Of a stretch of 64,000 bases of DNA, positions 1 through 64,000 are shown piece by piece. The position numbers and the translations under genes are program-made. The stretch covers positions 1 to 64,000 of the forward strand of contig CADDZH010000013.1 in NCBI GenBank assembly GCA_902812455.1. Reading direction: 5' to 3'. The number at the start of each line of letters is the position of its first letter. Position 1 is the stretch's first letter. Under the pieces are notes generated by a model that made no database searches, had not been told where the DNA came from, and saw only the letters and a program-made list of their open reading frames with translations. Source of the stretch: Chloroflexota bacterium (GTDB taxonomy: Bacteria; Chloroflexota; Ktedonobacteria; Ktedonobacterales; Ktedonobacteraceae).

Positions 1-672
1 GCGGGTGGGTGGCCTGGGGGCGATAAGCGCCAACTGGCCATCAACCCAGAAGCCTGCTACATCGCGTCTCCATTCTATGACATAGGTGTGCCAGGCGTTC
101 AATTCAACGGGGAGTAGGGCTTCGCTGGCCCCGCTCAGTTGTTGGAGATAGCGCTGTGCCGGGGATGTGATTCCGGTCAATCGTGCTAACGTCGCTGATA
201 GGGCCATGGGGGCGACGGCAGTGAGCGCACCCAGCCTCATACTATGGACTACCTGCGCTTTCCAGCCCCAACCGGGAACGCCCGGCACGAGCGACATGTT
301 GGATGGAGGCGAGGCATAAAAGAACCAGGCTGCTTCCGGCAGCATCAGGATATCACCGCGAACGGAGAACGGGTAGTTCCAGAAGCCGAAGCCGGCAGTT
401 CCGCGTAAGATGTTGGAGCTTTCGATGGTATCGCTCGGCCCGGCTGCCGCATGCGACGAGCGGGCGCGAACTTCCATACGCAAGGGAGGTCTCCACGGGA
501 AAGCTGACCTGGCCCGCTTGCCATAGTCATCAATTTGCGCATCGGTGTACTGGCCAGCCTGCGCTGACGGGTATTCCATACGCAGCACAGAATCGATGAT
601 ACGCAAGGAACCCTTACCAAGACATGTTTGGGTCCAACGAAGATCGATGGTGTCGATGAAATCATCAAACAT
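1..672 (-). CDS. Partial concanavalin A-like lectin/glucanase-fold protein
   Basis: Reading the minus strand from an ATG at 672, the frame stays open for 224 codons to base 1, so the C-terminus is outside the window. The product begins MFDDFIDTIDLRW and contains aromatic-rich beta-strand stretches (FGFWNYPF, AAWFFYASPPSN, and near the edge NAWHTYVIEWRRDVAGFWVDGQL). The last pattern, a W-x-x-Y-x-I-E-W strand followed by a W/F-x-V-D-G-x strand, is typical of LamG/GH16-type jelly-roll domains. No catalytic E-x-D-x-x-E motif of GH16 is seen, so a binding or structural role is as likely as hydrolysis. No signal peptide is visible at this start. Confidence 0.55.
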   Translation of the reverse strand, partial: MFDDFIDTIDLRWTQTCLGKGSLRIIDSVLRMEYPSAQAGQYTDAQIDDYGKRARSAFPWRPPLRMEVRARSSHAAAGPSDTIESSNILRGTAGFGFWNYPFSVRGDILMLPEAAWFFYASPPSNMSLVPGVPGWGWKAQVVHSMRLGALTAVAPMALSATLARLTGITSPAQRYLQQLSGASEALLPVELNAWHTYVIEWRRDVAGFWVDGQLALIAPRPPTR

Positions 673-766
673 AGATGCTCACCAAAACCACGCCAGGATG
701 CCCCGCGATTCTATCCAGGGAGGAATGGCGCGTTCCTTATCAATCAGGCGACTTGGCAAGGTTCTT

Positions 767-2068
767 CTATGCATACGGCACTCCTTTTTGATAGCTGTAG
801 CCATCGCAGCGATGAACCAGGGTGCAGAAGCGATGGCCGATGCCTTGCACCAGGCCTTGTCTGGTCCGTAGATCAAATGATCCGCTCGCCCGCACCAGTA
901 CTCGTCCCACGTAAACGCCTTGTTTCGTGCCAGTTGTGACGACAGCCCGGACGATATCCCCTGTTTGAAAGCCCTTGACCTTTTTTGCGGCTTTAGGTTT
1001 GGAGCAGGGGAAGCCGATTTCATTGATGTTGCATTTCTGGCGGCTCGCGTGCCCGGTCGCTGTAATCAGCAGGGGAATGACACCAGCCGCCTTGAGCTGA
1101 AGAGGCGTGCTTTTGCCAACGCAGGCGGCGTCAAGCCAGTGCTCCTTTGGCAGATTGCGAACTGTTCGATTGAATTTCGTCAGACCCCCTGACCCACACT
1201 CGACTGGCAATTCTAAGGCTTTCAATTGTTCGTATAAGACCCATCGAGTGGTATTGACGGCAGCAGCATCCTTAAGAGGAGCCTTTGCCTGAGCCAGAAT
1301 ATGAGCGAGCAGATCAGGTTTCTCAGCCAGAAACACCCGAATATCCTGGGTGCCTTTGGCCTTATTGCAGGAATCACATGCCAGGCACAGATTGCTGACG
1401 CGATCGGTTCCCCCGTTGGATTTGGCCTGAATATGTTCTACTTGCAGCGCAATATGCTGAGCCCCACAATAGCTACAGGCTCGATTCCACTTCTCTAGGA
1501 GATATTGCCTGAGTTCATAGCCAAAGAGCGTGCCTTGTTGGTATTCCATGCCGCTGATCTCTGGATGATCCATCTGTTGCAGATCGAACTTGACCAGTTC
1601 CAGGCTGATGGCGCTGATGGGACACAGCCGCAGGAGTCGCTTCGTCCAGGTCAACACGTTGGCAACTCTGCTTTCCAGAGAGGGGGCAATCCAACCGCCT
1701 TTCTGTCTCCGATTGGCAAAGCGTGGCTTTCTATAGCGGGTTTTGCGCTGCCTACGCCCTCGACGAACTGCCCGGCGCTGGGCAAGCGCTTTCTTAATGG
1801 CATCTCCCCGGTGCGCAAGTTCCGCCGCAAAGACTATTTCTCCCGTCGTATCATTGACCAGGGCCAACCCACTCGTCTGGCTTCCGGGATCAATTTTCAA
1901 CCGGAAAGGATGAATCCCTGGCTTCTCAATGGCCACTTTGAGAATGATCGTGAAGGGATAGCGTTTGAAGACAGCCGCTTTCCCTTGTGTCAGCAGGATG
2001 CGTGCTTTCCCAGGATGAACGGGATCAAGTGGCCGTCTGTCTGTATCTAAGACAAAGACCTTACTCAT
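767..2068 (-). CDS. iscB: IscB RNA-guided nuclease (OMEGA system)
   Basis: This 433-aa protein has the full IscB domain order. The N-terminal PLMP-type domain carries RRPLDPVHPGKARILL and KRYPFTII. RuvC-I follows with D60 in KIDPGS, then an arginine-rich bridge helix (about 98-120). RuvC-II has E157 in SLELVKFD. The HNH domain (about 197-240) has two CxxC pairs and H212 in QVEHIQ. RuvC-III is HWLDAA with H310 and D313. All catalytic residues are present, so an active nuclease is expected. IscB family members are Cas9 ancestors guided by an omega-RNA encoded just upstream, and K. racemifer has many copies. The ATG at 2068 is preceded by AAGGAGAG; a longer frame from 2149 lies in the RNA region and is not favoured. 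No tnpA lies beside it, so it would rely on a transposase in trans. Confidence 0.93.
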   Translation of the reverse strand: MSKVFVLDTDRRPLDPVHPGKARILLTQGKAAVFKRYPFTIILKVAIEKPGIHPFRLKIDPGSQTSGLALVNDTTGEIVFAAELAHRGDAIKKALAQRRAVRRGRRQRKTRYRKPRFANRRQKGGWIAPSLESRVANVLTWTKRLLRLCPISAISLELVKFDLQQMDHPEISGMEYQQGTLFGYELRQYLLEKWNRACSYCGAQHIALQVEHIQAKSNGGTDRVSNLCLACDSCNKAKGTQDIRVFLAEKPDLLAHILAQAKAPLKDAAAVNTTRWVLYEQLKALELPVECGSGGLTKFNRTVRNLPKEHWLDAACVGKSTPLQLKAAGVIPLLITATGHASRQKCNINEIGFPCSKPKAAKKVKGFQTGDIVRAVVTTGTKQGVYVGRVLVRASGSFDLRTRQGLVQGIGHRFCTLVHRCDGYSYQKGVPYA

Positions 2069-2349
2069 GACAAGTCTCTCCTTGGTTTGCTCTTGCGAGC
2101 CTCCTGTTTCCAGGGTAATGGTGGCCTCGACAAGGTTTTCAGGCGGCATATCTTCTCAGCACTGGCTTAACCCTCTAGACCTGTTTAACTGAGAAGTTCT
2201 AGAGCTTCAGGCTGGCCTCGCACCTGAAGGTAGGAACGTAAACACTTCCTGAAAACGTAGGCTCTTTTTCAAGCCTGAGTCTGCTCATGTCCAGGGCTTA
2301 CAGATCAGCACGAAGCCTCTCTGCAAGCCCCCGCACTCAATGCGGGGGT
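2069..2349 (-). ncRNA. Candidate IscB omega-RNA scaffold
   Basis: The 281 bases between iscB and the upstream gene lack a convincing frame and are rich in hairpins. At the 5' end on the minus strand is a stem of CCCCCGCA/TGCGGGGG with a 5-nt loop (2327-2348). Towards iscB comes a TTAAGCCAG segment resembling the conserved 3' part of known omega-RNAs. In known OMEGA loci the RNA is read in the same direction as iscB and the guide is the flanking DNA just 5' of the scaffold. Here that flank is the end of the gene at 2350-3360. The exact RNA ends are inferred, not seen. Confidence 0.7.
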
Positions 2350-3360
2350 TCATGACGCGGTTCCTATGTACAATGGCTGTGAGGGCACTTGCGATAGCTC
2401 TAGCTCAAGTTGTTGCCAGACTTGCTGTTCGGCCTCGACATGGCTGAGTTGCTCTTTATTTTTGACAGAGTCGATGAGGAGTTGGGCAACTCGTTGCCGG
2501 AAGTTGGCCAAATACTTTTTCTGCACCTCCTGACCAGGCATGATATGGAGCTGTATGTTTGCGGGATCATGAAAATCTTCAGGTTCAAAGGCTATGGCTA
2601 TCAGATTGGCGTAGTGCTCAATCAAGCTAAGCCGGGCTTGAGATTCGAAATAGTTGTACTGCGTACTGGAAACGAGGAGCGCGCCTGCAACGCGCCCGGC
2701 AAATAAAATCGGATAGACGGACGCGCTTTTCTCATAGGGGGTAGGATGCGCTGGAATGAGATTGTGCTCCTCTTTGATATTCTGGTTCGAGGCAGGGCGG
2801 CAAAAGGTCACGACGTAGCCACAGAGAGATTCGGCTCCGAGGAGCATGGCGTTCTGTTCTCTTTCTGCACCCCAGGGAGGAGTGCCAACGCCGGCACTTT
2901 CTCGTAAACTATGGACTTTGTTGTCGATTGGCGAAGGCGGCATACAGCGTACTACGGTAATCGACATGCCGATTTTATCTGGATCAAGCTGCCCGATGGC
3001 CTGTTGCAATACCAGCTTGCAGGTTGACCAGAAGCGAACGCTTTCGATGGTGCTGGCGCGGGAGCGAAAGGCCCGTGCATAGAAGGCAGGGGGTATGATT
3101 TTTGAGGGATCCTCTACCTCTAGCCCGGTATGGACGAAATCTGGTCTTTCTGCCCTGATCAGTTCCAGCAATTGCCTACGATATTGGGGGACGGCATTGA
3201 GTAAATGATGCAGGTTTTGAGGGCGCGGGTCCGACTCGCCGGTTGCCCAGCGTAGCAGGGTAATGGTTTGCACACCCAGTTCCTCGGCGATACGCTGCCT
3301 TTCTTGAGCGTCGCTGATAATGATTTTGAGCAACTCTCTCCAGGTTTCGGGTTCTTGCAT
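2350..3360 (-). CDS. XRE-type HTH protein with GAF-like sensor domain
   Basis: This 336-aa protein starts MQEPETWRELLKIIISD. An N-terminal helix-turn-helix (about 20-50, EELGVQTITLLRWATGE) is followed by a roughly 200-residue region with the look of a GAF domain (VYPILFAGRVAGALLVSSTQ, YANLIAIAF) and a C-terminal helical tail rich in Q and E. Such HTH-GAF proteins are numerous in Ktedonobacteria and are presumed transcriptional regulators; the ligand is unknown. A longer frame begins at 3438, but the ATG at 3360 gives the canonical HTH start. The stop codon directly abuts the omega-RNA hairpin of the IscB element, so the last residues may have been set by insertion of that element. Confidence 0.75.
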   Translation of the reverse strand: MQEPETWRELLKIIISDAQERQRIAEELGVQTITLLRWATGESDPRPQNLHHLLNAVPQYRRQLLELIRAERPDFVHTGLEVEDPSKIIPPAFYARAFRSRASTIESVRFWSTCKLVLQQAIGQLDPDKIGMSITVVRCMPPSPIDNKVHSLRESAGVGTPPWGAEREQNAMLLGAESLCGYVVTFCRPASNQNIKEEHNLIPAHPTPYEKSASVYPILFAGRVAGALLVSSTQYNYFESQARLSLIEHYANLIAIAFEPEDFHDPANIQLHIMPGQEVQKKYLANFRQRVAQLLIDSVKNKEQLSHVEAEQQVWQQLELELSQVPSQPLYIGTAS

Positions 3361-3446
3361 ATTTTTTGCCCTATTGCTGATACAACACAAAACGCTCTTG
3401 TTGTGCTCTATGATACCAGCCCGGCATGATAGCGTCAACCGTTTTC

Positions 3447-4472
3447 TTATTCGTTGTACATTTCTGCTGCTTTTTGGCCGAGCGCGGTCAAGAAGGATTG
3501 GGTGAGTGGCGTCTGGCTCTCTTTGCCGGGCTTGCTCTCAAATCCTTCGGTGCCTTCTGCCCTGGGTAGGAAGCGATTGGCAAGAGTAGAAAGACTACTG
3601 ACGATGCCTGGGAAGAGGCCATGAAGCAGGAGAGCAAATTTGGCCTGCCAGGTGATGACGAGCAAGGAATCGCCACGTTGCGTGGCCCGAACAATTTGCT
3701 TGACCGCTCGCTCCACGCTGGTGGAGGTTAAGGGAGAGGTGGCGAGTAAGGAGAACCAGGTATACTCTGCCTGGTGCTGGCCTTTAGTAGTAATGTTGAG
3801 ATGTGAGCCGGTGCGCATCAGGCCGGGCACGACTGTGAGGACGTGAATGCCATATTTCGCTAATTCAGCGTGGAGACCTTCGGAGAAGCCCACAAGCGCA
3901 AATTTGGCAGCGCTATACGGCAAGAGGTGTGGTACACTGATCTTGCCCCCAATGGAGGTGATGTTCACGATATGCCCATCCTTGCGGTCTATCATCTGTG
4001 GCAGGACTACCATGATTGTATGGAAGGCGCCCCAGAACATGATATTCATGGAGTCTTCAAAGTCTTTGTATGTTTGCACTCTCACCGGCCCTAGAGTCAT
4101 GATGCCGGCCACGTTAACGAGCACATCAATACGACCATAATGCTCTGTGACCGAGTGGATGAACTGTTGAACCTGCTCGTGATCGGTAATATCACAGGGG
4201 AGAGCAAGCACTTCTGCTCCGCGCCCGCTAAGTTCCTGGCGGGCACGCTCTAGTGCTTCTGTATTGCGAGCGCAAATGGCCAGTTTTGCTCCCTGTCGCG
4301 CAAATGCGTCTGCTAGCGCCAGCCCCAGGCCACGCGAGCCTCCGCTAATTACAACCACTTTGCCTCCCAGGTCATATGTTCTCTGCATCAGCCTGCGGAG
4401 AAGCAGGAGTAAACCTAGCGCTGCTCCCAAAAGGGCTAACATCATGCTTCCGGTTTTACGTTGCGTATTCAT
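3447..4472 (-). CDS. Membrane-anchored short-chain dehydrogenase
   Basis: A 341-aa protein with one N-terminal hydrophobic segment (about 10-26, LALLGAALGLLLLL) and then a classical SDR domain: TGxxxGxG-type cofactor site as ISGGSRGLG (about 42-50), DIT after beta-4, NVAGIM, and catalytic S-Y-K with YSAAKFALVGFSEGL. The Rossmann site favours NAD(P)(H). The membrane anchor and the hydrophobic C-terminal half (FALLLHGLFPGIVSSL) fit SDRs acting on lipids such as sphingoid or long-chain keto compounds, but the substrate cannot be read from sequence. It is followed downstream by the HTH-GAF gene and preceded by two small membrane-protein genes on the same strand. Confidence 0.85.
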   Translation of the reverse strand: MNTQRKTGSMMLALLGAALGLLLLLRRLMQRTYDLGGKVVVISGGSRGLGLALADAFARQGAKLAICARNTEALERARQELSGRGAEVLALPCDITDHEQVQQFIHSVTEHYGRIDVLVNVAGIMTLGPVRVQTYKDFEDSMNIMFWGAFHTIMVVLPQMIDRKDGHIVNITSIGGKISVPHLLPYSAAKFALVGFSEGLHAELAKYGIHVLTVVPGLMRTGSHLNITTKGQHQAEYTWFSLLATSPLTSTSVERAVKQIVRATQRGDSLLVITWQAKFALLLHGLFPGIVSSLSTLANRFLPRAEGTEGFESKPGKESQTPLTQSFLTALGQKAAEMYNE

Positions 4473-4493
4473 AGCGCTTTCCTGCCTGTCTTT

Positions 4494-4715
4494 CTATGAT
4501 CTCTTTCCCAAAGCTTCACGTAAGAGTGTTGCGGTAAGCGAGGCGAGCACGAAAGCAATGAGGATAATGCCGGAAATGGCTTGTAGCGGCTGCAAAGGAC
4601 GGACGTTATCGATGAGCGCGAGGATGATGATAGCGATGATAACGCCGGCCAGGATGATCATATCGCCGACAAGAAAGTTGTAGACGGCTTTGATAAACTT
4701 CTTGATAAGCTTCAT
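4494..4715 (-). CDS. Small two-helix membrane protein
   Basis: A 73-aa protein (MKLIKKFIKAVYNFLVGD...) with a basic amphipathic N-terminus and two strongly hydrophobic segments (about 19-36 and 48-64). Its start overlaps the stop of the upstream membrane gene by 4 bases, so the two are almost certainly co-translated. No family is recognised; a partner or accessory subunit of the upstream protein is a reasonable guess. Confidence 0.65.
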   Translation of the reverse strand: MKLIKKFIKAVYNFLVGDMIILAGVIIAIIILALIDNVRPLQPLQAISGIILIAFVLASLTATLLREALGKRS

Positions 4716-5536
4716 GGATGAACCTCCTCCTGCTCTTGGGCTTTGGCGATCGCCGGAGTTTGCGCTACAGTGGCCTCCGCCAGGCGGCGTTGTTTCACCT
4801 GTTTAAGGGCCATGACGAGGATAAAGGAGGAGAGCAGGTAGATGGCAACAAGTATAAGAATGAAGGCATCAGAAAATGGCCAGTTGATACCAAAGCCTTC
4901 ACCGCCCCAGAAGGTACCAAAAGAGGTGAGCATGATGCCTACGACGAACTTCAAGGTGTTCTCAGGTATCTTCGTCAAGGGCGCCTGTATAATTGCTCCC
5001 GCCAGGATCACGAGCACACCAGCGATAGCCGCACCGATGGCGGCAGAGCCGATACCGCACGAGCTGCTGCAGGCATTATTGGCGGCGCTACTGCCAAAGG
5101 TAATCACGATGAACGCTACTTCAAGCCCTTCGAGCAGCACAGATTTGTAGGATAAAACAAAGCCGAAAGGTTCAAATTTTTGTTCGATATGCTCGCCGCG
5201 TGCGCGCAACTCTGCCCTGGTCTCCTCGAAAATGGCCTCTTCGTCATGGATGGCCTTTAGCCCGCTATAGCGCAGGATGGCCTTCTTCAGCCATTTCAGG
5301 CCGAAGAGGATGAGGATAATACCCACAACGAGGCGTAAATCGTTGATAGGCACAAAAGTGACGAGAGCCACACCGAGTGTAGCGACGATGACGGCGAGCG
5401 TAGCTGCTGCGGCAAAGGCCCCGGCAAGCGAGCTGCGCCAGTTGATCGTGACTCCCACGACGAGCACGATGGTAAAGGCCTCGACAAATTCGACGGCTGA
5501 AGCAAGGAAGGCAGCCGCCAGGACAGCCCATTGCAT
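4712..5536 (-). CDS. COG4280-like polytopic membrane protein
   Basis: A 274-aa protein with about six or seven membrane segments. Two acidic intramembrane motifs stand out: VEFVEAFTIVLVVG near the N-terminus and LLEGLEVAFIVITFG near the middle. Such paired E-x-x-E motifs occur in the COG4280 membrane family and in FTR1-type iron permeases, where they bind metal; here metal transport is only an inference. A soluble charged loop (about 95-120) separates the halves, and the C-terminus is a polar tail (AKAQEQEEVHP). It overlaps the 73-aa membrane protein gene by 4 bases (ATGA), forming a two-gene unit. Confidence 0.7.
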   Translation of the reverse strand: MQWAVLAAAFLASAVEFVEAFTIVLVVGVTINWRSSLAGAFAAAATLAVIVATLGVALVTFVPINDLRLVVGIILILFGLKWLKKAILRYSGLKAIHDEEAIFEETRAELRARGEHIEQKFEPFGFVLSYKSVLLEGLEVAFIVITFGSSAANNACSSSCGIGSAAIGAAIAGVLVILAGAIIQAPLTKIPENTLKFVVGIMLTSFGTFWGGEGFGINWPFSDAFILILVAIYLLSSFILVMALKQVKQRRLAEATVAQTPAIAKAQEQEEVHP

Positions 5537-5638
5537 AGAATGTGTCTCCTCTTTGCTTTGATACTGCGTTTCTGGTGATCGGTCTGGGAAAGGCTTATTC
5601 TATGCGTATCATAGCACATGCTGTGAGCTTGTCCAAAC

Positions 5639-6502
5639 TCATTCATTCTTTTTGGTCGCAACCATTTGCAGCCAGTTGCGCGGTACGTCGCTCAAGCCCA
5701 ATTCTTCGCATGCTTGATCGACTGACTGTGCCAGGGCAGCAGCGCCGTATTCAAGTGGGGCTCCGGGGAGTGCGCCTTCAATAAAGAGCCAGTAATGGCT
5801 AATGTCTTTCCAGGCATCAAGTGGAACGAATGTTTTCTCGAAAATGGTTTCTACACGGCTAAAGCCAGCTTCTTTCAGGAGCCCGGTGTAGCCTTCTGGC
5901 GTGAGCCATTGCATGGCCATAGCTTTTTCTGCTCGCGAGAGCCGCACTTCTGGATGCTCTTTGCGCAGGCATCGTACTGCTTTGGTGGTCCAAAGCCGGT
6001 AAAAACGTTCTGTCCCTTCAACATAGGTGCCTTCATAGAAAGCGCTATTGCAAGCAAAGATACCGCCGGGAGCAAGAATAGCCGCGATTTGTTGGAAGGC
6101 CGAAAGTTTATCGGGGACGAGATGGATAGCATTACAGAAGAAAGCGGCGTCAGCGTTCTGGACAATCTCAGGGAGATCTCTGGCCTCGCCCTGGATAAAG
6201 TCGGCCTGCACTTCCATACCGATCATGCAATTCCTGGCGTGGCGCAGCGCTTCGGCAGAGGGATCAACCCCGATGAGGCGAGCGTGCCTGCGGCGCTGTA
6301 CCATTTCTTCCGCGATAAGCCGCGTGACAGCGCCAGTACCGCACGCCATGTCAACGATGGTCAACTGAGCGCTAGCCGGTCGTGTTTCCAGGTGGGAAAG
6401 AGCCTGGCGCACGAGCGAGCGGTTGAGCTCTATATAGAATGGATGAGAGGCAAAAGCCTCATAGCTGAATTTATTGGTTTCTTCGGTTTCGATCAGTCCC
6501 AC
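5639..6502 (-). CDS. Class I SAM-dependent methyltransferase
   Basis: A 287-aa protein with a Rossmann methyltransferase core. Motif I reads TIVDMACGTGAVTRLI (about 48-63), the acidic end of beta-2 is LIGVDPSAEALRHAR, and motif IV-like AFFCNAIHLVPD follows. The C-terminal part (EEAGFSRVETIFEK-like pattern) is that of small-molecule methyltransferases related to UbiE/COQ5. Substrate unknown. It begins with GTG at 6502, preceded by AGGAGG. It lies just downstream of fabG on the same strand with about 95 bases between, so shared transcription is possible. Confidence 0.85.
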   Translation of the reverse strand: MGLIETEETNKFSYEAFASHPFYIELNRSLVRQALSHLETRPASAQLTIVDMACGTGAVTRLIAEEMVQRRRHARLIGVDPSAEALRHARNCMIGMEVQADFIQGEARDLPEIVQNADAAFFCNAIHLVPDKLSAFQQIAAILAPGGIFACNSAFYEGTYVEGTERFYRLWTTKAVRCLRKEHPEVRLSRAEKAMAMQWLTPEGYTGLLKEAGFSRVETIFEKTFVPLDAWKDISHYWLFIEGALPGAPLEYGAAALAQSVDQACEELGLSDVPRNWLQMVATKKNE

Positions 6503-6597
6503 AGGTGTAGCCTCCTCTGCTCTTACTGGTTCGAGTTTGAGATGTTAATAGTTTAGAGGAGAACTCCACCTGCTTTGTTTCACCAGATATGCATGGC

Positions 6598-7368
6598 TTA
6601 GATATGCATGGCCATACCGCCATCGACGCCAAGAATCTGGCCGGTAATATAGCCTGCTTCGGGCGAGCAAAGGAAAACGATGGCAGCAGCAACCTCTTCG
6701 GCAGTGCCAAAGCGCCCCAACGGTGTGGAATCAAGGATAAATTTGCGTTGTTGTTCGGAGAGGGTGGAGGTAAGCTCTGTGGGAACGTAGCCTGGGGCTA
6801 CTGCATTGGCGGTAATGTTGCGAGTCGCCATTTCGCGCGCTGTGCTGATAGTCAGTGCGACAATAGCGGCTTTGGAGGCAGCGTAGTTGGCCTGCCCTGC
6901 CGAGCCAAGCAAGCCTGAGACCGAAGCGACGTTGACGATTCTTCCCCAGCGCACCTTCATCATGCCGCGCAACGCTGCCCTGGTACAGAGGAATGCTGAG
7001 CGCAAATTGATGTTGATGACATGTTCAAAGTCGCTCAATGACATTTGCAGGATGAGCTTATCGCGTGTGGTACCGGCGTTATTGACAAGTATAGTAACCG
7101 GGCCAAGCTGCTGGTTGGCTTCTGCGAAGAGATGAGTCACGTCCTCTTCCTGGCTTACATCGGCCTGTATAGCTATGCAGCGTCTTCCAAGAGCTTCGAT
7201 ACTGGCTTTTGCCTCTTCTGCTGTATTGGTATTGGAACGATAGTTCAGTACGATGTCGGCACCTTCTCGTGCGAGGCGCAGTGCTGTTGCGCGCCCAATG
7301 CCCTGGCCACTGCCCGTAACTAAAGCAATTTTCCCTGCAAGTGGCAAATGCTGTTCATTTGTCATCAC
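6598..7368 (-). CDS. fabG: 3-oxoacyl-ACP reductase FabG-type SDR
   Basis: A 256-aa classical SDR, the usual FabG length. It shows the NADP(H) motif TGSGQGIG (about 17-24), NNAG at about 91, the catalytic Ser of VNVASVSG, YAASKAA with the catalytic Tyr and Lys, and a C-terminal CSPEAGYITGQILGVDGGMAM, the hallmark of FabG/PhaB proteins. The expected reaction is NADPH-dependent reduction of 3-ketoacyl thioesters in fatty acid or polyhydroxyalkanoate synthesis. Without a neighbouring fab cluster the exact substrate stays open. Either of two adjacent Met codons could be the start. Confidence 0.88.
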   Translation of the reverse strand: MMTNEQHLPLAGKIALVTGSGQGIGRATALRLAREGADIVLNYRSNTNTAEEAKASIEALGRRCIAIQADVSQEEDVTHLFAEANQQLGPVTILVNNAGTTRDKLILQMSLSDFEHVININLRSAFLCTRAALRGMMKVRWGRIVNVASVSGLLGSAGQANYAASKAAIVALTISTAREMATRNITANAVAPGYVPTELTSTLSEQQRKFILDSTPLGRFGTAEEVAAAIVFLCSPEAGYITGQILGVDGGMAMHI

Positions 7369-7429
7369 ATTCTCTCCTTCAGAGTGCTTTTTGCCCCATT
7401 GCTGCTAGTATAGCATATGATGCTACGGT

Positions 7430-8722
7430 TTAGCGGGTCTTTGTGCGCTTTCTGCGGCGTTTTGGTCTAGAGCTGGCTGTATCAGGGGGGTCGGTGTGTG
7501 CAGGTTCCTGGCTAGCCAGGAGAAGGTCGGTTACTTGTGGATCGAGCAGGCTGTCCTGTGGTGCCAGTGGTGACAGAAAGCTGGATGCTTCCTGTTGCTG
7601 GATAAGGGACTCTAAGTCGGGTAAGAGGGTTGCAAAGGCTGCTTCTGGCGGGCTGGGAACTTCTGATTCTAGATCGGCAGCGGAGGTGGAGTGCTCGCCG
7701 CTAATAATTTCTGATTCTGGTTCGCTAGCGGGGGCAAGCGCTTCTGTTGATGGAGCGGGTAGGACTGGTTCGGCCTCGATATCATGTGCTAAGGTCTCTA
7801 CCTCGATGTCTGACAAAGTTGACGGAGTGGGTAGGGCTGATTCGGCCTCGATATCTTCTGCTAAGGTTTCTACCTCCATGCCTGGTAAAGCCGGCAGAGT
7901 GGGTAGGGCTGATTCGATCTCGATGGTAGTTGAAGACGCTATTGCTGATGGGGCTGCTGGCACCTGTGCAGCAGGCAGGCGCGCGCTGGTGATATCCACA
8001 GGCTCATCGAGCCGGGTTGTGCTGTCGTAGATAGCTGTAGAGACTTGCTGGGGCGTAAGGTTACGCGCCTCGAGCAGATTTGCGCCAATGAGAATGGCGC
8101 CTTGCAGGTCGGCTACCTGGAGGTTGGCACCAGTCAAAACTGCATCCCGCAAATCGGCTCTCGAAAGGTTGGCTCCGGTGAGATCGGCATCGGCCAGGTT
8201 TGCTCCTGTTAAAATTGCACCTGAGAGGTCGGCCATGAAGAGGCTTGCTTTTGCGAGCTGCGCCTGGCGTAAGTCGGCCTGTCTCAGGCAACGATGGGAG
8301 AGGTCGCGCCCGGCCAGGTTCGCGCCCTGTAAGATTACCGGTTCTCCAGGGGCATCCTGGCTCACTGGCACGTCCTCGACATGTGGTAAGAGGGCCAATA
8401 CTTGCTCCAACCGGCGCTGTTTTTCAAGTGCCCTCTGCTGTTCTGCTAAAGCCTGCAAGCGTTGCTGATCGCTGTCTTGCCATTGCTGCCAGGCGTTTTG
8501 TATATCCTGCACCTGGCCGGTTAGCCTTGTTTCTAACGCGGCAATGCTTTGCTGTTGCTTCAGCTCCCAGTTATGCTGGTGCTCTTCCTGAGCGTGTTCC
8601 CATGCCTGGTGTTGCGCCTGGAAATTATCCAGATGTGTGCGCTGTAGCTTTAAAGCTACCAGCACCCCAACAATAGTGGATGATATGCTGGCGGCTAGCG
8701 CGATGATTATCGTTACAACCAT
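7430..8722 (-). CDS. Membrane-anchored pentapeptide-repeat protein
   Basis: A 430-aa protein. An N-terminal membrane segment (TIIIALAASISSTIVGVLVAL) is followed by a Gln/His-rich coiled coil (about 28-110). Next comes a run of A(D/N)Lxx pentapeptides (about 130-215: GANLAGRDLSHRCLRQADLR...LTGANLADADLTGANL), which folds into a right-handed quadrilateral beta-helix. The C-terminal third is acidic and Pro/Ser/Thr-rich with an internal 24-residue tandem repeat, ending in a basic tail (RPKRRRKRTKTR). Such anchored pentapeptide proteins usually act as protein-interaction scaffolds; no enzyme motif is present. Confidence 0.8.
   Translation of the reverse strand: MVVTIIIALAASISSTIVGVLVALKLQRTHLDNFQAQHQAWEHAQEEHQHNWELKQQQSIAALETRLTGQVQDIQNAWQQWQDSDQQRLQALAEQQRALEKQRRLEQVLALLPHVEDVPVSQDAPGEPVILQGANLAGRDLSHRCLRQADLRQAQLAKASLFMADLSGAILTGANLADADLTGANLSRADLRDAVLTGANLQVADLQGAILIGANLLEARNLTPQQVSTAIYDSTTRLDEPVDITSARLPAAQVPAAPSAIASSTTIEIESALPTLPALPGMEVETLAEDIEAESALPTPSTLSDIEVETLAHDIEAEPVLPAPSTEALAPASEPESEIISGEHSTSAADLESEVPSPPEAAFATLLPDLESLIQQQEASSFLSPLAPQDSLLDPQVTDLLLASQEPAHTDPPDTASSRPKRRRKRTKTR
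7759..7925. repeat. 72-bp in-frame tandem repeat
   Basis: About 2.3 copies of a 72-bp unit begin at 7759, 7831 and 7903 inside the pentapeptide-repeat gene. Each encodes 24 residues of the acidic C-terminal region (pattern ALP-x-x-EVETLA-x-DIEAE). The exact multiple of three keeps the frame, so copy number could vary between strains. Confidence 0.8.
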
Positions 8723-8896
8723 GGTTTATATTCCTCTGTGGTGATTGTACACGAAGTGCTGGCTATGTCAAGTTTAGCAGGGCACGATAGCCTTTATTGT
8801 TACAGCATGGTAGAAAGCAACATATCGTATAATGAAAGGGGTGGCCAGGGGCCACATGACATTACAGCGTTCTATCAAAATGAGGTTATCATACAT

Positions 8897-9256
8897 ATGA
8901 GCCAGTATAATCATCCAGTACCGACTTCATTCTTGCTTGATGCGGATCAGCGCAAACTGATTCTTACATGGAGCGATGGGCACGAGAGTATACATAGTTG
9001 GGAAGCGTTGCGCTGGGCCTGTCCTTGCGCCTGGTGCGCTGGGGAAGGTGGATTACCTGGGATGTTGCAGAACAAGCAGAAGCTAAGCGAGGAGGAGACC
9101 ACGCTGGTGGATCTGCAGCCTGTTGGGAGGTATGGCCTGACGCCAATCTGGGAGGATGGGCACAGAACAGGGATCTATACCTATGAAAAGCTGCGTGCCA
9201 GTTGCGAATGTGAGGAATGCCAGGCACGTAGGCCAAAAGGGTCAAAAAGCAGATAA
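8897..9256 (+). CDS. DUF971-domain protein
   Basis: A 119-aa protein that is essentially one DUF971 domain: LILTWSDGHESIHSWEALRWACPCAWC near the N-terminus and PIWEDGHRTGIYTYEKLRASCECEEC near the C-terminus. The domain also forms the N-terminus of gamma-butyrobetaine hydroxylases and accompanies Fe-S assembly proteins. The paired Cys at both ends suggest metal binding. The ATG at 8897 is chosen because the domain begins right after it; a longer frame from 8738 has no similarity pattern. Confidence 0.85.
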   Translation: MSQYNHPVPTSFLLDADQRKLILTWSDGHESIHSWEALRWACPCAWCAGEGGLPGMLQNKQKLSEEETTLVDLQPVGRYGLTPIWEDGHRTGIYTYEKLRASCECEECQARRPKGSKSR

Positions 9257-9309
9257 ATGTTAACGCCGGTTACAAAAGCCGTTCTATAGTAGTGAATGAT
9301 GCTGAAAAA

Positions 9310-9342
9310 GCTGCTTCCTGGGTACTCTTCCCAGGAAGTAGC
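9310..9342. terminator. Strong hairpin between two small genes
   Basis: Stem GCTGCTTCCTGGG/CCCAGGAAGTAGC (one G-T pair) with a 7-nt loop, lying 53 bases after the DUF971 stop and 29 bases before a small membrane-protein gene. There is no long T tract, so it may terminate the upstream gene only weakly or act as an attenuator for the next one. Confidence 0.5.
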
Positions 9343-9371
9343 GAGTAAAAAGCCTTTAATGGAGTACGTTT

Positions 9372-9533
9372 ATGGCTACGAAAGGAATCAATACCTCAGC
9401 TTCTGTCACTACAGCGCCTCGTCGCCGGTTCGGCTGGCTTCTCTCCGGCCTGGCTTTGCGTTTGCTGCTGGCGTTTATTATTAGCTGGTTGATCATCCTG
9501 GCCTTCTTTGTGTCGGGCGTTGTTTCTCATTGA
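9372..9533 (+). CDS. 53-aa single-span membrane protein
   Basis: A short frame (MATKGINTSASVTTAPRRRF...) with a basic patch at 18-20 followed by one long hydrophobic stretch (about 22-51) that could form one or two membrane helices. A GGAG lies 8 bases before the ATG. No family is recognised. The RBS, positive-inside charge pattern and lack of any competing gene on the other strand support it as real. Confidence 0.55.
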   Translation: MATKGINTSASVTTAPRRRFGWLLSGLALRLLLAFIISWLIILAFFVSGVVSH

Positions 9534-9549
9534 TTGTTTGCTCTGTTGC

Positions 9550-10389
9550 TTATAATGTATTTTGCCTCTGCTGGTAGCGGGCCAGCCGCCGGTGAAATGA
9601 TGCACCGGTGAGTTGCTCGGCTTTATCGGGATCGTCGTGCATAATTTGTAAGATCATGGCGATATCGGGACTGGGAGCCAGCGTGAGATCGTTCTTTCCC
9701 TCGGTTACTGCTTGTAGTATTTCTTCCGCAACCTGCTCTGGCTTGAGCACAGGCTTGACGTTCAGTAGCTGCACGACGTCTGCTTCCTGGCGAAACATGG
9801 GGGTATCAACCCACTCAGGGTAAACTGTGGTAACTCCTATACCTGTGCCGTAAAGTTCTGCTCTCAGCGCTGATGAGAAACCACGTACCGCCCATTTGGT
9901 GGCGCAATATGCAGTAAGGTATGGTACACCTAGTTTGCCTGCGACTGAGCACAGGAAGACAAAATGGCCTGATTGCTGCTGGCGCATGGTAGGGAGGGCC
10001 GCCACAACACAGTTGTATGTGCCCAAAAAGTTTACATCCATAATTGCCTGCATCTCTTTTGGTGAGAACGTGTCAATGGGGCCGCTGCGTCCACTGCCCG
10101 CGCAGGTTACAACCAGGTCGATCCGGCCAAAGTTTTCGACCACCTTACGCATGAGCGCCTGCACCTGCTGGTCATCGGTCACATCGGTTGGGATAGTTAT
10201 CACCTGGCCAGGCGCAGCGGGGTTAGGCTGGTGGAATTGTTCCTGCGCTTGCTCCAGTCCATGTTTGTTCATGTCTGCCAGGGCTACATAGGCGCCTCTT
10301 GTATACAAAGCCTTGCCGGTTGCCAGGCCCATCCCGCTGGCACCCCCGGTAATTACCGCAACTGCTCCCGCGAAGTTTGTTAATGCCAT
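9550..10389 (-). CDS. Short-chain dehydrogenase/reductase
   Basis: A 279-aa SDR starting MALTNFAGAVAVITGG. Visible motifs are TGGASGMG (cofactor), TCAGSG in place of NNAG, VFLCSVAGKLG with the catalytic Ser, and YCATKWAVRGFSSALRAEL with the Tyr and Lys. The N-terminal ADMN suggests an Asp at the end of beta-2, hence NAD preference. The first in-frame Met (10410) overlaps the AAAGGA ribosome site, so the ATG at 10389 is preferred. Substrate unknown. Confidence 0.85.
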   Translation of the reverse strand: MALTNFAGAVAVITGGASGMGLATGKALYTRGAYVALADMNKHGLEQAQEQFHQPNPAAPGQVITIPTDVTDDQQVQALMRKVVENFGRIDLVVTCAGSGRSGPIDTFSPKEMQAIMDVNFLGTYNCVVAALPTMRQQQSGHFVFLCSVAGKLGVPYLTAYCATKWAVRGFSSALRAELYGTGIGVTTVYPEWVDTPMFRQEADVVQLLNVKPVLKPEQVAEEILQAVTEGKNDLTLAPSPDIAMILQIMHDDPDKAEQLTGASFHRRLARYQQRQNTL

Positions 10390-10432
10390 GAATGTTCCAG
10401 TTCCTTTCAAAATAATGATGGCAAGCGATCAA

Positions 10433-11014
10433 TCAGGAGGAGCCTTGTGGCGGCATCTCCTGTGGATATTGCGCTTGCGGTTGTTCGTACTCTGACTGGT
10501 CGAACTTCGGTTGAGGCTGCGGGTATTGCTCCTTGCCATTCTGGTAGGTTGCCGGCTGTGGCCGGTAGCCCTCCTGATAGGTTGGCTCTGCTTGAGAAAC
10601 CTCTTCACCAGCGTTTTGTGGTGGCTGGTAGTAGGTTGGCTGTGGTTGTCCGGTAGGCCTCGAGGCCGCACTATATATGCCAAGGCCAAGCAGCCCGGCC
10701 ATGATCGGGCGCGCCAGGCTTGCTAAAATGGCGCTAAGCCCGCACAATACGAGGATCCATGGCCAGAAACCAACGAATGGCAGGAAGAGGATTCCCAGAC
10801 CCAGTAGCCAGATGAATGCATAGAGAGAACCATAGATCGCTCTTGGATTAAACGAGCTTAGCGAACCAAAAAGGGATGAGAAAGCCAGCGCTGCGAAGAG
10901 AATGGGCAGAAAGTAATCTCCTCCCAGGCTACTTGAAGCCCAGAAAGCAAGAGCAAGCCCGATCAGAAAAATGCCGCCAGAAATTGCTCGTAGTGGGTTT
11001 TGTTGGCGATACAT
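10433..11014 (-). CDS. Membrane protein with Pro/Gln/Tyr-rich tail
   Basis: A 193-aa protein with about four membrane helices in residues 12-120. A low-complexity hydrophilic tail follows (TYYQPPQNAG..., YPQPQPKFDQSEYEQPQ). The ATG at 11014 has AGGAG upstream. Tails of this type are often surface-exposed or phase-separating; nothing points to an enzyme function. No family recognised. Confidence 0.65.
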   Translation of the reverse strand: MYRQQNPLRAISGGIFLIGLALAFWASSSLGGDYFLPILFAALAFSSLFGSLSSFNPRAIYGSLYAFIWLLGLGILFLPFVGFWPWILVLCGLSAILASLARPIMAGLLGLGIYSAASRPTGQPQPTYYQPPQNAGEEVSQAEPTYQEGYRPQPATYQNGKEQYPQPQPKFDQSEYEQPQAQYPQEMPPQGSS

Positions 11015-11040
11015 AGGCAAAACTCCTGTCTTTTGAAAAA

Positions 11041-11215
11041 GGCAAGGTTCAAACAGGAAGGAAGGATCTTGACAGTGTGAATAGTCACATCATGTCATCC
11101 TGAGCGCAGCCCGCAGCTCTCGGTCGATCGGCAGCGGATGTTTCGCTGCGCTCAACATGACATGGCCAGATTTTTCTGTTAATTGAGGAATGGCCACGTT
11201 CATTTGAACCTTGCC
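11041..11215. repeat. Nested inverted-repeat element (REP/MITE-like)
   Basis: The outer 13-bp arms GGCAAGGTTCAAA (11041-11053) and TTTGAACCTTGCC (11203-11215) are perfect inverted repeats. Inside them sits a second pair, ATGTCATCCTGAGCGCAGC near 11093 and its imperfect complement near 11145-11163. Related sequence occurs at about 30968-31110 and 33513-33645. It lies between a membrane-protein gene and the threonine aldolase gene and could also act as a bidirectional terminator. Confidence 0.7.
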
Positions 11216-11267
11216 TAAGGATCACATCGTTATTTCTATTATACGATACTTTTATGTGCTGTTGTGC

Positions 11268-12338
11268 TTACACCTGCATCTCGATCAGTGCGTGCTGGAT
11301 ACCCGCCAGAGCTTTGTCGATATCGTCAGCACCCACCCCATAGTGTGTTACTGCACGGATAATGCCTTCGCCCATGGTGCCCATTAAGACACCATGCTCG
11401 CGCATCTTTGCCAGGAATATGTTGGTTTCCGCTTCGCTCAGGCGCTGTCCTTCTTGGCCGCGAACAGAAAAGTTCACGATGTTGGTGACAACGCGCTCGA
11501 CATCGACCTCGATCTGGGGGAAATCGGCGAGGCCAATGGCGAGGCGCTTGCAGTTCTCGTGGTCTTCGGCCAGCCGCTCCACCATCTGTTCCAGCGCGAC
11601 AATGCCGGCCGCGGCGAGTATACCCGCCTGCCGCATACCGCCTCCCAGCAATTTCCGCATGCGGTGCGCTTTATGGATAAACTCCCGGCTGCCCACGATC
11701 ATCGAGCCGACGGGAGCGCTCAAGCCTTTCGAGAGGCAGAACATCATCGAGTCTACGGGAGCAGCCAGAGCGCTAACGGATACCCCAAGCGCGGTTGCGG
11801 CGTTGAAAATGCGGGCGCCATCCATATGCGCTTTCAGGCTGCGAGCATGGGCCAGATCGGCGATGCTTTCGATCTGCTCTACGCTCAGAACGGCTCCCCC
11901 GCAGCGGTTGTGAGTATTTTCGATGCAGAGCAGCGCGGTAGGGGCAGAATGCTCATCGCTGCCATCGGAGAAATTCAGTATCGTCTCGGCCTGCTGCAAG
12001 TCGAGCATGCCACCTGCATCCGTGCGGACGACATACATGGGCGAGCCGCCAAGCGTCGAGGCGCCACCAACCTCGTAGCGATAGATGTGGGACTGGTCGC
12101 CTACAATTACGCCCTGGCCGCGTCCTGCATGAGATAAGACAGAAATTGTATTGCCCATGGTACCGCTGGGCACGAAAAGGGCGGCCTCTTTGCCTGTGCG
12201 TTCGGCGGCCAGTTCCTGCAGGCGATTGATTGTGGGGTCTTCGCCATAGACATCATCTCCGACCTCTGCCCTGTACATTGCTTCGCGCATGGCCGGAGAA
12301 GGTAAGGTTACAGTGTCGCTACGTAGATCGATTATCAT
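11268..12338 (-). CDS. ltaE: Low-specificity L-threonine aldolase
   Basis: A 356-aa fold-type I PLP enzyme. It has the family N-terminus IIDLRSDTVTLPSPAMREAM and DVYGEDPTINRLQ, the DGARIFNAA motif, and FCLSKGLSAPVGSM containing the Schiff-base Lys. It cleaves L-threonine or L-allo-threonine to glycine and acetaldehyde. The length and motifs match the beta-eliminating lyase family well. The ATG at 12338 with AAAGGA upstream is preferred over an in-frame TTG at 12344. Confidence 0.92.
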   Translation of the reverse strand: MIIDLRSDTVTLPSPAMREAMYRAEVGDDVYGEDPTINRLQELAAERTGKEAALFVPSGTMGNTISVLSHAGRGQGVIVGDQSHIYRYEVGGASTLGGSPMYVVRTDAGGMLDLQQAETILNFSDGSDEHSAPTALLCIENTHNRCGGAVLSVEQIESIADLAHARSLKAHMDGARIFNAATALGVSVSALAAPVDSMMFCLSKGLSAPVGSMIVGSREFIHKAHRMRKLLGGGMRQAGILAAAGIVALEQMVERLAEDHENCKRLAIGLADFPQIEVDVERVVTNIVNFSVRGQEGQRLSEAETNIFLAKMREHGVLMGTMGEGIIRAVTHYGVGADDIDKALAGIQHALIEMQV

Positions 12339-12368
12339 TATCAATAGTCCTTTCTGTGTTACGTTACA

Positions 12369-12920
12369 TCATCCTTGTTTCCCTAATGCCTGGTTCAACT
12401 GCGCCTGGTGCCTTGAGCAGAATTGATCGCTCTTGCGGTCGGTTTCTTCCAGTGTATTGGAGAAGTACATTACGCAAGTTGGGATATTGCAATGTCCTAA
12501 ACCGTAGGTATGCCCTAGTTCGTGAATGGCCTCTTTGATTGTACGTTCCTGTAATAGCTGCTGGTCGGCAGGCTGTCTCCAGAACTCAGGGTGCAGGCGG
12601 GCAAGGGCAATAATTGCTGCTTGCTCGCTTACCTGGGCCTGACCGAATATAAAGTTTAAGCCGGGCGCAAAAAGGTCAAGGTCTGCTACACCAAGCACTC
12701 GTTCGGACTGGGCATCAAAACGTGATAATTGCTCGAGAATTGGCTCAGCCTGGTATTGTTTTCGCGCTGCTGAAAAGGCATAGTCTGGTTGTGGAAGCCC
12801 GCTTTGAGCAATATTGGCCGCTCGCCCTGGAAATCTCTTTTCTATGGCTTGTGGTAGTTCTCGCAAAATATTCCTGGGCACGTTGCCCACGGGAACGATC
12901 TCAATCTTTGGCTGTTTCAT
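12369..12920 (-). CDS. Archaemetzincin-type metalloprotease
   Basis: A 183-aa protein with the extended zinc motif HELGHTYGLGHC (His133, His137, His143) followed by NIPTCVM and a late FCSRHQAQL. The Cys residues after the third His and at 149 and 168 form the second zinc site typical of archaemetzincins, and Met151 is the metzincin Met-turn. No signal peptide, so an intracellular peptidase of unknown substrate. The gene is 30 bases upstream of threonine aldolase on the same strand. An upstream TTG (12932) is an alternative start. Confidence 0.88.
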   Translation of the reverse strand: MKQPKIEIVPVGNVPRNILRELPQAIEKRFPGRAANIAQSGLPQPDYAFSAARKQYQAEPILEQLSRFDAQSERVLGVADLDLFAPGLNFIFGQAQVSEQAAIIALARLHPEFWRQPADQQLLQERTIKEAIHELGHTYGLGHCNIPTCVMYFSNTLEETDRKSDQFCSRHQAQLNQALGKQG

Positions 12921-13131
12921 ATACTGCGTCAATGCTCATTTGATGGTGAATCCCTGGCCCCCACAAGGGAGGCCACTACATCTTCCCAAGCATTGAAGGT
13001 TGTTAGAGCACTTGGCACCAATGGCTGGTTGTCCGGCGTCTTATCTTCCTGTTACTCCTGGGTGATATAATCTACCTGCCCTTGTATTTTACAACGTTGT
13101 TCTTTCAATGTTCCATAGTCGAAATTGTATG

Positions 13132-13348
13132 GGTCTCCATCTTTTAGGGTGATCGACGAGAATGTGCCGATAATGAACCTTACCAAATAAATTGGAGGAT
13201 GACGAGGGATTGCTTTTGGCCGATCAATCGGCAGTGGGCACGATAAATCGGCCCCTACAGTTTTCCTCCGAGTAATTTGTTTATCTTCTAAATCGGCGCT
13301 GGCCGCGATAAATCGGGCCCTACATCTCACCCGGAAGGATGGAGAGCC
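13132..13348. mobile_element. Miniature inverted-repeat element, copy 1 (217 bp)
   Basis: The ends are imperfect inverted repeats of about 22 bp: the left end reads GGTCTCCATCTTTTAGGGTG, and the complement of the right end reads GGCTCTCCATCCTTCCGGGT. The element is flanked by an exact 9-bp duplication AATTGTATG at 13123-13131 and 13349-13357. The interior contains palindromic modules with CGATAAATCGGCCCCTACA. No coding capacity; it must be moved in trans by an unidentified transposase. The right duplication lies just before the hydroxyproline dehydratase gene. Confidence 0.88.
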
Positions 13349-13374
13349 AATTGTATGGCAGGAGGAGAAAGAGC

Positions 13375-14421
13375 ATGGAACTGAACTGGAAGCAGTATTC
13401 CCCACCGGGAGAAGCAACAGTCATCGCCACGATTGATGCCCATGCGGCGGGTGAACCGCTGCGGATCATCACGAGGGGGTTACCGAGGCTACAGGGTGAG
13501 ACGATATTGGAAAGGCGGCGCTACCTGCAAGAGCACCTGGACTACATCCGAAAAGCCTTGATGTGGGAGCCGCGTGGCCATCGCGACATGTATGGATGTG
13601 TGCTGACTCCTCCGGTGACTCCTGAGGCTGATCTGGGCGTGTTGTTCATGCACAACGAAGGCTATAGCACTATGTGTGGGCATGGAGTGATTGCGCTGGT
13701 GACCACGCTCCTCGAAACGGGCGCATTGGCTGCGAAGGGCCAGCACACGCCGGTTAACCTTGATACTCCCGCTGGGCTGGTACGAGCTACTGCTCACCTG
13801 GATAGCCAGGGGCAGGTGGAGCGCGTGTCGTTCCTGAATGTGCCTTCGTTTGTGTACGCTCGCGATCTTGAGCTAGACGTACCGGCATATGGGCGGCTGG
13901 TTGTTGATATTGCTTTTGGAGGAGCGTTTTATGCTATTTTGCCCGCTGGGCAGGTGGGATTGCATGTCGTGTCGCAACAGGTAGAGCAACTGGTGGCAGC
14001 CGGGGAAGCCGTTAAAAAGGCAGTCAACGCAAAGCTTACCATCGAGCATCCACTTGAAGAAGATTTAGGCTTTCTGTATGGTACGATCTTTACCGATCAA
14101 GCAGAAGATCCAGCGCATCATAGCCGGAATGTGTGTATTTTTGCAGATGGTGAGGTGGATCGCTCGCCTACAGGGACGGGTGTTTCTGCACGCCTGGCCT
14201 TGCATTATGCAAAGGGCGAAATTACAGATGGCCAGCAGATTACCATTGAGAGTATTTTGGGGGCAGCGAGCACATTCAGTGGCAGAGTAGCCGGTCATGC
14301 AGAGGTTGGGCCGTATAGAGCAGTTGTGCCTGAAGTGAGTGGAAAGGCATTTATCACGGGGCGACATGAGTTTATCATTGAGCCAAGGGATGGATTGGGC
14401 AGAGGATTTTTGCTTAAATGA
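13375..14421 (+). CDS. Trans-3-hydroxy-L-proline dehydratase (proline racemase family)
   Basis: A 348-aa member of the proline racemase family. The first catalytic motif is MCGHG with Cys101. The second, DRSPTGTG, has Thr266 where racemases and epimerases have Cys. In this family a Cys/Thr pair marks trans-3-hydroxy-L-proline dehydratase, which forms pyrroline-2-carboxylate. The ATG at 13375 follows GGAGGAG. It lies 27 bases after the miniature element copy, which could affect its promoter. No reductase for the product is adjacent. Confidence 0.87.
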   Translation: MELNWKQYSPPGEATVIATIDAHAAGEPLRIITRGLPRLQGETILERRRYLQEHLDYIRKALMWEPRGHRDMYGCVLTPPVTPEADLGVLFMHNEGYSTMCGHGVIALVTTLLETGALAAKGQHTPVNLDTPAGLVRATAHLDSQGQVERVSFLNVPSFVYARDLELDVPAYGRLVVDIAFGGAFYAILPAGQVGLHVVSQQVEQLVAAGEAVKKAVNAKLTIEHPLEEDLGFLYGTIFTDQAEDPAHHSRNVCIFADGEVDRSPTGTGVSARLALHYAKGEITDGQQITIESILGAASTFSGRVAGHAEVGPYRAVVPEVSGKAFITGRHEFIIEPRDGLGRGFLLK

Positions 14422-14747
14422 GGGTTCCATCACTTCTTGGATGTTGGGAACTAGGGCGAGGGCAAGCCTCGCCCCTACCCTCGGCAAAATGCCGACCCCA
14501 ATTTGTGGTAGAAGCTTTCCTGAGCTTGTTCTTGTGTTTCTGCATGTGAGCCATTATTATATGATGAACTTTACCTTTTTCATGCGGACATTATGGTATA
14601 GGTTGAGGGCCGATAATGATTTTTAACGACCAAATTCGGTAATGCATGTCATGTTGAGCGACCGATCTTGTTTGGAAAAGTTCAAAATCGGCCCCTACAG
14701 GCGTTTTGGTCAATTTGGTAATCTGCACAATATAATAAGGAGATACT
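14422..14747. other. Intergenic region with degenerate repeat modules
   Basis: 326 bases without a convincing gene. A palindromic module GGGCGAGGGCAAGCCTCGCC lies near 14453, with a related one at 51838-51880. Near 14681 is AAATCGGCCCCTACAG, the internal module of the miniature elements, without clear terminal repeats or target duplication. AAGGAG at about 14737 serves the next gene. Confidence 0.6.
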
Positions 14748-15716
14748 ATGCTCAATGACCCTGTTCTGATTGATGATTGGCACGTGGTTGCCTATGCGCC
14801 CGACCTCAAAGAAGGCAAGCCGATGGCAGCGCGCCTGCTGGAAGAAGACCTTGTGCTCTGGCGGATTGGCGATAGGATTCATGCCTGGCGTGACTTGTGT
14901 CTCCATCGTGGAACACGACTTTCATTAGGCAAGATCGAAGCCTGCGCGCTTATCTGTCCTTACCACGGTTGGACGTACAATGAAGAAGGGCAGTGTATTC
15001 GCTTTCCTGCACACCCAGATCAAAAACCTCCTGCAAGGGCGCACGCAAAGGTCTATGCGGCGCGGGAAAAATATGATTGGATATGGGTAACGCTTGGTAA
15101 TCCTGCGCATGATATACCAGATTTTCCCGAGTGGGATGATCCGGCCTTTCACAAAGTGCACTGTGGCCCTTATCCGTTTAATGCCAGTGGGCCAAGAGCA
15201 GTAGAGAACTTCCTGGATGTGACGCATTTTCCTTTTGTCCATACGGGACTGTTGGGAGACCCTGCTTATCCCGAAGTGAATGATTATGAAGTGGAACTCA
15301 CAGCGGAGGGCGTGACGGCAAAAGATATTTCTGTCTGGCAGCCAGACCCTGATGGCACAGGCATTGGGGCAAGAGTAACGTATACCTATAAAGTGCTGCG
15401 CCCCTTAACGGCGTATTTTGTGAAGTCCTCGGCAGGTCCCAGGTTTGCTATGTTTTTTACTGTGACGCCTGTAACAGAACGCACGTCGATTGCCTGGACA
15501 TACGTGGCAAGGGATTACGGGGAGGATATTCCCGATGAGCAGGTTCGACAGTTTGAGGATGCAATCACCTGGCAGGACATCCCGATTGTAGAATCTCAAC
15601 GGCCTGAACTCTTACCGCTGGACTTGCAGGCTGAACTGCATCTCCGCTCTGACCGTACTGCCATTGCCTATCGCAAGTGGCTCAGGCAACTGGGATTGAC
15701 TTTTGGCACGGCCTAA
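14748..15716 (+). CDS. Rieske non-haem iron oxygenase
   Basis: A 322-aa oxygenase alpha subunit. The Rieske cluster ligands are CLHRG (about 45-49) and CPYHGW (about 65-70). The catalytic iron region is ENFLDVTHFPFVHTGLLGD with two His and an upstream Asn/Asp. The size and motif spacing resemble vanillate O-demethylase, caffeine demethylase and phthalate-type oxygenases. An electron-transfer reductase is not next to it, so it must be supplied elsewhere. ATG with AAGGAG upstream. Confidence 0.88.
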   Translation: MLNDPVLIDDWHVVAYAPDLKEGKPMAARLLEEDLVLWRIGDRIHAWRDLCLHRGTRLSLGKIEACALICPYHGWTYNEEGQCIRFPAHPDQKPPARAHAKVYAAREKYDWIWVTLGNPAHDIPDFPEWDDPAFHKVHCGPYPFNASGPRAVENFLDVTHFPFVHTGLLGDPAYPEVNDYEVELTAEGVTAKDISVWQPDPDGTGIGARVTYTYKVLRPLTAYFVKSSAGPRFAMFFTVTPVTERTSIAWTYVARDYGEDIPDEQVRQFEDAITWQDIPIVESQRPELLPLDLQAELHLRSDRTAIAYRKWLRQLGLTFGTA

Positions 15717-15985
15717 TGGTGTGAGGGCCGCAAGGGCCAGGGTAGTGGTGACAAGCCACATTTACAGAGGTAGTTTTTAGAGGTGAGCGAGGAGCGCGAG
15801 GCACGAGGGCAAGCGCAAGGCACCCACCCCGCTCCACATCCGCTCCTTGCCCTTACAGCTACGATATATGGTTGTGCAGGGCGATGGCGGTAGGATTTTG
15901 CAAAAGTGTGTGGGAAGCATATATAATGCGTGTAAGTTTTTTTGCTTGCATGTTTGAACTCCGGATGAGAGAAAAGGAAGGCTGG

Positions 15986-17260
15986 ATGGCTTATTCCACT
16001 GACCAGAAGGCGGATAGTTACGATGTTGTTGTCGTGGGGGCGAGTTTTGCCGGGCTGAGTTTTGCCGGTGTGGCAGCGGCTCTTGGCTTGAGGGTTCTGG
16101 TGGTGGAGCGTGATGCCGAGGTTGGAGGGGTGGTGCGCACAACGGGAGTGCTATTTAGTGATGTGCTCGACATTGTTGATGTGCCTGCGCGCTACCTCAT
16201 GAATACAGTCAGGCGCATCCAGCTTTTACCTCCTGGCCAACCAGCAATTGAGATCAGCAGCAGGGCCTATCGTTTTTACATGGTGGATGTGACCGGGATG
16301 CTGCAATGGATGGCGGCGGAGGCAGAGGCGCGTGGAGCAACGATCCGCTGCGGGGCTATGTTTCTTGATGCTGGGCGCGAGCAGAATGGACTGATGAGGG
16401 TCACGCTGAGAACATCGAGCGAAGCGAGGGAACGAGAAACTGTTTGCGCGCAGTTCCTGATAGGCGCGGATGGGACGCGCTCAAAAGTGGCCCAATGCCT
16501 GGGGCTGGATCAGAATACGCGCTTTCTGGCCGGGGCGGAGTGGCTGGTAGAGGGTGTTGAGTTAGACCGTGAAACATTTTATTTAGTGATGAGCTACAGC
16601 CTGGCCCCGGGATATTGTGTCTGGCTGGCTCCTCATGGTGATATTGTTGCGCTGGGCGTGGCCGGCCATATGCGGGCCTTTAACCCGGCGACATCGCTGC
16701 GAGAGGCGCAGGAGCTGTTCAAGGATGTTGCGGATTTAAGCCAGATGCGGGTTGTGGAACGCAAGGCAGGCGTCATTCCAACGGGAGGACGGCTGCGGCG
16801 TGTGTATTGCGATGACGAACGGGGTAGGTGTTTGCTCCTGGGGGATGCTGCCGGGTTGTGCGGGGCGGGAACGGGTGGGGGAATCTATCCCGCGTTGATC
16901 AGCGGGCGGCTGGCGGCGCATGCGGTGGCTGGTGAGGTATTAAATGGAGAACGGGGAGCAATCAAGGCCTATCTGCGCAACCTGCTGCATGCGGGAAGGC
17001 TGGGAGATTACCTGCGCATCGAAGACTGGATACGTTGGGCGCTCGACAGCATGAAATCGGATGCAGATGTGGGAATGTTGTATGACCTGTTTGGCTCGCC
17101 GGCGGGGCGGCAGCTTCTACAGCGGGTACTTCTGGAGACGCCGATCATCGGCATGGATAGCAATCTCTTTACGTTCGTGCGCAGCTTTCTGGGCCAGCAC
17201 CCGCGCCTGTATGGTGCGGCGCTGCAAGGGGTCTGGAAGCGCGTCAGGGATCGCCTATAG
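15986..17260 (+). CDS. FAD-dependent oxidoreductase of the geranylgeranyl reductase type
   Basis: A 424-aa flavoprotein with the N-terminal dinucleotide site VVVVGASFAGLSFAGVAAA and an acidic VVERD ribose clamp. The mid-protein motif is LIGADGTRSKVA (GD-like), and the C-terminal FAD motif is CLLLGDAAGLCGAGTGGGIYPAL. The order is that of geranylgeranyl reductase/PHBH-type flavoproteins, which reduce or hydroxylate lipids and isoprenoids. The start at 15986 follows AAGGAAGG. The next gene starts 13 bases after its stop, suggesting an operon with a membrane protein. Confidence 0.82.
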   Translation: MAYSTDQKADSYDVVVVGASFAGLSFAGVAAALGLRVLVVERDAEVGGVVRTTGVLFSDVLDIVDVPARYLMNTVRRIQLLPPGQPAIEISSRAYRFYMVDVTGMLQWMAAEAEARGATIRCGAMFLDAGREQNGLMRVTLRTSSEARERETVCAQFLIGADGTRSKVAQCLGLDQNTRFLAGAEWLVEGVELDRETFYLVMSYSLAPGYCVWLAPHGDIVALGVAGHMRAFNPATSLREAQELFKDVADLSQMRVVERKAGVIPTGGRLRRVYCDDERGRCLLLGDAAGLCGAGTGGGIYPALISGRLAAHAVAGEVLNGERGAIKAYLRNLLHAGRLGDYLRIEDWIRWALDSMKSDADVGMLYDLFGSPAGRQLLQRVLLETPIIGMDSNLFTFVRSFLGQHPRLYGAALQGVWKRVRDRL

Positions 17261-17273
17261 AAGGGATGAAGGA

Positions 17274-18134
17274 TTGAAATTAGCGTACAAAGGTAAGAGG
17301 CATTTTCCCGCCTATGGCTATGCAGCCCTGGTATTATGTCTTACTGCCTGGGCGCTCTCCTGGCTACGCATTGATCCATTCTTCCGCTACAGTTTCTTCC
17401 CGCTGTGGTGTGGCTATATCTTTTTCATGGATGCGCTTGTCTTTATGAGGCGAGGCGAGTCGCTCCTCACTCGGATGCGCTGGCGCTATGTGCAAGTATT
17501 TGTCATTTCGAGTATGTTCTGGTGGGTCTTCGAGGGGTTGAACGTGCCGGTGCAGAACTGGCACTATATCCTCGACCAGCCATATAGCCCGCTGGCATAT
17601 TTCCTGCTGGCCAGCCTCGATTTCAGCACGGTGTTGCCGGCGGTCATGGAAACGTGCGAGCTGCTTGCTACGTTTAAGTCCCTGCATCCGCGCTTACCGG
17701 CAAGCGATCCCGGCCCTCGTCTTTCACTATGGATACTGCTGCCTCTAGAGGCGGCGGGCATTGCCTGTTTCATTCTGCCGTGGGTTTTTCCAGATTACTT
17801 TTTCGCGCTGATCTGGCTTTCCCTGGTATTGATCCTCGATCCCATCAACAACCTCTTGCGGCGTAAATCGGTGCTGGCCCATCTGGCGGTGAGGGACTGG
17901 CGTTTCTTTATCCTGTCGCTGGCAGGGCTGATTTGCGGATTTTTCTGGGAGATGTGGAACTATTTTGCCTTGCCGAAGTGGTATTACACGGTTCCATATG
18001 TTGGAGTCTGGAAGATCTTTGAGATGCCGGTGCTGGGCTATTCGGGCTATCTGCCTTTTACCTTTGAACTCTTTGCCATGTACCAGTTCATCCTTTTGCT
18101 TTTGAGGCAGCAGGAGGATTACCTGGGTTTCTAG
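17274..18134 (+). CDS. Polytopic membrane protein
   Basis: A 286-aa protein rich in Trp, Phe and Tyr with about seven membrane segments (AALVLCLTAWALSWL, YIFFMDALVF, FVISSMFWWVFEGL, LLPLEAAGIACFILPW, FALIWLSLVLIL, FFILSLAGLICGFFWEMW, FAMYQFILLLL). The start is taken as TTG at 17274, just after the flavoprotein stop and an AAGGG; an upstream frame to 17061 lies inside the flavoprotein gene. Function unknown; co-transcription with the flavoprotein suggests membrane-lipid or isoprenoid metabolism. Confidence 0.65.
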   Translation: MKLAYKGKRHFPAYGYAALVLCLTAWALSWLRIDPFFRYSFFPLWCGYIFFMDALVFMRRGESLLTRMRWRYVQVFVISSMFWWVFEGLNVPVQNWHYILDQPYSPLAYFLLASLDFSTVLPAVMETCELLATFKSLHPRLPASDPGPRLSLWILLPLEAAGIACFILPWVFPDYFFALIWLSLVLILDPINNLLRRKSVLAHLAVRDWRFFILSLAGLICGFFWEMWNYFALPKWYYTVPYVGVWKIFEMPVLGYSGYLPFTFELFAMYQFILLLLRQQEDYLGF

Positions 18135-18145
18135 ATTCAACAGTA

Positions 18146-19741
18146 TCAACAGTTCAAACTTATGCACGCTCCCTGGTGTTTGGCCGAGTAGGTGGCTGCT
18201 TCCATCACGGCGATATTGCGGCGGGACTCCTCGGGTGGAACGGCGAGAGCTTCTCCACAGTGGAGGTGGTTGGCGAGGTTGCGATGGAAGGGGTATAAGG
18301 GAGCCTCGGGGAGCGTCAAGAGCTGCTCGTGGATGGCGCCACTCTGCTCGCGTATGTAGACCGAAAGCCGGGGAAGAGCTTCAGAGGGGGCGAGATGCTC
18401 TTCGATGAGATCGCCTGACCAGCGACGAGCCTTTACCGTTTCTAGTCGCCACTGCCCCACGATGGCGCCGCGCTCGCCGAGAATATACCATTTTGGTTTC
18501 ATGGCAGCGGCAATATCGGAATGCATGAAGATAGCTTCTTGTCCACCCTCAAAGAGAAGGGAAACGGTAGACTGGTCGGCATTGGTCACGTCATGCCAGA
18601 CGCGCTTATGTGCGATGGCGCGCACGTTGACGACCCGGCCAGGGATAAGTTGCAGGATCCAGTCCAGGTAGTGGGAACCCCAATCATAGAACACGCCGCC
18701 GGAGATAGGCTCATGTGAGTGCCAGTATTCGCAGGGATGAGCGTAGGTGCCTATGAAGGTCTCCATGTGGAAGATGGGGCCGATCAGCCCCTGCTCCAGC
18801 ACCTGCCTGATGGCGAGATAATCGGGGTCCCAGCGGCGGCATTGATAGACGGTGAGCACGCGCTGCTGTTCCTGGGCGAGCTGGATCATCTGATCGGCTT
18901 CGGCAGTAGTGAGGCAAAAAGGTTTCTCGGAGACAACATGTTTGCCGGCTTGCAGCATGTGCATGGAAAGGCTGGCATGTGTGTTGGGAGGAGTGGAAAT
19001 GATTACAAGATCGATGTCCGGGTCTTCCGCGACCTGCGTGACATCGGTGCATGTCTCGATCTCAGGAAAGGCTTCTTGCGCCATAGCGAGGCGAGCCGGG
19101 TTGCGATCGCATACGAGGGAAAATTCGAGACCTGGAACGGCATTGAGAGCGGTGCCGTGCTCAAAGCCGATAACGCCGTAGCCAATCATGGCCACACGCA
19201 CAGGTTGTTCGGGCGCATCTTCCTGCCTGACATAGCGGATGGCGCGTTCGAGCAGTTGCCGGAAGACGGGGTGAGAGCGAGTTTCGGCTGTCGTGCCGAG
19301 GACAGTGCAGAAGATGCGTCCCTGGCCATACTGGCGCGTGTAAGCGAGGGTGCGTGGAGCATAGTGCCAGGTCGTGCGCCAGATGATCTCGGCACCGGGG
19401 GGAAGCAGGTCGAGCAAGTAAAGGGCCTCGGTAACGGCAAAGGAGGGATCGACGCGACGTGTCAGGTAGTGCGACGAGGTAGCTACACGAGCGATAATTT
19501 CGGTGTAGGGTGTGCAGGCTCCGTGAGACGGGCCGAGCACTTCGCCGAGGAGTTCGGCATCGTGATACATCTCGACGGCATCGCCTATACAGACGAGACC
19601 ACCCCCCTGCTCAACGAAGGATTTCAGATCGCGTTCCTGCTCCAATGTGAGCGGGCCTCTGGTGCCGTCAAGAACAATTACGTCGTGGATAACGCGGTGT
19701 GCCAGCGATGATGGGACAGCAACATCTCTTGCGTGGAACAT
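18146..19741 (-). CDS. ThuA-like domain fused to Gfo/Idh/MocA oxidoreductase
   Basis: A 531-aa two-domain protein. Residues about 1-190 look like a ThuA/trehalose-utilisation domain (class I amidotransferase-like fold: DVIVLDGTRGPLTLEQERDL, FVEQGGGLVCIGDA, ending TAETRSHPVFRQLLERAIRYV). Residues about 200-525 are a Gfo/Idh/MocA dehydrogenase with a Rossmann motif VAMIGYGVIGFEHG, STPPNTHASLSM, and the catalytic EKP of VVSEKPFCLTTAEAD. Both domain types are usually separate genes in sugar catabolism; fusion suggests sequential steps on one sugar. Substrate unknown. Confidence 0.87.
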   Translation of the reverse strand: MFHARDVAVPSSLAHRVIHDVIVLDGTRGPLTLEQERDLKSFVEQGGGLVCIGDAVEMYHDAELLGEVLGPSHGACTPYTEIIARVATSSHYLTRRVDPSFAVTEALYLLDLLPPGAEIIWRTTWHYAPRTLAYTRQYGQGRIFCTVLGTTAETRSHPVFRQLLERAIRYVRQEDAPEQPVRVAMIGYGVIGFEHGTALNAVPGLEFSLVCDRNPARLAMAQEAFPEIETCTDVTQVAEDPDIDLVIISTPPNTHASLSMHMLQAGKHVVSEKPFCLTTAEADQMIQLAQEQQRVLTVYQCRRWDPDYLAIRQVLEQGLIGPIFHMETFIGTYAHPCEYWHSHEPISGGVFYDWGSHYLDWILQLIPGRVVNVRAIAHKRVWHDVTNADQSTVSLLFEGGQEAIFMHSDIAAAMKPKWYILGERGAIVGQWRLETVKARRWSGDLIEEHLAPSEALPRLSVYIREQSGAIHEQLLTLPEAPLYPFHRNLANHLHCGEALAVPPEESRRNIAVMEAATYSAKHQGACISLNC

Positions 19742-19865
19742 GAATGTTCAGTCTCCTCTGCATTGCTTGTCTGACTTGCTCGTGTCTTATGGTATGGCCT
19801 GATGCATCGAATTGTACCACAGAAAAGACAAGCGGGCGAGATGCTTTTGCGTTCAACGAATCCTT

Positions 19866-22604
19866 CTATGATGCCGTATCCTCGATCGTTACTGTTCCGG
19901 CAGCGCCATCGACGGTGATCTGCTGGCCGGTGGTGATGCGCTCCGTCGCTCCTGGTACGCCCACGACTGCCGGGATGCCGTATTCACGAGCCACGACTGC
20001 TCCGTGGGAGATTGAGCCACCCATTTCCATCACCAGACCACCGGCAGTCAGGAAGAGTGGCGTCCAGCCGGGATCGGTTGAAGGCGCAACCAGGATCTCG
20101 CCCGGCTCCAGGTGCGCCCCTGTTGGGTCGAGGATAACCCGCGCCCGCCCAGTAATGCTTCCCGGCGAGGCAGGTGTTCCCCGCAGCATCCCTTGAGACG
20201 CGGTGCCATCCGCCACTGCTGGAGTTGGCTCGCTGCCATCGGAGAGGAGTATTCGTGGCACATGGCGGCGCTGCAACTCGTGCTCATAGCCTGCCTGCCG
20301 TTCGCGAACGATATCACGCATGTCCTCTCCCGCCAGGGCAGCCTGTGCTTCTTGCAGTGTGAGAAAGAAAATGTCTTCGCCACTCTCCAGGCAGCCAGCT
20401 CTGGCCAGATCGCTTCCGATGGATTGAAGCACCTCGCGCATATACGCCAGCATCAATACCAGGCAGAATTTAGGCATCTCGCGTAAACCGGCCAGCGCCC
20501 GCGCTCGTTTCAAGAAGAAGCCAACAAGCAGGCCCCGTAATCGACTTTGGCGAGTTGCGCGGCGCGCCAGTTCAGCCACCATCGCCTCGGCCTCTTTTGC
20601 TCCCTGCTCAAATTGCGCATCCGGGGCCAGGGCCGGATCATTCAATTGCAAGTAATTAGCAAGCACACCGAGGATGTGCGCCGGGTCTTCGCTCCAACGC
20701 GGCAGGCCCAGATCAATCTCGGCGATACTGCGATGGCCATAGTGATACAGGAAGCTGGCTAATCCCTGCTGGAGCAATGGCGGCAACGTGCCCGCGCGGT
20801 ACTCCTGTGCCAGTTGTTCAGGCGGGGTTTCGCTGACATGGCGAGCTGCTGTGGCATCAGCAGCAACTCTGTGGGAGAGCGCCCATAGATCCAGATCCAT
20901 CTCGGTCGTAGGGTTGTGGGGCAGCGCTCGCAGTGCGGCCTGCAATTCATCAGGAGTGGCAATATCCCTCAGCAACCTGCTCGCCAGCCCCAAACTGCCA
21001 AGTCCGCTGGCGAGCACCGGGGGCAAGGTGCGGAAAAGAGGCCCTATCTGAGCAGGCACAAGCTGCTCAAGAGCCTTCAAGCGATCGGCAGGATTGCCGG
21101 CATTGTTTAGCGGGGACGTTGCTCTCAGCGTCTCCAACCGCGCTCTGGCTCGCTGCATACGCTCTATAGCGGTTGAAGGCTTGAACACGATGTGAGTGAT
21201 AGAAAATGGTGCTCTCGTTTTCGCTGCGAGCGAGCCAAAGGCGCGTATCACTCGCCAGCGCGGCGTTGCCTTGAGGGAGAGCCGTGGATCGGCGGTCAGT
21301 TGCTGGAGGAGAACGCCTGAGCGGGCCTCGGCGAAACCTATAGCTCCTATCAACAACCTGCGCCCGATCTTTGTCCGCAGAGCGGCTGTAACATCAGCGA
21401 AGAGGCGGGAACCGGGATCGACCAGGATGCTGGGGCCGTTCAGAAGCTCGCGGGGTGCGAGATCAAACAGGCTGGCAGCAATGGAGCCAATCAGCCGGAG
21501 GGCCGCTATGCCCATCGGGGTAAGTGGTTGAAGCACTCCTTGAAAAACATTGAGCGAAAAGTACACGCGCAACTCATCATCGTTATCCGGTGCGTTAGCG
21601 GGCAGTGGGTACAGCGTCGTGATTGGCCGGGATTGTATGAGCCAGAGCTTCCCCGCTGCATCGATAGCCCATTCGATATCCTGCGGCGCGCCATAATGGG
21701 CCTCGACCCGCGCACCCAATTGCGCCAGCTCGCGTATCTGAGCATCAGAGAGGCAGGCTTCGTCAAGGTTCGGGCCGCTTTCTGTCCGTGTGGTGCCACC
21801 ACCTGCACTGCCCCTGATGATGACGCGCTTGTCGCCGAGCCGCCGTTCGACGATTTCGCCGCTGGCGGCATTCACCACGAAGTGATCGGGGTTGGTCTCA
21901 CCAGAGACGACTGCTTCTCCCAGGCCGGGGTTGGCATCGATGACTGCCTGGCGGCGCTTGCCTGTTAGCGGATTGGCTGTGAACAGCACACCCGCCACTT
22001 CAGCTTCTACCATGCGCTGCACTACTACCGCTAGCTGCACCCTACGCTGATCGAGTCCCAGGCTTGCCCGGTAGCTTACGGCGCGCTCGGTCCACAAGGA
22101 GGCCCAGCAGCGCCGCACCGCATCCAGCAGAGCTTCAGTACCGACGACATTGAGATAGGTTTCCTGCTGGCCTGCAAAGCTGGCAAAGGGCAGATCCTCA
22201 GCCGTGGCGGAAGAGCGCACAGCCACAGGGATAGGTGAGCCCTCGCCCAAAAGGAGATAGGCAGCGCTAATAGAGGCGGCCACATGCTCTGGAATGGTGG
22301 CGTTCTGGATGCAGGCGCGAGCCGCGTGTGCCAGTTCGGCGAGCTGCTCGGGATTGCTAGCATTCTGGGCCTGGGCATCCAGAACTGCCGCAAGTCCCGC
22401 CTCTGATGCTACCTGCTCGTAGGCTGCGGTCGTAATACAGAACCCAGGCGGCACTGGCATTCCCGCACCGGCCATCTCACCCAGGTTGGCCGCCTTGCCC
22501 CCAACCAGCGCCAGCATATGACGCTGGATGGCTGTCAATGGCAGCACGATTTCTGTAGTAGCGGTAGGTTCAGTACGTTGTTGTTCCTGCTTCTGGAGTT
22601 CCAT
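19866..22604 (-). CDS. Rifampicin phosphotransferase-like PEP-utilising enzyme
   Basis: A 912-aa protein. The N-terminal third is an ATP-grasp domain of the PPDK type (GGKAANLGEMAGAGMPVPPGFCIT; AVRSSATAEDLPFASFAGQQETYLNV). The C-terminus is the swivelling phosphohistidine domain (TPASPGSITGRARVI..., GGSISHGAVVAREYGIPAVVGVPGAT, catalytic His in SHGA). The TIM-barrel PEP domain of true PEP synthase is missing; the roughly 500-residue middle is helical. The order ATP-grasp, helical middle, His domain is that of rifampicin phosphotransferase, which transfers the beta phosphate of ATP to the antibiotic. Another small-molecule acceptor is possible. It lies 17 bases downstream of a tetR gene. Confidence 0.8.
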   Translation of the reverse strand: MELQKQEQQRTEPTATTEIVLPLTAIQRHMLALVGGKAANLGEMAGAGMPVPPGFCITTAAYEQVASEAGLAAVLDAQAQNASNPEQLAELAHAARACIQNATIPEHVAASISAAYLLLGEGSPIPVAVRSSATAEDLPFASFAGQQETYLNVVGTEALLDAVRRCWASLWTERAVSYRASLGLDQRRVQLAVVVQRMVEAEVAGVLFTANPLTGKRRQAVIDANPGLGEAVVSGETNPDHFVVNAASGEIVERRLGDKRVIIRGSAGGGTTRTESGPNLDEACLSDAQIRELAQLGARVEAHYGAPQDIEWAIDAAGKLWLIQSRPITTLYPLPANAPDNDDELRVYFSLNVFQGVLQPLTPMGIAALRLIGSIAASLFDLAPRELLNGPSILVDPGSRLFADVTAALRTKIGRRLLIGAIGFAEARSGVLLQQLTADPRLSLKATPRWRVIRAFGSLAAKTRAPFSITHIVFKPSTAIERMQRARARLETLRATSPLNNAGNPADRLKALEQLVPAQIGPLFRTLPPVLASGLGSLGLASRLLRDIATPDELQAALRALPHNPTTEMDLDLWALSHRVAADATAARHVSETPPEQLAQEYRAGTLPPLLQQGLASFLYHYGHRSIAEIDLGLPRWSEDPAHILGVLANYLQLNDPALAPDAQFEQGAKEAEAMVAELARRATRQSRLRGLLVGFFLKRARALAGLREMPKFCLVLMLAYMREVLQSIGSDLARAGCLESGEDIFFLTLQEAQAALAGEDMRDIVRERQAGYEHELQRRHVPRILLSDGSEPTPAVADGTASQGMLRGTPASPGSITGRARVILDPTGAHLEPGEILVAPSTDPGWTPLFLTAGGLVMEMGGSISHGAVVAREYGIPAVVGVPGATERITTGQQITVDGAAGTVTIEDTAS

Positions 22605-22621
22605 AGAGTTCCCTCTTTCTA

Positions 22622-23242
22622 TTATGGCGCCAATGCGCGCATGATCACCTCAACGACCGCATCGGCGCGGTCGAGTGAAGGCTGTGCTTCCTCCCCAAGT
22701 ACTAAGTTCATGATAACGTAGGTTAACAGCCCGCCAAGCAATGCGTGCGTCACAGCGTCGAAGTCAACGTCGGCAATGATCTGCCGCTCGCGGGCTTCTT
22801 GGAGCAGCGAGGTGATGATGGCGAGACCGCGTGCTGTGACGGTCGAGAAAAACAGCGTGCCGAGTTGCGGGAAACGCGGCGCTTCGGCGATGATCATGCG
22901 CACCAGAGGGAGATAGCCCTGCTGGCTCATCAGGGAGAGTATCTCGCGAGAAAGCTGTGTGAGAGCCTTTTGCAGTGATGGAAGATCATGAGGCGTGGGC
23001 AGGGCCGCAAGCTGCCCGGCAAAGCGCGGCTGCTCCAGTGTCAGGTGACTCAGGACATCGACAAAGAGGGCCTCTTTGCTGGCATAGTGGCGGTAGAAGG
23101 TCTCCTTCGAGGAGATACCGGCTTGCGCTAGAATGGCATCAATGCTCGTGGCCAGGTAGCCTTGCTGGAGAAAGAGCTGGTAGGCGGCGGCACGTAGTCG
23201 CTCGCGGGTGTATTGGGCACGTGTGTGCTGCTTGTGTTCCAT
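22622..23242 (-). CDS. TetR-family transcriptional regulator
   Basis: A 206-aa regulator. The N-terminal HTH is YTRERLRAAAYQLFLQQGYLATSIDAILAQAGISSKETFYRHYASKEALF in part, the standard TetR pattern, followed by an all-helical ligand domain. It is the first gene of a likely two-gene operon with the phosphotransferase-like gene and probably represses that operon through the palindrome 20 bases upstream of its start. Ligand unknown; an antibiotic or related compound would fit the partner enzyme. Confidence 0.9.
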   Translation of the reverse strand: MEHKQHTRAQYTRERLRAAAYQLFLQQGYLATSIDAILAQAGISSKETFYRHYASKEALFVDVLSHLTLEQPRFAGQLAALPTPHDLPSLQKALTQLSREILSLMSQQGYLPLVRMIIAEAPRFPQLGTLFFSTVTARGLAIITSLLQEARERQIIADVDFDAVTHALLGGLLTYVIMNLVLGEEAQPSLDRADAVVEVIMRALAP

Positions 23243-23261
23243 TGGCTTTCATCTCTTTTCA

Positions 23262-23280
23262 GTAACGTACAGTACGTTAC
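23262..23280. promoter_or_regulatory. 19-bp palindromic TetR operator
   Basis: GTAACGTACAGTACGTTAC is a perfect palindrome (9-bp arms and a central A) located 20 bases upstream of the tetR start. Position, length and symmetry fit a TetR dimer site controlling tetR and the phosphotransferase-like gene. Confidence 0.8.
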
Positions 23281-23361
23281 GATTGTAATGGAGAGAATAG
23301 TGGTTGTCAAGTGCCAAAGCGACGGATGTTCTTGGCCTTTTACCCTAAGCCTGGTAGTCCA

Positions 23362-24087
23362 TCAGGGTGAAAGGGCTGTTTCTTGCGGGTTGATGCTGCC
23401 CACGTAGGCGCATTCGTTGTAGAGAGGACATTGCAGGCAGTTGGGGCGCTGAGCGTGGCAGATCTGGCGCCCATGCCGGATAAGGTTGACGTGCAATGGA
23501 TAGACCCACGCTGGCGGGATGTTTCTGGCGAAGATCTCGTGGGCCTGCTCAGCATTAACGTTTGAGCCGATGAGGCCGAGGCGGCGGGAAACGCGCAGGA
23601 CGTGGGTGTCAACTGGCATGACGGGCTCGCCGAGGTTGAACAGGAGGACACAGGCAGCGGTTTTTGGTCCAACGCCTGAAATCTTGCGCAGGTAGCGCCA
23701 TGCTTCTTCGGGTGAGCGCCTGGTAAGAGCATCGTAAAGAAATTGGGAGAGCGAGCCACTATAGCCTTCGGCCTGCTGCCAGTCTGTGAGGGTATGCAAG
23801 GCGTCCTGAATGCGCGGAGCTTTGATATTTGCCAGTCCACCGGAGCGGATTGCCTTGGCTACCTCATGGGTAGGAGCATCGCGCACCTGCTCCCAGGTAG
23901 GGAATCGCTCGATGAGCTGCTGGTAGGCGCGATCCGAGTTTATATCGGAGGTGTGCTGCGAGAGGATGGTGCCAATGAGGCCGCCCAGCGGGTCGTGGTC
24001 TGGCTCCCACGTGGGTGTGCCGTAGGTTTCCAGGAGCAGTTCGTAGACTCGCGCCAGGTGAATGGAAGGGTTGATTGTGATGGTCAT
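23362..24087 (-). CDS. nth: Endonuclease III-type DNA glycosylase/AP lyase
   Basis: A 241-aa HhH-GPD protein. It contains the helix-hairpin-helix LRKISGVGPKTAACVLLF, the catalytic Asp in VMPVDTHVLRVS, and a C-terminal four-Cys [4Fe-4S] loop (CHAQRPNCLQCPLYNEC). The GPKTA with Lys at the lyase position and VDTH agree with endonuclease III activity on oxidised pyrimidines. The ATG at 24087 has AAGGATC upstream. An in-frame GTG at 24120 would overlap the deoR gene end. The C-terminal metal loop is complete. Confidence 0.9.
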   Translation of the reverse strand: MTITINPSIHLARVYELLLETYGTPTWEPDHDPLGGLIGTILSQHTSDINSDRAYQQLIERFPTWEQVRDAPTHEVAKAIRSGGLANIKAPRIQDALHTLTDWQQAEGYSGSLSQFLYDALTRRSPEEAWRYLRKISGVGPKTAACVLLFNLGEPVMPVDTHVLRVSRRLGLIGSNVNAEQAHEIFARNIPPAWVYPLHVNLIRHGRQICHAQRPNCLQCPLYNECAYVGSINPQETALSP

Positions 24088-24112
24088 GCTTATGATCCTT
24101 GTGAAGTCTCCC

Positions 24113-24868
24113 TTATGCACGCATGATGGTGATGCCGAGTTCGCGGTAGGGTGTTAACACCTCGTTGGGGGTGGAGCGCTCGGTCACCAGATGGGTCAGC
24201 TCGCTCAATGGTCCAACGATGTAGGGACCCGCCGTGCCTAACTTCTCGGCAGGTGTGAGAGCGACCACTTCAGCGGCGCTGGCGATCATGGCCCGCTTCA
24301 CCAGGGCCTCCTCCATATCAAAGGTGCTGATGCCAGCCTCAGGATGGATACTGCCGATTCCCAGGAAGCAGAGATCGGCCCGGATGTGCTGGTAGGCCTC
24401 GACGGTGGCTGCCCCCACGGCCACCAGCTCATGCTTGTAGAGCTTGCCGCCGATCAGGATCACGTCAACCGATGGGTGTTCAGCCAGGGCCAAAGCTACT
24501 GGCGGGCTGTGCGTGATAACCGTGACATGCAGATCAGCCGGCAGGCGCTCAGCCACTTGTAAGGGAGTTGTGCCTCCATCCAGAATGATGACTTGATCCT
24601 GGCGGATGAGTCTGATGGCTGCCAGGGCAATGGCCGTCTTAGCACCCGGTTCCTGTCGCTGCCGCTCGATAAAACTGGCCGGGGTCGATAAGCGGGGCAG
24701 CGCTCCGCCATGTACCCTTTGCAACTGGCCAGCCGCGGCCAGTTCGTTAAGGTCGCGCCGGATGGTGTCTTCTGAGACATGCAAGGTCTTGCTCAATTCT
24801 GAGGCATACACCTTGCCCTCGCGCTGTAGGGTTCGCAGAATGGAACGCCGTCGTTCTTCCGTCAACAT
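24113..24868 (-). CDS. DeoR-family transcriptional repressor
   Basis: A 251-aa DeoR protein. The N-terminus MLTEERRRSILRTLQREGKV and HVSEDTIRRDLNELAAAG is the DeoR HTH, followed by a sugar-isomerase-like sensor domain (VIILDGGTTPLQVAERL, VDVILIGGKLYKHELVAVG, FLGIGSIHPEAGIST). It likely responds to a sugar phosphate. The start at 24868 has GGAGAAAG upstream; a longer frame to 25033 runs through the divergent promoter. It is divergent from a HAD phosphatase gene, which it probably controls. Confidence 0.9.
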   Translation of the reverse strand: MLTEERRRSILRTLQREGKVYASELSKTLHVSEDTIRRDLNELAAAGQLQRVHGGALPRLSTPASFIERQRQEPGAKTAIALAAIRLIRQDQVIILDGGTTPLQVAERLPADLHVTVITHSPPVALALAEHPSVDVILIGGKLYKHELVAVGAATVEAYQHIRADLCFLGIGSIHPEAGISTFDMEEALVKRAMIASAAEVVALTPAEKLGTAGPYIVGPLSELTHLVTERSTPNEVLTPYRELGITIMRA

Positions 24869-24901
24869 TGCAACTTTCTCCGTGAAAATGCGTGATAGCC
24901 C

Positions 24902-24955
24902 TTGACTTTGCGTGTATTTGCGTGCTATCATTATACTAGATGCAGTATACTGCAT
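24902..24955 (+). promoter_or_regulatory. Divergent promoter region with 16-bp palindrome
   Basis: A -35-like TTGACT (24902-24907) and -10-like TATCAT (24926-24931, 18 bp apart) point to the HAD phosphatase gene. Just downstream is the perfect palindrome ATGCAGTATACTGCAT (24940-24955), a good candidate operator for the divergent DeoR repressor. Related half-sites GCGTGATAGC and GCGTGCTATC lie on either side of the -35. Confidence 0.6.
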
Positions 24956-25119
24956 GGTAATGCTGGTTGTCAAGGGAATAGGACGGTGTGGAATCGAGAT
25001 GAAGGATTGGCTGCCAGCATTGCCTTGAGGCAACAGGGAGGCATTGGGCGAAGTAGTGGTTTTCCTTAATGAACAATAGAGCGATGCCTGGCATACACAC
25101 AGGTAACGGAGGAATAGAT

Positions 25120-25884
25120 ATGGACGGAATTAAAAATTACTTGATGGATATGGATGGGGTCCTCGTGCAGGGGGCAACGCTTCTTCCTGGAGCAGCGGCC
25201 TTTGTGCAGAAGTTGCGAGCGCGAGAGATTCCGTTCTTGATTTTGACCAATAACTCGCAGTATACTCAGCGCGATCTGCAGGTGCGCCTGTCCTACCTGG
25301 GGCTGGAAGTGCCCCCGGAAGCCATTTTCACATCTGCGCTGGCGACCGCGCAATTCCTGCACTCGCAACGGCCAGAGGGGCGGGCGTATGCCATAGGAGA
25401 GTCTGGACTGACGACGGCCTTGCATGACATTGGCTACGTGCTGACCGACCAGGAGCCGGAGTATGTGGTGCTGGGCGAGACGATGGCCTATAGCTTTGAG
25501 CGAATAACCCGCGCCATCCGTTTTGTAAGCGCTGGGGCACGCTTTCTTGCCACCAATTCTGATGTGATTGGCCCAGGTGAACGGGGCATCGTTCCGGCGA
25601 CCGGCGCTGTGGCCGCCTTGATCAGCGCTGCCACTGGCGTCAAGCCCTACTTTGTGGGCAAACCGAACCCGCTGATGATGCGCACAGCCCTGCGCACTCT
25701 CGATGCCCATTCTGAGGACTCAGTGATGATCGGGGATCGCATGGACACCGACATCGTCGCTGGCATCGAGAGCGGGCTGCGTACCATCCTGGTGCTGACC
25801 GGCGTCACTGCACGCGAGCAAGTGGAACGCTTCCCTTACCGGCCTACCTGGATACGCGACTCTATTGCGGATGTCGAGGTATAA
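25120..25884 (+). CDS. HAD-IIA family phosphatase (NagD-like)
   Basis: A 254-aa HAD hydrolase. Motif I is LMDMDGVLV with the nucleophile Asp, motif II is [12 protein letters not shown], and the late motifs are VGKPNPLMM (Lys) and [19 protein letters not shown]. The large C2 cap between motifs II and III is typical of NagD/p-nitrophenylphosphatase-type sugar or nucleotide phosphatases. The ATG at 25120 follows ACGGAGGAA. It is divergent from deoR, so a sugar-phosphate substrate controlled by that repressor is likely. Confidence 0.88.
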
Positions 25885-26031
25885 GGATAGAAAGCGATTT
25901 GGTTAAGCTGTTTTGTGATTCAGAGTTGCTCTATTAGGGGAAGGATGATATGATGCAGGGGCGATAAATCGGCCCCTACATCTATTCCCGAGTTGTGTGG
26001 TGCTTTATTGAGGGGAGGCGCAAAGTAAAGT

Positions 26032-26655
26032 ATGAATCTAGAGCAACCGTTACAGCAATTTCTTGATGAACTGGCGTCGGAGCAGCCAACGCCGGGCGGA
26101 GGCTCTGCTGCGGCGTTGAGCGGGGCCGTGGCAGCGGCCCTGGCGAGCATGGTGGCGCGGCTGACAATTGGCAGAGCCGGTTATGAGGCTGTGCAGCAGG
26201 AGATCGAGGAATTACTGCAACAGAGCGAACAACTGCGAGTAAGGTTCCAGCAACTGGTGCAGGAGGACATAGAAGCCTACGGGAGGCTATCTTCAGCGTA
26301 CAAGATGCCGCGTGGTACGGCTGAGGAGAAGAGCGCGCGCAGCAGATCGATCCAGGCTCATCTTGTGGAGGCTGCGCTGGTGCCGCTTGAAGTAGCGGAG
26401 TGCGCGGCCAGTTTATTGCGCTGCTGCCAGCGGATTGCCGAGATCGGCAATGTGAATGTGCTGAGCGATATAGCGGTAGCTGCGGCGCTTGCCTCAAGCG
26501 CGGCGACGGGGGCAGCGTGGATGGTGCGCGTTAACCTGCGCTCGCTGAAAGACCTGGAGATGGCGAATATCTTGAGCAGGCGGCTGAGCGCGGCCCTGGA
26601 TGAGATTACTGAACGCAGCCAGGAGATTGTGAGCATAGTAGGGAGCAGGGAGTGA
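26032..26655 (+). CDS. fchA: Formiminotetrahydrofolate cyclodeaminase-like protein
   Basis: A 207-aa all-helical protein matching the cyclodeaminase family: LQQFLDELASEQPTPGGGSAAALSGAVAAALASMVARLT at the start (in part) and GNVNVLSDIAVAAALASSAATGA in the second half. The enzyme converts 5-formimino-THF to 5,10-methenyl-THF with release of ammonia. It overlaps folD by 4 bases (GTGA), and FolD uses the same methenyl-THF, so the pair is a one-carbon folate module. Confidence 0.9.
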   Translation: MNLEQPLQQFLDELASEQPTPGGGSAAALSGAVAAALASMVARLTIGRAGYEAVQQEIEELLQQSEQLRVRFQQLVQEDIEAYGRLSSAYKMPRGTAEEKSARSRSIQAHLVEAALVPLEVAECAASLLRCCQRIAEIGNVNVLSDIAVAAALASSAATGAAWMVRVNLRSLKDLEMANILSRRLSAALDEITERSQEIVSIVGSRE

Positions 26656-27512
26656 CGGCAGAAATTCTCGATGGGCGAGCAATGGGAGCGGAGATCAGGG
26701 CTGAGTTGCGAGACGAAGTGCGGCGGTATGTGCTGGAGCAAGGGAGGCCGCCAGGACTGGTGATTGTGCGCGTTGAAGGCGATGTGGCATCAGGTGTCTA
26801 CAGCAAAACCATCCTGCGCATCGCGGATGAGATCGGTGTCAGCGCGCGCATGGAGCGGTTGCCACCGGATACTTCGGCAGGCGAGCTACGAGCAACATTG
26901 CTTCGCCTGAACGATGATGAGATGACGCAGGGAATCATCGTACAAATGCCATTGCCGGCTCATCTTTCAGAAAAAATGGTGGCGGATACGATTGCGTCCT
27001 CTAAAGATATCGATGGCATCAGTTCGCGCAGCGCGGGGAATCTGTTCCTGGGCCTGCCGAGTTTCCTGCCCTCAACAGCGGCAGCAGTGATAGAGATTCT
27101 TGAGCGCACGCAAACGCCGCTGGTGGGCAAGCGCGCTGTTATCCTGGGGCGTAGCAACGTGGTGGGCAAGCCACTGGCGATGATGCTGTTGCAGAAAAAT
27201 GCGACGGTAACAGTTTGCCATTCACGCACGAGCAATCTGGCCTATTTCACGCGGCTGGCGGATGTCCTGGTAGTAGCGGTAGGCAAGCCGGGCATGATTA
27301 CTGCGGATATGGTGAAGCCTGGAGCGGTGGTGATTGATGTGGGGATCAATACCTTGCCGGATGGGAGGATCGTTGGTGATGTGGATGTTGCCTCGGTGCG
27401 CGAGGTGGCGAGCGCTCTGACGCCCACTCCTGGGGGCGTTGGTCCACTGACGAATGTGCTGCTTTTGAAACAGTGCGTGCAGGCGGCATGGCTGGCCGTG
27501 GAGCAAAGATAG
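26652..27512 (+). CDS. folD: Bifunctional methylene-THF dehydrogenase/methenyl-THF cyclohydrolase
   Basis: A 286-aa FolD with GTG start in the overlap with the cyclodeaminase gene. It shows VEGDVASGVYSKTILRIADEIG with the catalytic Tyr and Lys of the YxxxK motif, GIIVQMPLPAHL, DIDGISSRSAGNLF, the NADP site VILGRSNVVGKPLAMML, and the C-terminal TPTPGGVGPLTNVLLL. Length and motifs are standard. It interconverts 5,10-methylene-, methenyl- and 10-formyl-THF. Confidence 0.95.
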   Translation: MTAEILDGRAMGAEIRAELRDEVRRYVLEQGRPPGLVIVRVEGDVASGVYSKTILRIADEIGVSARMERLPPDTSAGELRATLLRLNDDEMTQGIIVQMPLPAHLSEKMVADTIASSKDIDGISSRSAGNLFLGLPSFLPSTAAAVIEILERTQTPLVGKRAVILGRSNVVGKPLAMMLLQKNATVTVCHSRTSNLAYFTRLADVLVVAVGKPGMITADMVKPGAVVIDVGINTLPDGRIVGDVDVASVREVASALTPTPGGVGPLTNVLLLKQCVQAAWLAVEQR

Positions 27513-27515
27513 TTT

Positions 27516-27665
27516 ATGCGTGACACGCGCTTCATTTTTATCGAAGGACTTATGGGGGCCGGTAAGACGACTACGGCATGGTTTCTTACCGAACAACTGC
27601 AACGGAATGCGATTGCTGCTCGCTTTAGGCGTAAGGTGCCGTATCAAAATAAATGGCAAATGTAA
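27516..27665 (+). pseudogene. Truncated P-loop kinase remnant
   Basis: Three bases after folD an ATG opens a 49-codon frame starting MRDTRFIFIEGLMGAGKTTT, a complete Walker A with the usual beta-strand before it, as in thymidylate kinase-like P-loop NTPases. It then runs into unrelated sequence and stops at 27665. The last 41 bases overlap the 3' end of the converging SnoaL-like gene. The best reading is a kinase gene whose remainder was lost when the downstream segment was joined. Confidence 0.65.
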
Positions 27666-27966
27666 CAAACTTGCCGTCTTTTATCGTGAAAAACTCGGCA
27701 ACGTCACTGGAGAACATATTTCCTTTGGGTGATTGCAAGGCATACCGAACTATGGCAGCGGCTTTTTCTCCATCAATAAGGAGTTCCTTTACTTCAAAAG
27801 ACTGTACCGTTGAGTAAAAGCGCCTTAAACCTGCAATAGATGCCTCTTTTCCTTGAATTTGTTTGCCATTACTGATAAAAATCATCTCATCTGCCAGGAA
27901 TGATTCCCATTCTTGCTTTTGTTTGAGGCTGTTGTAAAAGCTCTGGATAGTATCTCTTGTTGACAT
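27625..27966 (-). CDS. SnoaL/NTF2-like protein
   Basis: A 113-aa protein (MSTRDTIQSFYNSLKQKQEW...) with the cone-shaped alpha+beta pattern of the SnoaL/nuclear-transport-factor-2 superfamily (LADEMIFISNGKQIQGKEA; FEVKELLIDGEKAAAIVRYAL; VAEFFTIKDGKF). The ATG at 27966 follows an AGGAGG. GC content is lower than in neighbouring genes, suggesting recent acquisition. Function, enzymatic or ligand-binding, cannot be assigned. Confidence 0.8.
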   Translation of the reverse strand: MSTRDTIQSFYNSLKQKQEWESFLADEMIFISNGKQIQGKEASIAGLRRFYSTVQSFEVKELLIDGEKAAAIVRYALQSPKGNMFSSDVAEFFTIKDGKFVTFAIYFDTAPYA

Positions 27967-28227
27967 ACTGTTTTTGTCTCCTCCTTTCAACAATAGCATT
28001 GTAGCATAAAATCTCTGCTTGAGAACACCGCGTGGTACGCTTTTTCATGTCACCGGTTCATCAAGCTTTAGAAGCGCAAGGTATTCGACAGGGCGAGTTT
28101 TGACTTATTACGGCTGCGCGTGCTTCATCCTGCTTAGTCGTCCTTGTTTGCCTCTTCTCGCACTGACAGCTTGTGGCAAGACCGCCTCTTTCAGTAGAAT
28201 AGGGTAAACTGAAAAGGAACAGGTTGT

Positions 28228-29061
28228 GTGATTATGTCTGCTCAATTCACTCTTCCTCGAGAAATTGCTCATTATGTGGGGCCTCTGAAGGCTGTCGAAT
28301 ACCCCCCACAGGGCACAGCATTCCAGATTGCCGTTTTGACTTCTGCCCGTGGGCGCTTTGTGCTTAAACTCGCTTCTACCCCTGCCAAAATTGGGGATCT
28401 AACTCGTGAAGCTCATATTCTTTCTGCCCTCCAGGGGTATGCTCCTTTTGTTAGTCGGCCCCTGCTCGATGTTCCAGTGAAAGGTGGACATGCCTTCCTC
28501 TTTACCTATCTTGAAGGGGAACCGCTTCATTTGGTCATCCAACATGCCAGTCCACGAGAACGTCAACAGCTCCTTACGCAATATGCTCAGGCTCTTCAAC
28601 GAGTCCATAGCTGGACACCCGATCTTCCGTATCCATCAGACTGGTTGACAGAAACACTGACTTGGCTGAGTAACAGCATTCTTGCTCGCGCGCCCGAAGT
28701 GCTTGTCACCAACACGAATAGCCGGTTTGATGGGAGCAATGCTAGGCACTTGCTCGCAGACCTCCAGAAGCGGAGATCGGATATGAACAATGATATTGTC
28801 TTCGGTCACTACGATTATTGTTTACCCAATGTCCTTGTGCAAGGCCAACAGGTGACAGGAATTATCGATTGGTCAGGAGGGGGATACGTTGACCGACGAT
28901 TTGATCTTGCGACGGCATTGTTCTCCATGCAGTTAAGCGAGGCTTTACAGGAGCCAGACTTTCAATTGACGTTTCTTCGGGCTTATGGATATCAAGAACA
29001 TCCTGATAGCTTGTACTTTTTTGAGGCATTGCATGCATTAACCTGCGCTTTTTGGCAGTAG
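28228..29061 (+). CDS. APH/choline kinase-type phosphotransferase
   Basis: A 277-aa kinase-like protein. The N-lobe has GRFVLKLAS with the ATP-binding Lys and REAHILSAL with the Glu. The hinge is FTYLEGEPL, the catalytic loop is FGHYDYCLPNVLV (Asp and Asn), and the metal-binding segment is GIIDWSGGG. This is the aminoglycoside phosphotransferase/APH fold; many members act on sugars or amino alcohols rather than antibiotics. GTG at 28228 or ATG at 28234 can start it. AT-rich relative to neighbours. Confidence 0.83.
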   Translation: MIMSAQFTLPREIAHYVGPLKAVEYPPQGTAFQIAVLTSARGRFVLKLASTPAKIGDLTREAHILSALQGYAPFVSRPLLDVPVKGGHAFLFTYLEGEPLHLVIQHASPRERQQLLTQYAQALQRVHSWTPDLPYPSDWLTETLTWLSNSILARAPEVLVTNTNSRFDGSNARHLLADLQKRRSDMNNDIVFGHYDYCLPNVLVQGQQVTGIIDWSGGGYVDRRFDLATALFSMQLSEALQEPDFQLTFLRAYGYQEHPDSLYFFEALHALTCAFWQ

Positions 29062-29173
29062 TTGCTCATAGGTCAAGACAAGCATGCTAACTTAATGTGA
29101 GGATGAGTCCCATTTGTATGATCATCAAAAGAGGTAACTCCATTGTCAGATAACGTAGAGATCGGTGCAAACC

Positions 29174-30148
29174 TTATGGCTTTGCCGGCAGGGAACCCAT
29201 GTGGAAGCCCGGTGGGATGCTCATATTCCACATGGTTGAGGAGACCTGGGAGGCTGGTATAAGTTTAACGGTATCATATAGAGGTGTACCTGTGCCGCTG
29301 CTGAGAACATTGACGGGGCGATAGTGCATGTCGAGGAGCAAGATAAGGCCTCCTTGCATGCGTATGCGGTAGACTTGCTGGCCTCTGAACGTTTCTTGAT
29401 CGAGATATACAGCGGTATGTGCCTGGAGTTCACGGCGTAGTTTACTGAGATCGAATATCGAATCATCGACGGCCCAGGCATCAGCGCCCCATTGCGCGAC
29501 GTGATGGATCTCATCCATGCCGAGCATGGCATGTTCATCGCCCACAGCCACGACGTCGATCTGGCTATCCATCGTTGTTTCCACGTGCATCTGGCCTGTA
29601 CCCAGGTTATGAAAGCTACTGATGTGGTAAACTTCGCCATTTCTCCCGCTTATGGTTTCACTATGGTACAGGACATACTGGCTCCAGGAAAGATGAGCAG
29701 GTAGGGTAAACGCCTGCTGCGTGCCTGTCGTTCCAAGCAATCCAGAAAGGTGCAGCGAGGCAAAAAGCGCAAGCATAATCACCACAGCAGCGGCTACGAT
29801 TTCGCCGATAAGCCGGATAGAACGGCGAGGTGTTCTGCGCAGGCGTGCAAGCGGCTGCAGAATTGGTTGAGGTCGCTGCTGCTTTTGTGCGGTTATGGCT
29901 GCTATAATGGCCTGGTCAACGCGAGGCGAGGGCGCAGTTGCCGGCAGGCTGCCAACCAGGCGCGTCGAACGAGTCAGGTGGCGGAATTCTTCATCGCAAG
30001 GAGGACAGGCTGAGACGTGTTGGGCCAGCAGCTCTACCTGCTCAGGCGAAAGATCATCGAATACGGCCAGGTACAGGCGCACGATGGCGCAGGCATGAGG
30101 GCCAGTTTCCCCTGGTTGTGGCAATGGCGGCAAATCGATATTGTTCAT
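29174..30148 (-). CDS. Anti-sigma factor with zinc-finger domain
   Basis: A 324-aa protein. The N-terminal part has the HxxxCxxC-type zinc site of anti-sigma factors (AQHVSACPPCDEEFRHL, about 43-59), one membrane segment (about 115-135, IVAAAVVIMLALFASLHL), and an extracytoplasmic region of about 190 residues. Its start overlaps the stop of the ECF sigma gene by 4 bases. It is expected to hold the sigma factor at the membrane until a signal acts on the outer domain. Confidence 0.87.
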   Translation of the reverse strand: MNNIDLPPLPQPGETGPHACAIVRLYLAVFDDLSPEQVELLAQHVSACPPCDEEFRHLTRSTRLVGSLPATAPSPRVDQAIIAAITAQKQQRPQPILQPLARLRRTPRRSIRLIGEIVAAAVVIMLALFASLHLSGLLGTTGTQQAFTLPAHLSWSQYVLYHSETISGRNGEVYHISSFHNLGTGQMHVETTMDSQIDVVAVGDEHAMLGMDEIHHVAQWGADAWAVDDSIFDLSKLRRELQAHTAVYLDQETFRGQQVYRIRMQGGLILLLDMHYRPVNVLSSGTGTPLYDTVKLIPASQVSSTMWNMSIPPGFHMGSLPAKP

Positions 30149-30786
30149 CCCTGTCGCTCCTGCTCTGTAATGCTCTCACTCAGGCGCTGGTACTGTTCGG
30201 CGAACATACGTTTGGCGCGCGAAATACGGGTGGCAGCAGCGTTCGGCGAGATACCTACAATGGTGGCTATTTCCTGATAAGGTATGCCCTGGGCAGCGCT
30301 CAGGACGAGGACAACAGCATAATCTTCTGGCAGGCTGGCCAAGGCGTGCTGGATATGTTCGCGCTCTGCGACCTCTGGAATGCCTCCACTATCATGCAGC
30401 AGGGAAGAGCTTTCTTCTTCGGCTCCATGCTCAGCAGGGCCAGCACTTCGGCGTCGTCGCATGAGTGGCCACCAGGAAATACGCTTGCGCCGCCGGAGCA
30501 GATCCACGCATAAATTCGTCGCAATGCGATAGAGCCAGGGTGAAAGGTGCTCGCGATCATATAACCCGTTCCAGGCGGTATAGGCACGCATAAAGACTTC
30601 CTGCGTGACATCATCGGCATCTTCCTGGCTGCCTAGCAGGTGAAAGATATACGAGTGAATCGGGCGCTTGAACTTTTCATAGAGCATTGCGAAGTCCATA
30701 ATGTGAGCATCGCCGGGCTGTATCGCTGTATCAAGCGGGCGATCAGCAGCATTATCGCTATATGCTATCAATTTTTTCGTTAACAT
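30145..30786 (-). CDS. ECF-family RNA polymerase sigma factor
   Basis: A 213-aa sigma-70 family protein. Region 2 is FHLLGSQEDADDVTQEVFMRAYTAW and SPWLYRIATNLCVDLLRRRKR. Region 4 is ALASLPEDYAVVLVLSAAQGIPYQEIATIVGISPNAAATRISRAKRMF in part. The linker is unusually long. The start at 30786 is the second Met of a frame that opens at 30849; other Met codons downstream cannot be excluded. Coupled translationally to the anti-sigma gene. Confidence 0.9.
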   Translation of the reverse strand: MLTKKLIAYSDNAADRPLDTAIQPGDAHIMDFAMLYEKFKRPIHSYIFHLLGSQEDADDVTQEVFMRAYTAWNGLYDREHLSPWLYRIATNLCVDLLRRRKRISWWPLMRRRRSAGPAEHGAEEESSSLLHDSGGIPEVAEREHIQHALASLPEDYAVVLVLSAAQGIPYQEIATIVGISPNAAATRISRAKRMFAEQYQRLSESITEQERQG

Positions 30787-30967
30787 GCTGGCATGTATTT
30801 TTCCTGGCCGCACGGCGCTTACCCTTCCAGGGATCATGTTCGACCACAAGCATCGGCCTTACCAGAGCCACGTGGTTAGTATATCACCGGGAATGGCTAG
30901 CGAAAAAATTCCTCAAGCCACGTTCTCTCCACAATGTTCACGTTCAAAGAGCCATTTTTTTACAAAA

Positions 30968-31112
30968 GCAAGGTTCAATTGTGAAAGATAGTCCTTAACA
31001 GTTCAGTCACACTATGTCACCCTGAGCCCATTCGCTTCGCTCAGGGGAAACTCCGCGAAGGGTCTCGCTCGATGGGCAGCGGATGCTTCGCTGCGCTCAG
31101 CATGACATGTGA
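30968..31112. repeat. REP/MITE-like intergenic repeat, second copy
   Basis: It starts GCAAGGTTCAA (30968-30978), as the element at 11041 does, then has ACTATGTCACCCTGAGC and ends GCTTCGCTGCGCTCAGCATG near 31087-31107. The outer right arm is missing, apparently lost next to the radical-SAM gene end. Confidence 0.6.
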
Positions 31113-31118
31113 AAGTGG

Positions 31119-32117
31119 TTAGTAGCTCCAGTTCAGGCCACATTGCGAGCAATGCCTGGCAGGGTGATCGCTCTCGAAAGCCTGGCGAAACGCCTTATAG
31201 CGCTCACCGTGCCAGATGGCCTCTATTGGTTCCTGGAAGATATTGCCCAGCACACGCTCCTCTTGATACTCCCTGGCACTTTTATGCCCGAAAGGAGCAA
31301 AGCAACACGAGAGCACGTTGCCGCTCGAGGTGATGTAGGTCAGCGTGTAGGGACGCCTGCAGCCAGACCAGGGACGGTCACCAAAATCGCGTACCAGGCT
31401 CTCTGCGGGCGTAGCAGAGCCTGCTGCATTGAAGGCAATGCCGCGTTCCTTACACACCTGTTCGCATTGTTGTATCATTGCCAGTTCTTCGGGCGTAGTG
31501 CGGCGGAAGAGAGCCTGCTGTGAATGGGCCAACCCTCGCTCGAAGTAGACGAGCCGCTGCAAATAGACCTCGCGTATGCCATTTTCGTATGCCAGATCGA
31601 TGAGCCCAGGGAGCTCGTGCAGGTTCTCTTTCATGGCTGTGAACCAGAGGGAGACTTGCGGTCTGCTGGCATGCTGCTCTTGCTGCATTGCAATGAAAGC
31701 GCGAATGTTACGCCAGATTTTGTCAAAGGCATCCACTCCGCGCACGCGAGCATACGTTTCACGTGTTGCGCCATCCATCGAGAGGCGATATTCATCCAGC
31801 CCTGCATCGATCAGCTCCTGGCCCCGCTTCGCATTGAGCAGAATGCCGTTAGAATTGAAGAGCACGTAGGTTCCTCGCGCTTTGAGGTAGCGAATCATAC
31901 GGGGCAGATGTTTGTTGAGTAGCGGCTCGCCCAGGCCATGCAGCACCACTCGTTCCAGGATAGGAAACTGATCGACGATGTAGCGGAAGTCATCGAAGGA
32001 GAGATCGCGGTCGTCTTCTCGCGAAAGCAGTGTGCGTGGACACTGCTGGCATAATTCATTACAGCGGCTGGTCGGCTCAATATAGATCGAGCGCGGCAGC
32101 TTGTCTATAGTAGGCAT
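31119..32117 (-). CDS. Radical SAM protein with SPASM-type C-terminus
   Basis: A 332-aa protein. The [4Fe-4S] motif is CNELCQQC (about 18-25), followed by LHGLGEPLLNKHL (GGE-like), SMDGATRETYARVRG, and a C-terminal Cys-rich segment (GNVLSCCFAPFG, HCSQCGLNWSY) resembling a SPASM/Twitch auxiliary cluster site. Such proteins modify peptides or sugars. Its start overlaps the TIGR04282 gene by 41 bases, and a GT2 gene precedes that, so all three are one operon. Confidence 0.85.
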   Translation of the reverse strand: MPTIDKLPRSIYIEPTSRCNELCQQCPRTLLSREDDRDLSFDDFRYIVDQFPILERVVLHGLGEPLLNKHLPRMIRYLKARGTYVLFNSNGILLNAKRGQELIDAGLDEYRLSMDGATRETYARVRGVDAFDKIWRNIRAFIAMQQEQHASRPQVSLWFTAMKENLHELPGLIDLAYENGIREVYLQRLVYFERGLAHSQQALFRRTTPEELAMIQQCEQVCKERGIAFNAAGSATPAESLVRDFGDRPWSGCRRPYTLTYITSSGNVLSCCFAPFGHKSAREYQEERVLGNIFQEPIEAIWHGERYKAFRQAFESDHPARHCSQCGLNWSY

Positions 32118-32790
32118 ACAAACTCCTTTTATTTGCCAGGTAGGCAGCAGTTACCGGAGCAAGCGAGCTATCTTCTTGCAGTAACTCGGCCAAACGCAAG
32201 AGGTCAGGCAATTCATCAACATCAAACATGCTCTCCAAAGTGCCTACTTTCAGGCCCTGGCGTTGCGCCAGTTCAATCGTCATCTGCATTACCATGCTCG
32301 TACTCATAGGAATGCCCTGGAAGACATCATATGGCCTGTGCATGGCGATCAAGTAGTAACCACCATCATGCGCAGGCCCAAGCACGATATCTGCTTCATC
32401 AAGCGCTTTGCGTGCTCTCAAAACGGTCTCCCGGCTGATATGTGGCGAATCCGAGCCTATGACGATGGTGCGTCGGTATTTGCGTTCATAAGTCCACCGA
32501 AAGGCGTAGAGCAAGCGAGCGCCGAGATCCGCTCCCTGTTGCGGAAAGCAACGCATGTATTGCGCAAGCGAAGGCGCGAGCGTTGCCACGAAGGCTGGGT
32601 AGTCAACTCCGGCTGGTGTATAGGCCCAGTGGAGATCGCATAGTTGCCCGGCAAAGCGGCGGGCCAGGTCGGTCAGAAATGCCCGGTAGAGGCGAACGGC
32701 TTCTTCGTCGCCAATGGTGCGAGCTAAGCGAGTCTTGGCCGTCCCGGCCTGCGGGTAGCGTGCCATAACAACGAGGGCAGTATCAGGCAT
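32077..32790 (-). CDS. TIGR04282-type nucleotidyl/glycosyltransferase (DUF2064)
   Basis: A 237-aa protein with the family N-terminus ALVVMARYPQAGTAKTRLARTIG, then VIGSDSPHISRETV and LGPAHDGGYYLIAM. The fold is that of MobA/CofC-like nucleotidyltransferases. Some members are linked to arsenosugar biosynthesis, but no arsenic genes lie nearby. It overlaps the GT2 gene by 8 bases and the radical SAM gene by 41. Together they suggest synthesis of an unusual glycosyl compound. Confidence 0.87.
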   Translation of the reverse strand: MPDTALVVMARYPQAGTAKTRLARTIGDEEAVRLYRAFLTDLARRFAGQLCDLHWAYTPAGVDYPAFVATLAPSLAQYMRCFPQQGADLGARLLYAFRWTYERKYRRTIVIGSDSPHISRETVLRARKALDEADIVLGPAHDGGYYLIAMHRPYDVFQGIPMSTSMVMQMTIELAQRQGLKVGTLESMFDVDELPDLLRLAELLQEDSSLAPVTAAYLANKRSLYAYYRQAAALDLY

Positions 32791-33493
32791 ATGTCCTCCT
32801 TGTTCCTACGTGGCGCAATGTGGTGCTTAACATGCAGTAAGCAGCCTTGATGCTGCCGGAGAGCGTGCCGGCTACCTTCGAGCGGCCATGACGACGGCAG
32901 CGGTAGTGAATGGGTACCTCAACAATGCGGTAATGCGCCTTTGCCGCCTTGACCAGCATTTCGACGGGCCAGCCATAGGTCATTTCGCGCATCTCCAGCG
33001 CTTCTAACAGGGAGCAGGGCATAGCACGAAAGGAGCCGATATCGTGTAGATGCACACCGTACAAGAGACCGATCACACGGCTCACAAGCCAGTTGCCCAG
33101 CAGAGCCTGGGGAGGCACAGCTCCATGCTCTGCCCGTTTGCTCACACGCGAACCAATGACAAGATCTGCTTGCCCTTCTAATAGTGGTTCCAGGATCATG
33201 GGCAGGTCGGCGGGATCATCGCTTCCGTCCCCATCCATAAAAACAACGATCTCTGCTCCCAGCCTGCATGCCGTCTTGAAGCCCTTCAGGCAAGCTCGCC
33301 CATAGCCACGTAGCGGTTCGCTGGCGACTATTGCCCCCGCGCTGCAAGCAACGAATGCCGTCGCATCTGTGCTGCCGTTGTCAACCACGATTACCCATTG
33401 GGCAATATTTTGAGGAAGCTCTGCCAGCATGTAGCGGAGAGCAACTTCTTCGTTCAGGGCGGGTATAACGATAGCAACCCTGGTGACCAGCAT
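32783..33493 (-). CDS. Family 2 glycosyltransferase (DPM1/DPG synthase-like)
   Basis: A 236-aa GT-A enzyme: VAIVIPALNEEVALRYML, VVDNGSTDAT, VVFMDGDGSDDPADLP (DxD), and VIGSRV, with YGWPVEMLVKAAKA before the basic C-terminus. This is the dolichyl-phosphate mannose/glucose synthase pattern without the C-terminal membrane helices. It is first gene of the operon with TIGR04282 and the radical SAM gene, divergent from a polytopic glycosyltransferase that could use a polyprenyl-linked sugar donor. Confidence 0.88.
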   Translation of the reverse strand: MLVTRVAIVIPALNEEVALRYMLAELPQNIAQWVIVVDNGSTDATAFVACSAGAIVASEPLRGYGRACLKGFKTACRLGAEIVVFMDGDGSDDPADLPMILEPLLEGQADLVIGSRVSKRAEHGAVPPQALLGNWLVSRVIGLLYGVHLHDIGSFRAMPCSLLEALEMREMTYGWPVEMLVKAAKAHYRIVEVPIHYRCRRHGRSKVAGTLSGSIKAAYCMLSTTLRHVGTRRTYA

Positions 33494-33512
33494 AAGGCGT
33501 ACAACTCCTCGT

Positions 33513-33650
33513 CACGTAATGTCACTCTGAGCGAAGCGAAGGGTCTGATGCGTGGAGACCAGAGATGCTTCCCCTTCCCCTTCACGGCGTTCAGGGCTAC
33601 GGCTCACGCGTTCAGGGCTGGGCTGCACTCGCTCAGCATGACATACCTGA
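33513..33650. repeat. REP-like intergenic repeat
   Basis: TAATGTCACTCTGAGCGAAG at the left and CACTCGCTCAGCATGACATA at the right are imperfect inverted repeats with two internal GCGTTCAGGGCT copies. Same family as the inner arms at 11093 and 31015. It occupies the divergent promoter region between the two glycosyltransferase genes. Confidence 0.6.
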
Positions 33651-33790
33651 ATCTTGTCTTTACCGTGTAGCACGATGAGAGAAGCCTTTATTTGCAGGAT
33701 TTTTGATTTGTAAAAATTGTGTCCTTTTTTCGTGCAGGGTATTGAAAGCGACCATAACCGTTGCATGTTAGAAAGGCGTCCAGGAATTCA

Positions 33791-35533
33791 ATGCCTGCGC
33801 TGCATGAATTGAAGATGAAAAAGACAGATGATGAGCCAGGAGCTGCCAGGCCTCCTTTGTGGCGTATAGGTGCGCTGTGCCTGTTTTTCCTGGTCTCGGT
33901 CATAGCCTATATGTTGCTTATTGGTACAGCGCCACGGGGTGATGGTCCCGTTGTACCGTTTCTCTCTGCCTGGATGGTCAGTTTCGTTCCCTATCTGGCC
34001 TGCTGTGCTTTTGTGCTGGTAACGAAACCGGCTCAGGGGCGCTGGCATTGGATCGAAGTTGGTATCATCCTGCTGGGGGCGTTTGTGCTGCGTGCGATGC
34101 TGCTGCCACTGCCTCCCGTTACCTCGCGTGATTCGTGGCGTTATTTGTGGGATGCCCGGGTCACGCTGCACGGCTTCAGCCCATACGTCTATGCTCCCGC
34201 GGATAGAGCTCTAGCGCCGTTGCGCGATATGGTGCTCTACCCGAACAGCCGTTTTCGCACCGTTCCTACCATTTACCCACCAGGAGCACAAGGAGTCTTC
34301 CTGCTGAGTTATGTGCTTGCAGGTGCCAACCTATTGTTCCTCAAAGCTATTTTTCTGGCGTTTGATATGGTCACCTGTGTCTCGCTCGTCGTCCTGCTCG
34401 AGCGCAAGGGACTTGATCCGCGTCGTGCGATTATCTATGCCTGGTGCCCGTTGCCCATCGTCGAATTTGCCATCCAGGGGCATGTCGATGTTATCACCCT
34501 GACGTTTACCATCCTCGCAGTGCTCTCCGCTGCCGGTACCAGCATACGGGGGCGTATGCTTACGGGATTCCTCATTGGCCTTGCCACGCTTAGCAAGCTG
34601 TACCCGATCCTGCTGCTGTTTGCTCTCCTGTCAGACATAACCGGCAGTGAGCGCAACGTAAAAGAAGTCTCCATTCTTGGAGGTGATTGTCGAGAGGGGG
34701 CCGATAAATCGGCAATGGGCGCGATAAATCGGCCCCTACATATATTCCGGCATGATTTTATGAAGGTTCATCATCGGCCCCTACGATTCACCCGGAAGGA
34801 TAGAGAACCCGTAAAAGACAGGGGTGTGGCCCTCGTTCGCAGCATCATAGCATGGAGTGTTCCCCAGATAGCTACCTGTTGCGGCACAATTCTGCTTGGC
34901 TACTTGCCTTATTTGATCCTGGGTCATGGGCAGGTGCTCGGCTACTTTGCCATCTATGCCGGCGAGCAAGGTGAGAATGCGGGACCAGTACAACAGGTCG
35001 TGTACTGGCTGGCAGGTCAATTTCATATGACCCTCGGGGCAACCATCACACTTGAGCATATTATTGATATAGCGCTTATCAGCGTTGCATCGCTACTCAT
35101 CATTGTTTTGCGTTTGCGCAATCACATCAGTAGAGAGGCCGCTACTCTCGTGCTTTTTGGAGTTGTCCTCTCGATCTCGTCTCACGTCTTTCCCTGGTAC
35201 ACCACTGTGTTATTGCTCTGGGTGCCGGTATTAATAAGCCCTGATGATTGGAAAGGGAGGAGTGCGAGGAGCCTGGCAATTACAGCGGTCTGGTATTTTA
35301 CCATCGCTTCCCTGCTGGGGTACTTCGTTAATCAGGTCTCACTCGATTGGGGGGCCTATTACAGGCTTGTCTATATGCCTGCCATGATCGCATTGGGTGG
35401 AGCAGCCATTATCGGGGGTTTGAACCTGTATAGAAATCAGAAAGGAGGCTCTCCATCCTTCCGGGTGAGATGTAGGGCCCGATTTATCGCGGCCAGCCCC
35501 GATTTATCGGCACATTCTCGTCGATCACCCTAA
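33791..35533 (+). CDS. Polytopic membrane glycosyltransferase (GT87/mannosyltransferase-like), interrupted by miniature elements
   Basis: A 580-aa integral membrane protein with about ten helices. An early loop RDSWRYLWDARVTLHGFSPYVYAP resembles the acidic first loop of GT-C/GT87 polyprenyl-phosphate mannosyltransferases. Residues about 292-340 are encoded by a 144-bp miniature element plus a 9-bp duplication, which keeps the frame and adds a polar insert (DCREGADKSAMGAINRPL...). Residues from about 553 to the end are encoded by a second element, which also supplies the stop. The start at 33791 has AGGA upstream. Whether the protein still works is open. Confidence 0.75.
   Translation: MPALHELKMKKTDDEPGAARPPLWRIGALCLFFLVSVIAYMLLIGTAPRGDGPVVPFLSAWMVSFVPYLACCAFVLVTKPAQGRWHWIEVGIILLGAFVLRAMLLPLPPVTSRDSWRYLWDARVTLHGFSPYVYAPADRALAPLRDMVLYPNSRFRTVPTIYPPGAQGVFLLSYVLAGANLLFLKAIFLAFDMVTCVSLVVLLERKGLDPRRAIIYAWCPLPIVEFAIQGHVDVITLTFTILAVLSAAGTSIRGRMLTGFLIGLATLSKLYPILLLFALLSDITGSERNVKEVSILGGDCREGADKSAMGAINRPLHIFRHDFMKVHHRPLRFTRKDREPVKDRGVALVRSIIAWSVPQIATCCGTILLGYLPYLILGHGQVLGYFAIYAGEQGENAGPVQQVVYWLAGQFHMTLGATITLEHIIDIALISVASLLIIVLRLRNHISREAATLVLFGVVLSISSHVFPWYTTVLLLWVPVLISPDDWKGRSARSLAITAVWYFTIASLLGYFVNQVSLDWGAYYRLVYMPAMIALGGAAIIGGLNLYRNQKGGSPSFRVRCRARFIAASPDLSAHSRRSP
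34666..34809. mobile_element. Miniature inverted-repeat element, copy 2 (144 bp, in-frame)
   Basis: The left end reads AGTCTCCATTCTTGGAGGTG; the complement of the right end reads GGTTCTCTATCCTTCCGGGT. It is flanked by the exact 9-bp duplication CGTAAAAGA at 34657-34665 and 34810-34818. Element plus duplication is 153 bp, a multiple of three, and contains no stop in the reading frame of the host glycosyltransferase gene. Confidence 0.9.
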
Positions 35534-35545
35534 AAGATGGAGACC
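35447..35545. mobile_element. Miniature inverted-repeat element, copy 3 (99 bp)
   Basis: It starts GGCTCTCCATCCTTCCGGGT and the complement of its right end reads GGTCTCCATCTTTTAGGGTG, so it is in the opposite orientation to copy 1. The 9-bp duplication CAGAAAGGA lies at 35438-35446 and 35546-35554. The right duplication carries the ribosome binding site of the next gene. Confidence 0.9.
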
Positions 35546-35561
35546 CAGAAAGGAGTATATC

Positions 35562-37187
35562 TTGCAAGCCGCCCAGCAAAAGAAAGATATTCCTGAAAAA
35601 CAGCCGGCGCTAGCACGGGCTAAACAGTTTATAGGTGTAGTCTTTGCCGCGTTAGGCGCGGGTTTGATAGCGAGCCTGCTGTCTGTAGTGCTCATGGGCG
35701 TATTACGCATCACAGCAGGCGTGCCAACGCCGGTCGAGCTTTTTGGCGATCATGTGCTCAAGCTCTTGCCTGCGCGCACATTTGTTGGTTTGCTGGTGAA
35801 ATTTAGCCCAAATTCAAAAACTGCCCCACTTGGCCTGGCTTTGCTAGGTATGATTGGCCTGGGAACTCTGCTGGGCTTGCTTTATGCGATTCTTATCCGA
35901 GCCAAAGTACCGGCGGCTAGCTCGCGACCGGCGCTACGAGCATGGCTGGCAGCCGGGTTATTAGCTATCGCTATGACGCTTGTGGGAATTATCGTGTTCT
36001 GGGGAGAAATCGGGCAAAACTTCCTGGGTTTACCATTAGATTGGGCTATGCTGGTCACATCGCTTACCCTACTAGCCGATTTCAGCCTGTATGGCCTGAT
36101 TCTTTGCGTTACCTATCATATCCTGTTGCCCAAACAGAGAATTGGCAGTGACCTTACCGTATCCAGCGAGCGCCGGCAGTTGCTCGCGCGTGCAGGCGTC
36201 GCGGTGCTCGGGCTTGGCGCTGCCGGAGGAACGGTAGGACTGGTAAAAGAGTTTCTGAGTAACTATGCCAGCTATGACGGCCAGGAAACATTTACACCCA
36301 CCGGCTTCACTGCTCCCATCACGCCCAATAGCCAGCACTACACTGTTACCCAGAATGTCGTCGATCCGGCGGTAAATCTCGAGCTATGGAGATTGGAAGT
36401 GAGGGGTCTTGTTGGCCAGGCAGGCACATACACATACGAGGAATTCAAGAATCTTCCCTGCATCTCGCGCGCCATCACCCTTGAGTGTATCGCCAACGGC
36501 CCTGGCGGGCATCTCATCAGCACTGCCATCTGGCATGGCGTTCCTTTGCGTACATTACTGGAGAAGCATGGAGGGGCGCAAGCTGGCGCTCGCTATGTCG
36601 CTTTTTACAGCGTTGATGGCTATACGGTGAGCCTGCCCCTCGACGAAGTCCTGGCGGTTGACGCGCTGCTGGCCTATCAGATGAATGGCGCAGCGTTGCC
36701 CAATCGTCACGGCTATCCTGTGCGCGTCTTGATCCCCGGTCGCTATGGTGAGGAGAGTCCCAAATGGCTCACGCGTATCGAATTGACCGATCACTTCGTC
36801 AGTGGCCTCTACTCAGATCAGGGGTGGTACAACGGTCCCGTGCATACGACCACCCGCATTGACCGGCCGCATGGGCATATTCCAGTTGGACGTGCCATTG
36901 AGGTCGGCGGCATCGCCTATGCGGGAACTAGAGGCATCAAGAAGGTGGAAGTCAGCGTTGATGGCGGGACATCCTGGAACATTGCGAGGCTGGAACCTGC
37001 ACTCTCGCAAGATACATGGGTGCTATGGACATGGAAGTGGGTGCCGTCTCTTCCTGGCCGCTATATCATCGTCGCCCGCGCTACTGATGGCACGGGAGCG
37101 CTACAGACGAGTAAGCAGCAGATTACTGTCCCCAACGGAGCAACCGGCTATCATTCAGTGGTCGTGCAGGTTTATCCAGGCCAATGA
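35562..37187 (+). CDS. Sulfite oxidase-family molybdopterin enzyme with membrane domain
   Basis: A 541-aa protein starting with TTG behind AAAGGAG. The N-terminal 200 residues have about four membrane helices. The rest is an oxidoreductase molybdopterin-binding domain (ITLECIANGPGGHLISTAIWHGVPLRTLL in part, with the Moco-ligating Cys; YVAFYSVDGYTVSLPL; LIPGRYGEESPKWLTRIEL) followed by a Mo-co dimerisation/Ig-like domain (GIAYAGTRGIKKVEVSVDGG). Such fusions are sulfite-oxidase-like enzymes tethered to the membrane with the catalytic domain outside. The electron acceptor is not adjacent. Confidence 0.87.
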   Translation: MQAAQQKKDIPEKQPALARAKQFIGVVFAALGAGLIASLLSVVLMGVLRITAGVPTPVELFGDHVLKLLPARTFVGLLVKFSPNSKTAPLGLALLGMIGLGTLLGLLYAILIRAKVPAASSRPALRAWLAAGLLAIAMTLVGIIVFWGEIGQNFLGLPLDWAMLVTSLTLLADFSLYGLILCVTYHILLPKQRIGSDLTVSSERRQLLARAGVAVLGLGAAGGTVGLVKEFLSNYASYDGQETFTPTGFTAPITPNSQHYTVTQNVVDPAVNLELWRLEVRGLVGQAGTYTYEEFKNLPCISRAITLECIANGPGGHLISTAIWHGVPLRTLLEKHGGAQAGARYVAFYSVDGYTVSLPLDEVLAVDALLAYQMNGAALPNRHGYPVRVLIPGRYGEESPKWLTRIELTDHFVSGLYSDQGWYNGPVHTTTRIDRPHGHIPVGRAIEVGGIAYAGTRGIKKVEVSVDGGTSWNIARLEPALSQDTWVLWTWKWVPSLPGRYIIVARATDGTGALQTSKQQITVPNGATGYHSVVVQVYPGQ

Positions 37188-37491
37188 AGCACATTTGCAT
37201 GAACCGGATGCCTGGCTCGGGACCTGGGTTAATCCGGCAACACAATGTTGTTACCTGGGTATTACCCTCATCTGTCCCTCGCTTGAGGAAGCAAAGTAGG
37301 AGGCGTTTAAACGAAGCAGGCTGGTGTGCCGCAATATAGAAGCGGTTTACAATGTTAAGTATAACCGGACGGTGTATCTTTAGGGGTGAGCTTCCTGTCA
37401 CTTTTCTGGCAAGCGATTCGTGCATATATGACATGGGGGTGTATCTCTCATCAACACGCTTGCAGCATCTACAGAAAGGAGCAAACCGGCA
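37188..37491. other. Intergenic region without recognised gene
   Basis: 304 bases between the molybdenum enzyme and a small acidic-protein gene. No frame with a ribosome site or family pattern, no clear repeat. An AGAAAGGAG at about 37470 serves the next gene. Confidence 0.5.
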
Positions 37492-37896
37492 ATGACCAAT
37501 GACAATCCATTTCAGGAAGAGCGCGATCAGGAACAGGAGAACGCAGAGAACCAGCCCGCGCTGAGAATGCCAAAAGTGAACCGGCAGCGTGATATGGGCA
37601 GCGGGCTGGATGCGGGTACAGCGCCCGGCACAACTCCTGGAAACGCTTATCAGAATCCAGGTGGCAAAACTGTAGGCCCGGGTGCTGACCCGCATGGTGG
37701 TGCTGGGGATGGCAGTGGCCTCACTACCGGACAATATAGAGGCAGCGACGAGGGTACCACTACAGAGCCTGGTGCAGGTTCCGGCGGTGGTGACAACGTG
37801 CATACCGACCTGGCGCGTAACCAGCAAACGATGAAAGGCTACCGGCCCCACAGGGCGAACGAAAGAGATAGAGATAAAGAGCGTAAAGACACGTAA
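37492..37896 (+). CDS. Small disordered Gly/Asp-rich protein
   Basis: A 134-aa hydrophilic protein (MTNDNPFQEERDQEQENAEN...) rich in Gly, Asp, Glu, Gln and Thr, with no hydrophobic core and a charged tail (RANERDRDKERKDT). It looks intrinsically disordered, like stress or spore hydrophilins, but no family motif is visible. AGAAAGGAG lies upstream. The next gene follows in the same direction after 59 bases. Confidence 0.6.
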   Translation: MTNDNPFQEERDQEQENAENQPALRMPKVNRQRDMGSGLDAGTAPGTTPGNAYQNPGGKTVGPGADPHGGAGDGSGLTTGQYRGSDEGTTTEPGAGSGGGDNVHTDLARNQQTMKGYRPHRANERDRDKERKDT

Positions 37897-37955
37897 GTAA
37901 TATGCTGTTCGAATCGGAAAGTGAGCGTGGTACTATAGACGCGAGGAGGGTCCAC

Positions 37956-38909
37956 ATGTCTCAATCAACCATTGCGCTCCAGCCTGTGGATGCGGTGAAA
38001 GTAACGATCATCATGGACAACAGCCTTGATCTGCTGATGACGAGCACTGAGGTTGCGCAGCGTGTCAAGCTGGGTCCCCATCCGTTTGAGCGTAACTTGC
38101 CAATTGGAGAACATGGCTTCTCGGTGCTGATCAATGTAAAGAGCAGAGACAGGAGCGGAACTGTCCTGTTTGATACGGGCCTCAACCCACGAAATTTCCT
38201 GTACAATCTCGATGCGCTGGAGATCAACGTAGCGGATATCCAGGCGATTATTCTCAGTCATGGTCACCCCGACCATGCTATGGGGCTGGCTGGTTTGATC
38301 CAGCGCCTGGGTAATCGCAACCTGCCACTGGTATTGCATCCCGATGCTTACCTGGAACGAAAGATCATCTTTCCTAATGGAGAGGAAAGCTTCCTACCGC
38401 CACCCAGGAAATCAGATTTGCTGCGCGAAAACATAGAGGTTGTTGAGGAGCCAGGCCCTTCCATGCTGGTGGATAATATGGTACTCGTTTCAGGCGAGGT
38501 GTCCCGGACAACCGATTTTGAGAAGGGTTTCGCTGTTCACTACGCCAGGCGCGAACATGGCTGGGAGCCAGATCCGCTCATTCATGACGATCAGTGTGCC
38601 ATTATTCATGTACGAGAGAAGGGACTGGTGGTCATCACCGGTTGCGGCCACTCCGGTATTATCAATATTATCCGCAATGCTCAGGCTCTTACAGGTATCC
38701 AGACCATCTATGCCGTAATAGGTGGTTTCCATCTTACAGGTTCCCTGTTTGTTCCCATCATTCCGGCCACTGTGGCGGCTTTACAACAGATCAATCCGCG
38801 CTACCTGGTTCCCGGCCACTGCACTGGCTGGCAAGCGACACACCAGATCGCCCGCGCGATGCCCGATGCCTTTATCGCTAACAGTGTTGGCACAAATTTT
38901 GTTTTGTAG
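37956..38909 (+). CDS. MBL-fold metallo-hydrolase (DHPS-like)
   Basis: A 317-aa metallo-beta-lactamase-fold protein. The zinc motif is ILSHGHPDHAMGLAGL; other ligands lie in VITGCGHSGIINI and VPGHCTGW. An N-terminal VTIIMDNSLDLL and VLFDTGLNPRNFL match the subgroup annotated as methanopterin-synthesis-like beta-ribofuranosylaminobenzene 5'-phosphate synthase; the real substrate is usually unknown. The ATG at 37956 follows GAGGAGGG. Confidence 0.87.
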   Translation: MSQSTIALQPVDAVKVTIIMDNSLDLLMTSTEVAQRVKLGPHPFERNLPIGEHGFSVLINVKSRDRSGTVLFDTGLNPRNFLYNLDALEINVADIQAIILSHGHPDHAMGLAGLIQRLGNRNLPLVLHPDAYLERKIIFPNGEESFLPPPRKSDLLRENIEVVEEPGPSMLVDNMVLVSGEVSRTTDFEKGFAVHYARREHGWEPDPLIHDDQCAIIHVREKGLVVITGCGHSGIINIIRNAQALTGIQTIYAVIGGFHLTGSLFVPIIPATVAALQQINPRYLVPGHCTGWQATHQIARAMPDAFIANSVGTNFVL

Positions 38910-39123
38910 GGCAAGAGCGAGTGTATCAGGACATTTGAGCGTTTCTGGGGGGATAATGGCCAATTTCAATCAACCCAAGCCAGTAAGCAACCCGTTCAGG
39001 AACATTGAGATGAAGAAGAGCGACCTAGCACGACCACTTGCAGTCATGCCTTCGATACGAGCACCATTGAGGCGAAAATGGCGATTCCATCGCTACTCAC
39101 GTGGATTAAAGAGGAAGACGACT

Positions 39124-39384
39124 TTATTTGATAGAGGATGCCTGTTGTCTCAATTGCCGGTGGACTTTGAGCTTGATCAGTTCCATCAGACATTCAATCA
39201 CCAAATAGCTTTCCAGTTCTTGGCGTTCCGCTTCGGTCAGCGCCCTCTCACGCTCAGCATGGATGAGTTCGTATGCTCGTTCAGCTACCTCGGAAGAGGG
39301 ATGGAAAACCACGATTTGCTCAGGAGTGGGATGATGTGCTAGAAACCGTGCGACCTCAGTAGCAGCCTGTGTTTTGAGCAGCAT
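39124..39384 (-). CDS. Small helical protein of unknown function
   Basis: An 86-aa protein with AGGAGG before its ATG. The middle VVFHPSSEVAERAYELIHAERERALTEAERQELESYLVIECLMELIKLK in part is a helical pattern seen in many short cyanobacterial and Chloroflexota proteins that resemble antitoxins or nuclease partners. No toxin gene directly accompanies it, but two nuclease genes lie 300 and 1800 bases upstream on the same strand. Confidence 0.7.
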   Translation of the reverse strand: MLLKTQAATEVARFLAHHPTPEQIVVFHPSSEVAERAYELIHAERERALTEAERQELESYLVIECLMELIKLKVHRQLRQQASSIK

Positions 39385-39707
39385 TGCCGGTTCCTCCTTC
39401 TCCAGGAAAAGATGTCACACGCAAAGTTATGACTTAATTCGTTCTTGACAGCACATCAAGAGCATATCATAGAAGAGGCTGTGTTGCAAAAACACTGTGA
39501 GGACGCTGGCTCGTTCGCTCATTCCCCCTGGGTACAGAGCAGTTCTATGAACTCTGGTGAGCCAGCAAAGAAACGGTTCATGTTGTGGAGCAGGAGATAG
39601 GACTCGAATGTGATACAGTCTGTAAAGGTAACTATTCAGGTGGGGGTGCAGGAATATTGGCCCTTCTGAGGCATAGTGTCGCAAAGATATGTGTGTTTTG
39701 TCTAAAC
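39385..39707. other. Intergenic region without recognised gene
   Basis: 323 bases between the 86-aa gene and the PD-(D/E)XK nuclease gene. A minus-strand frame (39427-39756) overlaps the nuclease gene end, shows no family pattern and has no ribosome site. Confidence 0.5.
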
Positions 39708-40964
39708 TTAGCCACCTTGCATTGGGGAGGTTGTATTCGCAGATTGCCAGATCCAATCTTCAGCTTTAAGTGCAGCCCTTATCTTTGGCAGATCGTTTTC
39801 GAGAAATGCGGTCCAGTGCTTACGAATCTTTTCCTCGAGTTCATCGTCGCTGGCATCCTCATAGTCTTCAGGTTTTAGGAATGATCGTTGATAAATGCTA
39901 TTCCACTTATCGTATAACGACTTAGCTGGCTTAAATAGCGGCTTCTTTTGTGTAGCCATGTCGAACAGCTTTTGTCGCGTTTCCTTTGGTCCTGGCCCAA
40001 TATATAAGTGAAGCTTGAGAGAATCCACCGCATTCTGAAATTCAAAGAAGAGCATTATACGATAAGAAGCAGCCCCATCTGTTCCTTTTAACAATACCGG
40101 TACATTCCATTCCTGAACAATGAAGCGGACATACCTTTTATGGTGAGCATCTAAAGCTAGGTCAGCCGTTTTTTGTATCAAATTTTCGAGAATTGTTTGA
40201 ATCGTAGCCTGTTGATCTGGGCGATGTTCATAGATTAAGTCAAGAGCACGCCGATGTTTCTGGTAAATACGGCGACAAAGCTCTGCAACATCAGATTCGC
40301 TCATAATATGCCTCCTTAACATCTGAGTATAGTGGCGTATTACGGTAACTACATCTGTACCTAATGTAGATGCTCGGTTTTCTATCAAACTCTCAAGTGT
40401 TTTGCACACTAGACCGTAATCTACTGGCAAATAAGTTTCCCTGGCTTCACCCCTCGGTGACTCCCCATCCGGGGTGAGGTACAAACCGATGATGGACCAA
40501 TTGGGATAATGTTGATGTACTTGCTCGTGATAGCGTAGAAGCTGGTTTGAGTGCTCACTGATATTGATCTTATTTTCGATGATAATAGCTAACTTGTGAG
40601 CCTCATCTAACAACAAAATATCTATATTCTGCCATTCTCGTAGAACGAGTGTTTGATCGAGACTCCAGACATCCAAATCAATAGGGGTAATTGGCACAAT
40701 GACATCTTGAGTTGCCACCAGTATCTTCTGTAGCAATCGCTTGAGAAAGATATCACCCAAACCGTGGTTTTCTTGGGGGGTTAACAGAAAAGCGAGAAAG
40801 TCGGAGTGGCGCGATTCTTGTCGGACCGCGCCAATAGCCTCGAATATGTTGAACTGCCCGAGCAACGCTTCTAGTTGTTCAAGTTCAGGGTTATCCACTA
40901 CGAATGCTTCAAGAGCTGTCCTGTCGTCATTGGTAAGGCTGGTTTCTCCTCGAACTTGGCTCAT
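39708..40964 (-). CDS. PD-(D/E)XK nuclease superfamily protein
   Basis: A 418-aa protein. The N-terminal half has NIFEAIGAVRQESRHSDFLAFLLTPQENHGLGD and then the nuclease core NIDILLLDEAHKLAIIIENKINISEHSNQLLRY, with the Asp of NIDILL and the E-x-K of IENKI. This matches the PDDEXK family of DNA-binding nucleases found in defence loci (PF14281-like). A longer frame opens at 41033, but the ATG at 40964 is also acceptable. AT-rich compared with flanks, consistent with horizontal acquisition. Neighbour to an Mrr-type nuclease. Confidence 0.83.
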   Translation of the reverse strand: MSQVRGETSLTNDDRTALEAFVVDNPELEQLEALLGQFNIFEAIGAVRQESRHSDFLAFLLTPQENHGLGDIFLKRLLQKILVATQDVIVPITPIDLDVWSLDQTLVLREWQNIDILLLDEAHKLAIIIENKINISEHSNQLLRYHEQVHQHYPNWSIIGLYLTPDGESPRGEARETYLPVDYGLVCKTLESLIENRASTLGTDVVTVIRHYTQMLRRHIMSESDVAELCRRIYQKHRRALDLIYEHRPDQQATIQTILENLIQKTADLALDAHHKRYVRFIVQEWNVPVLLKGTDGAASYRIMLFFEFQNAVDSLKLHLYIGPGPKETRQKLFDMATQKKPLFKPAKSLYDKWNSIYQRSFLKPEDYEDASDDELEEKIRKHWTAFLENDLPKIRAALKAEDWIWQSANTTSPMQGG

Positions 40965-41162
40965 CTCTATCTCTCGTAACTTATTTGCGCTATCGCCTGA
41001 GGCGATTATAAGAGACTGCAAGGAAGGCGTCAATTTATCTATTCACGGATAAGCTGCTTACTTCTCAGCATATAACCACAAAGCCAGCGCTGCTTCGGGA
41101 TCACGCCAATAATCCACTCTTACTACGGTCAGCATACAATATAAAGCAGTTGAGCTATTAAG

Positions 41163-42035
41163 CTAAATCTCATCAAAGAACTCAGGTACGACAGAAACCT
41201 GCTCGATCATTTTGACGTTTACTCCAAGACGTAGCTCTTTGAGCTTATCTAGTAGCTGCTCACCGTCTACCAGATCGATAGGAGGGGCGCCATCTCTGGT
41301 TGCTTCTGCTTTTGCCTCGCGGCTAAATGTTCCTGTAGTGATGATTAACCCCCGGTCTGCACGCCCAATCATTGCGCCACGAAAATCGCGAACCACCCCT
41401 GGTCCTACGCTGCCTTGATAGCGCTTGCATTGAAATAAGACGGGAAAGCCGAGCAGACCACCAAGACGCACAATGCCTACACCATCGATACCCCCATCTC
41501 CAGATCGGCCAGTTACTTTGACCTCAACAAAACCTGACTCACGCAGCAGGCGTTGCGATAGTCGCTCGAAGGCTGCAGGTGATAATTTTAGTAATCTTTC
41601 CAGGAGTTCCTCTCGCCATTTTTCTTCCAGTACCGTTTCAGCAATTTCTACTGCTTCCACATCTGCGACTGCTCTCAAGTTCTTATTGGATGATTTATCA
41701 CTTCTGCTTTTTTTGCCCTTGATGAGATTCCTCACGAATTGTACGACTTGAAGGGGATCTACAGAATCGGTATCTCTACCTTTAGGAGTTAATACCCAAA
41801 CTCCTCGTGCAGAGTTATCAAGCAGACCATAAGCTTTGAGATAGGATCTGGCCCATCCCAATCGGTACTCTAGTTCTGTCACGCGCTCGTTATGTGGTTG
41901 AGCAACTTCTTCGCTGGTTAAATTGAGATTTTTTGTGACTTCCTCATCTAACTCGGCAATAGTTGCTGAGCCGCCTAGACGTTTGATAGCTTCCAATACG
42001 GGGTTAAACAATTCAAAATATTGGGGAACAGCCAT
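41163..42035 (-). CDS. mrr: Mrr-family restriction endonuclease
   Basis: A 290-aa protein with an N-terminal Mrr winged-helix domain (LEAIKRLGGSATIAELDEEV; GWARSYLKAYGLLDNSARGVWVLTPKG) and a C-terminal Mrr catalytic domain: LSPAAFERLSQRLLRESGFVEVKVTGRSGDGGIDGVG, then FPVLFQCKRYQGSVG with D and the QxK of the PD-(D/E)XK site. Mrr enzymes cut methylated foreign DNA. The ATG at 42035 follows GGGAGG. Together with the neighbouring nuclease it forms a small defence island. Confidence 0.92.
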   Translation of the reverse strand: MAVPQYFELFNPVLEAIKRLGGSATIAELDEEVTKNLNLTSEEVAQPHNERVTELEYRLGWARSYLKAYGLLDNSARGVWVLTPKGRDTDSVDPLQVVQFVRNLIKGKKSRSDKSSNKNLRAVADVEAVEIAETVLEEKWREELLERLLKLSPAAFERLSQRLLRESGFVEVKVTGRSGDGGIDGVGIVRLGGLLGFPVLFQCKRYQGSVGPGVVRDFRGAMIGRADRGLIITTGTFSREAKAEATRDGAPPIDLVDGEQLLDKLKELRLGVNVKMIEQVSVVPEFFDEI

Positions 42036-42307
42036 AGATTTGCCTCCCAGGCGTTTAGAAATATTTACAACTTTGCCCAGCAAAACGATTATAAAGAGAT
42101 GAGGTGGATACGTCAAGCAAGATAAGCTGATCTTTCCCCTTGAATTTTTGCACATGATCATGTATAGTATTAGCAAGCAGGCGATGTTGTGAGTGGTTTG
42201 GGCCTTTCTTGTTTCCTTCGTTGCCTGCGTTGTCTTCGTTTTCTTCCGGTTATTCCCCGTTAATCCCGGTTGTGCCGGGTATCCTCAGACCAGAAAGGGT
42301 TCCTCGT

Positions 42308-44365
42308 ATGGTACGCACACTTGATGCGGCGCTCACTGCCGCGCTGGCAAATCTTACGCGCAGGCCGGCGCTCACGCTGACGATTGAAGATCATGTTGTT
42401 CATTATGGGGTCTATCAATCGCCGAACCAGGGCGATGCCTGGAATGATGCCTGCATTGCTAATGATAATAGCATTGTGCGCTGCTATCTTTCGCGCGGGA
42501 GCAACCAGTTTGGGCAGTCGATCTATGTGCAGCGCATTACCGATCCCACGCAGTTTGTGCAGTGGGAGAGCTGGACGGCGCTTCCGGGCGGCCAGAATAA
42601 CCTGTTCCAGGATGGCGGCGTGTGCATCTCCAATAATAGCGGGACGCTGCGGGTGTTTGCGCAGCAGGGAACAGGTGGCAACGCGATCTGGAACTGGTAT
42701 TCGTCCGATAATGGGCAGACGTGGCAGGGTCCGGGCGTTGTGGCGACACCTCCGAGTGGGGCATTGACCAAAGGAATGGGCAGCGCCGGGCAAAACGATC
42801 TCTTTTTCCTCTACGACGTGGTTGGCGGCGAAGCGATGGGCTACACGGCGTATAGCGGTAGCTGGTCAGCGATCAACACGTGGGGGTTGCCGCCTCTCTC
42901 GTCGGGCGCGGGCGTGGCCGTTGCCTGGACATCATCGCAGTTTGTCGTGATCTATTCGGATGGCTATAGCCTGTCGTCCGTGACCTTTAACCCCAATACC
43001 AGTAGCTGGGGCAGCGCGGCCAGCAGTATCGCGCCCGCTACCAGCACGGCCATCGGGCGCCTCTCGCCGCGCATCACCTTCGCGGATGGCCTCTACACGC
43101 TCACCTGCATCGAGTCCGATTCTGGCGTTTTGACCGGATCGGTCTATAGCTACCCGCGCCTGCGGCAGTCGGCGGATCTCGTCCACTGGTCGAACGGGAT
43201 GATCTTGCACGACCTCTCGTGTAGCTATGGCGCGGTGGCCTTCAAGTTGGTGACGCCAAACACGGGAAATGCCGGGCCGCGCTACTACATTGCCTCCATG
43301 CCCACTATCTTCAGCGCACCGGCTTTCCAGACGACCAACGCGGCGCAATACCTGGATGTGTCTACATCTGTGCTTTCCTATCAGCGACATGAGCAGGTAG
43401 GTAAACCGGCGCGGCTGGAGGTGCTGATCGATAACAACCGGGGCGTGTACAACGCGCTCACCACGAATGCGAATAGCTACCAGCCTATCGGTCTGAATGC
43501 CTCGCTGGTCTTGAGCGAGGGGTACAAGACGGGGACGCCGCCCACAGTGAATGATGTTGTGAAGGTGGGAACGTATCACCTGGAGCAGATCCATATTGTG
43601 CGCTCACCGCAGGAAAACCACCTGCTGCTGGTTGGACTGGATATCTCGCGCAAGCTCGACTTGATTTCACGCTACCAGAATACGTACACGAACCAGACGG
43701 TCGGCTATTTGATCGCGGAAGTGTGCGCGCGGGCCGGACTATTTTCGCCTTCACTGCCTGCAACGAGCCAGGTGAGCCAGGTTGTGCCGTCGTTTGTCTT
43801 GCAGGCGGGTCAATCATATCGCCACGCGCTGGATGAACTTTGCAACACCTATAGCCTCTCGTACTTTCTCGATCAGAACGAAACCTTGCAGTTTCGCGAG
43901 CTATCTAGCAGCGACCCCTCAGTATGGAGCTATCAACCGGAGATAGAGCTGGTGAGTTTTGGCAGCAACGATCAAAGGGCCAACCATATCATCGTCAGCG
44001 GCAAGCCGCCGGTTGGTGGGCAGGTGGGAGCGCTGACAACGGCTGAGGCATATGACGATGGCAATTTGCATCTGGTGGGAGTCGAGCGGCTCCTGCATCA
44101 CGTCGATCAGAAGCTGGTGAGCACGACGAAATGCGCGCAGAAGGCTGGCTTTTTGCTGGCGCAGGAGACGAGGGCGCAGGTGGTACATAGCGTGACGGTG
44201 CCGCTGAACCCGGCTTTGCAGTTGCTGGATGGGATTACACTGACCGACAGCGCGGCTCCTACAGGCAGCGGCCAGCAAGCAGTATGCCGCATTACGCACC
44301 TGCTGGCGCATTATGATGCCGGGAAGGGGATCGATGAATTGCAGGTGGTTCTGGAGGGGATGTAA
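42308..44365 (+). CDS. Phage tail-like/baseplate-type protein with BNR-like N-terminal half
   Basis: A 685-aa protein. Residues about 1-330 show repeated S-x-D-x-G-x-T-W-like strands (WNWYSSDNGQTWQGPG) typical of BNR/sialidase propellers. The C-terminal half has a contractile-tail hub look (KVGTYHLEQIHIVRSPQENHLLLVGLDISRKLDLI, LNPALQLLDGITLTDSA). No other tail genes accompany it. It could be a surface or exported structural protein derived from a phage tail spike. Start at 42308 with AAAGGG; family not identified. Confidence 0.55.
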   Translation: MVRTLDAALTAALANLTRRPALTLTIEDHVVHYGVYQSPNQGDAWNDACIANDNSIVRCYLSRGSNQFGQSIYVQRITDPTQFVQWESWTALPGGQNNLFQDGGVCISNNSGTLRVFAQQGTGGNAIWNWYSSDNGQTWQGPGVVATPPSGALTKGMGSAGQNDLFFLYDVVGGEAMGYTAYSGSWSAINTWGLPPLSSGAGVAVAWTSSQFVVIYSDGYSLSSVTFNPNTSSWGSAASSIAPATSTAIGRLSPRITFADGLYTLTCIESDSGVLTGSVYSYPRLRQSADLVHWSNGMILHDLSCSYGAVAFKLVTPNTGNAGPRYYIASMPTIFSAPAFQTTNAAQYLDVSTSVLSYQRHEQVGKPARLEVLIDNNRGVYNALTTNANSYQPIGLNASLVLSEGYKTGTPPTVNDVVKVGTYHLEQIHIVRSPQENHLLLVGLDISRKLDLISRYQNTYTNQTVGYLIAEVCARAGLFSPSLPATSQVSQVVPSFVLQAGQSYRHALDELCNTYSLSYFLDQNETLQFRELSSSDPSVWSYQPEIELVSFGSNDQRANHIIVSGKPPVGGQVGALTTAEAYDDGNLHLVGVERLLHHVDQKLVSTTKCAQKAGFLLAQETRAQVVHSVTVPLNPALQLLDGITLTDSAAPTGSGQQAVCRITHLLAHYDAGKGIDELQVVLEGM

Positions 44366-44848
44366 TTATGCTTTGCCGGTGCGGCGCCTGCGTGTAGCGG
44401 CCGCTTTCTGGCGGCGTTGGCGGCGCTGTTGTATTTTTGCTGCTCGTTCTTCAGGTGGGAGGTAGCGATTCGTCGTTGTGCTGGTAGGCGCTGCTTGTTT
44501 CGTGCTTGTTTGAGGCCGGGCGGACTGCCGTGAATTGCGCGCGTTACGAAGCCCCTGGCGAATGACCAGTCCTGCAAGGATGACGGCCAGGGCCAGGATG
44601 ACGAAGTAGACGGGAAGGAGAGCGCTGCGCAGGCTGGCGGGGAACGAGTTGAAATTGAGGCCGATGAGAAAGATGAGCGAGAAGAGAAGATATTCGAGGG
44701 CAGTGAGGATGTTGATCTGTTTGTACCATTGGATAGGCTGCCCCTTGGCGCGGGCTTCTCGCAGGCGTTGCAGGCCTCTCAAGAGGTTGTAGACTCCCAG
44801 GAGGACGAAGGCGACGACGAAAATGGAGAGTATGGATGAATTGAGCAT
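44366..44848 (-). CDS. Small membrane protein with basic tail
   Basis: A 160-aa protein with three hydrophobic segments (about 5-22, 48-65, 76-94) and a C-terminal tail rich in Arg, Gln and Lys (QRRQRRQKAAATRRRRTGKA), suggesting a cytoplasmic nucleic-acid or phospholipid-binding end. AGGAGG precedes the start. Converges with the tail-like gene with no gap. Family unknown. Confidence 0.65.
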   Translation of the reverse strand: MLNSSILSIFVVAFVLLGVYNLLRGLQRLREARAKGQPIQWYKQINILTALEYLLFSLIFLIGLNFNSFPASLRSALLPVYFVILALAVILAGLVIRQGLRNARNSRQSARPQTSTKQAAPTSTTTNRYLPPEERAAKIQQRRQRRQKAAATRRRRTGKA

Positions 44849-44881
44849 AGATGATGAAATCCTCCTGTATGTTTTTCCTTG

Positions 44882-46255
44882 TCAGAGGGTAACTGATTTA
44901 GACTGCCTACGCAATACTAACTGCCGGCGTAATAGGAATCGTATGAGTATGGCGAGGCCTACACATACGAGCGGCCCGGTGATGAGATTGAGCGTGAACG
45001 TGAGCGTATTGAGGATGTAGAGCGTGCGTATCGGGATGGCAAGGATAGAGATACGTAATAGACCCTCAAGGCCACGTGCAATCCAGAGATTAGCCGGAAG
45101 AACGAGTACTAGCCCCAGGATTCCTTCTAGCAGCAGGTAGAGTGGCCAGCGCGCCGGGACTGGACGGTCAGAACCAGGAGTAGCAGGAGCAGGTAAGTTT
45201 TGATCGCGCAGGGTGAGAAGGAGCAGTGCCAGGGCGGCGCCATTGAAGATGTAGGGTTCAAGGGCCTGGGTGTCGAACATGGTTGGGTTGCCGAGAAACA
45301 AGGGGATACGCCACAGTTCGATAAGCAGGGCGAGAGCTGCCGCGGGATTGTTGCTGAGATTGATCGGAAGTGGAACCTGCCAGGGAAGCAACGCGCTGAG
45401 CAGGCGAAGAGTAGGGTAGGGACCTGGCAAGAAGTGGTAGACGCCAAGCATGTAGTCGAAGGCGGCAGCGAAGACGTATCCGGCCAGCACAGGAGTCAGG
45501 GCAAGGAGCAGGACTGCCACGAAATAGCTGAAGAACGAGCGCGGGCGTGAACCAGGTTTGCTGCTTGCGGGGTTCTGGTCTTGTCCTGCTGCCGGGTCGT
45601 CTTGAGAAGCTTTGGGGAGCTGTGTCATTCGCACGGTCTTCTTCTTTTTTGCGTTTGCCGGCAGAGGGCGTAGAGGGGCAAAAGCCAGGTGGCCGAGGGT
45701 AGCTCCCACGATGCTAAAGACGACGGAGAAGATGCCGACCAGCGCCCAGGTTGCGAGAAAGCCTTCGCGCTCGTCCGGCAAGGCGATGAGGGTAGAGATG
45801 AGATTGGGATAGCTTATGGCGGCTATAAACTGCAAGAGTGCCAGGAAAAGCCCGGCGAGCGCTGCTTCGCGCAGGCCAGGGCGCTGAGCTGTACGCAGTT
45901 TGCGCATGGCGGTAATAAATAAGCCGCAGCCGGTAGCGCTGAGGACGGCTGCGGGCGTCAAGGATGAGGGAGGCTGGGCATGCAGGCGCGAGGCAACCGC
46001 GAAGAATGCCGCAACCAGAATCACTATACCAACTGCCAGCCAGTCAAATGCTTTGTCTGGGCTGGCTGGACTGAGCGATGTGGAGGCAATCCCGGCAGCA
46101 GGCTGGGATGTTTCCTCCTCGTCTTCTATTAGATGTACAGGCTCTATGTCTTCAGATGCTAGCTGTTCTGCTCTTGCTGGCGAAGCTTCCTCTTTTGAAG
46201 GCTCAACCAGTTCTGATACCATTTCTGTTGTGTCGGTCTGGTCTTTTCTTTGCAT
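44882..46255 (-). CDS. Polytopic membrane protein with acidic N-terminus
   Basis: A 457-aa protein: an acidic disordered N-terminal 65 residues, then about nine or ten membrane helices split by a basic cytoplasmic loop (ANAKKKKTVRMTQLPKASQDD). No transport or enzyme motif is recognised. It is read from the divergent region shared with the haem operon and is followed by the 160-aa membrane gene on the same strand. Confidence 0.65.
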   Translation of the reverse strand: MQRKDQTDTTEMVSELVEPSKEEASPARAEQLASEDIEPVHLIEDEEETSQPAAGIASTSLSPASPDKAFDWLAVGIVILVAAFFAVASRLHAQPPSSLTPAAVLSATGCGLFITAMRKLRTAQRPGLREAALAGLFLALLQFIAAISYPNLISTLIALPDEREGFLATWALVGIFSVVFSIVGATLGHLAFAPLRPLPANAKKKKTVRMTQLPKASQDDPAAGQDQNPASSKPGSRPRSFFSYFVAVLLLALTPVLAGYVFAAAFDYMLGVYHFLPGPYPTLRLLSALLPWQVPLPINLSNNPAAALALLIELWRIPLFLGNPTMFDTQALEPYIFNGAALALLLLTLRDQNLPAPATPGSDRPVPARWPLYLLLEGILGLVLVLPANLWIARGLEGLLRISILAIPIRTLYILNTLTFTLNLITGPLVCVGLAILIRFLLRRQLVLRRQSKSVTL

Positions 46256-46398
46256 GAATGGTTGTAGCTCCTGATCGTATCTTCTTGAGGGATACTAGCA
46301 TATTCGGGGCACAGAGACAAGGGGTGAATAAGGGCATACGGTATCTACCTGAGGAAAATATAGGGTGTTTAGCTGGCAGGAGATCAATGCCATTAACC

Positions 46399-46426
46399 TT
46401 GACTATCGGCGAAAAATCGCTAAAAT
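46399..46426 (+). promoter_or_regulatory. Candidate promoter of the haem operon
   Basis: TTGACT (46399-46404) and TAAAAT (46421-46426) are 16 bp apart, giving a start of transcription roughly 35 bases before the hemA GTG. No palindrome or riboswitch-like structure is obvious around it. Confidence 0.6.
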
Positions 46427-46468
46427 CTCTAATAGATTATCCCAGATTCTAAGATTTATGAGGTTTCT

Positions 46469-47866
46469 GTGCATATCATTGTTATTGGGATCGATCATAC
46501 GAGGGCTTCCATAGATCTACGTGAACGCCTGGCCTGTTCACCCCAGCAGGCTTCCCATGTACTCGAGGCTGCACACCGATCGATGCAGGAGAGCGTTTTG
46601 CTTTCAACGTGCAACCGCCTGGAACTGTACGGGGTTTGTCCAGTAGTAGAGGAGGGAAAAGCCCGCCTGCTGGAAGCGCTCAGCGAGAGCAGGGGAGTTG
46701 AGCTAGCTGAACTGCAATCCCGTTGTTATAGCTATGTGGATGAGCAGGCTGTAGCGCATCTTTTTGGGGTGGCCTGCGGCCTGTATTCCCAGGTGCCTGG
46801 GGAGTCTCAAATACAGGGGCAGGTAGCGCAAGCCCTGGAACTTGCCCAGAGCGGGGGGTATGCCGGCCCGATCACTTCTGCTTTATTTCGTGCTGCCCTG
46901 GTGGCAGGCAAGCGCGCTCGCCGCGAGACGGGCATCAGCCGGAATGCGGCATCGATCAGTCATGTGGCAGTCCAACTGGCGCGGCATCATTTCCCTAATC
47001 TCAACGAAGCGAGCGTCCTGCTGGTGGGCAGTGGGAAGATGAGCGAACTGACAGTTCATAATCTATGTGATAGCGGTGCTCACAAACTGATGGTTGTGAA
47101 TCGCACAGAGGCTCATGCAATCGATCTAGCCCGGCGTTTTGGGGCGATTCAGCGGCCTTTTACTGAACTGCTGGAGGCGCTGGTAGAGGCAGATGTGGTG
47201 ATCAGTTCCACGTCATCGTCCCATACGATCATCGCTACGGAACTGATGCAGCGAGTGATGGAGAGACGCCATGGCCGGCCATTGCTGCTTATAGATATTG
47301 CGCTTCCTCGCGATATAGACCCTGATGCCGGGGCCTTGCCTGGTGTGCACCTGTACAATCTTGATGATCTGCGGGCCGAGGCAGACGAAGGGATACGCCT
47401 GCGGGTACAGGAGGCAGCGCACGTGCAGGCGATTATTGATGAAGAAGTTGCCTCATTTGAGCGCTGGCTGCGCTCGCTGAGCGTGGTTGATACAATCCAT
47501 GACCTGCGCCAACACATTGAAAAGTTGCGAGAAGAGGAACTGGTCCGGGCTTTGCGGCGCCTGGGGCCAGCACTGACTGAGCGAGAAGCTGCAGTCGTGC
47601 AGGAACTGGCGACACGGCTGGTCAACAAACTGTTACATGCGCCCACGTTACGATTGAAGGAGGCAGCGGCAAACGGCCAGGGGGAGCTATACGCCGAAAC
47701 CTTACGCTATTTATTTGCTCTTGAAGAGAACACGAATGAAACAGATTACAATAGGGACAAGAGCCAGCAAACTGGCGATGATCCAGACACAGGAAGTGAT
47801 CGAGCGATTGCAGCGGCACTGGCCAGGGCTGGAGATAGCTATCGAGCAGATCCGGACTACTGGTGA
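46469..47866 (+). CDS. hemA: Glutamyl-tRNA reductase
   Basis: A 465-aa enzyme starting with GTG. It has the catalytic Cys48 in LLSTCNRLELYG, VPGESQIQGQV, KRARRETGIS, the NADPH site VLLVGSGKMSELTV, and the dimerisation helix near the C-terminus (LATRLVNKLLHAPTLRLKEAA). It reduces glutamyl-tRNA to glutamate-1-semialdehyde, the first step of C5-pathway tetrapyrrole synthesis. The normal end of the family lies near EENTNE; the last about 43 residues are read from the start of hemC in another frame, a 131-base overlap. Confidence 0.95.
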   Translation: MHIIVIGIDHTRASIDLRERLACSPQQASHVLEAAHRSMQESVLLSTCNRLELYGVCPVVEEGKARLLEALSESRGVELAELQSRCYSYVDEQAVAHLFGVACGLYSQVPGESQIQGQVAQALELAQSGGYAGPITSALFRAALVAGKRARRETGISRNAASISHVAVQLARHHFPNLNEASVLLVGSGKMSELTVHNLCDSGAHKLMVVNRTEAHAIDLARRFGAIQRPFTELLEALVEADVVISSTSSSHTIIATELMQRVMERRHGRPLLLIDIALPRDIDPDAGALPGVHLYNLDDLRAEADEGIRLRVQEAAHVQAIIDEEVASFERWLRSLSVVDTIHDLRQHIEKLREEELVRALRRLGPALTEREAAVVQELATRLVNKLLHAPTLRLKEAAANGQGELYAETLRYLFALEENTNETDYNRDKSQQTGDDPDTGSDRAIAAALARAGDSYRADPDYW

Positions 47867-48746
47867 CCGTGTTACTGATAGGTCACTTTCCCAGATCGGC
47901 GGCGATGGTGTCTTTATCACGGAGATTGAGCACGCGCTGCGCGAGGGACGCATTGACCTGGCAGTGCATAGCCTGAAGGATTTACCTACTGCCCAGCCTG
48001 CAGGACTGGCTATCATTGTGACCGGCCCGCGCGAAGATGTGCGCGATGCGTTTGTCTCAAATGTCCCATTTCAGCTTTCATCTCATGGCCTGGAATTGCT
48101 GGAGGCCGATTCTAACAAGAACCTGGCAGTTCCTTTGCGTATCGGTACTTGCAGCCTGCGCCGGACGGCGCAAATTCGCGCGTTGTGTCCAGGGGCTGAG
48201 ATCTTGCCAATTCGAGGCAATGTAGATACGCGGCTGCGCAAGCTTGAGGCAGGCGAATATGATGGGATTGTGCTGGCGGCTGCGGGGCTGCACCGGATGA
48301 ATATCCAGGAGCGGCTGGCAGAGCGGGTGATCTATTTCCCGGTCGAAGACATGATGCCAGCGCCGGGGCAGGGAGCTTTAGCAATAGAGATACGCGACGA
48401 GCCAGAGACGCGGGAACTCCTCTATCCTGTGCAGGATGTGGAGACGCAGGCGGCTACGAGCGCCGAGCGGGCGTTCATGAGGCAGTTAGGGGCGGGATGC
48501 TATTTACCGGTGGCGGCGTATGGCGAGATTGTTGGTGGAGAAATGACGCTGCAAGGGCTTGTAACAAGCCTGGATGGGCAGCGGCAGGTCAGGGTGAGCG
48601 AGGGTATGCCCTGGACGGAAGGCGCGACCATCGAGCAGGCCGAGCAGCTTGGGATCAGGCTGGCAGAGCAGGCGCTGCGCCAGGGGGCTGACGAGATCAT
48701 TCAGGCGATAGCCGTTACGAGAGAAGCGGAGCGCGAGCATGTCTGA
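47736..48746 (+). CDS. hemC: Porphobilinogen deaminase (hydroxymethylbilane synthase)
   Basis: A 336-aa enzyme: TIGTRASKLAMIQTQEVIERL, IRTTGDRVTDRSL, LAVHSLKDLPTAQPAGL, GTCSLRRTAQIRAL, RGNVDTRLRKLEAGEYDGIVLAAAGLHRM in part, and the dipyrromethane cofactor Cys in QLGAGCYLPVAAYG. It polymerises four porphobilinogens. The ATG at 47736 matches the conserved family start, so the overlap with hemA is real at DNA level. It overlaps hemD by 8 bases. Confidence 0.96.
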   Translation: MKQITIGTRASKLAMIQTQEVIERLQRHWPGLEIAIEQIRTTGDRVTDRSLSQIGGDGVFITEIEHALREGRIDLAVHSLKDLPTAQPAGLAIIVTGPREDVRDAFVSNVPFQLSSHGLELLEADSNKNLAVPLRIGTCSLRRTAQIRALCPGAEILPIRGNVDTRLRKLEAGEYDGIVLAAAGLHRMNIQERLAERVIYFPVEDMMPAPGQGALAIEIRDEPETRELLYPVQDVETQAATSAERAFMRQLGAGCYLPVAAYGEIVGGEMTLQGLVTSLDGQRQVRVSEGMPWTEGATIEQAEQLGIRLAEQALRQGADEIIQAIAVTREAEREHV

Positions 48747-49665
48747 GACGGGCGTGAGAACATTACCCTTGCAGGGCAGGCGCATCCTGGTCACACGCAC
48801 TCGCGAGCAGGCGGCCATACTGAGCGAGCAGTTAAGAGCGCTGGGCGCAGAGCCGCTGGAGTTTCCGGTGATCCGCATTGTGCCACCACAGGATTGGAGG
48901 GCGCTCGACCAGACCCTGCGCAGATTGGTTGCGAGGGAGGAGAACGGGCTTCCTTATTATAGCTGGGTGGTGTTTACAAGCGCCAACGGGGTGAGAACCT
49001 GCTGTGAGCGGTTGAAGAAGCTGGGATATGATGCGCAGGCGATGAAAGGAGTGCGTGTGGCGGCCATTGGCCCTGCGTCTGCCTCGGCCCTGGCACGCTA
49101 TGGCATAACTGCTGATCTCGTTCCACCTGATTACATTGCTGAGAGTGTAGCTGAGGCGCTGATTGAGGATAGCCAGCGGCGTGGGGAATCGATTATGGGG
49201 AAGCGCATCTTGTTGCTGAGGGCGGCTGAAGCGCGCAAGGTGCTGCCTGAGAAGCTGCGGCAGGCGGGAGCAGAGGTGGATGAGGTTGCGGCTTATTTCA
49301 CGCTTCCTGCTGCCAGCGACAATGAGGAAGGACGCGAGGTATTGCAGCTCTTACGAAGCGGGCGGATCGATGCCATCACATTTACCAGCTCCTCGACGGT
49401 ACGCAATTTTATGCAGTGGCTGGCCGCCTGCACCTCAGGGCGAGTGAAAGGGTCGCCTCTATCATGTGACGTAGGTGATGTTGCGGAAGCTCCCAACAGG
49501 GTCGTGCCGCCTGAACTGAAGAATCCGCGGTTGAAGATTGCTTGTATTGGCCCGGTTACGTCGCAGACCGCCCGGGAATTGGGTTTGAATGTTGAGATCG
49601 AGGCGAAAGAATTTACTGTTAAGGGGCTTATTGAGGCTATTGTTGCGTATTATCAGGGCAGGTGA
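48739..49665 (+). CDS. hemD: Uroporphyrinogen-III synthase
   Basis: A 308-aa protein with the two-lobed HemD pattern: RILVTRTREQAAILSEQL, EFPVIRIVPP, WVVFTSANGVR, VAAIGPASASAL, RILLLRAAEARKVLPEKL, ITFTSSSTVRNFM, and IACIGPVTSQTARELG. It closes hydroxymethylbilane with inversion of ring D. A loop of about 30 residues near 235-262 is longer than usual. Overlap with hemC shows co-translation. Confidence 0.93.
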   Translation: MSETGVRTLPLQGRRILVTRTREQAAILSEQLRALGAEPLEFPVIRIVPPQDWRALDQTLRRLVAREENGLPYYSWVVFTSANGVRTCCERLKKLGYDAQAMKGVRVAAIGPASASALARYGITADLVPPDYIAESVAEALIEDSQRRGESIMGKRILLLRAAEARKVLPEKLRQAGAEVDEVAAYFTLPAASDNEEGREVLQLLRSGRIDAITFTSSSTVRNFMQWLAACTSGRVKGSPLSCDVGDVAEAPNRVVPPELKNPRLKIACIGPVTSQTARELGLNVEIEAKEFTVKGLIEAIVAYYQGR

Positions 49666-49767
49666 ATTGATTGTAGGTGATCAAGCAATGGAGCCGATGA
49701 ATCGGCGAGGGGCGCGATAAATCGGCCCCTACAAGTAGACATATTACCAGAAGGGGAATGATTGAGA
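49666..49767. repeat. Degenerate miniature-element copy between hemD and hemQ
   Basis: It contains GCGATAAATCGGCCCCTACA (about 49711-49730) with TAGGTGATCAAG at the left and ACCAGAAGGGG at the right, distant versions of the element ends. Flanks ATTGATTG and AATGATTG differ by one base, suggesting an old target duplication. The hemQ ribosome site (AAGGGG) lies within the right end. Confidence 0.5.
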
Positions 49768-50508
49768 ATGGTAGACCAGATTGTTGAGGCGCAGCCTGGA
49801 GAGGTGCACCCGAAGCAGAAGCAACCGCGACAGCTTGTGCGCTTTACGTTCTACAAGCTTGATCCGCAGTGGCAGTTGCTGCCGGTTGAGACGCGGCAGA
49901 AGGGGAGACAAGAACTACTGGACATTGTGCATGAATATGCAGAGCGGACGCTTGTGCGCACGTATGCCCTGTATGGACTGCGTTCCGATTGTGATTTTAT
50001 GGTCTGGCAGGCGGCCTATGATGTTGAGGACGTGCAGGGCATCAGCAGCCGCATCCGGCGAAGCCCGATGGGGCCTTACTTGCAGGAGGCACGAGCTTTT
50101 CTCTCGATGACCAAGCGCTCGGTGTACGTGGGCAAGCCTGCAAGAGGAGTGACGCATGATCCGCGCCTGGTTCTTGCTCCTCTGGATAAGAAGTACCTGT
50201 TTGTCTATCCATTCGTGAAGACGCGGGCTTGGTATGCGCTGCCGTTTGAAGATCGCAAGCGTATGATGAACGAGCATATTCGCGCGGGACTGAAATATCC
50301 ATCGGTGAAGATCAATACGACCTATTCATTTGGTCTGGATGACCAGGAGTTTGTGGTGGCCTTCGAGACGGACAGCATCAGCGATTTCCTTGATCTCGTT
50401 CAGGATTTGCGCGAGACCGAGGCTAGCTCGTATACCTTACGTGATACTCCCATGTTTACCTGTGTATTGCAGCCGCTAGAAAAGATATTGGAAGCGATAG
50501 GAGCCTGA
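49768..50508 (+). CDS. hemQ: HemQ-type coproheme decarboxylase (chlorite dismutase family)
   Basis: A 246-aa protein: RFTFYKLDPQWQLLP at the N-terminus, YALYGLRSDCDFMVWQ, KYLFVYPFVKTRAWYALPFEDRKRMMNEHIRAGLKYP in part with the proximal His region, and YTLRDTPMFTC at the C-terminus. These match HemQ/ChdC proteins, which oxidatively decarboxylate Fe-coproporphyrin III to haem b. Its presence suggests the coproporphyrin-dependent branch. An in-frame TTG at 49762 is an alternative start. Confidence 0.9.
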   Translation: MVDQIVEAQPGEVHPKQKQPRQLVRFTFYKLDPQWQLLPVETRQKGRQELLDIVHEYAERTLVRTYALYGLRSDCDFMVWQAAYDVEDVQGISSRIRRSPMGPYLQEARAFLSMTKRSVYVGKPARGVTHDPRLVLAPLDKKYLFVYPFVKTRAWYALPFEDRKRMMNEHIRAGLKYPSVKINTTYSFGLDDQEFVVAFETDSISDFLDLVQDLRETEASSYTLRDTPMFTCVLQPLEKILEAIGA

Positions 50509-50511
50509 GTT

Positions 50512-51831
50512 GTGAGTAACCAGCCGCACGTCGAGGGCGAGCTTACCCTTGCCCGCTCGCAAGCCTTGTTTCAGGAGGCGCAGCAGTTGCTCCCAGGTGG
50601 AGTGAATAGCCCTGTGCGAGCCTTTCGCGCTGTAGGTGGGACTCCTGTCTTTATTGATCATGGCAGCGGGCCGTATCTCTATGATGTGGATGGCAACCGT
50701 TACCTGGATTATGTGCAATCGTGGGGGCCAATGATTCTGGGTCATGCCTATCCAGGCGTGGTGGATGCAGTGGTAGAGGCGAGCAAGCATGGGTTTAGCT
50801 TTGGGGCGCCAACGGAGGCTGAAAGCGAGCTAGCAAGGCTGGTGATCGAAAGCGTGCCATCGATTGAAATGGTGCGCTTCGTCAATTCGGGCACAGAGGC
50901 CACGATGAGCGCCTTGCGACTGGCCAGGGCATATACGGGGCGCAAGAAAGTCATCAAATTCAGCGGGTGTTATCATGGGCATGCCGATATGTTCCTGGTG
51001 CAAGCTGGCTCGGGTGTAGCGACAATGGGCCTGCCGGATAGTCCGGGTGTGCCGCCAGAGGCAACGAGTAATACCTTGATTGCACCTTATAATGATAGCG
51101 CGGCTGTGGAGGAGCTATTCCGGGCCTACCCTGAAGAGATCGCTGCGGTGATCGTCGAGCCGGTGGCGGCGAATATGGGGCTTGTCCCGCCCTTGCCAGG
51201 CTTCCTGGAAACGTTGCGTAGCCTGACGAGGACATATGGGGCTTTGCTGATCTTCGACGAAGTGATCACAGGCTTTCGGGTTGCGCTGGGCGGCATGCAG
51301 GAGCGGGCCGGTATCATGCCGGATTTAACCTGCCTGGGGAAGATCATTGGTGGGGGGTTACCTGTTGGCGCGTATGGTGGGCCGCGAGCCATTATGGAGT
51401 ATGTAGCGCCTGCCGGAACGATGTACCAGGCGGGGACGCTTTCCGGTAACCCGCTGGCCATGGCAGCAGGTATTGCGACGCTGAAAGAGTTGCGCAAGCC
51501 TGGGCAATACGAGAATCTGGAGCAGAAAAGCCGGATACTGGGTGATGGTATTGCGCAGGTGCTGCGCGAAACAGGCATACCGGTACAGTTCAACAGGCTT
51601 GGCTCTCTCTTCTGCCTCTATTTTACTGCCCAACCGGTAGTGAATTATGCTGATGCCAGGACAGCAGATACGGCCAGGTACGCGCGGTTCTTCTGGAAGA
51701 TGCTGGCTCGGGGTGTCTACCTGCCGCCTTCACAGTTCGAGACCTGCTTTATTTCATTGGCGCTGGAAGATGCGATGATTGAGGGGACTGTGAGGAGCAT
51801 AGAATTGACGTTACGCGATATTGCGGAATGA
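50512..51831 (+). CDS. hemL: Glutamate-1-semialdehyde 2,1-aminomutase
   Basis: A 439-aa PLP enzyme with GTG start. Motifs: [63 protein letters not shown], and [17 protein letters not shown] with the Schiff-base Lys277. It converts the hemA product to 5-aminolevulinate. Only 3 bases separate it from hemQ. Confidence 0.96.
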
Positions 51832-51898
51832 GGAACGAGGGCGAGGGTGGCCGATGGCGAAGTCTCGCCCCTACCCTCAATTTGCCAGGAGTAGAATC
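51832..51898. repeat. Palindromic module before hemB
   Basis: Contains GGGCGAGGGTGGCC and TCTCGCCCCTACCCTC, able to pair as an imperfect hairpin; a relative lies near 14453. It could be an intra-operon RNA-stability element. AGGAG at the right end serves hemB. Confidence 0.5.
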
Positions 51899-52879
51899 AT
51901 GAGTACATTTCCTATGGTGCGTTTGAGGCGTATGCGCCAGAACGAAGCACTGCGCAGCCTTGTGCGCGAAACGCACCTCAGCGTCGATCAATTTATTTAC
52001 CCACTGTTTATTGCTGAGGGCATTCATGAACCGCGTGAGATCTCGGCAATGCCCGGTATTGCACAGTGGCCGCTCGAATACCTGGGACGCGAAGCTGAAC
52101 GCATAGCAGGCCTGGGAATCCCTGCTGTGCTACTGTTCGGCATTCCGGTGGACAAGGACGAGGTTGGCTCGCAGGCCTATAACCCAGAGGGTATTATCCA
52201 GCAGGCGATCAGGCGACTCAAGGCGGCTGTACCTGAACTGGTGGTGATGACGGATGTGTGCCTCTGCGAGTACACGAGCCATGGGCATTGCGGGGTCATT
52301 CACAATGGCGATGTGCAAAATGACGAATCATTGAAGTTGCTGGCGCAGATGGCGCTGTCACACGTGGAGGCAGGTGCCGATCTTGTGGCTCCATCGGATA
52401 TGATGGATGGCCGGGTTGGCGCGATCCGGCAGGCGCTAGATGAGCATGGCTTCAGCCAGACGCCGATCATGGCGTACTCGGCCAAGTTTGCTTCCGGCTT
52501 CTATGGTCCGTTCCGTGAGGCGGCGGAATCGGCTCCGCAGTTTGGCGACCGCCGCTCGTACCAGATGGACCCGGCGAATGGGCGCGAGGCGCTGCGCGAA
52601 GTGGAGCTTGACATTGCGGAGGGGGCCGATATTGTGATGGTCAAGCCTGCGCTGGCCTACCTGGATGTGATCCGGCAGGTGCGCGACCGGTGGAATGTGC
52701 CCGTTGCGGCGTACAACGTGAGCGGCGAGTTTTCGATGATCAAGGCGGCGGCGGAACATGGCTGGATCGATGAGCGGCGCATCGTGATGGAGGTGCTGAC
52801 GAGCATCCGCCGTGCGGGCGCGGATATGATCATTACCTATTTCGCGCCTGATGTGGCGAGATGGCTAAAAGAGGAGTGA
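51899..52879 (+). CDS. hemB: Delta-aminolevulinic acid dehydratase (porphobilinogen synthase)
   Basis: A 326-aa enzyme. The catalytic Lys pair is Lys196 ([16 protein letters not shown]) and Lys249 ([11 protein letters not shown]). The active-site Cys cluster [13 protein letters not shown] (Cys121, Cys123, Cys131) marks a zinc-dependent form. It condenses two aminolevulinates to porphobilinogen. The ATG at 51899 follows AGGAG. It is the last gene of the haem cluster; a transposon end begins 4 bases after its stop, so any genes that once followed have been displaced. Confidence 0.96.
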
Positions 52880-52883
52880 GAGC

Positions 52884-53000
52884 TGTGGATTTTGACTTTG
52901 CACTAGAGCAGCACTGGCTTTGCAGTAGAGCGAGCAGTGGTTTGCACTAGAGCAGCATCGGCTATGCAATAGAATGCGCACCTTTGCAAGAGAGCGCCTC
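52884..53000. mobile_element. Tn7-like transposon end with five TnsB-type binding repeats
   Basis: The end starts TGTGGATTTTGAC, as Tn7-like elements start with TGT. Five direct repeats follow, with consensus TTTGCACTAGAGCAGCA. Their TGCA cores lie at 52899, 52921, 52943, 52965 and 52985, so spacings are 22, 22, 22 and 20 bp. The first and third copies are identical; the fourth and fifth are degenerate. Regular arrays of this kind bind the TnsB transposase in Tn7-like and CRISPR-associated transposons. The orientation puts the cas operon inside. The opposite end and the target duplication are not visible in this window. Confidence 0.82.
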
Positions 53001-53369
53001 TCACCAGCCTGCCAAAAAGGGCTGCTCCAAACGCAGCCACAAACTCATCCTTTCTGGCAAAAGCTCGCTGCTCTCGAGTGGGGAGAAGCATGGCGCAGAA
53101 GGACGCATTCCTCCTGCTCCCCACGGGGAGGAACCGTTGCTCTTGCTGCGAGCAGGGAATGATGTCTTCCTCTTCTGAAGAAGAGACGATCCACTGCACT
53201 ACCTCAGCGCCTGCCAGGCTGCAAGCACCCGTTCCTCGGAAGCCTGGCAGGCGTGTACATCGGGGGGGTTGCCCAGGGGAACACACAGCAGATCTGCAGG
53301 AAGATGCAGGGCCATCGCAAGCTGAACGAGCGCTCGCCTTAAGAGTTTGCCAAAACTGCGCATCCTTCC
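53001..53369. other. Non-coding subterminal region with hairpins
   Basis: 369 bases between the repeat array and cas5. It holds a 13-bp perfect stem CGCCTGCCAGGCT (53208-53220) with AGCCTGGCAGGCG (53241-53253) and a 20-nt loop, and a shorter stem CTCTTC-TGAA-GAAGAG near 53171-53186. The first could terminate the cas operon or be part of a small RNA. Long frames here only continue the shadow of cas5. No CRISPR repeat was found. Confidence 0.5.
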
Positions 53370-54095
53370 CTACTCTCGTCCAAGAGCAGCAGAAAATGCT
53401 TGCCGTATCAGCAGTTTTCCACTCCCGTGCCGCACCTGCTCGATTAGCGGCCACACATAGACATCCAGGCGCAGGGGACTCTTGGAGCGTCCTCCAACGA
53501 GCGGCATCACGTCGTTCCATGCAACGCTTCCGTCTCGGAATTCCGAGAGAATGCAGGAGAAGAACGGACGCAGGTGGGTCTGCCCTTGCAAGAGACGCAG
53601 GGGCAGCACACATTCCTCTACCGGTGGAACGCTTTCCTGGATACCCGTACACCAGGCAAGCGAACTGCCTTGCCCCCAGTAGCCAATCATGCGCAAGACC
53701 TGACGAAAGGCGTCTTGCAGGGGTCTCGGAATCTGGATGTAGGCCGTCATGAGTCCTTCCGCATGGGCGACTTCGCGATAGATGGGCGCTTCGCTGAGTC
53801 CCTGGGTTTTCTCCTCTGCCTTGTAGGCACGCAACACCTGAAGTGTAATCGCCACGCGCTCCGGCGGGCGAATGTGGATGGACATCGTGCGAATGGATGG
53901 AAACAGGACGGACTGCACGTACTCGGTGCCGAACGCTTCTATCCCGGCGCGAATAAGCGCCAGGCGCACCGTCGCTGGCCCCGGTGCCGGTAAGGCCAAT
54001 GCGCTGGTGATGCTGCTCATCGGGACGCGACAGGAATAGGTGGCAGGAAGATGATAGTCTGCTGCCAGCCAGGTGAGCGATGACGCATCCCTCAT
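53370..54095 (-). CDS. cas5: Cas5-family Cascade subunit
   Basis: A 241-aa protein starting MRDASSLTWLAADYHLPATY. The N-terminal half has the Cas5 look: strand YSCRVPMSSITSALALPAPGPATVRLALIRAG (PAPGPATVRLAL corresponds to the PPxTxxGxL loop), then RVAITLQVLRAYK. The C-terminal part is diverged. It is identified partly by position after cas7 in a Cascade operon. Cas5 binds the crRNA 5' handle. AAGGAG precedes the ATG at 54095; a longer frame to 54167 overlaps cas7. Last gene of the operon. Confidence 0.78.
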   Translation of the reverse strand: MRDASSLTWLAADYHLPATYSCRVPMSSITSALALPAPGPATVRLALIRAGIEAFGTEYVQSVLFPSIRTMSIHIRPPERVAITLQVLRAYKAEEKTQGLSEAPIYREVAHAEGLMTAYIQIPRPLQDAFRQVLRMIGYWGQGSSLAWCTGIQESVPPVEECVLPLRLLQGQTHLRPFFSCILSEFRDGSVAWNDVMPLVGGRSKSPLRLDVYVWPLIEQVRHGSGKLLIRQAFSAALGRE

Positions 54096-54150
54096 GCGGG
54101 TTGCTCCTTCCTCTTTTCGACTGTTGGGTGCGATCACGCACCCGATCCTC

Positions 54151-55101
54151 TCAGCCGAGCGTGTCACACGCGCAAGGTCTGGCCGGGTGTGTGGTGTCGA
54201 TCAAGGCGCGCATCTGCGTGTGGAACTTGTCGATGGTGTCAAAGGTAGAGACGCTGCACGAGTCACTCGCCAGGGCGCAGAGACGCGGGATGAAGTCGTC
54301 CTGGAGCGCCGAGTAGATGGGGGCACGTCCGGTACTGCTGCGGGCGACAATCACTCCGTGTAATCCTGTCAGGTGTGGCAGCATGGTGGCCGTGAGCGCT
54401 CCTTGCGGACTGAGCAGGCAATCGCGCAGCGCCATCAACACTGCGCGATGCCGCCGCACTCGTTCCTGGTCGTCGTCGACGACGAGCTTCCACTTGTCCG
54501 TGTCCATGCCGATCCCCGCGCACTTATAGCGCACGCACAGCGCATACTCACCGGAACGCGCCGTCATCTTCATCAGCATTTGTCCCTCTTCCTTCGAATC
54601 CCCGGCGCGCGTGAACAACTGCGCCGTTTCCTGATGCCGCTCGGGCAGCGCGAGCGCGAAGGAGAACTCGACCAGGGAGTGCTTGGAGAGGCGATTGCGG
54701 GCCTCGCTACTCCCATCACTGGCGGCGTTTTTCGCGGTGACGAGAAATCCGTGCGTATCGCACAAGCCGCAGCCGCGCACGATCTGCTCGATGGTGAGGT
54801 TCCGGAACTCCGCCCGGTCGATGAGTGCCGCCGCACGGCGCGCGTCGCGCACTTTGCAGGCCGGGCAGAGCGGGCTGCCCGCCGCTTCGAGATATTCGGC
54901 GAGCAAGGTGGCATGAGCGTGCTTGGCGATATTGCCGCTATAGGCATCCGTTTCCGTGCCGTCGGCGAGCAATTGGCGGCGTGGCAGGAGGCGGTTGGAA
55001 CCGTTGTTGCCTGCATTGCTCAAGCTCTGCGCTTGCCACGCCACACGCACGTTCACGGATACTTCGTAGGTGGGTTGGGTGTTCTGTTCCCGTTCAGTCA
55101 T
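54151..55101 (-). CDS. cas7: Cas7 (DevR-family) Cascade backbone subunit
   Basis: A 316-aa protein of the DevR/Csa2/Cst2 Cas7 group: YEVSVNVRVAWQAQSLSNAGNNGSNRLLPRRQLLADG in part at the N-terminus, SGNIAKHAHATLL, two CxxC pairs (CPAC 79-82, CGLC 111-114) that could hold zinc, KHSLVEFSFALALPE, and LPHLTGLHGVIVARSSTG. Cas7 subunits form the helical filament along crRNA. The DevR type is typical of I-A/I-B-like and MYXAN systems. It overlaps cas8 by 8 bases. Confidence 0.9.
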   Translation of the reverse strand: MTEREQNTQPTYEVSVNVRVAWQAQSLSNAGNNGSNRLLPRRQLLADGTETDAYSGNIAKHAHATLLAEYLEAAGSPLCPACKVRDARRAAALIDRAEFRNLTIEQIVRGCGLCDTHGFLVTAKNAASDGSSEARNRLSKHSLVEFSFALALPERHQETAQLFTRAGDSKEEGQMLMKMTARSGEYALCVRYKCAGIGMDTDKWKLVVDDDQERVRRHRAVLMALRDCLLSPQGALTATMLPHLTGLHGVIVARSSTGRAPIYSALQDDFIPRLCALASDSCSVSTFDTIDKFHTQMRALIDTTHPARPCACDTLG

Positions 55102-56785
55102 GGTCGTCTCCTTGCTTCTCTATTGGATTCTCGGCAATGGTGGTGGTCCGCTCGCTGCTCCCTCCCGCGCCGTCCTGCGCCTCGAGGCGCTCTGACGGAG
55201 GCTGTGCTAGCGCAGCAAGCAGCAGGAAAAGCAGTCGCCTGAGCTGGGAAGCATCCTGTTCGGTCTCCTCCAGGCGTGGATAGCGCAAGGCCGAAAGCAG
55301 CACCAGGAATCCGGCAATCGTATGCGGACTAGCTTGCTTGACATCCTCTAGCAAGAACGCGAGATCATCCTCGGATGGCACCACCATGAACTGGGATTTC
55401 GCGGCAGCCACCTGACACTCCTGCGCCGCGAGGGCGAGTGTGTGAATCAACTGGTCGATGGTCTGGACGGACTCGAACTCCTCGACCAGATCCCGTAAGG
55501 ATGCGGGGTTGACCTGGCCCAGGAGCCGCAGTGCATGGCCAAAGCGGAGCGTCCCCGCTTTTTGCTCAAGAATCTTCCTGAGCAGGGAGGGAGTCGATGC
55601 ATCCATGTGCGTTGTCACCTCTTTTACTTCTGCGAGTCGGTACGGACGGATGGCGTCTTTCGCGTGGTGGACGCGCCTTGCCACCTCAAGCAGGTGGGCA
55701 GTCCACCTGCTCAGCGACCTGATGCGCAGCGCATCGATCAGTGCATCGATCTCACACGCGCGGCGCCCCGGTTCGCCCGTGAGCAGCATCCGCCAGAAGG
55801 AGCGCAGCCCTTCCCTCTCCTGGGCCGATAGCAAGGAAAGCCAGGTGAGGTCAAGGCATCCGTGATCGCGCGGGATCGGGGCTCTCGTCCCCTGCGTCTG
55901 GATAGTGTGATAGGCCAGCCCTTCCCATCGCGCGCGCACGCCTGGGACGGCTGTGGTATAGGTCAACCACTGGACAAGCAGCGCCTGGTGGGCTTCCGCC
56001 TCGACCGGGACGAGCAACGGCAGTCGCGTGTCGCGCTCGAGCGTAATCCACTGCGCTTGCGGAACGTAGCAATTCACCAGGTCGCCGCCCACGCGCTGTG
56101 CGCGCAAGAAGCGCGCGGCCCCAATGGAGGCGAGCAAGACGGCGAAGTTCGTTCCCCGTATCGTCACCTGGGTTTTCTGAGAAACGAGCCCGTCGCTTCT
56201 CAGTCTGCGCGTGGAGTAGCTGAACGAGGGATCCATCATCATGACCAGGGAGACGTCTCGCTGGGCATCGGTGATGGAGGTCGGCACCGGGATGGCAGGC
56301 GCTCCGAGGGCGTAGTCCTGCAGGATGCGTTCGAGCCAGCTTGCTGCCCCATGCAATGGCTCCCTGGCGACGACCTCTTTCCACCGGGCGAGCGCGAGGC
56401 GCGCTTTCTTGATGGAAAGCTCAGCCGTGGGGTCATTACGTCGCGCCTTCCACAAGAGATCTGCCATGGACAGGGCACGCACGGCGCCAGGGGTCGTAAA
56501 GAGGACCGTGAGCAGGCCGTCAAGATTGGCAACTGGAACCGGGATGCCAGCATCAGAAAGCCGGACTGCTGCTACTTCCTGTGGAGCCGGGAGGGCCAGC
56601 GCCTCATCGACGAGGTCAAGAGAGCCGGAAGGCTGCGCCCAAACGTATGCTGTGAGGGTGTAGGAACAGCCTGTGTCCGTGATCTCTACCGGTTTTCCAC
56701 ACGCCTGCGCGAGCAGAATCCCCAATCCATAGGCGTGGAGCAGATCAAACAACAGTGCCCCCGTTTTGACCACACACCACTCCAT
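55094..56785 (-). CDS. cas8: Cas8-like large Cascade subunit
   Basis: A 563-aa protein starting MEWCVVKTGALLFDLLHAYGLGILLAQACGKPVEI in part, which is the start pattern of Cas8a1/Csx13-type proteins. No HD or helicase motifs are present. The C-terminal third is helical (EDDLAFLLEDVKQASPHTIAGFLVLLSAL), like the small-subunit-like tail of Cas8. The role inferred is PAM recognition and Cascade assembly. Start at 56785 with AAGGAGGG; the frame upstream to 57046 is antisense-like overlap with cas6. Assigned by position, length and weak pattern. Confidence 0.78.
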   Translation of the reverse strand: MEWCVVKTGALLFDLLHAYGLGILLAQACGKPVEITDTGCSYTLTAYVWAQPSGSLDLVDEALALPAPQEVAAVRLSDAGIPVPVANLDGLLTVLFTTPGAVRALSMADLLWKARRNDPTAELSIKKARLALARWKEVVAREPLHGAASWLERILQDYALGAPAIPVPTSITDAQRDVSLVMMMDPSFSYSTRRLRSDGLVSQKTQVTIRGTNFAVLLASIGAARFLRAQRVGGDLVNCYVPQAQWITLERDTRLPLLVPVEAEAHQALLVQWLTYTTAVPGVRARWEGLAYHTIQTQGTRAPIPRDHGCLDLTWLSLLSAQEREGLRSFWRMLLTGEPGRRACEIDALIDALRIRSLSRWTAHLLEVARRVHHAKDAIRPYRLAEVKEVTTHMDASTPSLLRKILEQKAGTLRFGHALRLLGQVNPASLRDLVEEFESVQTIDQLIHTLALAAQECQVAAAKSQFMVVPSEDDLAFLLEDVKQASPHTIAGFLVLLSALRYPRLEETEQDASQLRRLLFLLLAALAQPPSERLEAQDGAGGSSERTTTIAENPIEKQGDDHD

Positions 56786-56801
56786 CGAATCTTCTCCCTC
56801 C

Positions 56802-57605
56802 TTATCCAATGGCGATGCGCGTCGCACCCATACCGCACTCAGTGAAGGCCCCGACGCCTGCAAAGAAAGCGAACCGTGCCAGCGCGGCCAGCATCGCTCG
56901 TGCTGCAGAGGCGGATTGGCGGCACTCATAGCTGATCCAGCCGCGAAACCCGAACTGGACCCTCCCGTCGAGCAGGACCTGCGATGAGCGCAGGCGGTAA
57001 TCAGCGAGCACGACGCCTCCATCCGAGAGCAAGGGCAAGAGATCATGAGAGTCCAGAGGCAACGGCGGACCGCCTAGCTCCTGCCAGCGGCGCGCCAGCC
57101 CTGCAAAGAGAAGGCGCGGGACAGGAAAGTGAAAGCGTTGCTCTCCGTCGGCGCCAGCATCCGGCAGGAGCACTAGCGGCGAGCCCAGGTGCAGCTTGAT
57201 CGACTCCCCGTAGGGAGGAGCCAGGAAGTCTGCCCAGGTGGACAGTCCTGCCCATGCCGAGTGCGAGAGGCCTGCAGCCTCAATGCTATACTGGCGGATC
57301 CCAATCTGCAGCGGTGCAGGCACGGTAAGCGCGTCCAAGAGCAGTGGAACGGACAGCAGCCCTGCTTCTTCGAGGACGGTGACCCGGAGAGAGAGCCGGT
57401 GTTGTTCATCCAAAAGCAGCGTAGGTGTGAGCGGGGCAGGTGGTGCGTCGTCTTCCTGAATCGTGTGAGATGTTCCACTTCGTGCAGACACCGCTGCTCG
57501 CAGTTCTCTCAGCCTCGCCTCGCCCGTTTCCCATACCTCGTCCCACGAGGGCGCAGGCCCGGTGGATAACGGCTTGAGATGGATCACGAGGGCAACAAAG
57601 GACAT
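56802..57605 (-). CDS. cas6: Cas6 crRNA-processing endoribonuclease (operon copy)
   Basis: A 267-aa RAMP protein. The C-terminus has the Cas6 glycine-rich loop AGVGAFTECGMG (about 249-260) preceded by FGFRGWISYEC and a helix ARAMLAALARFAFF, matching the pattern in the second cas6 at 63436. The N-terminal ferredoxin half is diverged. It would cut pre-crRNA within the repeat and stay bound. It lies 3 bases after the transposase-like gene and 16 before cas8. Confidence 0.85.
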   Translation of the reverse strand: MSFVALVIHLKPLSTGPAPSWDEVWETGEARLRELRAAVSARSGTSHTIQEDDAPPAPLTPTLLLDEQHRLSLRVTVLEEAGLLSVPLLLDALTVPAPLQIGIRQYSIEAAGLSHSAWAGLSTWADFLAPPYGESIKLHLGSPLVLLPDAGADGEQRFHFPVPRLLFAGLARRWQELGGPPLPLDSHDLLPLLSDGGVVLADYRLRSSQVLLDGRVQFGFRGWISYECRQSASAARAMLAALARFAFFAGVGAFTECGMGATRIAIG

Positions 57606-57608
57606 GCA

Positions 57609-58820
57609 TCACCTCCCCGGTCGATGGGACCGGTAGCTTCCGTCGCGCCGCGCTAACTCACGGGCCATGGCCTGGCAGAGAATCTCTCCATCCAGGTAGA
57701 CCCAGATCGCTGCCTCGGTGTGCTCTGACCGTCGCACCGCAACCTGCGACCCGGCAAAGAGCGGCAGCAGGTCGTCAGCGTAGTGCAATCCGTCGTAGAG
57801 CACCTCTCCTTGCTGGAGAATTGCAGCATCATGCGGTGGGAGGAGCGCCCGCAGTGCCGGCACGAGGCCGGCCGGATCGCTTTGGTACCCGGTCAAGCGC
57901 CCAAAGCGGTGGTCGGCCTCCTCTCTCGTTCGCAGCGGACTCGTTCCATAGGCTCTGTTGAGCGCGCTCTCGAAGACGACCACCCATCGCGCACGCGCGA
58001 CCAGCAGGCGCGTGTGCAGGTCCGTCCACACCTGCTGGAGGTCCCCCACCAGCGGCGGGGAGGCTGAGGTGCGCTCTATGCTGATGCCGAGCGAGGCGCA
58101 CGCAGCTTTGCACGTCTCCGAAAGTATGCCTGTGGTGACAAGATGGGGTGGCACCTGCCAGACCAGTCCGCCTGCTCCTTGAGGATGCGGAAGACGTGCA
58201 TTCACCAGCGCATCATAGAGCGAGAGCGCAGCGAGTTCGGCCTCGGCCTCGTAGGGACCTTGCCGAAAGGCGAGCAGGCGCGCATGGGTTACATCGATGA
58301 CACCCACGAGGCCGTCGCGTTCGGCCTCGTCTTTGTCCTTGCCTTCTGTTGTGGCAGGCACGCCTGGAACGATTTCGCCGATCCACCATGTCGCATCGAG
58401 CCGCTCCGTCGTCACACTCGTCTGTTGGAGACGCTGCTCTTCCAGGTACAGGCAGATAGCCCAGATGGCTTCTTCATGGATGGGCGGCCGGTTTGCGCAT
58501 CGGGCCATGGCGTCGAGGATGCGCGTGACCATCTGGATACTCCGTGCCAACCGGGAACAATAGAGCGCCGCAATCCGCTCGTAAACGGAGAGCGTTACCC
58601 CGCGAAAGCGATGCTCGACCTCCGCGGGATGCGCCAGGCAGATCTCCGGGCCAAAGCGGCGCACCAGTTCACGCAACCGAGCGGTAGGAACGCTCCCTGG
58701 AACCGCATCCGTCTGCGTATCTCGTGCCGTACGCAGGAGTGCGGCGGCGTGCATCTGTTGGCAGAGCGGGAGCGTCAGTGGAAGATTGAACACGGAGGTG
58801 GAGCGGAACGGATTCGTCAT
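57609..58820 (-). CDS. TnsB/Mu transposase-like protein lacking the catalytic triad
   Basis: A 403-aa protein that follows tnsC with a 4-base overlap, where TniQ is expected. By eye it aligns with the core of the neighbouring TnsB. ERLDATWWIG (D142) matches QIDHTPVDV. GLVGVIDVTHARLLAF matches LTTCIDSRSRLVMA. LVWQVPPH (Q222) lies where TnsB has WVDNG, and GDLQQVWTDLHTRL (Q262) where it has GIVERFFGTLNTRL. The C-terminus AIWVYLDGEILCQAMARELA is a Mu-transposase C beta-barrel. Two of the three DDE residues are therefore replaced by Gln. It lacks the Cys/His zinc motifs of TniQ/TnsD. A DNA-binding or bridging role is inferred. The fold assignment is moderate and the loss of catalysis follows from it. 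Confidence 0.75.
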   Translation of the reverse strand: MTNPFRSTSVFNLPLTLPLCQQMHAAALLRTARDTQTDAVPGSVPTARLRELVRRFGPEICLAHPAEVEHRFRGVTLSVYERIAALYCSRLARSIQMVTRILDAMARCANRPPIHEEAIWAICLYLEEQRLQQTSVTTERLDATWWIGEIVPGVPATTEGKDKDEAERDGLVGVIDVTHARLLAFRQGPYEAEAELAALSLYDALVNARLPHPQGAGGLVWQVPPHLVTTGILSETCKAACASLGISIERTSASPPLVGDLQQVWTDLHTRLLVARARWVVVFESALNRAYGTSPLRTREEADHRFGRLTGYQSDPAGLVPALRALLPPHDAAILQQGEVLYDGLHYADDLLPLFAGSQVAVRRSEHTEAAIWVYLDGEILCQAMARELARRDGSYRSHRPGR

Positions 58821-59722
58821 GATTTGCTCGTCTTCTCTTTCGCTTTATGCCGTGCTTCGGAGGTATATTCATGGGGGCCTTTGGCTTCCGTCTCGGTTGG
58901 AGGATGCAGCGTGTCCGTGTAATACTGCTCCGGCTTTGTCATCATCCAAATATAGGCTTCGTCAATGAGCGCCGCCGTAATCGATGGGAGTTCCTCATCT
59001 CTTGCCATTTGGCTGGCGGTTGCCAGCAAACCATACAGGTTCCGCAAGGAGGGATTGACCTTCTGCCAGATCGCTGTCCCCATCTGGCGATCAGCCGGAT
59101 TCTCCGGATCATAGGTCCAGCAAGGAAGGATCAGCCCCGGGAGGACGGTGTCCAGCACTTCTTTCAATTCCAGGGGGACGAAAGGCATACGTAGTCCCAC
59201 ACGGCTGGAAAATTTCTGGTGCCGCTCAATCACACTCATGATGTTGGGCAGTCCGACCAGGACGATACGACACCCCGTCTTATCAAAGAGGTGTCGTAAT
59301 ACTTCGAAGCTATCCTCGTTGAGCCGGTCAGCTTCGTCGACAACTAGCAGGGTGATATAGTTCCGCTCAATGGCGGCCGCAGCTTCGTCGGCCATCTCAT
59401 AGATGTTGCTGCCCCGAGATTTTTCCAGGAGGCTGTCGAGAATCGTTTTGGCAAGCGCACGTGGGGTGGAACGAGGCATCACCTTGACTTTGATGGCGGT
59501 GGGCAACGCGGTCTGCGCGTGTGGGGCCAGACTGTCGAGATAGTACTGGGTGGCGATGGTCTTGCCCACGCCCGCAAGCCCGGTAATCACCCCCATCGTG
59601 GGTGAACGTCTTTCGGGGTCGGTGATCAGCCGCATAAACGAGCGGCATCGTCTGACATTCTTCGTCTCAATGACGGGCTGACCTGCTGGCAAATGATCTT
59701 CGGCAAACGGGTTGGTCGTCAT
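58817..59722 (-). CDS. tnsC: TnsC/TniB-type AAA+ ATPase
   Basis: A 301-aa AAA+ protein. Walker A is GLAGVGKT (48-55), Walker B is LLVVDEAD (124-131), followed by RIVLVGLPNI (sensor 1 region) and an Arg-containing helix SSRVGLRMPF. Size and motifs match TnsC/TniB, which form helical filaments on DNA, recruit TnsB and set target immunity. It overlaps tnsB by 4 bases (ATGA) and the transposase-like gene by 4 bases. Polar C-terminal tail. Confidence 0.93.
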   Translation of the reverse strand: MTTNPFAEDHLPAGQPVIETKNVRRCRSFMRLITDPERRSPTMGVITGLAGVGKTIATQYYLDSLAPHAQTALPTAIKVKVMPRSTPRALAKTILDSLLEKSRGSNIYEMADEAAAAIERNYITLLVVDEADRLNEDSFEVLRHLFDKTGCRIVLVGLPNIMSVIERHQKFSSRVGLRMPFVPLELKEVLDTVLPGLILPCWTYDPENPADRQMGTAIWQKVNPSLRNLYGLLATASQMARDEELPSITAALIDEAYIWMMTKPEQYYTDTLHPPTETEAKGPHEYTSEARHKAKEKTSKS

Positions 59723-61821
59723 GCGTCTTCTCGCTTTCTTCGTGCTTCCTCGCGCGCTGCCATGCGTTCGAAGAAATCGCCTTGCGACGTCGTCGCTTTC
59801 GGCGGAGCAGCGGCTTTCTCTCTCTGCTTGGGTTTCGATGGGGGCGGTGCCTGTTGGAGAGAACCTTCAGGCTGTTGGGCAGCACTCTCGTGATCGGCCG
59901 CTTCATGCTCTGCAGGATGGTGGGTGGAGTCGGAACCTTTGGACCATAGGGCAGCGATCTCGCGATCAGCCAAATCCGCTGCCTCGCGCGCCTTCTTGAT
60001 GCCGCGGCGGAGATGTTCTTTCTGTTCGCGTTTCGCCGTTCCCATGTCCTTTTGCGTGATGACCTGCGCATCGGTCGCCTTGGCCGTGCATATCCACTGG
60101 TGATCGAGAAAGACCTCGATCTCATCTGGCGCTCGATAGATGGGCTCCGCGCGCACCTCAACATGCTTGCCCACTAACTCAGGTATCAGAGCGTGCCAAT
60201 AGATGCGGTTGCGGTAGTGGATGCCATCCTTGGCGGCGACCCTGTCGTCAGGCTCTTTGAGCAGCACATCAAGGTCGCGGGGATCTGCGGGTTCCGCGTA
60301 ACAGTGCTTCTCCCAGTAGTCCAGAGGCGTTTCCCCCGTCTCGCTATGCACCTCCTGGTGATACTGGCGAATAAAGTCCCAAAAGCGCTCCTCCAGTTCG
60401 GCGAGCGTGAGTGTGGCCTTGGCGTGGGGGTTCCGCTCCTCGGTATTGGAGGCGACATAGCCGGGCTGGTCGGCCCACAGGCGAGTGTTCAGCGTCCCAA
60501 AGAAGCGCTCCACAATCCCTTTCTCCTGTGGGCGGTGTGGCTTGCAGGGATGCAGGTCAATCTGCAGCGCTTGCGTGAGTTGGTAGACATGGTGCGAGAG
60601 CAATTCAAGGCCGTTGTCCACCCAAATTTCATGCGGCTTGCCGCCATAAAGTTTCCGCTCCGATGTCAGGACCGCTTCTCGAATAGCGGTCGCTACCGTG
60701 TAGCGATCAGGGTGATCGTAGCCAAAGACCGCTGCCATCACGAGCCGGGAGCGGCTATCGATGCATGTCGTCAGCCAGGGCCGAACCTCCCCGCTTTTCG
60801 TCCGGTAGGGTTCACTGCGCAGGTCCTTGACCAACACGTCCACCGGGGTGTGGTCGATCTGATACGTAATGAGAAAACTCGCGCGCCGGAGGTGTTCCAT
60901 GCGCATCGTCACCTCGTAGCGATCGCGAAACTCCTCGTCCCGTCCGTCCGCCAGCAAAACTTCTGGCTCAGCTATTTCCGCGCAGATCTTGCGGACCTGC
61001 CATTCGCTCGGAGCCGGTTCGCCCAGCGCCTGAGCCTTCTGGCAGACGGCCTGATACACCGAGCGGACAGACTTGTTCACCTGAGAGAAGCGCACGCCCT
61101 GGATCATCTCGACCATCTGATCGGTAATACGGTGATGTCCGCCTTTGTCCGCTCGCTCCCTGGGCGCGAGTCCTGAGAGTCCAGTCTCACGGTACTGTTT
61201 GAGATACAGCCAGAGTGTGCTCGGCGCAATGCCTCCCTCTTTGGCGCGGGCCTCGACCTCCGCGCGCGACACCTTTGGCTTTGTAGCGAGGTCTCCGAGC
61301 AAGTCCCGGCGGCGGAAGGTTTCTTCCAACGCTTGCTCATCCAGAGCGCCCAGGGCAGGGGCTGGCGCTGGCTTCCGCTTCGGCCTGACTGTTTCTGGAG
61401 CCAGCTTTCGCGCCAGTCCCTTGGACCCTCCGACCTGGTAGCGGCGAATCCAGCGTTCCGCCGTGCGCAGGGACCAGCCATTGCGCTGTGCCAGGGCGGC
61501 CACCAGGTCGGGTGTGACGATGATCGCTTCATCCTCGGTCTCGTCCAGCAGACGCACGAGGTTGCCCAGTTGCGCCAGCCGCTCGGCAATGATCGCTTCC
61601 GTTTGCGCGTCAAGGGCCATCCAATCACGCGGCACAAGCCCGTCAAGGCCGTCTTGTTGATACGCGCGCCACCACGTCCAGAGGACCTTGAGCGGAACAT
61701 AGGTCGCGGCAGCGCGCTCGCGGAGGCGCTGATAGTCATAGGAGGCGCGAGAGAGGGGGCCCAAGAGTTTGAGGCGGCGGTGCGCCTCGCGAAGCGCCGT
61801 CTCTGGATCGCAGTGTTCCAT
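59719..61821 (-). CDS. tnsB: TnsB-type DDE transposase
   Basis: A 700-aa transposase. Two or three N-terminal HTH segments (YVPLKVLWTWWRAYQQDGLDGL; NGWSLRTAERWIRRYQ) bind the end repeats. The RNase H core has D323 (QIDHTP), D402 (WVDNG) and E438 (GIVERFFG), with 35 residues between the last two as in retroviral integrases. A Mu-type C-terminal barrel (HVEVRAEPIYRAPDEIEVFL) is followed by a long charged tail ending GDFFERMAAREEARRKRE, comparable to the hook that contacts TnsC. The ATG at 61821 has GGGAGAAAAG upstream; the frame from 62043 spans the hairpin region. First gene of the operon. Confidence 0.95.
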   Translation of the reverse strand: MEHCDPETALREAHRRLKLLGPLSRASYDYQRLRERAAATYVPLKVLWTWWRAYQQDGLDGLVPRDWMALDAQTEAIIAERLAQLGNLVRLLDETEDEAIIVTPDLVAALAQRNGWSLRTAERWIRRYQVGGSKGLARKLAPETVRPKRKPAPAPALGALDEQALEETFRRRDLLGDLATKPKVSRAEVEARAKEGGIAPSTLWLYLKQYRETGLSGLAPRERADKGGHHRITDQMVEMIQGVRFSQVNKSVRSVYQAVCQKAQALGEPAPSEWQVRKICAEIAEPEVLLADGRDEEFRDRYEVTMRMEHLRRASFLITYQIDHTPVDVLVKDLRSEPYRTKSGEVRPWLTTCIDSRSRLVMAAVFGYDHPDRYTVATAIREAVLTSERKLYGGKPHEIWVDNGLELLSHHVYQLTQALQIDLHPCKPHRPQEKGIVERFFGTLNTRLWADQPGYVASNTEERNPHAKATLTLAELEERFWDFIRQYHQEVHSETGETPLDYWEKHCYAEPADPRDLDVLLKEPDDRVAAKDGIHYRNRIYWHALIPELVGKHVEVRAEPIYRAPDEIEVFLDHQWICTAKATDAQVITQKDMGTAKREQKEHLRRGIKKAREAADLADREIAALWSKGSDSTHHPAEHEAADHESAAQQPEGSLQQAPPPSKPKQREKAAAPPKATTSQGDFFERMAAREEARRKREDA

Positions 61822-62113
61822 GGTCGCCACCGTCTTTTCTCCCGTTATAATAGTGATACTGAGGAATGCATCACCACTGACAGGCGCGTGAGCAGGGTGC
61901 GAGGCGGGGAAGCCATGGCAGGGAGGCAACGCCTCCCTGCCATGGCTTCCCCGCCACCTGCAGGCGCGTTGGAACGATGCGCCCATCGTTTTGATCAACC
62001 CGGCCTGCAGGCGCAGAAGAAAAGCGGTGATGCACAACCACAACTATCAGATATGCTACTAGTGTAAAATAGAACATATGTTCTTGTCAAGGGATCATCG
62101 AGAGGAGTTACCG
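61822..62113. repeat. Divergent intergenic region with giant hairpin and nested inverted repeats
   Basis: A perfect 25-bp inverted repeat with a 3-base loop spans 61903-61927 and 61931-61955 (arms begin GGCGGGGAAGCCATGGCAGG). It is enclosed by TGCATCACC (61867-61875) and GGTGATGCA (62026-62034). CCTGCAGGCGC occurs at 61957 and 62004. A TATTAT/TATAAC -10-like box points to tnsB just outside. The whole could be a regulatory cruciform between the operon and its regulator, or a small inserted element. Confidence 0.75.
62071..62084. promoter_or_regulatory. 14-bp palindromic operator upstream of the regulator gene
   Basis: AGAACATATGTTCT is a perfect palindrome 30 bases before the ATG of the HTH regulator, right after a -10-like TAAAAT (62065-62070). 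The location suggests autoregulation by that protein. Confidence 0.65.
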
Positions 62114-63079
62114 ATGAATTTCGGAACGTGGGTCCGAGCGCAGCGTGAGCGGCGGGAGATGGATGTGCGGGCCTTCGCGCGCCTCGTGGGGGTGGATGCT
62201 AGCACGATTAGCCGCATTGAGCAGGCGCGGTCGCAGGTGACGGTATGGACGGCGGTGCGTATATGCGAGCGCCTGAACGTGATGCCTGCCGATCTGCTGG
62301 AAGCGCTGCGGGGCAAGCGTCCGCCTTTCGCCGGGCGGCAGCAAGCAGGGCAAGAGGTGGATGTCGTGACGGTGGGAGATCTTGCAGCGTTTCTGCGCTA
62401 TATGCGCCGGAGCTTCCAGGAGGGATGTGCCTGGCTCACGAGCTTGCTGAACCAGGTTGCGGCGCGGGAAGATGATGGGCGTGCTACTCACGGTGGGAGT
62501 GTGCCGCTCATTGTGCCGGAGGATATCGAGAAGCTGCTCCAGGATTCGCATCTCTACCAGTTCAAAGTCCAGTATCCGGTGGCAATCACGGCGGAAGACC
62601 TCTGGGACATCTACCTGCGGGGAGGCGCGCTGACCCTCGTGGATATGGGGGCCTACCTCAAACAAGCGCGCCGCGCCAGGCGTGTCACACTCTCCGACCT
62701 GGAAGCGTCCGGCAAGGTGTCTGCGAGCGTCCTCTCGCGCTTAGAAACGGGTTCACTCGAACGGGTCAAGCTCATCGATGTGCTGACGCTGGATGAGCAA
62801 TTAGGGCAGGAAGGGAAACTGATGGCCCTGTATTGGCGCGCCTGCACCCCCATCAATGCGGTGGCCCGTGTCCATCAACGAGATCTCCAAACAGAGGCAC
62901 AGGGGTCTGGCGAAGGGCTTCGGCTGGAGCAGGAGTGGCGATTGATTGAGGTATTCACGACGATCTGTCGATGGCTGGCTTGCCTGGAGCCGAATGATCA
63001 CGCGTGGATGAGCGCCTTTCGACAGCGATGGAATCATGCTGCGGAGCAAGCTGACATGGCAAAAGACATGGCCATATAA
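62114..63079 (+). CDS. Double-HTH XRE-type regulator of the transposon
   Basis: A 321-aa protein with two XRE-like helix-turn-helix domains. The first is MNFGTWVRAQRERREMDVRAFARLVGVDASTISRIEQ in part at the N-terminus, and the second is YLKQARRARRVTLSDLEASGKVSASVLSRLETGS in part around 190-225. The rest is helical with no ligand motif. The ATG at 62114 has GAGGAG upstream; the frame from 62078 includes the operator. It is divergent from tnsB. Xre proteins control guide expression in I-F3 CRISPR-associated transposons, so a comparable role is plausible here. Confidence 0.85.
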   Translation: MNFGTWVRAQRERREMDVRAFARLVGVDASTISRIEQARSQVTVWTAVRICERLNVMPADLLEALRGKRPPFAGRQQAGQEVDVVTVGDLAAFLRYMRRSFQEGCAWLTSLLNQVAAREDDGRATHGGSVPLIVPEDIEKLLQDSHLYQFKVQYPVAITAEDLWDIYLRGGALTLVDMGAYLKQARRARRVTLSDLEASGKVSASVLSRLETGSLERVKLIDVLTLDEQLGQEGKLMALYWRACTPINAVARVHQRDLQTEAQGSGEGLRLEQEWRLIEVFTTICRWLACLEPNDHAWMSAFRQRWNHAAEQADMAKDMAI

Positions 63080-63135
63080 CGGCTTGATCACTTGTGTTTC
63101 TCGGTTGTGTTCGCCCTGGAAAAGCAAGGTGTGGA

Positions 63136-63456
63136 TGTCAAGCGCTCAGGCGCGATGAACTGTTTGGGAGCTGGCTGACCTGCTCCAACCAACCGTAGGT
63201 CTCGGTCTGGCTTCAAACGCTCAAGCGCGATCGTCTGTTTATCAAATCATCCTATCCACACCCGCCCGTCTCATGCCCGTCAGGCATCAAACGCTCAGAC
63301 GCGATGCAATCACTTGCAGCAGTGTGGCGAGGCCCGGCATACGCTGCTAGATCCACTGGCTTCAAACGCTCAGGCGCGATCATCCTTCCAGTGGTCCTGC
63401 TCCAGGACAATGGCAGCGGCACGCATATAGCTGCTTCAAACGCTCAGATGCGATCT
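63136..63456 (-). CRISPR. Degenerate CRISPR-like array of five repeats
   Basis: Five copies of a 26-bp unit whose consensus on the plus strand ends CTTCAAACGCTCAGGCGCGA. The TCAA cores start at 63138, 63213, 63287, 63362 and 63436, a constant period of 75, 74, 75 and 74. The second and fourth copies match at 25 of 26 bases, the others at 19-22. Read on the minus strand the repeat is ATCGCGCCTGAGCGTTTGAA, with a CGC/GCG stem and a TTTGAAGC end resembling crRNA 5' handles. The segments between are unrelated to each other. Period suits a type I array, but the conserved part is short and the spacers (about 48-49 bp) are long. Confidence 0.72.
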
Positions 63457-64000
63457 GCCTCCTTTCCTTTCTCCGAAAGCGCGTACCTGCCCCATGCCCA
63501 TGGTGGTCTTATACCCTACTCCTGCAAAATGCGCGAATGCTGCGAGTCGCACGAGGTGGGCAGCACGCTCCCCGTCCTCCTGGAGAGTATAAGTGCATGT
63601 CCCGACGAACCCTTTTTGCATGTACTTCGGATAGTGCAGGGTGTGTGTCGAGAGGTCACAGGCAGCGACGGTGACCTTTTGCCGAAGGAAGTTCTGCAAG
63701 GCCTGCTTCTCGATTTTCAGAGAGTCAGGAGCATAGCGATTCCAGGAGCGGACCAGGCTCTCCCACACCAGTGGTGGCTCTGGAAAGAGCGCGAAATATT
63801 TCCCGCTGATGTTAAAAGCCGTGGGGCTCACGAACGACAGCGTCACACTGTGACGCATAGGAATTGCGACAAGTTCCTCCCAGGAAGATCTGGTGGCCCA
63901 GCCGGTCATGTCAGCCGCAGAGGTCGAAAGCAGACGGGTAGCCTTGAAGCATGCCTCTCCAAGCCGGATCTTCAGTGGGCCGGTTTCGAGCAGCAAGGTG
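63436..64000 (-). CDS. cas6: Second Cas6 endoribonuclease (partial)
   Basis: The frame is open to the right edge of the window, so the N-terminus is missing; 188 residues are visible. It has a standard Cas6 pattern: SVTLSFVSPTAFNISGKYFALFPEPPLVWESLVRSW in part, KYMQKGFVGTCTYTL, AAFAHFAGVGYKTTMGMGQV. It is better conserved than the operon copy at 56802. The last codons (RSHLSV and the TGA) are read from the first CRISPR-like repeat, so the gene and array are physically fused. Confidence 0.88.
   Translation of the reverse strand, partial: TLLLETGPLKIRLGEACFKATRLLSTSAADMTGWATRSSWEELVAIPMRHSVTLSFVSPTAFNISGKYFALFPEPPLVWESLVRSWNRYAPDSLKIEKQALQNFLRQKVTVAACDLSTHTLHYPKYMQKGFVGTCTYTLQEDGERAAHLVRLAAFAHFAGVGYKTTMGMGQVRAFGERKGGRSHLSV

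Follow-up and report, generated by a model that had tools for sequence, protein, structure and literature searches.

The closest described system is CasMu-I, a TniQ-less, cas3-less type I-A element reported in 2023 by Altae-Tran et al. (PMC10910872). TniQ-less I-A CRISPR-associated transposons (CASTs) inside Mu-like transposons are also mentioned in the 2025 classification (PMC12669027), which states that these elements had not been characterised experimentally and, given the lack of TniQ, anticipates that they rely on a distinct interaction. In the main text of the discovery paper, a homing spacer is reported for CasMu-V only. Among the literature matches listed, the discovery paper alone uses the name casmuC, and, as judged by title and start of abstract, no study of CasMu-I is found among those listed for I-A or Mu-type CASTs. 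Here, we analysed a stretch of 64,000 nt (the window), which very probably carries a CasMu-I element, that is, a transposon of the Mu/Tn7 type that has a nuclease-free type I-A Cascade and, in its array, a spacer with a match in the 3' end of the adjoining hemB; the element was likely inserted there by RNA-guided transposition. The original prediction had suggested that the locus may represent a new group, a reading that was dropped because a CasMu-I with the identical gene set was published in 2023 (PMC10910872; see also PMC12669027). What is new is that, in every locus for which both array and flank are present (3/3), the host gene next to the cas-side end contains a match to one of the array's spacers.

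MuA, MuB, the transposase-like gene casmuC, cas6, cas8, cas7 and cas5 form a single minus-strand run in that order (Table 1). Overlaps of 4 bases are observed for both MuA/MuB and MuB/casmuC and of 8 bases for cas8/cas7, and gaps of 3, 16 and 55 bases separate casmuC from cas6, cas6 from cas8, and cas7 from cas5, respectively. With the cas8 and cas5 starts set by their homologues in the related locus L001, gene order and spacings agree to the base with the original prediction. The upstream regulator and CRISPR-like repeats that it had named correspond to an HTH regulator and an array of five repeats, and the repeat-bearing transposon end that it had placed downstream of the cas genes was found as well, beginning 4 bp beyond the hemB stop codon and with repeats every 22 bp. 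A second transposon end was found neither in the 64-kb window nor in any other stretch read, no target duplication was found in any stretch read, and a search of the first 8 kb of L001 for a left-end motif, using the right-end unit, gave none.

Table 1 Features of the window, in coordinates of the 64,000-nt stretch.
Feature	Position	Strand	Remarks
hemB (delta-aminolevulinic acid dehydratase, ALAD)	51821..52879	+	Host gene, 3' end with predicted guide target; PF00490 E 4.6e-156
Predicted protospacer in hemB	52796..52831	+	27/36 identical to spacer 3; GTG just before (52793-52795)
Transposon end, cas side	52884..52980	none	TGT terminus and MuA-site-like repeats, 22 bp apart; similar repeats, 20-22 bp apart, at ends of L001, L010 and L024
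cas5 (Cas5a-like)	53370..54095	-	PADLOC Cas5a E 6.6e-10; 47% identical to L024 cas5; start 54095 from L001 homologue
cas7 (DevR/Csa2)	54151..55101	-	PF01905 E 1.2e-26; TIGR02583 type I-A Cas7/Csa2 E 7e-15, under its curated cut-off
cas8, one chain	55094..56785	-	Cas8a-like residues 1-396, likely Csa5-like residues 403-504
cas6a	56802..57605	-	PF10040 E 1.4e-11; without N-terminal HAA..LH motif
casmuC (transposase-like gene)	57609..58820	-	RNase H and barrel domains, MuA/TnsB-type; helical N-terminal domain
MuB/TnsC-type AAA+ ATPase	58817..59722	-	PF05621 TniB; PADLOC TnsC V-K
MuA/TnsB-type DDE transposase	59719..61821	-	PADLOC TnsB V-K E 1.3e-37
Inverted repeat	61903..61955	none	25 bp, perfect, 3-nt loop; between MuA and regulator
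HTH regulator, divergent from MuA	62114..63079	+	PF13560; homologous in L001 and L024, 33% identical to each
CRISPR array, five degenerate repeats	63132..63458	-	Four end GCGTTTGA(A/T)GC; repeat interval 74-75 nt; L024 repeat ends ATCGCGTTTGGGCGTTTGAAGC
Spacer 3 (homing spacer), nt 1-36	63248..63283	-	Matches hemB 52796-52831
cas6b, cut by window edge	63436..64000	-	PF10040 E 7.5e-21; similar gene beside array in L024 (L024:9893-10789)

The transposition proteins are of the expected CasMu-I kind. The MuA triad (D323, D402 and E438, numbered from 61821) is conserved in 4/4 aligned transposases. CasMuC is an inactivated MuA paralogue with no conserved acidic triad. Searches gave 104 homologues of CasMuC and 190 of Cas8. 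When CasMuC was searched against plasmids and viral contigs, no match was found; its matches in G022, G321, G401 and G403 (short, barrel-sized) and in G452 (weak, 72 residues) were not counted. The predicted Cas8 has a Cas8a fold, and a Csa5-like domain likely lies within the same chain. A second cas6, cas6b, adjoins the array and had been overlooked before, as had the minus-strand reading of the array.

Neither cas3, cas1, cas2, tnsA nor tniQ was found in the visible element, bearing out the original prediction for the 19 frames scanned (9 main frames against Pfam, NCBIfam and PADLOC, and 10 overlapping frames against Pfam); about 1.3 kb of the 65,266-nt contig lies beyond the window. That outlying stretch leaves room for a Tn7-like CAST whose tniQ and tnsA sit past the window edge, and by sequence the solved structure nearest to the transposase is V-K TnsB, with ShTnsC nearest to MuB. 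However, tniQ and tnsA are also absent from 9 L024 proteins searched against Pfam and 9 L001 proteins searched with PADLOC (L001 and L024 frames were otherwise judged by eye), and we consider this explanation barely credible. The gene set seen is that of CasMu-I, with an intact-triad MuA, a MuB-type ATPase, casmuC, an HTH gene, type I-A Cascade genes and, across the 19 frames, no cas3.

Gene order from MuA to cas5 is identical in L001 and L024, except for an extra MuB in L001. The array lies between cas5 and the transposon end in both, whereas in the window it lies beyond the regulator, as might be seen if array and cas6b belonged to a separate host CRISPR system standing by chance beside the element, or were cargo with a role of their own. 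Yet in L024 a comparable cas6b-array pair is located between cas5 and the transposon end, with a repeat closely similar to that of the window, and a spacer of the window array matches the element's own insertion site. We judge either reading very unlikely.

Spacers were compared with the flanks of each element. For the window, the first 36 nt of spacer 3 match the sense strand of hemB from spacer nucleotide 1 at 27 positions, 52 bp short of the transposon end, against a background maximum of 21 in 125,460 positions. Cognate matches at the cas-side flank are likewise observed in L001 (25/36) and L024 (32/36), making 3/3 loci with array and flank, a count of three independent loci only. Among 105,000-136,000 other positions, background maxima are 26 for L001 (one position) and 20 for L024; apart from that single 26, other positions reach at most 22. 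The three matches share one geometry: they begin at spacer nucleotide 1, lie on the sense strand in equal codon phase, and turn their PAM-distal side towards the insertion, with gaps from target to end of 52 bp (window), 40 bp (L001) and 37 bp (L024). The trinucleotide before the target is GTG, GTC and GTG, respectively. When 24-nt rather than 32-nt windows were used, 0.5% (window) and 4.5% (L001) of 200 flank shuffles reached the observed score. The L001 background match of 26/36 (15499-15534) lies within L001 and adjoins its own array.

Mismatches number 9 of 36 in the window and 11 of 36 in L001. Over the three loci, 16/24 mismatches fall on wobble bases, 12 of these at every-sixth guide positions. 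The mismatch rate is 12/18 at positions 6n, 4/18 at other wobble positions (Fisher p 0.018) and 8/72 elsewhere, an excess at 6n that is partly confounded with codon wobble. In ungapped alignments with the hemB genes of 30 relatives, the window spacer reaches at best 29/36. Its mean over 31 hemB genes is 24.4, against 25.7 among the hemB genes themselves, so that the spacer is nearly as near to these genes as they are to one another; it mismatches all 31 at positions 26, 32 and 36.

Other candidate targets were also considered. The non-coding stretch from cas5 to the transposon end (52981-53370) gave a best match of 19/32, a score that 85% of shuffles reached, and it was rejected. No match was found between the window array and phages, and two weak Sphingobium matches among plasmids (E 0.8, in an IS66 gene) were rejected as targets.

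These observations suggest, at the level of sequence, that the element likely uses its guide to insert itself right behind hemB, and they support the earlier claim that transposition here is RNA-guided and uses a DevR-type (type I-A) Cascade. A Mu-type transposon carrying a passive Cascade as cargo, in which MuB or CasMuC alone picks sites after genes and spacer matches are defence remnants or chance, would also fit the lack of visible cas3 and adaptation genes, and the case for guided insertion does rest on sequence. In L010, moreover, MuA, MuB and CasMuC are present with no cas genes alongside. However, that genome has cas7 and cas8 homologues on another contig, and three cognate matches of one geometry speak against passive cargo, as do the remaining 8 spacers, whose best scores on the three flanks are only 17-20, and the lack of any crosswise match; we judge it improbable. 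The L010 element end adjoins an FtsW/RodA-type gene, where a fourth homing case was predicted; a search of the genome with 115 bp of the FtsW/RodA 3' end gave no spacer and no array, the best other match being an ordinary FtsW/RodA paralogue (by eye). Outside the three counted loci, an element array was not found in the stretches searched of L009 (contig begins at casmuC, and the cas6 start is interrupted after ~70 codons), L010, L011/L012 (broken genes) and L025/L026 (broken casmuC).

For guided insertion, the following sequence of events is proposed. Cas6b, perhaps together with Cas6a, would process the array transcript, and hemB would be bound beside a GTG by Cas7, Cas5 and the Cas8 protein that includes the Csa5-like domain. 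CasMuC, standing where other systems have TniQ, would then bridge Cascade and the MuB ATPase, MuB would bring in MuA, and MuA would insert the element just 3' of the gene, 37-52 bp from the target on its PAM-distal side. A conserved coding-sequence end as target would let a single guide serve different species; of the 24 mismatches, 16 fall on wobble bases, 12 of those at every-sixth guide positions. A broader joint reading, to which we give about even credence, is that CasMu-I is a genuine TniQ-free CRISPR-guided family in which the dead transposase CasMuC replaced TniQ between a type I-A Cascade (with a Cas8a-Csa5 fusion) and the integrase. Its resident guides would target the final codons of conserved genes (here hemB) on the sense strand, in a phase putting wobble bases on the unread every-sixth guide position, and in the two-cas6 lineage the Cas6 without the catalytic motif would have become a subunit for structure or docking, with guide cutting left to the other.

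The homing spacers provide natural evidence for guidance of CasMu-I elements, and their presence in all checkable copies makes the predicted RNA-guided targeting open to direct test. They supply a target, an orientation, a 37-52 bp spacing and a candidate GTN motif; therefore, direct tests are possible of the mechanism, of what CasMuC does and of cointegrate formation, which a lack of TnsA would predict.

Compared with known systems, the locus combines features of several. Type I-F3, I-B and I-D Tn7-like CASTs mostly have a Cas3-less Cascade, as in the window, but they encode TnsA and TniQ; no TnsA was seen in the window, and casmuC is present where no TniQ or TnsD, the hallmark of Tn7-like CASTs, was found in the 19 frames of the visible element. 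The homing spacer near one end, a trait of Tn7-like CASTs, is a resemblance in working and not a sign of membership. Type V-K CASTs, whose TnsB and TnsC are the closest solved to those of the window by sequence, are not known to carry TnsA and use a single Cas12k effector with TniQ, whereas the window has Cascade with CasMuC. I-F3 crRNAs recognise sites in conserved genes, guaC and yciA among them (PMC11406308). CasMu-V, as presented in PMC10910872, is likewise a Mu-type transposon with an array and, close to one end (68 bp reported), a cryptic homing spacer, but carries an inactivated Cas12 where the window has Cascade. Although the main text of that paper mentions neither a second cas6 nor a Cas8-Csa5 fusion, the CasMu-I it describes resembles the window in having MuA, MuB, the inactivated MuA paralogue casmuC, an HTH gene and a cas3-less type I-A system, all within a transposon.

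The predicted seven-gene minus-strand run is present in the window, and its overlaps (4, 4 and 8 bases) and gaps (3, 16 and 55) match exactly on the basis of cas8 and cas5 starts fixed by homologues in L001, a related locus. Family profiles identify MuA/TnsB, MuB/TnsC, Cas6, DevR Cas7 and Cas5a. For the transposase-like protein, CasMuC, the sole family match is the Mu-transpos_C barrel, and for the large Cas8 protein it is a weak PADLOC Cas8a hit (E 0.007). The original prediction was also right about a repeat-bearing transposon end (22-bp spacing) and about an upstream regulator, here an HTH gene, and CRISPR-like repeats, of which there are five at 74-75 nt spacing; it did not include a second cas6. 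The ends of L001, L010 and L024 likewise bear repeats, spaced 20-22 bp. Ten further overlapping frames of the window element gave no Pfam match.

Features of the window element and of related loci
Locus	Position	Feature	Remark
Window	52884	Transposon end
Window	61903-61955	Perfect 25-bp inverted repeat, 3-nt loop	Between regulator and MuA start; possible operator or terminator
Window	63245-63276	Scan match in array	To hemB 52803-52834
Window	63436 to edge	Second cas6
L001 (marine Chloroflexi MAG)		Gene order	HTH, MuA, two MuB, CasMuC, cas6, cas8, cas7, cas5, array, end
L001	8058-9945	Tandem MuB-type ATPase genes	Two instead of one
L001	15499-15534	26/36 match to homing spacer	Upstream of array; no clear repeat where the offset would place one; perhaps a decayed older homing unit
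L024		Gene order	HTH, MuA, MuB, CasMuC, cas6a, cas8, cas7, cas5, cas6b, array, end
L010 (genome G061)	1-4700	MuA, MuB, CasMuC	Run directly into end; MuA broken by apparent insertion sequence
L023 (G061, separate contig)	1-4300	HTH, cas6, cas8, cas7 homologues	Split layout
L010	14994-15336	Regular CRISPR array outside transposon	Five repeats unlike those of the element

Of 7,996 candidates scored for CasMuC, 104 are homologues at E <= 1e-3; for Cas8 the count is 190 of 7,999. In L001's phylum, 4 of 400 genomes carry a CasMuC-like gene, one copy being broken, and a fifth has a barrel-sized match only; among 158 genomes from a single class the gene occurs in three (one copy broken), with short matches only in three more. 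Loci L009, L011/L012 and L025/L026 are decayed copies in which cas6 is cut short or casmuC is broken, and no cas7 match was found in the genomes of L009 (G084) and L011/L012 (G116).

A spacer resembling the gene beside the transposon end was found in three arrays. The L001 and L024 matches were first spotted by eye; that of the window was found by scanning the 200 bp preceding the end for similarity to the array region, with 200 single-base shuffles of the flank as control. Scores of 24/32 in both window and L001 were reached by 0/200 shuffles (best 22 and 23), and the 24-nt scores by 0.5% and 4.5% of shuffles, respectively. Counted from the nucleotide following the handle, the 36-nt spacers match at 27 (window), 25 (L001) and 32 (L024) positions. 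Background maxima in real sequence are 21 (125,460 positions), 26 (136,426) and 20 (105,296), the 26 being a single position beside L001's own array. When 11 spacers were compared with the three flanks on both strands, only the three cognate pairs exceeded 20.

The geometry is shared. The predicted targets are preceded by GTG, GTC and GTG (window, L001, L024), have their PAM-distal side towards the end in 3/3 loci, and lie 52, 40 and 37 bp from it. Insertion falls 4 bp (hemB), about 31 bp and 22 bp past the stop codon, and the L010 end, too, is no more than about 10 bp from the stop codon of an FtsW/RodA gene. The L001 target frame is a stop-terminated 35-codon piece at the contig edge; the L024 target gene has no Pfam match. 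All matches begin at codon position 1 on the sense strand, and 7, 11 and 10 of 12 encoded residues are alike. Cascade leaves each sixth base unread, and mismatches affect 12/18 of these positions versus 4/18 other wobble positions (p 0.018) and 8/72 remaining positions. For hemB, 43/47 genomes matched and the best 30 loci were all used, giving 31 genes with the window's. Against the 3' ends in these relatives, the window spacer aligns without gaps at up to 29/36; its mean over the 31 genes is 24.4, compared with 25.7 hemB-to-hemB. It agrees with 12 of 14 invariant columns, and its positions 26, 32 and 36 are unlike those in any of the 31 hemB genes.

The window array lies on the far side of the regulator but most likely belongs to the element, because its repeats share with the L024 repeat the ending GCGTTTGAAGC and the ATCGCG before it, and because cas6b is the array's neighbour in the window and L024 alike. 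The catalytic N-terminal HAA..LH motif is missing, by eye, from 23 of 26 aligned Cas6a homologues (70 found), including the window's. It is retained in P0289 (L001), P0290, P0292, L023, L024 Cas6b and the broken cas6 of L009. Pfam's Cas6 N-terminal domain matches L024 Cas6b and not Cas6a of L024 or the window. Each of the two elements seen to carry a pair of cas6 genes has a Cas6a without the motif, and we infer that the two proteins split labour.

With gene content, one end and the spacer matches with their geometry seen directly, the element most likely works by guide-directed insertion just past conserved genes. Guides would be processed and a complex formed, CasMuC would act as adaptor where TniQ would stand, and transposition would yield its products.

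A 2025 classification places I-A CASTs in Mu-like transposons without TniQ-TnsD and notes no experimental characterisation (PMC12669027). CasMu-I occupies one paragraph in Altae-Tran et al. 2023 (PMC10910872), with MuA, MuB, an HTH gene, casmuC and a type I-A system without cas3; the paper describes casmuC as a MuA paralogue that is inactivated, and predicts that it interacts with Cas8. Homing for CasMu-I appears neither in the main-text passages of that paper nor in literature searches. The window gene set is that of CasMu-I as set out in that paragraph, so the possible new group had already been published in 2023.
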